Source: Bacteroidetes bacterium MED-G21 | GTDB lineage: Bacteria; Bacteroidota; Bacteroidia; Flavobacteriales; UBA7430 | NCBI GenBank assembly: GCA_002457305.1 | Contig: NTKG01000008.1 | Span: 1 to 34,910 of the forward strand | Direction of reading: 5' to 3' | DNA length: 34,910 nucleotides | Shown: piece after piece, positions 1 through 34,910 of the stretch | Layout: each line of letters starts with the position of its first letter | Position numbering within the stretch: the stretch's first letter is position 1 | Position numbers and translations under genes: made by a program | The notes under the pieces: generated by a model | Database searches by the model: none | Seen by the model: only the letters and a program-made list of their open reading frames with translations | What the model was told of the DNA's origin: nothing

Positions 1-11
1 AGTTAAAGACT

Positions 12-821
12 TCATCTTAATTGATTAATGCGAAATAGTCCTTTAGAATAAGTAATGGCCTTACCTGCTACAAGTACACGATTTCCTTTGTATTCACAAT
101 ATAATGTCCCACCTCTTTGTGAGTATTGCAAAGCAATCAATTTATTTTTTGATAAAATATTTGCCCAATATGGAATTAATGAACAATGAGCAGACCCTGT
201 AACAGGGTCCTCTAATATGGTGGCTTGAGGGGTGAAAAATCGCGAAACAAAGTCAACATCATTTCCTTTTGCAGTAGCAATAACTCCTCCATGTCCCAGA
301 TTAATTTTATCAAAACTACTGCGGTTTATTTTTAGTGCTTTAATGTCTTGCTCATTATTATAGACCAAAAGATAATCTCTTGATTTTAAAATAAAATTTG
401 GTTGAATGTTTAATGCCAATTTTATTTCGTTTGGAAGTTCAGCGTTTAGAGGTTTCCTTGATGGGAGATTTAAATAATACAAGTCTTCTTTAAAGCGAAC
501 CGATAAATCACCACTTAGTGTTTTAAATTTTATTTCATCAGTAGAGTTAAGCTCAGATTTTATAATGTGGGCTGCAGCTAGAGTGGCATGACCACATAAA
601 TCCATTTCGATGTCGGGTGTGAACCAGCGCAGATGAAAATGATCTTCATGCTCTATAAAATATGCTGTTTCTGCTACGGCATTCTCTTTTGCTATTTTTA
701 ATAAAAGCTCATCCGGTAGCCATTCTTTTAATGGAACTACACAAGCTGGGTTGCCTTTAAATAATGTGTCTGTAAATGCATCTACCTGGTAAATTTTATA
801 GTCTGTTTTATTTGGCCTCAT
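12..821 (-). CDS. PhzF family isomerase-like protein
   Basis: 269 residues, full length for the PhzF/diaminopimelate-epimerase-fold family. Visible family marks are the N-terminal YQVDAFTDTLFKGNPACVV, the AVAETAYF segment whose Glu51 matches the catalytic glutamate of PhzF, DLCGHATLAAAH, FVSRFFTP and the C-terminal DPVTGSAHCSLIPYW. Family members isomerise small acids in the cytoplasm, but most members outside phenazine clusters have no known substrate. No phenazine genes are near, so a phenazine role is not supported. It is the last gene of a minus-strand run and starts 21 bp after the secreted thioredoxin-fold gene ends. Family assignment is secure; the substrate is unknown. Confidence 0.9.
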   Translation of the reverse strand: MRPNKTDYKIYQVDAFTDTLFKGNPACVVPLKEWLPDELLLKIAKENAVAETAYFIEHEDHFHLRWFTPDIEMDLCGHATLAAAHIIKSELNSTDEIKFKTLSGDLSVRFKEDLYYLNLPSRKPLNAELPNEIKLALNIQPNFILKSRDYLLVYNNEQDIKALKINRSSFDKINLGHGGVIATAKGNDVDFVSRFFTPQATILEDPVTGSAHCSLIPYWANILSKNKLIALQYSQRGGTLYCEYKGNRVLVAGKAITYSKGLFRINQLR

Positions 822-842
822 ATCCAGTCCAGTACTTAAAAT

Positions 843-2417
843 TTATGGGTTGCATAAATTAAATTCGTTAATAGCTTCGGATATTTTTATTTGATATCCA
901 AAACCACGTTCTAAAGTTCCAATGCCATTAAAATTCCATTCAGGGAGGTAAGCTGCACCCAAATAATCTTTTGCGATAATTAGTCTGTTTATATAAGGAT
1001 TGAAAGCAATCTCAGCATCTATATTTTCACCACAAGAGAATCCTACTAAATTCCATCCGCCATTAATGTTAATTGAAATATCTCCGCAATTGTTAGATGT
1101 GTATAAGCAATAGCCGTCATCTTGAGTCGCTGCTGGATCGAAATTTACTGCCTCATCATCCGTGCAGCCAAGAGTATCAGGATTCAAATTATAGCTTACT
1201 ATCTGATTGAACTGACACGATTCATATTCTTGTCCATTATTCGATAGGTTTGTTAGGTATATCTGTACCTGTAACTCATAATCTTCTGGTATAGGAGTGC
1301 TGAAGTTAAGGGATACATTAGAGGTTAATGTTTCTTCTGAGCCCCATGGATTACCAAAGACATTAAAATCACAATTTTCACAGCTCATTCCATCTAGTGG
1401 GTTTAGAATAACAGTTTCCGACATAGGGTAAGCCAACCAAATTGAATTGTGGTTAACCATCGGTATGTTCAAAGTATATCCATCACCAAAATTAGCTTCA
1501 GTAAATGAAATATCAGAGGCCAATAATTCAAAACCCAAGTAATTGCAAGCAGCGTATATACATGATCCATCATCCAGGTTTGCATTTAGCATATAATTCA
1601 TGGCCAGATCATCTGTACATCCGTTTATTTCTATAGCAGCTAGGCTAATGTCAAAAGAACATACCAAACCATCATTCATACCTTCGTATAGCTCAATGGT
1701 CAAATTGGAATCCCAGGAAGAAGGATCTGTGAGTAACTGCAAATTGTGGCTAGACTCACCACTTAAGCCATAATAATTGAGCTGTTCTTGTGCTAATAGG
1801 TCTCCATTTGAGTTTGATAAGGTAAATGTTGGGTAAGGAATTAAATAAGGTGAGTCCGTAAATACATTGAGTACTAGAGCTCCATTTTGACTGTTTACCT
1901 CCATGGATAATAGGTCTACAAGATCACAATTATCTATAGGAGAAATAAAATTTGATAAACTCTCTGTTAAGTTTGCAATTTCAGAATAACTAAATGTAGC
2001 TTCTAATCCACCTTCTGGGTTAATAAGTCGTCCTGAAGGGTAGCCAGATTGTTCAAAAAGATTAAAAATATCAATACCTTCTTGTTGTCCTGATATGATT
2101 GGAAAGTCGGAATTGTGTTGGTTTGCAAAATTTAGGCAATCAGATATAGATGAATTGTACTCTACGCCCAGAAAGAAAACATTTTCATTGTTTGATCCGT
2201 AATATTCGTATGCATTTGCTACTTCAGAAGCTACACTATTGCATACGCCACATGAGGTAGAAAAGAAATCTAAATAGATGTGCTTTCCTTCATTTAATAT
2301 AGAGGTAGGATTAATGGTGTTTCCATAGATATCGGTGAAATTCATATCGCTTGTAAACTGAGCAAAAGAAGAAGCGTATGTTAAAAAAGCAATAAGAAGA
2401 GGGCGTAGCGTTTTCAT
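843..2417 (-). CDS. Secreted thioredoxin-fold protein with two GCTD/DDGSC cysteine motifs
   Basis: 524 residues. Residues 1-20 form a signal peptide ending SSFAQ. Residues about 25-160 look like a TlpA/thioredoxin-type domain with a CGVC redox motif at Cys56-Cys59, preceded by the hydrophobic strand HIYLDFFSTS. Two copies of a cysteine motif, GCTDDLAMN...LDDGSC (about 266-286) and GCTDDEAVN...QDDGYC (about 417-437), separate beta-rich regions. Such motifs recur in large secreted proteins of marine flavobacteria. The C-terminal unit (about 453-522, GWNLVGF...GFGYQIKISEA) is another recurrent extracellular module. No type IX C-terminal sorting domain is seen. Likely a periplasmic or surface disulfide/redox protein; the partner is unknown. 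Confidence 0.75.
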   Translation of the reverse strand: MKTLRPLLIAFLTYASSFAQFTSDMNFTDIYGNTINPTSILNEGKHIYLDFFSTSCGVCNSVASEVANAYEYYGSNNENVFFLGVEYNSSISDCLNFANQHNSDFPIISGQQEGIDIFNLFEQSGYPSGRLINPEGGLEATFSYSEIANLTESLSNFISPIDNCDLVDLLSMEVNSQNGALVLNVFTDSPYLIPYPTFTLSNSNGDLLAQEQLNYYGLSGESSHNLQLLTDPSSWDSNLTIELYEGMNDGLVCSFDISLAAIEINGCTDDLAMNYMLNANLDDGSCIYAACNYLGFELLASDISFTEANFGDGYTLNIPMVNHNSIWLAYPMSETVILNPLDGMSCENCDFNVFGNPWGSEETLTSNVSLNFSTPIPEDYELQVQIYLTNLSNNGQEYESCQFNQIVSYNLNPDTLGCTDDEAVNFDPAATQDDGYCLYTSNNCGDISININGGWNLVGFSCGENIDAEIAFNPYINRLIIAKDYLGAAYLPEWNFNGIGTLERGFGYQIKISEAINEFNLCNP

Positions 2418-2453
2418 AAAAAATAATTTTATACAAGGTACTAAATAATGTGT

Positions 2454-2933
2454 TTAGCATGGAGAGCAAAGTGTATCAATTTGTTGTTTAGTGAGTTTTC
2501 CGTTAAGCCATGCGCTGCTAATTTCAGCACCATATTTATTGTAAAAATTAATCGCTGGAGTATTCCAATCCAATACCTGCCAACACATACCATTTAACTT
2601 TAATTCTTTACAGGTTTTGAGAGTGGCTTCAAATAATGCTGCCCCCACTCCTGATCTTCTGAAAGCATTTTTAACAATGAAATCTTCTAAATAGAGGAAT
2701 TTTCCTTTCCATGTTGAATAGCGAATCCAGTAAAAAGAGAGTCCAATAATTTGTCCTTTATACTCTGCAACAAGGAACCAGTAGTAGGGGTGTGCGCCAA
2801 ATCCATCGTTTTCTAGATCTTCTACGGTTATTTGAACTTCATTAAGTTCATTTTCGTAGTCGGCAAGTTCTTTAATTAATTCTAAAACACAATCTAAATC
2901 TTCTTTTACACCTTTTCTAATTGTTATTTCCAT
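2454..2933 (-). CDS. GNAT family N-acetyltransferase (diamine acetyltransferase-like)
   Basis: 159 residues, a single GNAT domain. The N-terminal MEITIRKGVKEDLDCVLELI, the FLYLEDFIVKNAFRRSGVGAAL stretch (acetyl-CoA pyrophosphate loop RRSGVG) and the WQVLDWNTPAINFYNKYGA end resemble the spermidine/spermine and thialysine N-acetyltransferase subgroup. Likely transfers acetyl from acetyl-CoA to a small amine in the cytoplasm; polyamine or thialysine is a family-based guess. It lies 36 bp upstream of the secreted thioredoxin-fold gene and 48 bp downstream of the lipoprotein gene, all on minus, so co-transcription is probable. Confidence 0.85.
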   Translation of the reverse strand: MEITIRKGVKEDLDCVLELIKELADYENELNEVQITVEDLENDGFGAHPYYWFLVAEYKGQIIGLSFYWIRYSTWKGKFLYLEDFIVKNAFRRSGVGAALFEATLKTCKELKLNGMCWQVLDWNTPAINFYNKYGAEISSAWLNGKLTKQQIDTLCSPC

Positions 2934-2981
2934 AAAGCTAAATTTTACATCGCATATATTTTTAAAAACTTAAAGTCTCTT

Positions 2982-3419
2982 TCACCAATTGGCATTTTTT
3001 AATAAAAGCATTTCGATCTGCTTCAATTCTTTCTTAAACTCTATTGGGCAGCCTCCTTTAAATTTTATTTGGTATTTGTTTTTAATATTCAGGCGGGTAA
3101 GTGGAAGGTCCTGAACTTCCATGTTATGCGTATAGTCGGCCTTGAACTTTTTATCGATAAGAGCGTTCAAAGTATTAAAATCTTTTTCATTCATTATCCA
3201 ATTGTACGTACCTATAGCATCTACAAATCGTTTTCCTTCGTATTTAATTTCTCTATTTTCATCTACACTGATGTTGTATATAGGGCAGGTGCCATAACAT
3301 CCACCCTTAATTAATTCAAATAATACAATTGTTTGTTCTTTTTTAATGACCTCATTATCAATTATTTTACAAGAAACAAACAGTATTGTTATTAGAAGTA
3401 TGCAGCTAAGTTTTTTCAT
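2982..3419 (-). CDS. DUF6438-type lipoprotein of unknown function
   Basis: 145 residues from the start chosen here. MKKLSCILLITILFVSC is a lipoprotein signal with a lipobox ending at Cys17, so the product should be anchored to a membrane outside the cytoplasm. The body shows FELIKGGCYGTCPIYNISV and a GTYNW/NEKDFNTL segment, the pattern I associate with DUF6438. A longer reading frame opens at 3503, but that would add 28 residues before the signal peptide and overlap the divergent mpl start. A minus-strand -7 box at 3450-3457 also lies inside that extension, so 3419 is preferred. Function unknown. Confidence 0.75.
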   Translation of the reverse strand: MKKLSCILLITILFVSCKIIDNEVIKKEQTIVLFELIKGGCYGTCPIYNISVDENREIKYEGKRFVDAIGTYNWIMNEKDFNTLNALIDKKFKADYTHNMEVQDLPLTRLNIKNKYQIKFKGGCPIEFKKELKQIEMLLLKNANW

Positions 3420-3449
3420 CACAAATTGAATTATTATCTTTCGTTTATA

Positions 3450-3457
3450 CAAAGATA
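3450..3457 (-). promoter_or_regulatory. Probable -7 element for the DUF6438 gene and downstream genes
   Basis: The minus strand reads TATCTTTG, an exact match to the Bacteroidota -7 consensus TAnnTTTG, 30 bp before the 3419 start codon. I see no clear -33 TTTG upstream, where mpl coding sequence lies. It supports 3419 over 3503 as the translation start. Confidence 0.45.
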
Positions 3458-3461
3458 ACAT

Positions 3462-4808
3462 ATGCGCGTACATTTTATTGCCATAGGAGGAGCAGCCATG
3501 CATAATTTAGCACTTGCAATGCATGAAAAAGGAGCTGAGGTTACAGGATCTGACGATGCGATATTTAATCCGTCGAAATCTAGATTGGAAGCGGCGGGTA
3601 TTTTGCCAAAAAAAACAGGTTGGTTTCCAAGTCAGATTGATACTCATTTAGATGCAGTGATCCTTGGAATGCACGCAAGAGAAGATAATCCTGAACTCCT
3701 GAAAGCCCAAGAATTGGGTCTTAATATATATTCTTATCCTGAATATCTTTATGAGCAATCAAAAAATAAAATGCGTGTGGTAATAGGAGGTAGCCATGGT
3801 AAAACAACTATTACATCTATGGTGCTTCATGTATTAAATGTTCAAAAAATTGATTGTGATTACATGGTAGGTGCTCAACTCGAAGGGTTTTCTACGATGG
3901 TAAAATTAAGTGATGCCCCAGTTATTGTTTTGGAAGGAGATGAGTATTTGTCTTCACCAATAGACAGGCGCCCTAAGTTTCATCTTTACAAGCCGCATAT
4001 CGCATTAATAAGTGGTATTGCTTGGGATCATATTAATGTATTTCCAACTTTTGAGGGCTATTTAAAACAGTTTGAGTTGTTTATCGATCAAATTCAAGAT
4101 GGAGGTTACTTGACTTACTGTTCGGAAGATGAAAGTTTAAATATTATTTCCTCTTCCAATCCAGAAATAGAAACTGAGGCTTATGAGCTTCCAGAGTATG
4201 AAATTGAGGATGGTACATCTATTATATCGCATGAAAATGGTGAAACAAAATTAGAGATTTTTGGCGCTCATAATCTTTTAAATATGATGGGTGCTCTAAA
4301 CATATGTAAGCAACTAGGTGTTGCTGAATCTGAATTTTTTATTGCCATGTCATCTTTTAAGGGCGCATCTCGTCGTTTAGAAAAAATTTTTGAGCGAGAA
4401 GGATTAATCGTCTACAAAGATTTTGCTCATTCTCCTTCAAAAGTACGAGCTACTGTAAAAGCCGTAAGAGACCAGTTTATAAGTCATAAGGTTATTGCAG
4501 GGCTTGAGTTGCATACTTTTAGCAGTTTGAATAAATCTTTTTTAGAAGAATATAAAAACACCATGAACGGAGTTGATAAAGCTTATGTTTACTTTGATCC
4601 TAAATCGGTAGCACATAAAAAATTAGAAGATTTATCGGAGGCAGCCGTATATGAGTCGTTTGATAGAAAAGATTTAAAAGTTTTTACAGACAGCGCTGTT
4701 TATTGTGATGCGATTCGTGAAGAGATTAATGCTAAAACAGTTGTTTTATTAATGAGCTCTGGGAATTTTGGTGGCGTTGTTGTTGAAGATTTTGCTAAGA
4801 GTTTATAG
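3462..4808 (+). CDS. mpl: Mpl, UDP-N-acetylmuramate:tripeptide ligase
   Basis: 448 residues, the normal Mpl length. Mpl joins recycled L-Ala-gamma-D-Glu-meso-DAP tripeptide to UDP-MurNAc with ATP in the cytoplasm, returning cell-wall peptide to peptidoglycan synthesis. Visible are the N-terminal nucleotide-binding turn HFIAIGGAAMHNLALAM, the Mur ligase P-loop GGSHGKTT (109-116), EGDEYLSSPIDRRPKF with the Mpl-type EGDEY, HINVFPTFEGY, and the C-terminal-domain start YKDFAHSPSKVRATVKAV. MurC would be longer-spaced and usually sits in the dcw cluster, so Mpl is favoured. It is convergent with murF, overlapping it by 6 bp. Confidence 0.93.
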   Translation: MRVHFIAIGGAAMHNLALAMHEKGAEVTGSDDAIFNPSKSRLEAAGILPKKTGWFPSQIDTHLDAVILGMHAREDNPELLKAQELGLNIYSYPEYLYEQSKNKMRVVIGGSHGKTTITSMVLHVLNVQKIDCDYMVGAQLEGFSTMVKLSDAPVIVLEGDEYLSSPIDRRPKFHLYKPHIALISGIAWDHINVFPTFEGYLKQFELFIDQIQDGGYLTYCSEDESLNIISSSNPEIETEAYELPEYEIEDGTSIISHENGETKLEIFGAHNLLNMMGALNICKQLGVAESEFFIAMSSFKGASRRLEKIFEREGLIVYKDFAHSPSKVRATVKAVRDQFISHKVIAGLELHTFSSLNKSFLEEYKNTMNGVDKAYVYFDPKSVAHKKLEDLSEAAVYESFDRKDLKVFTDSAVYCDAIREEINAKTVVLLMSSGNFGGVVVEDFAKSL

Positions 4809-6080
4809 GCAGTCAACCACCTGTTCGAGTTTCATTCCTCGAGATCCTTTTATAAGAATGAATGCATCCTCAATTGCTTGAGTTTTTAGAAGCTCGACTA
4901 AATCTCTGGTATTGTCAAAAGAAGTATACTTTGTGTTGTTAATTGCATTAAATATTTTGCCTACTAAAAACACATTTGAAACCCCTGACTTAAGGCATTG
5001 ATCAATTATTTTTTGATGTTCGATATTTGTCTCTTCTCCCAATTCAAACATGTCTCCTAAAATCATTACCTTATTTTCATGTTTTATGTTCTCTAGGTTT
5101 TGAATGGCTTTTTCTAAGCTCATAGGATTTGAGTTATAGGCATCAAGAAGAATGGTGTTGGCGTTTGTTTTTATGATTTGAGATCTGTTGTTTGATGCTA
5201 CGTAGCTTTCAATGGCTTCTTTTATGTCAATTGTTTCAATGCCAAATTCCATTCCTATGGCAATACTTAAGGCAATATTGTCAAAGTTGTAATCACCTAT
5301 GAGTTGGCTTTGTATTTGAGTCTCATTCAATAAAACCTTAACAAAAGGTTGAGCCCCATTATATTTAATGATGTAATTGCTTTCTTTTAATTCGCCATAA
5401 CGAATTATTGGGCATTCTTTTGGGATTTTATCGATCAGTACATAGTCATTGTCTTTAACAAATACAGGTGCATCTTTTGTTGCCAAGTATCGGTATAATT
5501 CAGTTTTTGCTTGTAGTACACCTTCAAGAGAACCAAAGCCTTCTAGATGAGCTTTTCCTACGTTTGTTATTACCCCATAATCTGGTTGAGCAATACCACA
5601 TAGAAATTCAATTTCATTAATATGATTTGCACCCATTTCAATAATGGCTATTTCAGTATCTGTACCAATAGATAAAATACTAAGTGGAACGCCAATGTGG
5701 TTGTTAAGGTTCCCTGAGGTAGCCAGTGTGTTGAATTTTTTTTTCAACACCTGCAGACACAGTTCTTTACTTGTTGTTTTACCATTTGACCCTGTAATCC
5801 CTAAAACTTTACATTTTAGCTCTTTTCGATGAAAACGGGCAAGTTCTTGAAGTGTTGTTAAAGCATTTTTTACGAGGATGTATTTATCATCTATGGCATA
5901 TAGTTCATCGTCAACAATGGCATAAGATGCTCCTTTTTTTAAGGCCTCTTTGGCAAATTCATTTCCATTAAAGTGAGGTCCTTTAAGTGCAAAAAATAAA
6001 CATCCTGCAATGATTTTGCGTGTGTCGGTGCAAATCTTAGGATTTTGAAGATAGCGATCGTAGAGGTCTGTCATCATCAT
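4803..6080 (-). CDS. murF: MurF, UDP-MurNAc-tripeptide:D-Ala-D-Ala ligase
   Basis: 425 residues. MurF adds D-Ala-D-Ala to UDP-MurNAc-tripeptide, the last cytoplasmic step of the precursor. Motifs are CTDTRKIIAGCLFFALKGPHFNGN (N-terminal substrate domain), the P-loop GITGSNGKTT (94-103), NLNNHIGVPLS, EMGANHINEI, LLDAYNSNPMSLEKAI and ILGDMFELGEE. Three in-frame Met codons open the frame; the exact start among them is open. Its stop codon TAA is the complement of the last leucine codon TTA of mpl. It follows gldJ on the same strand after a terminator, the same neighbourhood as in flavobacteria. Confidence 0.94.
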   Translation of the reverse strand: MMMTDLYDRYLQNPKICTDTRKIIAGCLFFALKGPHFNGNEFAKEALKKGASYAIVDDELYAIDDKYILVKNALTTLQELARFHRKELKCKVLGITGSNGKTTSKELCLQVLKKKFNTLATSGNLNNHIGVPLSILSIGTDTEIAIIEMGANHINEIEFLCGIAQPDYGVITNVGKAHLEGFGSLEGVLQAKTELYRYLATKDAPVFVKDNDYVLIDKIPKECPIIRYGELKESNYIIKYNGAQPFVKVLLNETQIQSQLIGDYNFDNIALSIAIGMEFGIETIDIKEAIESYVASNNRSQIIKTNANTILLDAYNSNPMSLEKAIQNLENIKHENKVMILGDMFELGEETNIEHQKIIDQCLKSGVSNVFLVGKIFNAINNTKYTSFDNTRDLVELLKTQAIEDAFILIKGSRGMKLEQVVDCL

Positions 6081-6152
6081 GATGTGAAATTATAAAAAAG
6101 AATTTATTCGTCTGGATTAACTCTTTGTTGATTTCCCATTATGTATTTAAAT

Positions 6153-6184
6153 CAAAAAAAAAACCTCATCTGAGATGAGGTTTT
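6153..6184 (-). terminator. Intrinsic terminator after gldJ
   Basis: A near-perfect hairpin at 6160-6184 (AAAACCTCATC, loop TGA, GATGAGGTTTT) lies 5 bp past the gldJ stop. Read on minus it is followed by a T run (A run 6154-6163 on plus). It separates gldJ from murF. Confidence 0.85.
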
Positions 6185-6188
6185 GAAA

Positions 6189-7751
6189 TTATCTTAATGT
6201 TTTACGTGTGAATTGTCTTCTTTTTCTCTTATCTCTATTATCCATTTCTATTGACGGTCCCATTCGATCTAACACACAACGAAACCCAATATTATGAGTA
6301 GAAAGAAAGGAGTTTAAATATCTTCTAGTTCCAGGGTTTAACCAGTATTCACGATCAGACCATGAGCCACCTTTATAAACATGTACATGATCATTTATAA
6401 GCGTATTTTTGCCATAATCATACATTGCATCTTCATCACCTATAGCATCTGGTGAACCATAAAAGATACTTGATATAATGTCTCCATCTAATGCTCTTGT
6501 GTTATTTGCTTCAAAATAATTTCTTCTAGTTTGACCACTGTTGTCAGTAACAGCCAATGTATCCTGCATCTGACCAGTAGTTTCGTTAAATTCAGCTTTA
6601 TTAGTGCCCTCATCATTCTTTTTCATGTCATAGAAAACATTTCCTCTGAATGGCATAAAGTCGTCTTGATTATCCGTCATTGGTCTGTATACGTCTAGTA
6701 CCCATTCGCTTACATTCCCAGCCATGTCATATAATCCATAGTCGTTTGGAGGAAAAGATTTTACTTCCATTGTTCGAGAACCAGCATCATTTAAGCTACC
6801 TGCAATACCCATATTATCTCCAAAACCTCTTTTGAAGTTAGCAAGTAATTGTCCTTGGAATTGTTTACGGTTATCTCTTACTCCTTTTTGGTCCCATGGG
6901 TAGTATCTACCATGATCAATGTTTTCTTCAATTGAATTACCTATTAATCCCCAAGCAGCAAATTCCCATTCTGCTTCTGTTGGAAGTCTGTATCCTGAAG
7001 TTAAAATACCATCTTCTAATTTCCCAATTCTCCCATTTTTATCTTTTAATTTTCCTAAGTTTTCAAATCCACCTTTCTGAATTTTCCCATTTATTTTTTG
7101 TTGACCTGCAAGATATGTTTCGGTGATAAATCCGAATTCGTATGCGCCAGACATTTTTTTATTTGTACTGTATTGTAATGCCCCTGCTTCAATTAAGGCC
7201 AATTCATTTACGCGGTCTGTTCTCCAGTTACAAAAATCTCGAGCTTGGTCCCATGAAACACCAACTACTGGGTAGTGGCTAAATCCTGCGTGACGAAAGT
7301 AATTTTTTACCATTGGTTCGTTATATCCCAATTCACTTCTCCATGCATTAGTATCTGGTAAAGCATTAAGATATGTTTTCATTATTGTAGAGTCTTCGTC
7401 TGCAGCATATGCTTTTTTCAGCCAATAAACATACTCTCTATATTGAGAATTTGTTATTTCCGTTTCGTCCATGTAGAATGAAGCAACCGATACTTTTCGA
7501 GGTGTTGCATTGTAGTCCATCAGAACATCTTCTCCTGTTTGTCCCATAACAAAAGAACCACCTTCAATAAATACCATGCCTGATGGCGTTTCTTGCTCGT
7601 AGTTCAGTTCAGCTTCAAACCCACCATTTTCACTTGTATTAATTTTCCAACCAGTAGTTTTTGAAATATTTTTATGTTTATTGCTACATGAGCATACAAA
7701 AGTAGCAAGTGCTATAATAAAAATCTTAGATAAAGTTTTAGACGTGTTCAT
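6189..7751 (-). CDS. gldJ: GldJ, gliding motility / type IX secretion lipoprotein
   Basis: 520 residues. The N-terminus has a lipoprotein signal with cysteines at 20 and 22 (FVCSCSNK). The rest is a formylglycine-generating-enzyme-like (FGE/SUMF) fold: MVFIEGGSFVMGQTGEDV near 60, SFYMDETEITNSQYREYVYW near 92-111, GYRLPTEAEWEFAAW, DMAGNVSEWVLDVYRP and the closing YKGGSWSDREYWLNPG...IGFRCVLD. GldJ needs no enzymatic activity; in Flavobacterium johnsoniae it is an outer-membrane lipoprotein that stabilises GldK and is needed for gliding and type IX secretion. The sister protein GldK shares the fold, but the DYNATPRKVSVASFYMDETE segment and the murF/porU/porV setting point to GldJ. Confidence 0.92.
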   Translation of the reverse strand: MNTSKTLSKIFIIALATFVCSCSNKHKNISKTTGWKINTSENGGFEAELNYEQETPSGMVFIEGGSFVMGQTGEDVLMDYNATPRKVSVASFYMDETEITNSQYREYVYWLKKAYAADEDSTIMKTYLNALPDTNAWRSELGYNEPMVKNYFRHAGFSHYPVVGVSWDQARDFCNWRTDRVNELALIEAGALQYSTNKKMSGAYEFGFITETYLAGQQKINGKIQKGGFENLGKLKDKNGRIGKLEDGILTSGYRLPTEAEWEFAAWGLIGNSIEENIDHGRYYPWDQKGVRDNRKQFQGQLLANFKRGFGDNMGIAGSLNDAGSRTMEVKSFPPNDYGLYDMAGNVSEWVLDVYRPMTDNQDDFMPFRGNVFYDMKKNDEGTNKAEFNETTGQMQDTLAVTDNSGQTRRNYFEANNTRALDGDIISSIFYGSPDAIGDEDAMYDYGKNTLINDHVHVYKGGSWSDREYWLNPGTRRYLNSFLSTHNIGFRCVLDRMGPSIEMDNRDKRKRRQFTRKTLR

Positions 7752-7806
7752 GGTCTGTTATCTTATTGTTGTTATTTAATCTTTTTGATTAGGCCAGCTA
7801 AAATAC

Positions 7807-8802
7807 CTAAAATTTAGGGCATTTTATTGCTTTTAGCTTTTTTCTTTTCTGTCTACATGCCAATTGAATGGTTAAAGACACTTCATGAGCACCTCCAGAG
7901 GAACCCATAAGTTCTGAAATCGTATAGTCATAACTATAACCTAAACGTATCCCATTAGATTCATATCCTAGTACAACTAAAATTGCATCTGAGTTAGAGA
8001 AGTTATTTCTAAAGTAAAGCCCCCCCGAAAGACTTTCGTTGGTTAAAGACACCCCCAAGTTTAATTGATTAGCACCATTTTGAGACATGTAAAGAATGTT
8101 TGGTGTAATAAAAGGTCCGTCTTGAATTAGTCCAATATTTTTAGCGCGTCCTATAGAAATGTTTGTTCCTGCATGAACTGTTAACCTTTTAGGGAGATTA
8201 CTATCAGTGATGTAAGAATCTTCTGGTTCAGAAACATGATGTAGTGCTGCACCTAAGAAATGTTTTTGATTGTATATCCCAAACATCCCAAGCGACACAT
8301 CAGCATAGCTTACATTATCTGCAAACTCATCTAGATTTTCACCAGTTTGGAAGATGAATCCATAATTTGGGTCAATTTGATCACCGAAAAACAATTTAGT
8401 TTTATCTAGTGCTCTCTGTTGGTAACTTGCCTGAATTCCTGTTAAAATAATAAGCTTTCGGGATGCTTGCAAATGATATGAATAAGTCAAATTAATTTGA
8501 GTATTTGTTAAAGCACCCTCTCCTTGAATGTCATTCAGTATTTGAAGTCCCATACCACCATGAAGTTCTTCAAACCCTTTGTCCATTGAAATACTATTGG
8601 TAATGTATGCACCTTTCAAATTTGGCCATTGATTTCTGTGATTCATTGCAACACGAGGACAGTTTGCAGATCCTGCCATAGCAGGGTTTAGGTATAAAGG
8701 ATTTGCATAAAACTGAGTAAACGATGGATCCTGAGCGTAAGCAGTTTGAGAAAAAGCTAAAAAAACGACCGCCACTAAGGCGTATAATTTATTTTTAATC
8801 AT
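7807..8802 (-). CDS. PorP/SprF-family type IX secretion outer-membrane protein
   Basis: 331 residues with an N-terminal signal peptide ending QTAYAQ. DPSFTQFYANPLYLNPAMAGS is the hallmark opening of the PorP/SprF family, followed by RVAMNHRNQWPN and beta-barrel-like amphipathic strands (FTTPNILYMSQNGANQLNLGVSL-like region). Family members sit in the outer membrane; PorP is part of the core machine, and SprF-type paralogues help secrete or anchor a particular adhesin. No large adhesin (SprB-like) gene is next to it, so its position between gldJ and porU suggests a role tied to the core system, though a paralogue function cannot be excluded. It ends 56 bp before gldJ begins; both may be one transcript. 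Confidence 0.9.
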   Translation of the reverse strand: MIKNKLYALVAVVFLAFSQTAYAQDPSFTQFYANPLYLNPAMAGSANCPRVAMNHRNQWPNLKGAYITNSISMDKGFEELHGGMGLQILNDIQGEGALTNTQINLTYSYHLQASRKLIILTGIQASYQQRALDKTKLFFGDQIDPNYGFIFQTGENLDEFADNVSYADVSLGMFGIYNQKHFLGAALHHVSEPEDSYITDSNLPKRLTVHAGTNISIGRAKNIGLIQDGPFITPNILYMSQNGANQLNLGVSLTNESLSGGLYFRNNFSNSDAILVVLGYESNGIRLGYSYDYTISELMGSSGGAHEVSLTIQLACRQKRKKLKAIKCPKF

Positions 8803-8983
8803 ACCAGTTTCGGGTTATAAAGCACAATAATACAATATTTTTTGAAATTTTGTACTAATTCCAATTATCTAAATAATTTCTCTGTGTGCAATGAAATAAT
8901 TATGCCAAAAGCAACTTTTAATATTACAATATTTGGTTACAATTAACGTTATTTGCATAATATAATTAAGCAGTGTTAAATAT
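8803..8983. promoter_or_regulatory. Divergent intergenic region between porP-like gene and porU
   Basis: 181 bp, very AT-rich, with both flanking genes reading outward, so promoters for both must lie here. I see only imperfect boxes: TATTATTG on minus at 8832-8825 and TTTG/TTATTTG pieces on plus at 8932-8955. No inverted repeat or small gene is evident. Confidence 0.4.
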
Positions 8984-11900
8984 ATGAACCATTTTTTAAT
9001 TACTTTTTCTTTATTCACCTGTTTAACGATGAGTTCATTAATAGCTCAAAATTCTACAGATGTTTCGATTAAATGGGGTTCCCCAGTTAGTCATTTTTTT
9101 GAATCAGAAGAATTAAAGACTTTAAGTTTTGATGGTGCTTTTTATAATTTACATGAATCTTCTTTTCCTTTGTATCAGGAGAAAATTAGATTACCTCAGA
9201 ATGTTAGTCAGGTAGAGGTTGATGTAGATGTTCTAGAAACAAGTGCTTTGTTGTCTTCCGAGAAAAACCTACTTCAAACAGATGTGCCAAATAAAACATT
9301 AAGTTGGAGCATATCATACGAACGAAAAATCCCATATCTTATTTTTACTTATATCCCTATTTACGAAGGCGTTAAGGTGAATAGATTTAAGTATTCTGTA
9401 AATTTAACTTATCAAGAGCCCAATATTAAGCCTAAGAATAATTCTACTAACTCTGTTCTTTCTAGTGGCGATTGGTATAAAATAAAATTGAGTAATGATG
9501 GCCTTTATAAAATTGATGCTGATTTTTTAGGTGATATTGGTGTTAATGTGTCTGAAATAGATCCAAGGAAGATTCAGATTTATGGAAATGGTGGTGCAAT
9601 GTTACCTGAGTATAATGACTCATTTAGATACCATGATCTTGTAGAAAATCCTATTCGAGTTGTGGGAGAAGAAGACGGTAGTTTTGATCAAAATGATTTT
9701 ATTGTGTTTTATGGAGAGTCGCCACACCGTTGGGAGTTGAATTCTGACAATGATTTTGAACATGTTCAAAATATATATGATAACAACAATTATTACTTCT
9801 TACATCTAGGCGATTCATTTGGAAAACGAGTTTCTATTTCTCAAGCGGAGGAAATGGAGAATGTTGAGGTCAATTTTTTTACTGAAAGAAAGTTTCATGA
9901 ATGGGAAGATCAAAATTTAAAAAATACCGGAAGACAATGGTTTGGTGAGTACTTTAATTTTAATGAACAGTACACCATAAATTTCAATTTTTCTGATCGA
10001 ATAAAGACTGAGCCTATTAGCATTAAGGCAAGAGCGGTTGCAAGATCTGATTCTCCAACATGGCTAGATTTTGCTCATAATGGCAGTGAGGTTTTAAGAG
10101 TGCCAATTGATACCCAAATAAGCGCCGAAATTTATGTCGATGATGGTGAAGCCTCTAGTGAATTTACCTCTATGGACAATACAATTAGCATTGGTGTTTC
10201 TTACGATAAAAATGGCAATTCTTCCGCTTTTGCATACTTAGATTACATTGAGATACAGGCGAAATGTGAGCTCAAATACAATGCCGGACAGCTCGTTTTT
10301 AGTGAGCCTTCTTCGGTTGGACCTGAGGCTGTAACTAAATTTAATGTCACTTCAAATTTAGCCTCATTTATTGTTTGGGATGTTACAGATCCAGCTGCTA
10401 TTTCTCAAATGGAAGTTGATGAAAACTTTAGTTTTAAGTCTACAACAGATATTCTTAAAACTTTTGTTATTCATGATTTAAATTCAGGCTCTTATCTAAC
10501 CCCTATTTTTGATGCTAAAATTGAAAACCAAAATCTTCATGGACATCAGCCTGCCGATTTTATTATTGTTACAGCTCCGGCGTTTTTAGATGCAGCTGAG
10601 CGTCTTGCTTCAATACACACCGAACAAGATGGGATGACAGTAAATATTGCTACAACAGACCAGATTTACAATGAATTTAGTTCTGGTAAACAGGACTTGA
10701 TTGCTATTAGGTCTTACCTTAGATGGTTGTATGATAAGGCTGAAACGGAAGATGACATGCCAGATAATGTGCTTTTATTTGGTGATGCCAGTTTTGATTA
10801 TAAAGGAATTGGTGTGGCCAATAACCGTTATTCAGATCAGAATTTTGTGCCAACATTTCAGTCAGAATATTCCTTTAAATTAGGTACATCATATTGTACA
10901 GACGATTTTATTGCTTATTTAGATGCCTCAGAAGGTGCTCAAGAAACAATGAGCTCCGATGATATGGATATAGGTGTTGGAAGAATGGTTGTTCAATCAA
11001 TATCTGAGGCTGAAGCTATGGTAGATAAGGTTGTGAATTATAAGTCTGTAAATTCTTTTGGTGATTGGAGATCTAATATTTGTTTTGTAGCTGATGATAT
11101 TGATGATGATCTTTGGGAATTTCGTTTGCAAGAAAATATTGATGCTATTGCTAAAGAGATTGATACAGCTTATCATAATTATAATATAAATAAGATTTAT
11201 TTAGATGCATATCAGCAGGTGTCTTCTTCCGGTGGCCAGCGTTATCCCGATGCCAGACAAGCAATTGTTGATAATGTAAATAAAGGTGCTTTAATTATCC
11301 ATTATTATGGCCATGGAGGAGAAGTAGGTTGGGCTGAAGAACGTGTTTTAGAATTGATCGATATCAATTCCTGGGAGAATTTTAATAACATGCCCGTTTT
11401 TGTGACCGCTACCTGTGAGTTTTCTCGATATGATGATGCTCAGCGCGTCTCTGCTGGTGAACAGGTTCTTTTAAACCCTGAAGGTGCAGGCATAGCTTTA
11501 TTTACAACAACTCGAACAATAACAGAGACTGATGCTGAAAATTTATCTCATTCTTTTTATAAATATGCACTTCCCGAGAGTGCTGGTGGAGTTTTAACTT
11601 TTGGCCAACTTATGAGAAACCTAAAAAATGATCTTAACTCTACAGGGATTTCAGCGACAAATAAGTTAAAATTTACCCTATTGGGTGACCCTGCTTTAAA
11701 ATTACCAATTCCTCAATTAAATGTTGTGGTAACTGAGATATTCAACCCCAATACCAATGAACAGATTGACACATTAAATGCATTGTCTACAGTTAAGGTA
11801 AAAGGTGCTGTACTCACAGAAGATGGTTATGTAATGGATTCTTTTAACGGTGTGCTAAAGCCTAAAGTTTATGATAAGCCTATTACACTTCAAACTTTAA

Positions 11901-12802
11901 AAAATGATTTTGAGGATTTGGAGCCTTTTAATTTTGACTTGCAGCAAAGTATTTTATATGCTGGTAATGTCAGTGTAGAAGAAGGTTTGTTTGAATTTGA
12001 ATTTGTTGTACCACAAGATATCTCTTATGCAGATGGTTTTGGGAAATTTTCTTTTTACGCATATAATGAAGAACAGGATGCTATAGGTGCTCATGTAGAT
12101 GTTATTATTGGCGGTTTTGATGAAGATGCAGAAGTAGATAACACCGGGCCGCTTATAGATTTGTATATGAATAATACCGATTTTAGGTATGGAGGTATCA
12201 CTGATGCTAACCCAAGTCTTTATGCAGTGATTTCAGATGATTCAGGGATTAATACCACCGGTAATGGTATTGGGCACGATCTTGTAGCAACCTTAGATGA
12301 TGACAGTCAATCTTCTGTTGTTTTAAACAATTATTATGAGTCGGATATGGATTCCTACCAAAGTGGTGTGGTTTCTTACCCTTATTCGAATCTTGAAGAG
12401 GGTGTACACCAATTAAAAATTAAAGTATGGGATGTACATAATAATTCTTCTGAAGCTTTTACCGAGTTTGTTGTGGTAGCTAATGAAGGTTTGGTTTTAG
12501 AGAATTTAATGAATTATCCTAATCCGTTTAGCGATTTTACTAGAATTCATTTTGAGCACAATCGACCAGATGATCAATTTGATGTCCGATTGGATATTTA
12601 TGATATGAATGGGAAAAGAATAAAGTCTGTAAGTCGATCTATTTCTAGCGGATCATATGCCAATTCTGACTTTACATGGGATGGTAGGTCTGATCATGGA
12701 GCTGCTTTAAATAGTGGTATTTATATTTGTAAAGTGTTTATATCATCTGACGAATTACAGACTGAAAGTGCTATTAGCAATCAAATGATACTAATAAAGT
12801 AA
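8984..12802 (+). CDS. porU: PorU, type IX secretion sortase (C25 gingipain-like peptidase)
   Basis: 1272 residues. PorU cuts the C-terminal sorting domain of type IX cargo at the cell surface and links cargo to anionic lipopolysaccharide in Porphyromonas gingivalis. There is a signal peptide (1-22, ending SSLIAQ), a long N-terminal beta region, then the caspase-like C25 domain (about 520-910): ADFIIVTAPAFLDAAERLA, PDNVLLFGDASFDYKG, the catalytic His777 in YYGHGGEVGW and the catalytic Cys811 in FVTATCEFSRYDD. The C-terminus (about 1175-1272, NLMNYPNPFSDFTRIHF ... GIYICKVFI) is a type A-like sorting domain, as in known PorU, which keeps its CTD. It is followed 49 bp later by porV, its partner in the attachment complex. 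Confidence 0.95.
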   Translation: MNHFLITFSLFTCLTMSSLIAQNSTDVSIKWGSPVSHFFESEELKTLSFDGAFYNLHESSFPLYQEKIRLPQNVSQVEVDVDVLETSALLSSEKNLLQTDVPNKTLSWSISYERKIPYLIFTYIPIYEGVKVNRFKYSVNLTYQEPNIKPKNNSTNSVLSSGDWYKIKLSNDGLYKIDADFLGDIGVNVSEIDPRKIQIYGNGGAMLPEYNDSFRYHDLVENPIRVVGEEDGSFDQNDFIVFYGESPHRWELNSDNDFEHVQNIYDNNNYYFLHLGDSFGKRVSISQAEEMENVEVNFFTERKFHEWEDQNLKNTGRQWFGEYFNFNEQYTINFNFSDRIKTEPISIKARAVARSDSPTWLDFAHNGSEVLRVPIDTQISAEIYVDDGEASSEFTSMDNTISIGVSYDKNGNSSAFAYLDYIEIQAKCELKYNAGQLVFSEPSSVGPEAVTKFNVTSNLASFIVWDVTDPAAISQMEVDENFSFKSTTDILKTFVIHDLNSGSYLTPIFDAKIENQNLHGHQPADFIIVTAPAFLDAAERLASIHTEQDGMTVNIATTDQIYNEFSSGKQDLIAIRSYLRWLYDKAETEDDMPDNVLLFGDASFDYKGIGVANNRYSDQNFVPTFQSEYSFKLGTSYCTDDFIAYLDASEGAQETMSSDDMDIGVGRMVVQSISEAEAMVDKVVNYKSVNSFGDWRSNICFVADDIDDDLWEFRLQENIDAIAKEIDTAYHNYNINKIYLDAYQQVSSSGGQRYPDARQAIVDNVNKGALIIHYYGHGGEVGWAEERVLELIDINSWENFNNMPVFVTATCEFSRYDDAQRVSAGEQVLLNPEGAGIALFTTTRTITETDAENLSHSFYKYALPESAGGVLTFGQLMRNLKNDLNSTGISATNKLKFTLLGDPALKLPIPQLNVVVTEIFNPNTNEQIDTLNALSTVKVKGAVLTEDGYVMDSFNGVLKPKVYDKPITLQTLKNDFEDLEPFNFDLQQSILYAGNVSVEEGLFEFEFVVPQDISYADGFGKFSFYAYNEEQDAIGAHVDVIIGGFDEDAEVDNTGPLIDLYMNNTDFRYGGITDANPSLYAVISDDSGINTTGNGIGHDLVATLDDDSQSSVVLNNYYESDMDSYQSGVVSYPYSNLEEGVHQLKIKVWDVHNNSSEAFTEFVVVANEGLVLENLMNYPNPFSDFTRIHFEHNRPDDQFDVRLDIYDMNGKRIKSVSRSISSGSYANSDFTWDGRSDHGAALNSGIYICKVFISSDELQTESAISNQMILIK

Positions 12803-12803
12803 G

Positions 12804-12830
12804 TTTGTCGTTATTAAATTTATAAATTTG
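12804..12830 (+). promoter_or_regulatory. Candidate porV promoter
   Basis: TTTG at 12804-12807 and a perfect -7 box TAAATTTG at 12823-12830. The 15-bp spacing is a little short against the usual 17-23. The -7 box lies 21 bp before the preferred porV start at 12852 and overlaps a longer possible start at 12828, which argues against the latter. Confidence 0.5.
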
Positions 12831-12851
12831 CCCAGGTTAAATTATTATAAC

Positions 12852-14060
12852 ATGAGAAAAATATCTTTAACAGTACTAGCAGGTGTCCTACTAAATATGA
12901 GTTCATTAGCGCAGTCTCCAACGGCTTTTGATTCGTTTGAAGGAGAGTTAAATACAATTTCAACATCAGTTCCTTTTTTGCTTATTGCTCCCGATTCTCG
13001 GGCAGGGGCCATGGGAGATGTTGGTGCAGCGACTTCACCAGACCATAATTCCATTCATTGGAATGCATCTAAACTTGCTTTTATCGAAGATGATAGAGGT
13101 GTTTCAATGTCATATACACCTTGGCTTCAAGATCTTGTTCCTGAAATTAGCTTAAGTTATTTGTCTGGATTTAAAAGACTAAATTCTAGGAGTACTTTTG
13201 CAGGTAGTATGCGCTATTTTTCCTTAGGAGAAATTCAATTTACTGATGCTCAAGGACAATTTATATCAAATTTTAATCCCAATGAATTTACGATAGATGG
13301 TGCATATGCCATGAAACTATCCAAGAATTTTTCTTCAGGTTTGGCAATGCGTTATATCTTTTCAAACTTAACAGGAGGAATCCAAGTTCCGGATGGAGGA
13401 GGTGCCACAAAACCTGGAACTTCTTTTGCGGTTGATTTATCCTCGTATTTTCAAAGCGATAAATTTGATATAGATGATAAAGAAGCATATTTCGCTGCGG
13501 GTTTTAACATCTCTAATATTGGTAATAAAATTTCTTACACAGATGGTGGTGAAGAGCATTTTTTACCTACAAATGGTCGCTTAGGTGCAAACCTGTTTAT
13601 GGAGTTAGATGATTACAATACCGTATCTTTTGCTTTTGATATAAATAAATTACTAGTTCCAACGCCACCTAAATATGATTCCTTAGCGACTGTTCCTGGC
13701 CCAGAAAATATTATTTCAGGTCAAGATCCTAATGTTGGAGTGCTTCAAGGTATTTTTCAGTCCTTTTCAGATGCGCCTGGTGGCTTCCAAGAAGAGCTCA
13801 ATGAGTTAATGTATTCTGTGGGTGCAGAATATTGGTATATGAAACAGTTTGCATTTCGTGGCGGTTATTTTCATGAGCATGCAACTAAAGGGGCAAGAAA
13901 GTATTTTACAGTAGGGGTAGGTTTAAAAATGAACGTATTTTCTTTAGATATGGCATTTTTGTTGCCAGCAACACGTGGTGTTAGAAGTCCTTTGGCAAAC
14001 ACGCTTCGTTTTACCTTGTTATTTGATATGGCTGCTTTATATGCAACCGACAAAGATTAG
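12852..14060 (+). CDS. porV: PorV, type IX secretion outer-membrane protein
   Basis: 402 residues from ATG 12852, which gives a clean signal peptide (MRKISLTVLAGVLLNMSSLAQ). A start at 12828 would put eight residues ahead of it and overlap the -7 promoter box. PorV is a FadL-like outer-membrane barrel that takes cargo from the translocon SprA and passes it to PorU. Family marks are PFLLIAPDSRAGAMGDVGAATSPDHNSIHWNASKLAF near the N-terminus, MSYTPWLQDLVPEISLSYLSG, and the closing barrel strands GLKMNVFSLDMAFLLPATRG...LRFTLLFDM. Directly after porU, as in other Bacteroidota. Confidence 0.94.
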   Translation: MRKISLTVLAGVLLNMSSLAQSPTAFDSFEGELNTISTSVPFLLIAPDSRAGAMGDVGAATSPDHNSIHWNASKLAFIEDDRGVSMSYTPWLQDLVPEISLSYLSGFKRLNSRSTFAGSMRYFSLGEIQFTDAQGQFISNFNPNEFTIDGAYAMKLSKNFSSGLAMRYIFSNLTGGIQVPDGGGATKPGTSFAVDLSSYFQSDKFDIDDKEAYFAAGFNISNIGNKISYTDGGEEHFLPTNGRLGANLFMELDDYNTVSFAFDINKLLVPTPPKYDSLATVPGPENIISGQDPNVGVLQGIFQSFSDAPGGFQEELNELMYSVGAEYWYMKQFAFRGGYFHEHATKGARKYFTVGVGLKMNVFSLDMAFLLPATRGVRSPLANTLRFTLLFDMAALYATDKD

Positions 14061-14065
14061 TCCTT

Positions 14066-14545
14066 ATGGGTTTAAGAGTTGGTTTCGGATTTGATGTTCA
14101 TCGTTTAGATGAGGGACAGCCCTTTTTCTTGGGCGGAGTTAAAATTCCTCATTCAAAGGGTGCTGTAGGTCATTCTGATGCCGATGTATTAATACATACA
14201 ATTTGTGATGCCATTCTTGGGGCTGCAGACTTAAGAGATATTGGCTTTCATTTTCCGGATACGGATGGTAAGTACAAAGGTATTGATAGTAAAATTCTCC
14301 TAAAAGATGTTATGGCTATTGTGAGGAAAGAAGGTTATGAGCTCTCTAATGTTGATGCCACTATTGCGCTTCAAGTTCCTAAAGTAAATCCTTATGTACC
14401 AGAGATGAAAAGCGTTTTAGCCCATACAATGGGTGTTACACCAGGACAAATTTCTATAAAAGCCACCACTACTGAAAAGTTAAGCTTTGTTGGAAGAGAG
14501 GAGGGTGTTTCTGCTTATGCTGTTGCTCTAATTCAGCGTCCATAA
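14066..14545 (+). CDS. ispF: IspF, MECDP synthase (non-mevalonate isoprenoid pathway)
   Basis: 159 residues, exact family length. IspF converts CDP-ME 2-phosphate to 2-C-methyl-D-erythritol 2,4-cyclodiphosphate plus CMP in the cytoplasm. The N-terminal RVGFGFDVHRL supplies metal ligands Asp10 and His12; GHSDADVLIHTICDAILGAADLRDIG carries the third metal ligand, and FPDTDGKYKGIDS follows. ATTTEKLSFVGREEG is the C-terminal CDP-binding signature. It starts 5 bp after porV, so it is almost certainly translated from a porV transcript, although the functions are unrelated. Confidence 0.96.
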   Translation: MGLRVGFGFDVHRLDEGQPFFLGGVKIPHSKGAVGHSDADVLIHTICDAILGAADLRDIGFHFPDTDGKYKGIDSKILLKDVMAIVRKEGYELSNVDATIALQVPKVNPYVPEMKSVLAHTMGVTPGQISIKATTTEKLSFVGREEGVSAYAVALIQRP

Positions 14546-14574
14546 AACTTTCTTAGATTTGTTTAAAGTAGGTT

Positions 14575-14600
14575 TTTGTACCTTGAACCTATTAATTTTG
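14575..14600 (+). promoter_or_regulatory. Candidate cdd promoter, very close to the start codon
   Basis: A perfect -7 box TAATTTTG at 14593-14600 ends only 5 bp before the cdd ATG at 14606. A possible -33 TTTG lies at 14575-14578 (14-bp spacing, short). If used, the mRNA would have almost no leader. Confidence 0.4.
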
Positions 14601-14605
14601 TTGCG

Positions 14606-15097
14606 ATGAAAGAAAATCAAATACAAATACATTATAATACATACCAATGCGAAGAGCTGTCTGAGAGTTATAAGAATTTGATGGATCGATCTATTGAAGC
14701 CCAACACAATGCTTACGCCCCTTATTCTAATTTTAAAGTTGGTGCAGCCATTCTGTTAGAAGATGGAACTATTTTTACAGGTAATAATCAAGAAAATGCT
14801 GCATTCCCTTCAGGCTTGTGTGCAGAAAGAGTAGCTATTTTTGCATGCTCTGCACAAAATCCGAATATTAATATTAAAGTTATTGCGATATCTGCCAATT
14901 CTGAAAAAATTGACATAAATACAGTTCTTGCACCATGTGGATCTTGTAGGCAAGCCATGTATGAATACGAATCAAAGCAAAATGCACCGATAAAGGTTTT
15001 GCTCAAAGGACCTGATAATGAGGTGGTTGAGTTTTTGTGTGTTGCAGATTTGTTGCCATTAGTATTTCATTGCGATGGTCTTAAAAAAGTTCGCTAA
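14606..15097 (+). CDS. cdd: Cdd, cytidine deaminase
   Basis: 163 residues from ATG 14606. A TTG start at 14576 is possible in frame, but it would place the -7 promoter box inside the gene. Cdd deaminates cytidine and deoxycytidine to uridine forms in pyrimidine salvage. The motifs are AHNAYAPYSNFKVGAA, the NQENAAFPSGLCAERVAIF segment with the zinc-ligand Cys and catalytic Glu (CAE), and the second zinc pair in APCGSCRQ. The size is slightly above the 130-residue minimal form because of an N-terminal extension usual in flavobacterial Cdd. Sits just upstream of pdhA, as in Flavobacterium. Confidence 0.94.
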   Translation: MKENQIQIHYNTYQCEELSESYKNLMDRSIEAQHNAYAPYSNFKVGAAILLEDGTIFTGNNQENAAFPSGLCAERVAIFACSAQNPNINIKVIAISANSEKIDINTVLAPCGSCRQAMYEYESKQNAPIKVLLKGPDNEVVEFLCVADLLPLVFHCDGLKKVR

Positions 15098-15113
15098 ATA
15101 TTTAACAAATTAT

Positions 15114-15121
15114 TACATTTG
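15114..15121 (+). promoter_or_regulatory. Probable pdhA -7 element
   Basis: TACATTTG, an exact match to TAnnTTTG, 13 bp before the pdhA ATG. The expected -33 region holds only a poor match (GTTCG near 15090). It suggests pdhA-pdhC can be transcribed independently of cdd. Confidence 0.45.
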
Positions 15122-15134
15122 TATTCTAAAATAA

Positions 15135-16136
15135 ATGCAAATGGCAAAATTGAAGTTTTCTAAGGAAACGTATTTAAAGTGGTACAAGGATATGTTGCTT
15201 TGGCGAAAGTTTGAAGATAAGACGAGTGCGCTTTACATTCAACAAAAAATTCGTGGCTTTCTACATTTATACAACGGTCAAGAAGCTGTCTTGGCCGGTT
15301 CTATTTATGCCATAGATATTAAAAAAGATAAAATGATTACTGCTTATCGTGATCATGTTCAACCGATAGCTATGGGTGTAAGCCCGAATCATATTATGGC
15401 TGAACTTTTCGGAAAATCAACAGGCTGTTCTGGCGGTAAGGGAGGTTCAATGCATATGTTTTCTAAAGAATACAATTTTTTTGGTGGTCATGGTATTGTT
15501 GGTGGTCAAGTCCCTTTAGGTGCAGGTATTGCTTTTGCTGATAAGTATAATGAAAGTGATGCAGTTACCTTGTGTTATATGGGTGATGGTGCTGTTCGTC
15601 AAGGTGCTGTTCATGAGGCATTTAATATGGCTATGATGTGGAAGTTGCCAGTTGTATTTATTTGTGAAAATAATGGCTATGCAATGGGAACTTCAGTAGC
15701 ACGAACTGCAAATCATTCAGATATCTGGAAATTAGGTTTATCTTATGAAATGCCTTGTGCACCTATAGATGGGATGGATCCCGTTGCAGTTGCTGAGTCT
15801 GTAAAAGAGGCAGTTGATAGAGCTCGTAAGGGTGATGGTCCTACTTTTTTAGAGATGAAAACTTACCGTTTTAAAGGGCACTCAATGTCTGATGCTCAAA
15901 AATACCGTACCAAGGATGAGGTTGCTGAATATCAAAAGATTGATCCTATTAATAAGGTACTTGAGGTGATTGAGAAAAATAAATGGGCAACTGATAAGGA
16001 TATACAAGCCATTCAAGATCAAGTTAAGGCTACTGTTAAAGAGGCAGTTGATTTTGCAGAATCTTCTCCTTTTCCTTCTAATGACTCTTTATATCAAAAT
16101 GTTTACGCAGAAGAATATCCTTTTATAAAAGAATAA
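15135..16136 (+). CDS. pdhA: PdhA, pyruvate dehydrogenase E1 component alpha subunit
   Basis: 333 residues. With the beta subunit it decarboxylates pyruvate on thiamine diphosphate and acetylates the E2 lipoyl group. It shows KFEDKTSALYIQQKIRGFLHL, YNGQEAVLAGS, GKGGSMHMFS, the thiamine-diphosphate motif from GDGAVRQGAVHEAFNMA to ICENN, GTSVARTA, and the phosphorylation-loop-like RFKGHSMSDAQKYR. Two ATGs lie 6 bp apart (15135 and 15141); either may be used. pdhC begins 3 bp after its stop. No beta subunit gene (pdhB) lies here, so it must be encoded elsewhere. Confidence 0.93.
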   Translation: MQMAKLKFSKETYLKWYKDMLLWRKFEDKTSALYIQQKIRGFLHLYNGQEAVLAGSIYAIDIKKDKMITAYRDHVQPIAMGVSPNHIMAELFGKSTGCSGGKGGSMHMFSKEYNFFGGHGIVGGQVPLGAGIAFADKYNESDAVTLCYMGDGAVRQGAVHEAFNMAMMWKLPVVFICENNGYAMGTSVARTANHSDIWKLGLSYEMPCAPIDGMDPVAVAESVKEAVDRARKGDGPTFLEMKTYRFKGHSMSDAQKYRTKDEVAEYQKIDPINKVLEVIEKNKWATDKDIQAIQDQVKATVKEAVDFAESSPFPSNDSLYQNVYAEEYPFIKE

Positions 16137-16139
16137 ATT

Positions 16140-17393
16140 ATGGCAGAAATTGTTCGCATGCCCCGTTTAAGTGATACCATGACTGAAGGTACGGTGGCAA
16201 AATGGCATAAAAAAGTTGGAGATGCTATTTCTGAAGGTGATTTGCTAGCAGAAATAGAAACTGATAAAGCAACCATGGAGTTCGAGTCTTTTCAGGAAGG
16301 TGTATTGTTGCATATTGGTGTTCAAGAAGCTTCTACAGCTCCTGTAGATTGTATCCTAGCTATTTTAGGAGAGGAAGGAGAAGATGTAAGTGGAGTTATT
16401 GAAGCAGATGCTACTCCTGTTGTTGAAGAAAAGGTAGAGGAACCAAAACAAGTTAAGAAAGATACGTCTGTTAAGGTAGATTCTATAGAAACACCTAAGG
16501 CGTCTTCTCCTGTGGTAGAGTCGTCTCCATCAGTTGTTGTTTCTAAATCTACATCGAATGGAAGAGTTAAAGCCTCTCCTTTAGCCAAACGTCTGGCCAA
16601 AGAGAAGGGTGTAGATATTTCTCTAATTTCTGGAAGTGGAGAAGGTGGGAGAGTGGTGAAAAGAGATGTAGATAATTACCAATCTGGTGTGGTTCGAACG
16701 GGATTAACAGAAGAGCGCTACTCTGAGGAGCCTGTGTCTCAAATGCGTAAAACGATTGCTAGGCGCTTGTCTGAGTCTAAATTTACAGCTCCTCATTTTT
16801 ATTTGTCTATTTCTGTAGATATGGATAATGCGATCTCATCTCGAAAAGCAATTAATGCAAAATTAGGTCATAAAATTTCATTTAATGACATCATTGTTAA
16901 GGCTTCTGCAATGTCTTTGAGAGAACATCCTACTGTCAATTCTTCTTGGCGAGGAGATGTTATTCATAGAAATCAACACGTTAATGTAGGTGTTGCTGTT
17001 GCAGTTGAAGAGGGTCTTTTGGTTCCGGTGGTTCGTTATACTGATACTAAAACATTGAGTGAAATATCTAAAGAAGTAAAAGCTTTCGCTCAAGGTGCTA
17101 AAGAGAAAAGATTGCAGCCAACTGATTGGGAAGGAAGTACTTTTACCATTTCTAATTTAGGAATGTTTGGTATTGATGAATTTACTGCTATCATTAATAC
17201 ACCGGATGCTTGTATTCTTGCGGTAGGAGGAATTCAGCAAGTACCTGTTGTAAAAGAAGGTCAAATTGTTCCAGGCAATCTTATGAAGTTAACTCTGTCT
17301 TGTGATCATCGCGTTGTAGATGGTGCTTCAGGAGCTGCTTTCTTACAAAGTTTAAAAGCTTACATTGAGAATCCGATAAAGATGTTTGTATAA
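16140..17393 (+). CDS. pdhC: PdhC, pyruvate dehydrogenase E2 (dihydrolipoamide acetyltransferase)
   Basis: 417 residues. Layout: one lipoyl domain (1-80) with Lys43 in EIETDKATMEF as the lipoylation site; a Glu/Val/Lys/Ser-rich linker (85-140); the peripheral E3-binding domain (about 143-177, ASPLAKRLAKEKGVDIS then GSGEGGRVVKRDV); a second short linker; and the catalytic acyltransferase domain (about 195-417) ending with SCDHRVVDG, catalytic His390. It moves the acetyl group to CoA in the core of the complex. As I recall, flavobacterial PdhC often has two lipoyl domains and is over 500 residues; this one has a single domain. Confidence 0.94.
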   Translation: MAEIVRMPRLSDTMTEGTVAKWHKKVGDAISEGDLLAEIETDKATMEFESFQEGVLLHIGVQEASTAPVDCILAILGEEGEDVSGVIEADATPVVEEKVEEPKQVKKDTSVKVDSIETPKASSPVVESSPSVVVSKSTSNGRVKASPLAKRLAKEKGVDISLISGSGEGGRVVKRDVDNYQSGVVRTGLTEERYSEEPVSQMRKTIARRLSESKFTAPHFYLSISVDMDNAISSRKAINAKLGHKISFNDIIVKASAMSLREHPTVNSSWRGDVIHRNQHVNVGVAVAVEEGLLVPVVRYTDTKTLSEISKEVKAFAQGAKEKRLQPTDWEGSTFTISNLGMFGIDEFTAIINTPDACILAVGGIQQVPVVKEGQIVPGNLMKLTLSCDHRVVDGASGAAFLQSLKAYIENPIKMFV

Positions 17394-17399
17394 AGTTTT

Positions 17400-17427
17400 A
17401 AAGTCCCCAATTGGGGACTTTTTTTTC
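17400..17427 (+). terminator. Intrinsic terminator after pdhC
   Basis: Hairpin AAGTCCCC-AATT-GGGGACTT followed by a run of T, 7 bp after the pdhC stop. It ends the cdd/pdhA/pdhC transcription unit. Confidence 0.92.
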
Positions 17428-17456
17428 ACTAGATATTAATTTATTGGTAATAATAG

Positions 17457-17918
17457 CTATAAAATAATATGCTTGTCAATACTTTGTTCGAGTGATATAA
17501 TTGTCTCTGTGCGTTGTATACCCTTTATTGATTGAATTTCTTCGTTTAGAATTTGTCTCATATGTTTGGTGTTTTTGCATCTAATCTTTGCAAAAATACT
17601 GTATACACCTGTTGTATAATGCGCTTCTACAATTTCGGGTATGAGGTTTAGTTGTTGAATGACATCTGTGTAGGTGGATCCTTTTTCAAGGTAAATTCCT
17701 AAAAAAGCTGTCAGATCGAATCCTAATAGTTCGTAATTTATATGCAGCCTGCTGTTTTTAACGATGCCTGCTTCTTCCATTTTTTTCATTCTTACATGAA
17801 TGGTTCCGGCTGAAACAATTAATTTTTTAGCGATTTCTGTGTAAGGCACTTTTGCATTTATCATGAGTTCGCTTAATATGCCCCGATCTATATTGTCAAT
17901 TTGATAATTTGACTCCAT
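17457..17918 (-). CDS. Lrp/AsnC family transcriptional regulator
   Basis: 153 residues. The N-terminal winged helix-turn-helix (about 8-60: IDRGILSELMINAKVPYTEI, then IVSAGTIHVRMKKMEEAGIV) is followed by the RAM/AsnC ligand-binding domain (about 70-150: FLGIYLEKGSTYTDVIQQL, GVYSIFAKIRCK, IQSIKGIQRTETIISL). Members bind DNA as octamer-like assemblies and respond to amino acids, often leucine. Its neighbour across the tRNA gene is the branched-chain 2-oxoacid dehydrogenase operon, a plausible target, but this is inference. The length is that of a typical full member. Confidence 0.92.
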   Translation of the reverse strand: MESNYQIDNIDRGILSELMINAKVPYTEIAKKLIVSAGTIHVRMKKMEEAGIVKNSRLHINYELLGFDLTAFLGIYLEKGSTYTDVIQQLNLIPEIVEAHYTTGVYSIFAKIRCKNTKHMRQILNEEIQSIKGIQRTETIISLEQSIDKHIIL

Positions 17919-17949
17919 TTTATGGTGTTTAAATTTTATAATTTATAAC

Positions 17950-17957
17950 CAAATATA
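17950..17957 (-). promoter_or_regulatory. Probable -7 element of the Lrp/AsnC gene
   Basis: Minus strand reads TATATTTG, a perfect TAnnTTTG, 31 bp upstream of the start codon. No convincing -33 TTTG. The same octamer recurs on the same strand at 18053-18060, next to the tRNA 5' end. Confidence 0.4.
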
Positions 17958-18003
17958 CTTTTTATTATTTAATTAATAAAAATAAAGTCATTATCTTATA
18001 TTA

Positions 18004-18036
18004 TTTGTAATTTATACTAATGTTTTTGTACATTTA
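18004..18036 (+). promoter_or_regulatory. Candidate promoter of the unusual tRNA gene
   Basis: TTTG at 18004-18007 and TACATTTA at 18029-18036 (one mismatch to TAnnTTTG), spaced 21 bp. Transcription would start near 18040, about 20 nt ahead of the mature 5' end. Confidence 0.4.
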
Positions 18037-18061
18037 CTAAAGTTAATCACAACAAATATAC

Positions 18062-18169
18062 TGTGGGGTGATGAAATTGGCAGACATGCCCTCCTGTCTC
18101 GAGGGTGGAGGATCTGGAATAAATCATAAGACTAACCACTCCGTGAAGGTTCGAATCCTTCTCCTACAG
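18062..18169 (+). tRNA. Unusual class II tRNA with GUC (Asp) anticodon and long variable arm
   Basis: A complete cloverleaf of 108 nt can be drawn. Acceptor TGTGGGG (18062-18068) pairs with TCCTACA (18162-18168) with two G-U pairs; the discriminator is G18169 and CCA is not encoded. The D arm ATG/CAT (18071-73, 18085-87) has the loop AAATTGGCAGA, a leucine-tRNA-type loop. The anticodon stem CCCTC/GAGGG (18089-93, 18101-05) closes the 7-nt loop CTGTCTC, anticodon GTC at 18096-98. The T arm is GAAGG-TTCGAAT-CCTTC. The variable region is 39 nt (18106-18144): TG, stem GGAG/CTCC, CGT-like end as in tRNA-Leu, but with about 28 nt where about 4 are usual. Aspartate identity bases G34, U35, C36, C38, G73 and G2-C71 are present; position 37 is U instead of a purine. 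It may be a functional tRNA-Asp variant, a regulatory tRNA-like RNA, or a decayed tRNA. Confidence 0.65.
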
Positions 18170-18170
18170 C

Positions 18171-18209
18171 AAAAAAAAATCCTTATTCATTTAGAATAAG
18201 GATTTTTTT
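18171..18209. terminator. Bidirectional terminator between the tRNA gene and the paaZ operon
   Basis: Hairpin ATCCTTATTC-ATTTA-GAATAAGGAT flanked by an A run (18171-18179) and a T run (18202-18208), so it can stop transcription in both directions: the tRNA gene from the left, and the 2-oxoacid dehydrogenase end of the paaZ operon from the right. Confidence 0.88.
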
Positions 18210-18277
18210 ATGAGACGTAAATACTGCTAGTTTACGATTAGTTTATGAACTCCATCTATTATTTTAACTATGTTGAA

Positions 18278-20347
18278 TTAGTATTCCAATAATTCTTTTA
18301 TCACATTTTGTACTTTTTCAGCATTAGGAATCATGGTTGCTTCTAAGGTACTGTTTAATGGGATAGCTGGCATATTTTCAGCACCTATGACTCGAACAGG
18401 CGCATCTAAACTTTTAAAACACTCTTGTTGAATTTCCCCGGCAAGTGCCTGTGCAAATCCAAATCCTGTAGGTTCTTCAGTTACCACAAGGCACTTGTTG
18501 TGTTTACGTACCGAATTAAAGATTGCTTCTCGATCAAGCGGTGCTAATGTACGAAGGTCTAAAATTTCTATTTGTCCTTTGTGAGATTTTGCAGCTGTAT
18601 TTGCCCAGTAAACACCCATACCATAAGTAATCACGACCATAGAATTTCCTGTTTCAATATCTGAAGCATTCGCTTCTAGTGCAATGCGAGCTTTACCAAA
18701 TGGAATGATATAATCCTCATCTGGTTCGATGGTCTTCGCCTCTTCGGTGCCTTTTATTTTTGACCAGTATAAGCCTTTATGTTCGAGCATTAAAACAGGG
18801 TTTGGATCGTAAAAAGCTGCTTTCATTAAGCCTTTTAAATCGGCACCTGTAGAGGGGTAAGCTATTTTAATTCCACGAATATTCGTTAGGATTGATTCGA
18901 CGGAAGAAGAATGATAAGGGCCACCAGATCCATAAGCTCCAATAGGCACTCTAATAATTGTACTTACTGGCCATTTACCATTTGATAAATAGTATGATCG
19001 GCTTACCTCTGTAAACAATTGATTGAGGCCAGGCCATATATAATCGGCAAACTGAACCTCTACGATGGGTTTACAACCTGTAGCAGACATTCCTACTGTA
19101 GAGCCAATAATAAAAGCTTCTTGAATAGGTGTGTTGTAAACGCGATCGTTACCAAACTTTTGAGCCAGTGTAGCGGCTTCCCGGAACACGCCACCTAAAC
19201 GGTGGCCTACATCTTGTCCGTACAAAAGAGCTTCAGGATGCTTAGCCAAGATTTCTTGTATTGCAAAAAGTGCAGAATCTACCATCACTGTTTTTTCTTT
19301 GCCTTTTGGTGCTCTTTCACCTTTTTCCTCAGTAATTGGGGTAGGAGCAAAGTCGTGGGTATACAAGTCTTCCGGAGTAGGATCTTGAGCCAATAGAGCT
19401 CTTTCGTAGTCTGCCTGTACAAGCTTAACTGTTTTTGTATCTATTGCGTCAATATCTTTTTGCGTCAATCCTGCATCCAGTAATTGTTGATGTATGACAG
19501 GAAGCGGATCTCTTTGTTCGTGCTCTTTTAAATCGTCGCGGTACCATTCTTTACGAACACCTGAAGTATGATGCCCCAAAAGAGGTACTTTGGCATGAAT
19601 CATAAAAGGACGACGCTCCTTTCGGATGGTTTCCAGAACTTCCTTTATGGTTGTATATGATTCTATAAAATCGTTTCCTTCAATAGTTCTAAGTTTGATG
19701 CCTTTAAATCCTTGAATATATTGTGAAACATCGTTGGCACGAATTTCAGAAGCATGGGCAGAAATATCCCATTCATTGTCTTGAACAAAATATAAGATTG
19801 GGAATTGTTTTAAAGCTGCCATGTGTAAGGCTTCAGAGATTTCTCCTTCTGTCATGGCTGCATCACCAATTGAGCAAACCACAACTGGTTTATTTTTGCC
19901 GAAATCCTCTGCTAGATTTTGTTGTTCTAAATATTGCACGCCCATGGCAACACCAGTTGTAGGAATGGCTTGCATACCAGTTGCCGAAGATTGATGCGGT
20001 ATTTTTGGCATGTCGTCCCTGTTTAGACTTGGGTGCGAGTAGTAGGTTCTACCCCCAGAAAAAGGATCATCTTTTTTAGCCAATAATTGCAACATTAAAT
20101 CGTAAGGTTGCATGCCTATACCCAATAAAATAGAATCATCACGATAATATGGTGCAACCCAGTCTTGTGCTTTTAATTGTAATCCTAGAGCCACCTGAAC
20201 CGCCTCGTGACCACGAGAGCATGCGTGTACATATTTTCCAGTAACAGCAGCGTTTGTTTCAAATAAATCTGACATAGCCCGCGCTGTGCGCATAAGTTTA
20301 TAGGCTTCTTTTAATAGCTTTTTATTTACGCCAGTTTTTTTAGCCAT
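18278..20347 (-). CDS. Branched-chain 2-oxoacid dehydrogenase-type E1, fused alpha and beta
   Basis: 689 residues, alpha and beta E1 in one chain. The alpha half (about 1-340) has GKYVHACSRGHEAVQVALG, the thiamine-diphosphate motif GDAAMTEGEISEALHMA to QDNEWDIS, and GHHTSGVRKEWYRDD. The beta half (about 350-689) has LLYGQDVGHRLGGVFREAA, YNTPIQEAFIIGSTVGMSA, FADYIWPGLNQLFTEVS, GAYGSGGPYHSSSVES and LDLRTLAPLD. Fused E1 of this kind in Bacteroidota is annotated as 2-oxoisovalerate dehydrogenase, giving branched-chain acyl-CoA for catabolism or branched fatty acids. E2 and E3 are not here. It starts 2 bp after the crotonase gene, so it is the third gene of the paaZ operon. Exact substrate is not proven. 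Confidence 0.88.
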   Translation of the reverse strand: MAKKTGVNKKLLKEAYKLMRTARAMSDLFETNAAVTGKYVHACSRGHEAVQVALGLQLKAQDWVAPYYRDDSILLGIGMQPYDLMLQLLAKKDDPFSGGRTYYSHPSLNRDDMPKIPHQSSATGMQAIPTTGVAMGVQYLEQQNLAEDFGKNKPVVVCSIGDAAMTEGEISEALHMAALKQFPILYFVQDNEWDISAHASEIRANDVSQYIQGFKGIKLRTIEGNDFIESYTTIKEVLETIRKERRPFMIHAKVPLLGHHTSGVRKEWYRDDLKEHEQRDPLPVIHQQLLDAGLTQKDIDAIDTKTVKLVQADYERALLAQDPTPEDLYTHDFAPTPITEEKGERAPKGKEKTVMVDSALFAIQEILAKHPEALLYGQDVGHRLGGVFREAATLAQKFGNDRVYNTPIQEAFIIGSTVGMSATGCKPIVEVQFADYIWPGLNQLFTEVSRSYYLSNGKWPVSTIIRVPIGAYGSGGPYHSSSVESILTNIRGIKIAYPSTGADLKGLMKAAFYDPNPVLMLEHKGLYWSKIKGTEEAKTIEPDEDYIIPFGKARIALEANASDIETGNSMVVITYGMGVYWANTAAKSHKGQIEILDLRTLAPLDREAIFNSVRKHNKCLVVTEEPTGFGFAQALAGEIQQECFKSLDAPVRVIGAENMPAIPLNSTLEATMIPNAEKVQNVIKELLEY

Positions 20348-20349
20348 GT

Positions 20350-21120
20350 TTATTTTTTCTTGAATTTGTTGATGGCTTGACGTGTGAAGTCTGAAAGTAC
20401 AAGTTTGCCACTCATAGCTGCTCTTTCTATCAATAAGCTGTCCCAGTGTTCTGTTCCTTCCCAGAAAACTTTTTTGAGCATTTGCATGGCTTCTGGATTA
20501 GATTTTGAGAGCGTTGTTGTCAATTTGGCAATGGCTTCATCCATCTCTTCAACTGTTTCGAAAACGTCTGTATAAAGTCCTTTTTCTTTTGCCCACTGTG
20601 CTGTTTGCCATTCTGTTGCATTAATGGATAGTTGACTCATCGCAGAGGTTCCTATTTTACGTTCTACAGCAGGTCCTACGACGAATGGGCCTATGCCTAC
20701 AGCCAACTCACTTAATTTTACAGAAGCAAATTTGGTCGCCATACAGTAGTCTACAGCTGATGCCATACCAACGCCACCACCAACTGCTTTACCTTGAACG
20801 CGACCAATGATGATTTTTGGACATTTTCGCGCAGCGTTAATGACATTGGCGAAGCCGCTAAAGAAAATTTTACCGGTTTCTAAATTATCTATGCTGATGA
20901 GTTCATCAAAAGAAGCGCCTGCGCAGAAAGCTCTTTCACCAGCACTTTTTAGGATGATAACAGTTACCTCATCATTATTTCCCATTTCTGTAATTGTTTT
21001 GGCGAGTTCTTGCAATACTTTTCCCGGCAGTGAATTACTTAAAGGGTGGTGAAATTCGATGCTTGCTATATGGTTTTTGATGGATACATTTACGCCACCT
21101 TCTTCGATAGGATTTCCCAT
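20350..21120 (-). CDS. Enoyl-CoA hydratase/isomerase (crotonase) family protein with one catalytic Glu
   Basis: 256 residues, crotonase fold. Visible are the oxyanion-hole segments GERAFCAGASFDEL and VQGKAVGGGVGMASAVDYC. Lining it up without gaps with rat mitochondrial hydratase puts Gly118 where Glu144 should be, while Glu138 (KLSEL) matches Glu164. Loss of the first glutamate usually means isomerase, hydrolase or other chemistry rather than plain hydration. It sits between paaZ (1 bp upstream) and the 2-oxoacid dehydrogenase E1 gene (2 bp downstream), so it probably acts in phenylacetate or branched-chain acyl-CoA breakdown. It is not a clear PaaF, and PaaG is the separate gene at 31869. 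Confidence 0.85.
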   Translation of the reverse strand: MGNPIEEGGVNVSIKNHIASIEFHHPLSNSLPGKVLQELAKTITEMGNNDEVTVIILKSAGERAFCAGASFDELISIDNLETGKIFFSGFANVINAARKCPKIIIGRVQGKAVGGGVGMASAVDYCMATKFASVKLSELAVGIGPFVVGPAVERKIGTSAMSQLSINATEWQTAQWAKEKGLYTDVFETVEEMDEAIAKLTTTLSKSNPEAMQMLKKVFWEGTEHWDSLLIERAAMSGKLVLSDFTRQAINKFKKK

Positions 21121-21121
21121 A

Positions 21122-23170
21122 TTATTTGCTTTGATCTAATTTTTTAACCATTGTTAAAATCGTAGCTATGGCTACGGTTTCTCCTGTTTCGTCATAAACA
21201 TCTACTAAGAATTTTACGATTCCTTTAGCGATATCTTCTTCAGAGCGTTTTTCCTGGTCTACTTTTTCTTTTACGGTAAATCTTACGCCAATGGTGGCTC
21301 CTGCATAGACAGGTTTTACAAATCGACATTCTTCCAATCCGTAGTTCAGTAAAACAGGCCCTTTTTTTGCATCAACAAATAAGCCTGCTGCTGCCGAAAG
21401 GATAAAATATCCATGGGCGACACGTTCTTCAAATATAGTTCCGTCTAAAGAAGTAACATCTGTATGTGCATAGAAATGATCCCAGGAAACATTGGCAAAG
21501 TTGACAATATCTCCTTCGGTAATTGTTCTCTTTTGCGTGAACACGGTTTCACCAATTTCCAATTCTTCGAAATGTTTTCGGAACACATGAACATCGTTTT
21601 CTGTTTGTGCTGCACCGTATTGGAATACATTGGTAACCTTTGTAATACTTGTTGGATGACCCTGAACGGCTGTGCGTTGTAAGTAGTGCATCACACCACG
21701 TTTTCCACCCATCTCTTCACCACCACCGGCACGCCCTGGACCACCATGAGTTAACATAGGCATTGGCGAACCATGACCCGTACTTTCTTTGGCACAATCT
21801 GCGTTTAAGATTAAGATGCGTCCATGATTGGCAGCTGCACCCATCACAAATTCTTTGGCGATGCTGTCATCTGCAGTAATAATGGAACATACTAAAGAAC
21901 CTTTCCCCATTTTAGCCAATTCAATAGCTTCCTCAATGTTCTTGTATGGCATAATGGTACTTACAGGGCCAAAGGCTTCAATATTGTGACAATCGGTTTT
22001 AGTAAAAGGATCGTCGTTTAAGAATAGTATAGGCGCTAAGAAGGCTCCTTTTTCTTTGTCTGCTCCTACAACATCGAAATGATTTAAGTCACCGTAAACA
22101 ATCTCTTGAGATTTTGAAAGTTCTAAGACTTTCTCTTTTACTTCTTCTCTTTGCTCCAATCCGGCAAGTGATCCCATGCGAACTCCTTCAACAGATGGAT
22201 CTCCAAGGGTTGTTTTTGCCAATCGTTTTCCCAAAGCAATTTGTACATCTTCGACCTTATTAGCAGGAACGATGATACGGCGAATGGCTGTACATTTCTG
22301 TCCCGCCTTCACTGTCATTTCTTTTTGAACTTCTTTTATGAAAATATCGAATTCTATGTCGCCTGGATTCACATCATCACCCAAAACACAGCAGTTTAAT
22401 GAATCGGCTTCCATATTGAAAGGAACAGATTCGTTAACAATGTTTTCATGTGCCTTTAGCATTCTACCTGTAGAAGCAGATCCAGTAAAGGTAACCACAT
22501 CTTGAGAAGTCACTTTATCTAAAATACCTCTTGCGGAACCACATATCAATTGTAAACTTCCTTCTGGAAGAATACCGGTATCGATGATTTCTTTTACCAT
22601 TAATTCAGTTAGGTAACAGGTAACGGTTGCAGGTTTTACAATTGCAGGAACACCAGCTAAGAGGTTCACTGAAATTTTTTCTAACATTCCCCATATTGGG
22701 AAATTGAATGCGTTAATGTGAATGGCAACGCCTTGTTTTGGAACACAGATATGTTGTCCGATAAAGCTTCCACCTTTAGAAAGTGGTGCTGTTTCACCAT
22801 CTACATAAAAAGTTTCGTCTGGAAATTGTTTTCTTAAACTTGCGTAAGTAAATAGATTTCCAATTCCTCCTTCAATATCAATCCATGAATCTAATTTTGT
22901 CGCTCCAGTTTGAGCACTTAGTGCATAGAATTTATCTTTAATAGAAATGAGGTGAAGTGCTAAAGCTTTTAACATTCTCCCTCTTTCATGAAAGGTCATT
23001 TTTCGTAAGGTAGGGGCACCTACTTCACGTGCATAATCCATCATTTCACCGAAGTCTAAACCTTTGCTGCTTGTTTCTGCAATTTTAGCTCCAGTAATGG
23101 CATTATATAATGCCTGTCCTTCTCCTTCTCCAGCAGTCCATTTTCCTAATACATAGTTTTTAAGTTCCAT
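21122..23170 (-). CDS. paaZ: PaaZ, bifunctional oxepin-CoA hydrolase / semialdehyde dehydrogenase
   Basis: 682 residues, matching the 681-residue E. coli enzyme. PaaZ opens the oxepin-CoA ring and oxidises the resulting semialdehyde to 3-oxo-5,6-dehydrosuberyl-CoA with NADP. The N-terminal aldehyde dehydrogenase domain (1-520) has Glu254 in FNMEADSLN and catalytic Cys293 in VKAGQKCTAIRR, matching E. coli Glu256 and Cys295. The C-terminal MaoC-like hydratase (about 535-682) has Asp564 and His569 in NVSWDHFYAHTD, matching E. coli Asp561/His566. Both active sites look intact. First gene of a three-gene operon. Its leader holds a promoter box and a perfect inverted repeat. Confidence 0.95.
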   Translation of the reverse strand: MELKNYVLGKWTAGEGEGQALYNAITGAKIAETSSKGLDFGEMMDYAREVGAPTLRKMTFHERGRMLKALALHLISIKDKFYALSAQTGATKLDSWIDIEGGIGNLFTYASLRKQFPDETFYVDGETAPLSKGGSFIGQHICVPKQGVAIHINAFNFPIWGMLEKISVNLLAGVPAIVKPATVTCYLTELMVKEIIDTGILPEGSLQLICGSARGILDKVTSQDVVTFTGSASTGRMLKAHENIVNESVPFNMEADSLNCCVLGDDVNPGDIEFDIFIKEVQKEMTVKAGQKCTAIRRIIVPANKVEDVQIALGKRLAKTTLGDPSVEGVRMGSLAGLEQREEVKEKVLELSKSQEIVYGDLNHFDVVGADKEKGAFLAPILFLNDDPFTKTDCHNIEAFGPVSTIMPYKNIEEAIELAKMGKGSLVCSIITADDSIAKEFVMGAAANHGRILILNADCAKESTGHGSPMPMLTHGGPGRAGGGEEMGGKRGVMHYLQRTAVQGHPTSITKVTNVFQYGAAQTENDVHVFRKHFEELEIGETVFTQKRTITEGDIVNFANVSWDHFYAHTDVTSLDGTIFEERVAHGYFILSAAAGLFVDAKKGPVLLNYGLEECRFVKPVYAGATIGVRFTVKEKVDQEKRSEEDIAKGIVKFLVDVYDETGETVAIATILTMVKKLDQSK

Positions 23171-23202
23171 ATAATCTTTTAAATCTATTTTATCCTTTGA
23201 TT

Positions 23203-23236
23203 AAGCTCCTATGGAGCTTGGCAAGTTACAAAAATA
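23203..23236 (-). promoter_or_regulatory. paaZ -7 element with a perfect inverted repeat just downstream
   Basis: The minus strand has the -7 box TATTTTTG (23236-23229, exact TAnnTTTG). About 9 bp past it comes the perfect 7-bp inverted repeat AAGCTCC-TAT-GGAGCTT (23203-23219), which would fall at the very start of the mRNA. It could be an operator for a paa repressor or a 5' stabilising hairpin. No T run follows it on the minus strand, so it is not a terminator. The -33 element is unclear. Confidence 0.5.
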
Positions 23237-23316
23237 TAGATGTTCTTGATTTATCTTAGAGAGAGAATCCGTGAATATGATTCTGTTGAATTTGTTTTAT
23301 TTGATAAAATCAATTC

Positions 23317-24135
23317 TTAGTCAAGTCTACTTTCTAACCAACTTAGTGTGTATGCAAAGAGTGTTTCATGCGTCTTGTCGTTGTGAGGTTCGTGTTTTGT
23401 ATTTTCAAAAATTTTGCATTTCGCTAATCCCTTACTGTTTTCTGTAAATTCAACTGTTCCATGACTGCTGATGATGGCATCATCTGCACCATGAACCAAT
23501 AAGGTCTCTACAGGTAGTTTATCTGCATTTTTAATAGCCCATTTTCCAGCTTCATAAAAATCTGAAAACAATCGTACAGAAATTTTATCATGATTTAAAG
23601 GATCTGTAACATAAGCCTCACATACTGATGGCTCATTTGAAAGATGGTTGGCGTCTATTTTGCTGTTTTGCGTAAAACCTGGTGCAATTTTGTTCATTAC
23701 ATTAGCCATTGCAAATTCGAGTATATTAGGTTGTTTAGCTAATTCAAACCAGGCAGAAGATAAAACGGCTCCACTTAGATAGTTTGGTTGTTTTCGCAAT
23801 AAAAAATTAGCTAAAACATTTCCTCCAAAACTGTGTCCATATATAAAAAGATGTTCTTTTGGAATGGTTTGAATAACCCGTTCTAAGTCATCCAAATTAA
23901 ACTCTATTCCCGGCGAATGACCACGTTTACCTTCTGATTTACCATGACCTCTTTGGTCGAAAGTAAATACGTTAAATCCATGTTCAGCGTAAAACTTTGC
24001 AACATGTGCATACCTTTCTTGGTGCTCACCTAAACCATGAATAATGCAAAGCGTACCTTTTGCATTTTCAATCTTATACCAATGCGTAACATGAAGGTTT
24101 AGATGGTCTGTTGTTTGAACTTTATATGAATGCAT
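23317..24135 (-). CDS. Alpha/beta hydrolase, monoacylglycerol lipase / lysophospholipase-like
   Basis: 272 residues, no signal peptide, a single Hydrolase_4 domain. Oxyanion-hole segment LCIIHGLGEHQERY (29-42), FTFDQRGHGKSEGKRGH (58-73), nucleophile Ser102 in IYGHSFGGN, an acid in LLVHGADDAI and His in NTKHEPHND near the end: a full Ser-Asp-His triad. The RGHGKSEGKRGH pattern is typical of monoglyceride lipases and lysophospholipases. Being divergent from glpK (118 bp apart), a role in freeing glycerol from monoacylglycerols is attractive but inferred from context. Confidence 0.85.
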   Translation of the reverse strand: MHSYKVQTTDHLNLHVTHWYKIENAKGTLCIIHGLGEHQERYAHVAKFYAEHGFNVFTFDQRGHGKSEGKRGHSPGIEFNLDDLERVIQTIPKEHLFIYGHSFGGNVLANFLLRKQPNYLSGAVLSSAWFELAKQPNILEFAMANVMNKIAPGFTQNSKIDANHLSNEPSVCEAYVTDPLNHDKISVRLFSDFYEAGKWAIKNADKLPVETLLVHGADDAIISSHGTVEFTENSKGLAKCKIFENTKHEPHNDKTHETLFAYTLSWLESRLD

Positions 24136-24154
24136 TTTGAGTTTTTGATTTTCT

Positions 24155-24162
24155 CAAATTTA
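24155..24162 (-). promoter_or_regulatory. Probable -7 element of the alpha/beta hydrolase gene
   Basis: Minus strand reads TAAATTTG, exact TAnnTTTG, 19 bp before the start codon at 24135. On plus, glpK has only weak matches in the same intergenic stretch (TAAATTG near 24224). Confidence 0.45.
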
Positions 24163-24253
24163 CATTTTTTCATGCTTATGAATAAATGGATCTCTATTTT
24201 TATGCGTGCATACTATTTTTATGTAAATTGTCCATAAGTTAATATTTATCATC

Positions 24254-25738
24254 ATGTCAAAATTTATAATCGCATTAGATCAGGGTACTACGAGCTCTAG
24301 AGCTGTCTTATTCGACGATAAAGGAATGTGTTTAGCGATTAAGCAAAAGGAGTTTCGTCAAATATTTCCTCAACAAGCCTGGGTAGAACACGATCCTAAA
24401 GAAATATGGGAGACTCAGGAGGCGGTTCTTAATGAAATATTAGAGCTTCCGGAAGTGAAACAAGGCAAAGTTCTTTCAATAGGTGTTACAAATCAAAGAG
24501 AAACGACCGTTATTTGGAATCGACTCACGGGTGAGCCTATACACAATGCTTTGGTTTGGCAAGACAAGAGAACAGCACCTATTTGTGAGGATTTACGCAA
24601 ACAAGGTCTTGTAGATTATTGTAAGAAAAATACCGGATTGGTGATTGACTCCTATTTTTCAGGAACGAAAATTAAATGGATTTTAGATCATGTAGAAGGG
24701 TCGAGAGAAAAGGCTGAGAAGGGAGAATTATGTTTTGGAACGATTGATACTTGGTTGCTATGGAACTTAACAAAAGGAGGCGCTCATGCTACCGATTATT
24801 CTAATGCTTCTCGTACTTTAATATACAATATAATTGATTTAGCCTGGGATGAAAAAATGTTAGAAGCACTTCAAATTCCAAAGTCTATTTTACCAGAAGT
24901 TAAAGATTCTGCCAGTTATTTTGGAACCTATGAGTCTTCTGTTGGTTCTATTCCTATTTGTGCTATGGTAGGCGACCAACAATCGGCTTTATTTGGACAG
25001 GCCTGTTTTGAAAAGGGTATGGCTAAAAATACTTACGGTACGGGTTGTTTTTTATTAATGAATACAGGTTTAGAAATTCAGGACTCTCCATCGGGTTTAT
25101 TAAACACCATTGCTTGGGGACTTGATGGAACAATTACCTATGCTTTAGAAGGATCTGTTTTTGTTGCGGGAGCAGCTGTGCAATGGTTACGAGATGGATT
25201 ACAAATAATTGAAAATGCCGAAGAATCAGATACGATAGCTAACTCTACAGAAGATAAAGATGTTTATGTGGTTCCTGCCTTTGCAGGTCTTGGTACGCCG
25301 TATTGGGATATGTATTCTAGGGGAGCTATTTTTGGTTTGACTCGAGATACAGGAAAAAACCATCTTATAAAAGCGACTTTAGAATCTTTGGCCTATCAAT
25401 CTAAAGATGTTTTAGATGCCATGCAGAAAGATTCTGGTATTCAGCTTCAAAAATTACAAGTTGACGGGGGTGCTTGTGCAAATGATTATTTGATGCAATT
25501 TCAAGCCGATGTTTTAGGTGTCAGAATAGAACGACCTGAAATGATTGAGAGTACTGCCATCGGTGCTGCTTATTTAGCTGGTTATGGCGTGGGTTTGTGG
25601 TCTTTAGATGAAATAAATCAAAAGAGAAAGATCAATCAAGTTTTTGAAGTTCAAAGAAGTGACCAGTGGAGAGCGCATAAAAGTAAGCGTTGGAATGAAG
25701 CGGTTAAAAGAACATTGAATTGGATAGAACCACTATAA
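24254..25738 (+). CDS. glpK: GlpK, glycerol kinase
   Basis: 494 residues, normal length. Phosphorylates glycerol with ATP to sn-glycerol 3-phosphate in the cytoplasm. FGGY-family motifs: N-terminal phosphate loop IIALDQGTTSSRAVLFD, VTNQRETTVIWNRLTGEP, NALVWQDKRTAPIC, FGTIDTWLLWNLTKGG, GDQQSALFGQACFEKGMAKNTYGTGCF, and the C-terminal ADVLGVRIERPEMIESTAIGAAYLAG. glpD starts 43 bp later on the same strand, so the two form an operon. Confidence 0.97.
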   Translation: MSKFIIALDQGTTSSRAVLFDDKGMCLAIKQKEFRQIFPQQAWVEHDPKEIWETQEAVLNEILELPEVKQGKVLSIGVTNQRETTVIWNRLTGEPIHNALVWQDKRTAPICEDLRKQGLVDYCKKNTGLVIDSYFSGTKIKWILDHVEGSREKAEKGELCFGTIDTWLLWNLTKGGAHATDYSNASRTLIYNIIDLAWDEKMLEALQIPKSILPEVKDSASYFGTYESSVGSIPICAMVGDQQSALFGQACFEKGMAKNTYGTGCFLLMNTGLEIQDSPSGLLNTIAWGLDGTITYALEGSVFVAGAAVQWLRDGLQIIENAEESDTIANSTEDKDVYVVPAFAGLGTPYWDMYSRGAIFGLTRDTGKNHLIKATLESLAYQSKDVLDAMQKDSGIQLQKLQVDGGACANDYLMQFQADVLGVRIERPEMIESTAIGAAYLAGYGVGLWSLDEINQKRKINQVFEVQRSDQWRAHKSKRWNEAVKRTLNWIEPL

Positions 25739-25781
25739 GTTTTAGGATTAGACAATAAACAACAACCTATTTTACTTAAAT

Positions 25782-27395
25782 ATGTACAACAGTTTAAATA
25801 GTACAAATAGAATTCAAAATCTAGAAAATGCTTTTGAAGTAAACTATGATATTATTGTTGTAGGTGGAGGAATTACGGGTTCTGGAATTGCTTTAGATGC
25901 TGCTTCTAGGGGAATGAAAGTTTTGCTTTTGGAGAAGCAAGACTTTGCTGCAGGAACAAGCTCGAGGTCTACCAAATTGATTCATGGTGGCTTACGTTAT
26001 TTGAAACAATTTAATTTTTCTTTGGTGAGACAAGTTGGACAAGAGCGCTCTATATTATATCAAAATGCCCCTTATTTAGTCTATCCCGAAAAACTTTTTT
26101 TACCAATTTATAAAACTGGAAAATTAGGTTATTCCTTAACTTCTTTTGCATTGTGGTTTTATGAATTTCTATCAGGTGTTCTAAAAAATGAGCGACGCAA
26201 AATGTTGTCTATGGAAGAGGCAGCTAAAGAAGAACCCATGCTTACTAAAGAAGGTTTATTAGGTGCTGGAGTTTATTACGAATACCGAACTGATGATGCT
26301 AGACTGACTATCGAAGTTTTAAAAACGGCGGTGAATTATGGAGCTCATGCTTTTAACTACATAGAGGTGAATAATTTTATTGAAAGCAATGGGGAAATCG
26401 CAGGGGTAAAAGCCACCGATCTTATCAATGGTACTTCATATAGCTTTAGGGCAAATTATGTTGTTAATGCTACCGGCCCATGGGTAGATCAATTACGAAA
26501 GAAAAATGCTGAAAAACTAGATAAACATCTGTGCCTTACTAAAGGTGTGCATTTGGTTTTTCCTCACAAAAAATTTCCAATAAAGCATTCGATGTATTTT
26601 GATGTTTCAGATGGGCGGATGATTTTTGCAGTAAAGCGCGATGATATTGTTTATTTAGGCACAACAGATACAGAATATCATGATCGATTGGAAGAGCCTA
26701 TTTGTACTCAAGAAGATGTGCAATATCTTTTGAAAGCGGCAAATAATATGTTTCCAACCCTTCATTTAAGTTCTGCGGACATCTGTTCTTCATGGGCTGG
26801 CTTAAGGCCGCTTATATATGAAAAAGGAAAGTCTCCCTCAGAAATTTCTCGTAAAGATGAAATTTTTGTTGCTAAAAATGGATTGATCTCTATAGCAGGT
26901 GGGAAGTTAACAGCCTATAGAAAAATGGCTCAAAAAGTGGTGGATCAAATCGTTAGAAAGGAAAAGCGATTTGGAAAGTGTAAAACAGATGCTGTTCTTT
27001 TGTGCGGTACTCAAGAAAAAGGTGCGGCTGCTTATGAGTCCATGAGAATTCGTTTGAAAAAATATGAGTCAAAATTTAATTCTGAGAAGCAGCTCATAAA
27101 ATTATTACATACCTATGGTGAGGCCTGTTTTAACATGCTCGAAAAAGCGGACGATATAAGCAGCCTTACATATGCGGAAATAGACTACTGTATAGAAAAT
27201 GAAGGATTGGAATATCTATCAGATTATTATATACGTAGATCAGCTAAAGCGCACTTTTCAATTGATGATACTAAACAGACGCTTCAGCAGGTGATTCAGT
27301 ATTATGCCTCAAAGAAAAATTTATTGGAACATCAAATTCAATTCGAAAAAGAACGCATTGATCATCTCTTTAGAACAACTTTGATTAAGTTCTAA
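25782..27395 (+). CDS. glpD: GlpD, FAD-dependent glycerol-3-phosphate dehydrogenase/oxidase
   Basis: 537 residues. Oxidises glycerol 3-phosphate to dihydroxyacetone phosphate, passing electrons to quinone at the inner face of the membrane, or to oxygen in oxidase forms. The FAD dinucleotide fold IIVVGGGITGSGIALDAASRG (about 25-45) is followed by the DAO-family segment GTSSRSTKLIHGGLRYLKQF, TDDARLTIEVLKTAVNYGA, NATGPWVDQLR, GTTDTEYHDRLEEP, AGLRPLI and SIAGGKLTAYRKMA. No E. coli-like GlpF or glp regulator is adjacent. Dehydrogenase or oxidase activity cannot be told from sequence reading alone. Confidence 0.93.
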   Translation: MYNSLNSTNRIQNLENAFEVNYDIIVVGGGITGSGIALDAASRGMKVLLLEKQDFAAGTSSRSTKLIHGGLRYLKQFNFSLVRQVGQERSILYQNAPYLVYPEKLFLPIYKTGKLGYSLTSFALWFYEFLSGVLKNERRKMLSMEEAAKEEPMLTKEGLLGAGVYYEYRTDDARLTIEVLKTAVNYGAHAFNYIEVNNFIESNGEIAGVKATDLINGTSYSFRANYVVNATGPWVDQLRKKNAEKLDKHLCLTKGVHLVFPHKKFPIKHSMYFDVSDGRMIFAVKRDDIVYLGTTDTEYHDRLEEPICTQEDVQYLLKAANNMFPTLHLSSADICSSWAGLRPLIYEKGKSPSEISRKDEIFVAKNGLISIAGGKLTAYRKMAQKVVDQIVRKEKRFGKCKTDAVLLCGTQEKGAAAYESMRIRLKKYESKFNSEKQLIKLLHTYGEACFNMLEKADDISSLTYAEIDYCIENEGLEYLSDYYIRRSAKAHFSIDDTKQTLQQVIQYYASKKNLLEHQIQFEKERIDHLFRTTLIKF

Positions 27396-27409
27396 TTTGA
27401 GTATATTTG
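27380..27409 (+). promoter_or_regulatory. Consensus promoter for the paaY-like gene inside the glpD 3' end
   Basis: TTTG at 27380-27383, 18-bp spacer, TATATTTG at 27402-27409: full match to the Bacteroidota promoter. The -33 box lies within the last codons of glpD. It places the paaY-like gene under its own control, with a leader of about 20 nt. Confidence 0.65.
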
Positions 27410-27434
27410 GAATAAGTACTTAAAAAAACGCAAA

Positions 27435-28028
27435 ATGATATTTGAATTTAACGGATACAAGCCAGTCATCCATCAAAGTGCTTTTATTCATCCGCAAGCT
27501 AATGTTACTGGGAATGTCATTATTGGTAAAGATGTTTATGTAGGTCCTGGTGCTACTATTAGAGGTGATTGGGGTGAAATCGTTATTGAAGATGGTTGCA
27601 ATGTTCAAGAGAATTGCGTCATTCATATGTTCCCAGGCACAACTGTAACCTTAAAGAAGGGTGCACATATTGGTCATGGTGCCGTTATTCATGGCGCAAC
27701 TATTGGAGATAATGTCTTGGTGGGTATGAATGCTGTTGTGATGGACGATTGTGAAATTGGAGCGAACAGTATTGTTGGTGCACTTTGCTTTATTCCTGCA
27801 AATACTATTATTGCTGAACGAAAAGTAGTGGTGGGAAATCCTGCAAAAGTGGTGAAAGATGTGAGTGATGAAATGATTGATTGGAAATCTAAAGGAACCG
27901 CACTGTATCAAAAGTTACCCAACGATTGTGTGCATGGATTAAAAGAATGTGAGCCACTAAGCGAAATTCCTGCCAATCGTCCTAAACAGGAAAATGCATA
28001 CAAGACATGGAAAAAGTCAAATAAATGA
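27435..28028 (+). CDS. paaY: PaaY-like hexapeptide-repeat thioesterase/acyltransferase
   Basis: 197 residues. A left-handed beta-helix of hexapeptide repeats (about 15-145: ANVTGNVIIGKDVYVGPGAT, IGDNVLVGMNAVVMDDCEIG) of the gamma-carbonic-anhydrase-like family. The His-containing stretches VIHMFPG and AHIGHGAVIHGATIG suit the trimer-interface metal site. The C-terminal LPNDCVHGLKECEPL matches the PaaY/CaiE subgroup. PaaY is a thioesterase that relieves CoA trapping by dead-end ring-CoA products. Paa genes on both sides support this; a plain gamma carbonic anhydrase-like protein is the alternative. Its stop overlaps the next gene's start by ATGA. Confidence 0.8.
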   Translation: MIFEFNGYKPVIHQSAFIHPQANVTGNVIIGKDVYVGPGATIRGDWGEIVIEDGCNVQENCVIHMFPGTTVTLKKGAHIGHGAVIHGATIGDNVLVGMNAVVMDDCEIGANSIVGALCFIPANTIIAERKVVVGNPAKVVKDVSDEMIDWKSKGTALYQKLPNDCVHGLKECEPLSEIPANRPKQENAYKTWKKSNK

Positions 28029-29098
28029 TGAAATTTATTTCCAATACGATTAGATTTTTTTTCCTGCTTATCAGTTTTTTTGCTTTGTATGTTATAGGTG
28101 CTATTTTACACGGAATGGCAACAGAGCATCATTTTCCAGATCAGCTTAAACTTTCAGAAGAGTTAGAGTTTGTTCAAGCTATTTCAGACACAACTTTTGA
28201 GTTTATTTCTTGGAATATAGGCTATATGGGTTTGGGAGAAGAATCTGATTTCTTTTATGATGGGGGCGAAGATGTATTCACATCCAAAGACTTAATTCAA
28301 AAGAATACGGATGGGATTATTGATTTCATTCAAGACCATTCTTATGTAGACTTTTTTCTTTTACAAGAAGTAGACAGTATGAGTTGGCGTTCTAATAAAC
28401 TCAATTTTTTTCAAAAAATAGAAAATTCTTGGCGGTACAACTACGCTTTAAATTATGCCTCTTCATTTGTTCCCATACCTATTTTTAATCCCTTAGGTCC
28501 TGTTTATGGAGGCCTATGTTCCATGACTCATTTTCCGGTAATAGATGCATTTAGATATGACTTGCGAACTGAAAGTGCATGGCCAAAGCGCCTCTTTTTT
28601 CTTAAAAGATGTTTTCTTACACAACGAATACCACTTTTAGAAAAGGAACTTATTGTGATTAACATTCATAATTCTGCTTATGATAAATCTGGAATTAAAA
28701 AGAATAAAGAGATGCAATATATATTGAATTTTGCCGAAAGAGAATTCGATAAAGGCAATTATGTGGTCATTGGTGGCGATTGGAATCAAAGCCCACCAAA
28801 CTATTCAAACAATACAATACCAGAATTATATAAAAACAGCTCATTTACAAATGATGATATTCCGCAAGACTGGAAGTGGGTAGCAGATGTTAATACGCCT
28901 ACCAATAGAAAGTTAAACATGCCTTATACTAAGGGTGTTAGTTATACCTCTGTAATCGATCATTATTTGATATCGCCAAATGTAAGCGTCGATTCTATTG
29001 CAGTGGTTGATATGCAGTTTAAATATTCTGACCACCAGCCGGTGTATCTTAAGGTTACTTTGGATAAGGGTTCAAACCAATTTAAACCCGCTCAATAA
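28025..29098 (+). CDS. Membrane-anchored endonuclease/exonuclease/phosphatase family protein
   Basis: 357 residues. An N-terminal membrane segment (about 9-27, IRFFFLLISFFALYVIGAIL) suggests anchoring with the catalytic domain outside the cytoplasm. EEP-fold motifs are FEFISWNIGYMGL, FFLLQEVDSMSW (metal-binding Glu), VIGGDWNQSP and the closing SDHQPVYLKV with the Asp-His pair. Substrates in this superfamily range from nucleic acids to sphingomyelin and inositol phosphates, so none is assigned. It overlaps the paaY-like gene by 4 bp (ATGA), a sign of translational coupling, and runs 17 bp into the convergent thiolase gene. Confidence 0.85.
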   Translation: MMKFISNTIRFFFLLISFFALYVIGAILHGMATEHHFPDQLKLSEELEFVQAISDTTFEFISWNIGYMGLGEESDFFYDGGEDVFTSKDLIQKNTDGIIDFIQDHSYVDFFLLQEVDSMSWRSNKLNFFQKIENSWRYNYALNYASSFVPIPIFNPLGPVYGGLCSMTHFPVIDAFRYDLRTESAWPKRLFFLKRCFLTQRIPLLEKELIVINIHNSAYDKSGIKKNKEMQYILNFAEREFDKGNYVVIGGDWNQSPPNYSNNTIPELYKNSSFTNDDIPQDWKWVADVNTPTNRKLNMPYTKGVSYTSVIDHYLISPNVSVDSIAVVDMQFKYSDHQPVYLKVTLDKGSNQFKPAQ

Positions 29099-30287
29099 CA
29101 GTGGCATAGCCCTGTCCTACACCGATACACATGGTGCAAAGAGCATAACGTTTGTTTTGTTTTTGCAATTCAAGAGCAGCGGTTTGTATAATACGCGTTC
29201 CTGAAACACCTAATGGATGACCCAGTGCAATGGCACCCCCATTTGGATTAATGCGTGCATCATCATCTTTTAGTCCCATCTCACGAATACAAGCCAAAGA
29301 CTGTGCAGAGAAGGCTTCGTTTAATTCGATGATGTCCATATCATCTAAAGTTAAGCCAGCTTTTGCGAGTGCTTTTTCAGACGCTTTTACGGGGCCTATT
29401 CCCATAATGCGAGGTTCCACACCTACAACTGCTGAACTTACAATTTTAGCAGTGGGTTTTAAGTTGTATTTTTTTACAGCATCATCTGAAGCTAAGAGCA
29501 TGGCTGCAGCACCATCATTTAATCCGGAAGCATTTCCGGCAGTTACCGTGCCTTCTTTTTTGAAAGCTGTTCGGAGTTTTCCTAATACTTCTAGAGAGCT
29601 GTTTGCTTTTATAAATTCATCTTTTGAGAAGATGATCGGGTCTTTTTTTCTTTGCGGAATTTCTACCGATACTGTTTCTAAATCAAAACGACCTTCGGCT
29701 TGAGCTTTTGCTGCTTTTTGTTGAGAGTTTAAGGCAAATTTATCTTGGTCTTCTCTGGAGATATTATACATTTCAGCTAAATTTTCAGCAGTAGATCCCA
29801 TGCCTTCTGAACCATACATGGCATCGAGTTTTTTATTTACAAAACGCCATCCAAAGCTCGAGTCGAACATTTGTGCGTCCCTGCCAAAAGGTTTTGATGC
29901 TTTGGAAATTACCCAGGGTCCACGCGTCATGTTTTCCACACCACCTGCCAACATCACATCGGCATCACCTAACTGAATGACACGGCTGGCATTAATAATG
30001 GCCGACATTCCTGAGGCACACAAACGGTTTACAGTTTCGCCAGGAACTGTGTAAGGAAGGCCTGCCAGAAGCAAAGACATACGAGCAACATTTCGGTTGT
30101 CTTCTCCAGCCTGATTTGCACAGCCCATAATCACATCTTCAATAGCTTCCTTAGGTACATTTGGATTTCTATCCATGAGGGTTTTAATCACCAAGGCTCC
30201 TAAATCATCAACCCTTTTTGTTGCTAAAGCACCTCCAAAATTTCCTAAAGGTGTTCGAATGGCATCTATGATGTAAGTTGTTTTCAT
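29082..30287 (-). CDS. paaJ: PaaJ-type 3-oxoadipyl-CoA / 3-oxo-5,6-dehydrosuberyl-CoA thiolase
   Basis: 401 residues, the same length as E. coli PaaJ. Cleaves beta-ketoacyl-CoA with CoA, the last step producing acetyl-CoA and succinyl-CoA. Thiolase active-site residues are Cys90 (VNRLCASGM), His357 (ALGHPLGVSG) and Cys387 (CTMCIGVGQG). The segment GCANQAGEDNRNVARM near 55-70 is characteristic of PaaJ/PcaF thiolases as opposed to ordinary fatty-acid thiolases. Starts 10 bp after paaI, the fourth gene of the minus paa operon; its 3' end overlaps the convergent EEP gene. PcaF-like use in beta-ketoadipate degradation is an alternative. Confidence 0.9.
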   Translation of the reverse strand: MKTTYIIDAIRTPLGNFGGALATKRVDDLGALVIKTLMDRNPNVPKEAIEDVIMGCANQAGEDNRNVARMSLLLAGLPYTVPGETVNRLCASGMSAIINASRVIQLGDADVMLAGGVENMTRGPWVISKASKPFGRDAQMFDSSFGWRFVNKKLDAMYGSEGMGSTAENLAEMYNISREDQDKFALNSQQKAAKAQAEGRFDLETVSVEIPQRKKDPIIFSKDEFIKANSSLEVLGKLRTAFKKEGTVTAGNASGLNDGAAAMLLASDDAVKKYNLKPTAKIVSSAVVGVEPRIMGIGPVKASEKALAKAGLTLDDMDIIELNEAFSAQSLACIREMGLKDDDARINPNGGAIALGHPLGVSGTRIIQTAALELQKQNKRYALCTMCIGVGQGYATVIERV

Positions 30288-30297
30288 AGCTAGAAAT

Positions 30298-30711
30298 TTA
30301 GATTTCCCAATTTTTATCAGTTATGTATACCGTTCCTTTAAATAGTGCTACGGTTTTGTTGTGTTGATTAGTAATAGTGATTTGGTATACACCAATCTTT
30401 TTGGAAAGACTCATTTCTTCGGTGTGTGTTGTGAGCACATCATCTTCTTTACATGCTTCGGTATGTGAAATGGAAGTTTCTACTGAAACGGCTTTTCTTC
30501 CGTGTCCGTTTGATGCAAAGGCAAGAGCACTATCGGCTAAAGAATAGGTAATGCCACCGTGTACGATGTCAAATCCGTTGAGCATTTCTTTGCGAACCGT
30601 CATTTGTAGTACCGATTTTCCGGCACCATCTTCTATGCGTTTGATGCCAAGCCATTTACTAAAAGCATCATTTTCATACATTTTATCGACGATTTTTGAA
30701 GGATGACTCAT
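30298..30711 (-). CDS. paaI: PaaI, hotdog-fold phenylacetyl-CoA-type thioesterase
   Basis: 137 residues, the normal size. A single 4HBT/hotdog domain: MLNGFDIVHGGITYSLADSALAFASNGHGRKAVSVET carries the typical N-G-x-x-x-x-H-G-G stretch followed by the catalytic Asp in LADSA. PaaI hydrolyses ring-hydroxylated phenylacetyl-CoA and so frees CoA when the pathway stalls. Its start codon shares its first base with the last base of paaH, showing tight operon packing. Confidence 0.9.
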   Translation of the reverse strand: MSHPSKIVDKMYENDAFSKWLGIKRIEDGAGKSVLQMTVRKEMLNGFDIVHGGITYSLADSALAFASNGHGRKAVSVETSISHTEACKEDDVLTTHTEEMSLSKKIGVYQITITNQHNKTVALFKGTVYITDKNWEI

Positions 30712-31868
30712 TAATAAAATGTTTTTTGCTCGTTAACCATTTTTCTTAGTAATGGACTAGGACGGTATCGGTCTTCGCAATAATTTTTATAAAGTTCTTC
30801 TAATTGAGTCAGAACCATATCTAAGCCTTTTTCGTCGGCCCAGGCTAAAAGTCCTTTAGGATAGTTTACACCTTTAGTCATGGCCAAGTCAATGTCTTTG
30901 GCCGAAGCGATGTTTAGGAATAAAGCATCAATTGCCTCATTGATGAGCATGGCTGTAATACGATTTACAATTTCAGTTCCTAGAGCTTGATCAGTATTCG
31001 GTTTTGGATTTACAGCACCTGGGCTATAATCGTAAAATCCCTGTCCTGATTTTCTTCCCAATCGTACAGCTTCTACTAACCTTTTTTGTGTAAAAGATGG
31101 TTTGTAACGAGGGTCATAGAAGAAAGCTTTAAATACGGTTTCTGTTACCACATAGTTTACATCGTGACCTATGTAGTCGGTCAATTCAAAAGGTCCCATT
31201 CTAAAACCTCCTATTTCTTTCATTGCCCAGTCTATTGTGGCTACGTCTGCTATTCCTTCTTCGAGGATGCGAATTGCTTCACCATAGAAAGGTCGCGCCA
31301 CACGGTTTACAATAAAACCGGGTGTGTCTTTTGCTAAAACGGTAATCTTTTTCCAGGAATCGATGATGTTTCTCGCTTCATCTGTAATCTCATTAGCAGT
31401 TTGAATGGCAGGAATAATTTCTACCAGTGGCATTAGTGGCGCCGGATTAAAGAAGTGAATTCCTAAAACGCGTTCTGATCGCTCACAAGCTGAGGCTATA
31501 GATGCAATGGACAGTGAAGAGGTGTTGCTGGCAAGAATACAGTCTTTAGAAACCAAGGATTCTATCGATGAGAAAACACCTTTTTTAACATCCAGGTTTT
31601 CAATAATTGCTTCGATGATGATGCCCGATTCTGAAAGTGCCTCCATATGGTCTGCATATGAAATGCGTTTTTGAATCTCTTGGGCTTCTTCTGATTTAAG
31701 TCTTCCTTTTTCTACCAAACGATCCATCACGCTGGCAAGTTTAGATTTAGACAGACTTAATGCTTCAGCTTTGGTGTCGAAAAGAACTACTGAATGTCCT
31801 GCCGTAGCAGCCACCTGAGCAATTCCAGAGCCCATAGCTCCTGCGCCTATAATTCCAACCTTTTTCAT
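30711..31868 (-). CDS. paaH: PaaH, 3-hydroxyacyl-CoA dehydrogenase
   Basis: 385 residues. Oxidises 3-hydroxyadipyl-CoA to 3-oxoadipyl-CoA with NAD. The N-terminal Rossmann fold has GIIGAGAMGSGIAQVAA (5-21); the catalytic centre includes His138 in GIHFFNPAPLMPLVE with Glu150 after it; substrate loop ASNTSSLSI. The first C-terminal 3HCDH domain (GFIVNRVARPF, ELTDYIGHDVNYVV) and a second shorter one (LGTEIVNRITAMLINEA, ITKGVNYPKGLLAW-like) follow. At 385 residues it is shorter than E. coli PaaH (475), the usual form in this phylum. Its start abuts the paaG stop. Confidence 0.9.
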   Translation of the reverse strand: MKKVGIIGAGAMGSGIAQVAATAGHSVVLFDTKAEALSLSKSKLASVMDRLVEKGRLKSEEAQEIQKRISYADHMEALSESGIIIEAIIENLDVKKGVFSSIESLVSKDCILASNTSSLSIASIASACERSERVLGIHFFNPAPLMPLVEIIPAIQTANEITDEARNIIDSWKKITVLAKDTPGFIVNRVARPFYGEAIRILEEGIADVATIDWAMKEIGGFRMGPFELTDYIGHDVNYVVTETVFKAFFYDPRYKPSFTQKRLVEAVRLGRKSGQGFYDYSPGAVNPKPNTDQALGTEIVNRITAMLINEAIDALFLNIASAKDIDLAMTKGVNYPKGLLAWADEKGLDMVLTQLEELYKNYCEDRYRPSPLLRKMVNEQKTFY

Positions 31869-32645
31869 TTATTCACCTTTAAATTTAGGTTTGCGCTTTT
31901 CTAAGAAAGCAGCAACACCTTCATTATAGTCGTATGTTTTTCCGGCAGCGGTTTGCAATTCGTCTTCCAGTGCCAATTGAGCAGTTAAGTCGTTGGTTAT
32001 GGATTTGTTTAGTGCCCTTTTAGTGAGTCCCAAACCAATTGTAGGGAGTGCAGCCAACTTTTTTGCCACCTTTAGTGTTTCTTCCATCAAAGATTCATCA
32101 GCACAAACTTTATAGATCATTCCCATTTTTTCTGCATCTGCGGCCATCACTTTGTCGGCAAGCATCATTAGAGCGGTCGCTTTTTGCATTCCTATGCTAC
32201 GAGGTAAAAAGAAAGTTCCTCCTGAATCGGGAATCAAACCGATTTTGCTAAAGGCTTGTATGAAAGCAACCGACTCTCCGGCAATTGTAATGTCGCAAGC
32301 CAAAGCTATGTTTGCTCCAGCACCTGCAGCAACACCATTTACCGCACATACAATGGGTTTTTCAATTGATCGGATGCGTTTTATAATTGGGTTGTAGTGT
32401 TCCCTAACGATAACGCTTAGCTTAGGTCCTTCTGGGGCGGTGAGCTCTTGCAAGTCTTGCCCGGCACAAAAAGCTTTGCCTTCACCAGTTAATAAAATTG
32501 ACCTAACTGCAGGATTCTTTTCGCAGTTGTCTAGAATCTCTTGAAGTTCGAATGCCATTTCTTTATTAAAACTGTTAAATACTTTTGGGCGATTTAGTTT
32601 AATAATGCAAACCTGATCTTCAATGTTAATTTCTATGTGGCTCAT
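31869..32645 (-). CDS. paaG: PaaG, 1,2-epoxyphenylacetyl-CoA isomerase
   Basis: 258 residues, crotonase fold. Isomerises ring-1,2-epoxyphenylacetyl-CoA to oxepin-CoA, and acts again on a later dehydroadipyl-CoA. GKAFCAGQDLQEL and GVAAGAGANIALACDITIA form the oxyanion hole. FSKIGLIPDSGGTFFLPR has the Asp that serves as the PaaG general acid/base, and there is no first-site Glu (Asn at that place), as in isomerases. First gene of paaG-paaH-paaI-paaJ, with a -7 box 17 bp upstream. The IPDSGG motif separates it from hydratase PaaF. Confidence 0.92.
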   Translation of the reverse strand: MSHIEINIEDQVCIIKLNRPKVFNSFNKEMAFELQEILDNCEKNPAVRSILLTGEGKAFCAGQDLQELTAPEGPKLSVIVREHYNPIIKRIRSIEKPIVCAVNGVAAGAGANIALACDITIAGESVAFIQAFSKIGLIPDSGGTFFLPRSIGMQKATALMMLADKVMAADAEKMGMIYKVCADESLMEETLKVAKKLAALPTIGLGLTKRALNKSITNDLTAQLALEDELQTAAGKTYDYNEGVAAFLEKRKPKFKGE

Positions 32646-32662
32646 GTTTTAGTATTAGTCAT

Positions 32663-32670
32663 CAAATTTA
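32663..32670 (-). promoter_or_regulatory. Probable -7 element of the paaGHIJ operon
   Basis: Minus strand reads TAAATTTG, exact TAnnTTTG, 17 bp before the paaG start. A weak -33 (TTCG) lies 20 bp further up. Confidence 0.45.
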
Positions 32671-32765
32671 CATTAAAATCTATATACGAGCGAAAAATAT
32701 TTCTGTTCTACTTTCTATTAATAAGAAACTTTTTTGAGGATGCTGTGAAACCTTTAGGAATTACA

Positions 32766-32773
32766 TAAATTTG
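32766..32773 (+). promoter_or_regulatory. Probable -7 element of paaE
   Basis: TAAATTTG, exact TAnnTTTG, 16 bp before the paaE ATG; the -33 candidate TGTG at 32744-32747 is weak. With the box at 32663 it makes the 144-bp region a divergent paa promoter. Confidence 0.45.
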
Positions 32774-32789
32774 CACAAATCTAAATCCT

Positions 32790-33860
32790 ATGGCTAATTT
32801 TTATAGTTTGGAAGTTAAAGCGTTGAAGCGAGAAACAACGGAGTGTGTTTCGATAGCATTCGATGTTCCTTCAGATTTGGTTGCTGAATTCAAATTCATT
32901 CAAGGGCAATATGTCACTTTTAGATTGGATTTAAATGGTGAGGAAATTCGCAGATCATATTCTATTTGTTCCAGTCCTTATGGTGAAGAACTCAGAGTGG
33001 CTGTAAAGCAAATACCCAATGGTAAGTTCTCTACTTATGCAAACACAACTCTTAAAGTAGGAGACAAGCTTGATGTGATGCCTCCTTTAGGTAGCTTTTA
33101 TACAGCGCTTGATTCTAACCAAGTAAAGAACTATGCAGCTTTTGCTTCAGGTTCGGGAATTACGCCAATTATGTCGATTCTCCGCGCCACTTTAAGTAAA
33201 GAAGCACAAAGTAATTTTACTTTATTCTACGGAAATAAAACAAATCAAACCATTATTTTTAATAGCGATTTAGAAGATTTAAAAAAGGAATACCCAAATC
33301 GTTTTCAGGTTTATCATGTATTAAGTAGGACAGATGATGTTCAAGATAAATTTAAAGGAAGGCTATCTGCTGAAAAGTGTAAAGCGTTTCATAATGACTT
33401 GATTGATCTGAAAAAATTAGATGAGGTCTTTTTGTGTGGTCCTGAACAGATGATTTTTGATGTTAAGGAGGCTTTAATAAGTGAAGGCGTTAAGGCGTCG
33501 AGCATACATTTTGAGTTGTTTACAAGCTCATCACAAACGACTAAAGCAGATGATGTTAGTGCGAAATCTGAAGGCGCAAACGCCCAAATTGAGGTGATTG
33601 TAGATGGTGATTCACACCATTTTGAACTCGCTGAAAATGGGGATTCTGTTTTGGAAGCAGCGATTGCCGTAGATGCAGATGTTCCTTTTGCATGTAAAGG
33701 TGGTGTATGTTGTGCATGCAAGGCAAAAGTGATGGAAGGTTCCGTAAAGATGGATGTAAATTATGCCCTAGACGAAGATGAAGTGGAAGAAGGTTATATT
33801 CTTACCTGTCAGTCTCACCCCACATCCGATAAAGTTGTAATCGATTTTGATGAAATATAA
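32790..33860 (+). CDS. paaE: PaaE, phenylacetyl-CoA epoxidase reductase subunit
   Basis: 356 residues, E. coli PaaE size. Passes electrons from NADPH through FAD and a 2Fe-2S cluster to the di-iron epoxidase PaaABC(D). The FAD domain has RRSYSICSSP (54-63); the NAD(P) domain has GSGITPIMSI (121-130) and EVFLCGPEQMI (212-222). A linker rich in Ser/Lys/Ala (about 247-265) leads to a plant-type ferredoxin domain with cysteines 302, 307, 310 and 340 as cluster ligands (CKGGVCCAC ... LTC). The oxygenase genes are not next to it. Related reductases of other ring oxygenases look alike; the paa neighbours favour PaaE. Confidence 0.9.
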   Translation: MANFYSLEVKALKRETTECVSIAFDVPSDLVAEFKFIQGQYVTFRLDLNGEEIRRSYSICSSPYGEELRVAVKQIPNGKFSTYANTTLKVGDKLDVMPPLGSFYTALDSNQVKNYAAFASGSGITPIMSILRATLSKEAQSNFTLFYGNKTNQTIIFNSDLEDLKKEYPNRFQVYHVLSRTDDVQDKFKGRLSAEKCKAFHNDLIDLKKLDEVFLCGPEQMIFDVKEALISEGVKASSIHFELFTSSSQTTKADDVSAKSEGANAQIEVIVDGDSHHFELAENGDSVLEAAIAVDADVPFACKGGVCCACKAKVMEGSVKMDVNYALDEDEVEEGYILTCQSHPTSDKVVIDFDEI

Positions 33861-34567
33861 TGGCTAAGAAAGTAATTGTAACAGGAGCGAGTAGAGGTAT
33901 AGGTTTCGAGTTGGTTCAGAAATATGCTGAGGCTGGGCATGAAGTTTTGGCTCTTTCTAGGAATTCAGATCGATTGGAGCAATTGAAAGAAGCTTGTTTG
34001 AAATTAAATCCTAAAGCTCAAGTTCATATTCTTTCATTTGATTTAGCTAAGGAGGATATGGCTGCGCAACTCATGCCCTTTATAGAATCGTGTTTTCAGC
34101 ATGTCGATATACTTATTAATAATGCAGGTGCACTTGTTGCAAAACCTTTTACTGAAATAAATGCAGAAGAATTAGAGCGTATATATCATGTTAATGTGCT
34201 CTCTGTATTTAAACTGACCCAAGAGCTTATTCCGAAATTTTCTAACAATGCACACATTGTAAATATAAGTAGCGTAGGTGGTGTTCAGGGTTCGGTTAAG
34301 TTTTCAGGTTTGTCGGCTTACAGTTCTTCTAAAGCTGCTTTAGTTGCACTAACTGAGTGTTTGGCTGAAGAATATAAAGAAACCGACCTTGCTTTTAATT
34401 GCCTTGCTTTGGGTGCGGTTCAAACAGAGATGCTTGAAGAAGCATTTCCGGGATATCAGGCACCTACTTCTGCTAATGATATGGCAGCCTATATATTTGA
34501 TTTTTCTATGAGCGGACAAAACTTTTATAAGGGTAAAGTTTTGAATGTTTCAAAATCAACACCCTAA
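33860..34567 (+). CDS. Short-chain dehydrogenase/reductase (SDR) family protein
   Basis: 235 residues, classical SDR. Nucleotide-binding TGASRGIG (8-15), structural NNAG in INNAGALVAKPF, catalytic Ser in NISSVGG and the Tyr-x-x-x-Lys pair in LSAYSSSKAALVAL. The substrate cannot be read from sequence. Its ATG shares its A with the last base of the paaE stop TAA, so the two are translationally coupled, which hints at a shared process. Likely cytoplasmic. Confidence 0.9.
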   Translation: MAKKVIVTGASRGIGFELVQKYAEAGHEVLALSRNSDRLEQLKEACLKLNPKAQVHILSFDLAKEDMAAQLMPFIESCFQHVDILINNAGALVAKPFTEINAEELERIYHVNVLSVFKLTQELIPKFSNNAHIVNISSVGGVQGSVKFSGLSAYSSSKAALVALTECLAEEYKETDLAFNCLALGAVQTEMLEEAFPGYQAPTSANDMAAYIFDFSMSGQNFYKGKVLNVSKSTP

Positions 34568-34793
34568 ATTTGTGTCAAATTTCTGTCTATTGTAATATAG
34601 TATAATTTTCGATTATTATTTTTTAACACTTCTTATATCATTCTTTTTTAGTGTGTTAGGGTCTATGTATTTTATTGTGTTTCTCAAAGGTTTTTTAATA
34701 AAGAAAACTTTGGATATTCGCTTTCTATTTTTTCTGTAAAACATTGCATTTAGTAGGATGTCTTATAAAAGTGGTTTTTTTTTAAAAAAAAGG

Positions 34794-34824
34794 TTTGTGT
34801 GGGAATAAAAAGGTTGTACATTTG
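34794..34824 (+). promoter_or_regulatory. Full-consensus promoter, probably of an rRNA operon
   Basis: TTTG (34794-34797), 19-bp spacer, TACATTTG (34817-34824): ideal Bacteroidota promoter, with an A/T tract directly upstream. It is the best promoter match in the window. Confidence 0.7.
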
Positions 34825-34868
34825 CATCCGCTAAAACCAATAGAAATAAGTTTTAGTTGAAACGAGAA

Positions 34869-34881
34869 ACGTTCTTTGAAA
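34869..34881 (+). promoter_or_regulatory. boxA-like antitermination site in a probable 16S rRNA leader
   Basis: The GTTCTTTGAA stretch resembles the GTTCTTTGA element found shortly before 16S rRNA genes in Bacteroidota and the E. coli boxA core. With the strong promoter 45 bp upstream it implies that rrs starts just beyond the window. Confidence 0.6.
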
Positions 34882-34910
34882 GAAATTATATTGGAAGAGA
34901 GAGGTAAGAG

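Follow-up and report, generated by a model that had tools for sequence, protein, structure and literature searches.

A tRNA-shaped sequence that joins an aspartate anticodon to a long variable arm raises the question of whether it serves the ribosome and, if not, what else it may do. It lies on the forward strand at 18062-18169 of the window, by which we mean the whole 34,910-nt stretch of DNA analysed here. Our analyses suggested that it very probably belongs to a real, conserved family of class II tRNA-like RNAs that take no part in decoding. As for its function, the best reading, to which we assign a probability of about 0.52, is an aspartate-accepting, non-decoding class II tRNA that is linked to AsnC-type control and is carried by phages.

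Structure of the RNA

As read from the sequence, the mature RNA extends from U1 to G73 and is 108 nt long. Covariance model (CM) R1, built from 16 diverse copies (alignment A1), matched 18062-18169 in its own genome with 127.4 bits (E = 7.6e-34), the model including that very sequence, and homologues were also recovered by an independent DNA search. The general features of the tRNA fold are present: a cloverleaf, G18G19, a TTCGA T loop and an encoded C74 or CCA. The 5' strand of the acceptor stem, UGUGGGG (18062-18068), pairs completely with UCCUACA (18162-18168); pairs 4-7 covary between families, and U1-A72 and G2-C71 are essentially invariant. An eighth acceptor pair between C(-1) and G73, proposed in an earlier sequence-only reading, was not upheld, since position -1 varies (C 48, T 17, A 9). 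The D arm, AUG-AAAUUGGCAGA-CAU (18071-18087), has a 3-bp stem in which relatives carry AU/UA/GC and UA/CG changes. The anticodon arm, CCCUC-CUGUCUC-GAGGG (18089-18105), presents G34-U35-C36 (18096-18098) in the loop at 18094-18100, and the T arm, GAAGG-UUCGAAU-CCUUC (18145-18161), is paired in 99.5% of cells. The discriminator is G73 (18169).

The variable region comprises 39 nt (18106-18144). It contains an outer stem GGAG/CUCC (18107-18110/18139-18142; 100% of cells paired) and an inner stem UGG/CCA (18115-18117/18136-18138; 94% of cells paired), both with double-sided changes, then an internal loop AAUAAA/CUAA (18118-18123/18132-18135), of which AUAAA/CUAA is kept in most copies, and an apical mini-hairpin UC/GA (18124-18125/18130-18131). 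The sequence-only reading had noted an oversized variable arm and suspected a TGG/CCA helix within it. Both proved correct: outer and inner stems covary, and all three inner pairs do so, the inner helix being UAG/CUA, CAG/CUG or ACG/CGU elsewhere.

Conventional searches largely overlooked this RNA. ARAGORN called no tRNA at 18062-18169, and no Rfam 15 family reached its cut-off for the window RNA, with tmRNA, T-box and other Rfam families unmatched. The copy in the relative G002 was likewise uncalled in the ARAGORN/Rfam search. The gathering threshold of the Rfam tRNA family RF00005 was reached neither by the window copy nor by those at eight further loci that were scanned, and was exceeded by some phage copies, for example in G479, G481 and G482. 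An ordinary tRNA with a different fold was also considered and set aside; ARAGORN with introns and loosened scoring returned more than 100 calls in the window, which amounts to noise. An anti-Shine-Dalgarno-like CCUCC in the anticodon arm was discarded because relatives do not keep it. Single-sequence folding was uninformative (z = -0.71, no better than shuffles), and the case for the RNA therefore rests on comparison.

Covariation across the family

Among the 16 sequences of alignment A1, standard pairs made up 98.5% of pair cells, and 14 pairs had changed on both sides against a shuffled mean of 6.6. Among 74 distinct CM-aligned copies, in an alignment that was fitted to the structure and is hence biased towards it, 98.0% of pair cells were standard, double-sided change was seen in 22 pairs (13.5 in shuffled data) and double-change cells numbered 288 (64 in shuffled data). 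When the partner strand of the 74-copy alignment was slid by one column, pairing fell to about 52%. Compensatory changes, sought in related genomes, occurred in all seven helices of the RNA, in line with the earlier claim that the cloverleaf is complete and not a product of random decay. One copy (G163) lacks the long variable arm, keeps the rest and has a terminator-like hairpin on its 3' side.

A second type of the RNA, often in tandem with the first, bears a long apical insert with GGGUUGACCACUAAA that is common to several families. The motif was seen in the apical part of this paralogue at L064, L066, L060, L047, L061 and L063. In addition, GGUUGACC of the long-insert paralogue (GGUCGACC in L069 and L072) is self-complementary if G-U pairs are allowed, and the same is true of CGAGCUCG loops carried by tandem copies at L052, L053 and L076; these loops give hints of loop-loop dimerisation.

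Distribution in Bacteroidota and phages

A DNA search of relatives found the RNA in f9 and in the majority of genomes from f1, the family to which the window belongs, with two tandem copies in genus g2 of f1, and the D and anticodon arms were almost unchanged among f1 and f9 copies. A pattern scan of named genomes added Hymenobacter edaphi, H. jeollabukensis and Marinigracilibium pacificum, together with Saprospiraceae, Cytophagales and Flavobacteriales MAGs. Of 395 genomes sampled from the phylum, at least 38 contain the RNA according to CM R1, with matches of at least 88 bits and longer than 105 nt; ordinary tRNAs scored at most 60 bits and were generally 82-87 nt long, which leaves a clear score gap. 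Two matches, in G450 and G163, fall between 60 and 88 bits, and the copy of G180 is expanded. The RNA-bearing families are f1, f9, f17, f18, f19, f22, f23 and f24, plus f62 of another class, and two or more tandem copies are frequent within genomes. In f3 and f6, which belong to the order of the window, this CM search did not detect the RNA. In M. pacificum, three tandem copies (L043, 4343-4762) are followed after 154 bp by an isoleucyl-tRNA synthetase-like gene, as judged by eye.

Phages also carry the RNA. Pattern scans of IMG/VR yielded 33 uncultured phage contigs with it, all CM-confirmed at 74 bits or more. Their contexts, with genes named by eye, include T4-like contigs in which the RNA stands beside a large terminase-like gene, siphophage-like contigs, tRNA arrays and one contig beside a DnaB-like helicase gene. 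The RNA was the sole tRNA match in the phage records G479 (126 kb), G481 (88 kb) and G482 (24 kb), which may be incomplete records. Isolate phages and plasmids gave no blastn match to the RNA. An apparent gammaproteobacterial copy, in the Methylococcaceae MAG TMED69 (L041), was set aside: by eye, its contig is probably a phage contig misbinned into the genome, and it thus provides no evidence for the RNA in Gammaproteobacteria. This 305-kb contig (NHDW01000006.1) holds a tRNA cluster that includes a short-armed family member with an encoded CCA.

Our literature search, which reached subscription journals to a small extent, returned no description of such an RNA family. We regard the family as previously undescribed, and as unreported by ARAGORN and Rfam in the window.

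Organization of the gene and its AsnC-like neighbour

TTTG followed by TAnnTTTG is the promoter consensus of Bacteroidota. Upstream of the RNA, a likely promoter of this type was recognized by eye on the forward strand (18004-18036), consisting of TTTG (18004-18007), a 21-nt spacer and TACATTTA (18029-18036); TTTG and TA..TTT boxes of a comparable kind precede the RNA in several families. Downstream, the same strand offers a likely intrinsic terminator, read from the sequence as TCCTTATTC-ATTTA-GAATAAGGA followed by T7 (18180-18209). A consensus scanner did not list this terminator; a hairpin with a T-run, different in sequence, recurs 3' of the RNA in relatives. C74 (18170) is encoded, a C following G73 in 73 of 73 flanked copies, and the same holds for 28 of 30 ordinary tRNA genes of G002. 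From these signals we infer that the RNA is transcribed and processed. Leaders at L064, L066, L077 and L078 contain a boxA-like GTTCTTTAACAATTTG (or GTTCTTT) directly upstream of the RNA, and such leaders in some families resemble the antitermination signals of rRNA leaders.

A divergent gene on the reverse strand (17457-17918), 144 bp from the RNA, encodes an AsnC-like regulator. The NCBIfam AsnC model matched it with 172 bits (E = 5.7e-51), below the curated cut-off of 227, which makes 'AsnC-like' a fair name, and the Lrp model gave 56 bits. Neighbours across loci behaved similarly with the same NCBIfam models (AsnC 163-173 bits, Lrp 45-59). When the genes around 48 loci, selected only for bearing the RNA, were clustered, a divergent AsnC/Lrp-type regulator gene was found 88-240 bp upstream of the RNA at 32 of them, and at two f9 loci an AsnC-like gene lay 1.8 kb upstream; the next commonest neighbour cluster occurred at 8 of 48. 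No linked synthetase-like gene was common to the loci in this clustering.

The association with AsnC is widespread and not obligatory. The RNA stands elsewhere, away from the AsnC-like gene, in f19, in Hymenobacter and in some members of f22, and the f19 and f22 genomes examined still possess a close AsnC-like gene. The expectation that the RNA accompanies every AsnC homologue was not borne out, as none was found in 20 regions upstream of AsnC homologues from genomes in which the RNA is absent or placed elsewhere. At L223, L224 and L225, in the f17 genomes G100, G438 and G207, the AsnC-like gene is kept and no RNA was detected beside it. TTATAATTGGTT and a hairpin, which lie behind the RNA in other f17 genomes, persist at these loci, a pattern resembling a clean deletion of the RNA.

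Other neighbours were named by eye. At L011 (f9), an ammonium-transporter-like gene ends no more than about 10 bp from the start of the RNA, and the upstream sequences of L012 and L013 (f9) are like that of L011. The window also contains SprF/PorP-like, PorU-like and PorV-like type IX secretion genes (7807-14060) and a phenylacetate/fatty-acid degradation cluster (20350-33860; paaZ-, paaG-, paaH-, paaI- and paaE-like) with glpK and glpD in between.

Synthetase bases and ribosome bases

Bacterial aspartate identity has G73, G34, U35, C36 and C38 as strong determinants and G2-C71 as a minor one (PMC9976931). The window copy possesses all five strong determinants, and the Asp-type character claimed for it extends across the family. 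G73 was found in 83 of 83 alignment rows and G2-C71 in 73 of 73 copies. U35, C36 and C38 were each present in 70 of 70 CM-aligned copies and G34 in 67 of 70; these counts were taken from the CM alignment because U35, C36 and C38 are built into both the regular expression and the phage patterns, and the CM itself was built from sequences bearing these three bases, with some loci coming from the pattern scan. Position 34 departs from G (to C, A or U) in family f23 and one other genome. Other positions depart from the aspartate set: U1-A72 (72 of 73 copies) stands where bacterial tRNA-Asp invariably has G1-C72, and 12 of 81 copies keep G10.

The discriminator had been taken to argue against LeuRS, and G73 in place of A73 in all copies bears this out, so that charging by LeuRS appears disfavoured. 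The leucine-type class II body fared differently: class II is correct, and a purely leucine-type body is not, as the acceptor-end UGU/ACA and the D-loop UGGCA are shared with tRNA-Gln of G002. An origin from tRNA-Leu only was rejected on the same grounds, the acceptor end and UGGCA being nearer to tRNA-Gln. U1-A72, G2-C71 and G73 belong to the bacterial GlnRS acceptor set, and U35 is an element of all three identity sets, Gln, Glu and Asp, whereas GlnRS reads G36 and U38 (PMC9976931). The RNA thus carries the acceptor part of the tRNA-Gln set and lacks its anticodon part, with C36 and C38 invariant.

The bases that matter to the ribosome behave otherwise. Position 37 is a pyrimidine in 68 of 70 CM-aligned copies and a purine in two, and U33 is retained in 60 of 70, with A, C or G instead in separate families; all 28 ordinary tRNAs of G002 have both U33 and purine 37. 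An ordinary tRNA-Asp(GUC), which the sequence-only reading had proposed to look for, exists in G002 (98% complete), and two phage arrays of about 24 tRNAs each have an ordinary tRNA-Asp(GUC) and the RNA side by side. Given the loss of U33 in several lineages, the nearly universal pyrimidine at position 37 and the coexistence of an ordinary tRNA-Asp(GUC), the comparison gives good support to the view that the RNA is not a ribosomal decoder, and the suggested variant decoder loses its footing. Aspartylation is proposed mainly because the bases read by the synthetase are retained while those that serve the ribosome vary, and by our estimate its chances are even.

Comparison with known tRNA-like RNAs

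Two described groups come closest to the RNA. First, tRNA-Other of Bacillus cereus, a pseudo-tRNA, has no translation role, is poorly charged in vitro and has regulatory effects (PMC3399842). The RNA resembles it in being tRNA-like without a function in translation. However, tRNA-Other has a Trp (CCA) anticodon, occurs in Bacilli and is part of a larger transcript (PMC3399842), whereas the RNA described here is of class II, bears Asp determinants and a structured variable arm, has a likely promoter and terminator of its own, is broadly distributed within one phylum, and has AsnC linkage and phage copies. Second, allo-tRNAs are class II RNAs whose anticodons do not fit their bodies, GUC being among the commonest in the 8/4 type, and some are unusable for translation in E. 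coli (PMC7609411). They therefore qualify the earlier statement that no class II tRNA-Asp had been described, though they are 8/4 or 9/3 RNAs of the Ser type. Allo-tRNAs arrange the 12-bp domain as 8/4 or 9/3, carry SerRS (or AlaRS) elements and are found in Clostridia, Proteobacteria and Acidobacteria (PMC7609411); our RNA, in contrast, is 7/5, with a Leu/Gln-like core, AspRS elements and a bipartite variable arm, and is found in Bacteroidota and phages. Its 7-bp acceptor, 5-bp T stem and unconserved position -1 set it apart from tRNA-Ser as well. On the features compared, the RNA appears to belong to neither group.

Among ordinary tRNAs, bacterial tRNA-Asp(GUC) shares G73, G34, U35, C36, C38 and G2-C71 with the RNA, but the latter differs in its class II arm, U1-A72 instead of G1-C72, pyrimidine 37 and a dispensable U33. 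Bacterial tRNA-Leu is similar in class, in its 3-bp D stem and in its 11-nt D loop, and the next-best matches of CM R1 are tRNA-Leu-sized (82-87 nt); unlike it, the RNA has G73 rather than A73, a GUC loop and, in nearly all bacterial copies, a variable region of at least 38 nt.

Possible functions

In the aspartate-accepting reading, the RNA would be transcribed from its own promoter, divergently from the adjoining gene for an AsnC-like amino-acid-responsive regulator, would end at its own terminator, and would be trimmed and finished with CCA like a tRNA. It would take no part in ribosomal decoding, and aspartylated would be its likeliest state, as the conserved bases fit recognition by AspRS. 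It might then be used as an aspartate carrier for an extra-ribosomal reaction, or as a reporter of aspartate or AspRS status. Its gene may be under AsnC-type control, and phages carrying copies would presumably need the same function. The sequence, its fold and covariation, the distribution, the synteny, the phage copies and the lost decoding features are direct observations; transcription, processing, aspartylation and AsnC control are steps that we infer. The more specific proposal of a dedicated aspartate-carrying, non-decoding tRNA that acts outside ribosomal translation in a large part of Bacteroidota and in uncultured phages, with its gene paired with an AsnC-type regulator, is tentative and falls somewhat short of even odds.

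A tRNA-shaped regulatory RNA that acts uncharged is the strongest competitor, though an unlikely one. Its UCUC anticodon-loop core or variable apical loop would bind RNA or protein, and the tRNA fold would serve only processing and stability. Divergent placement beside a transcription regulator gene has a precedent in GcvA/GcvB and favours such a role, as do the conserved AUAAA/CUAA loop and the tandem paralogues, which differ in their apical loops while the long-insert type shares GGGUUGACCACUAAA across several families. But a base-pairing loop gives no reason to keep G73 and G2-C71, few parts of the RNA are as well conserved as the acceptor end and C74, and the apical loop is widely divergent and missing in G163.

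Charging by an enzyme other than AspRS, such as GlnRS or a dedicated synthetase paralogue, again with use outside translation, seems distinctly less probable. The bacterial Gln acceptor set (PMC9976931), the likeness to tRNA-Gln of G002 in UGU/ACA and UGGCA, and U35, which the Gln, Glu and Asp sets have in common, speak for it; invariant C36 and C38, against the G36 and U38 of GlnRS, and the lack of a linked synthetase-like gene shared by the loci speak against it. A role as decoy or guard tRNA in conflicts between phage and host, for instance against anticodon nucleases, would explain repeated capture by phages, in unrelated contexts and sometimes as the sole tRNA match. We consider it improbable, as chromosomal copies adjoin AsnC-like genes in most families, with no other recurrent neighbour seen, and no nuclease target is known. 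The chance that the RNA is a true unusual decoder, for example of GAC/GAU, or a suppressor inserting another amino acid is very slight: most copies do have a seven-base loop with GUC and U33 (60 of 70), but an ordinary tRNA-Asp coexists, pyrimidine 37 prevails (68 of 70), U33 gives way to A, C or G in separate families and position 34 varies. Finally, a decaying pseudogene or insertion-site remnant might be missed by ARAGORN and Rfam, yet it is refuted by conservation over many families with compensatory changes.

Significance of the RNA family

The usual finders overlook this RNA (ARAGORN in the window, Rfam for most copies examined) although it is conserved in many environmental Bacteroidota and turns up time and again in phages. 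By retaining the bases read by the synthetase and letting those used on the ribosome drift, the family amounts to a natural experiment in which the two constraints come apart. Culturable hosts, Hymenobacter and Marinigracilibium, make the RNA directly testable. Should it prove to be charged, the RNA would offer one of the few instances of a dedicated tRNA withdrawn from decoding, and would tie phage biology to an aminoacyl-tRNA synthetase and to a regulator that responds to amino acids.
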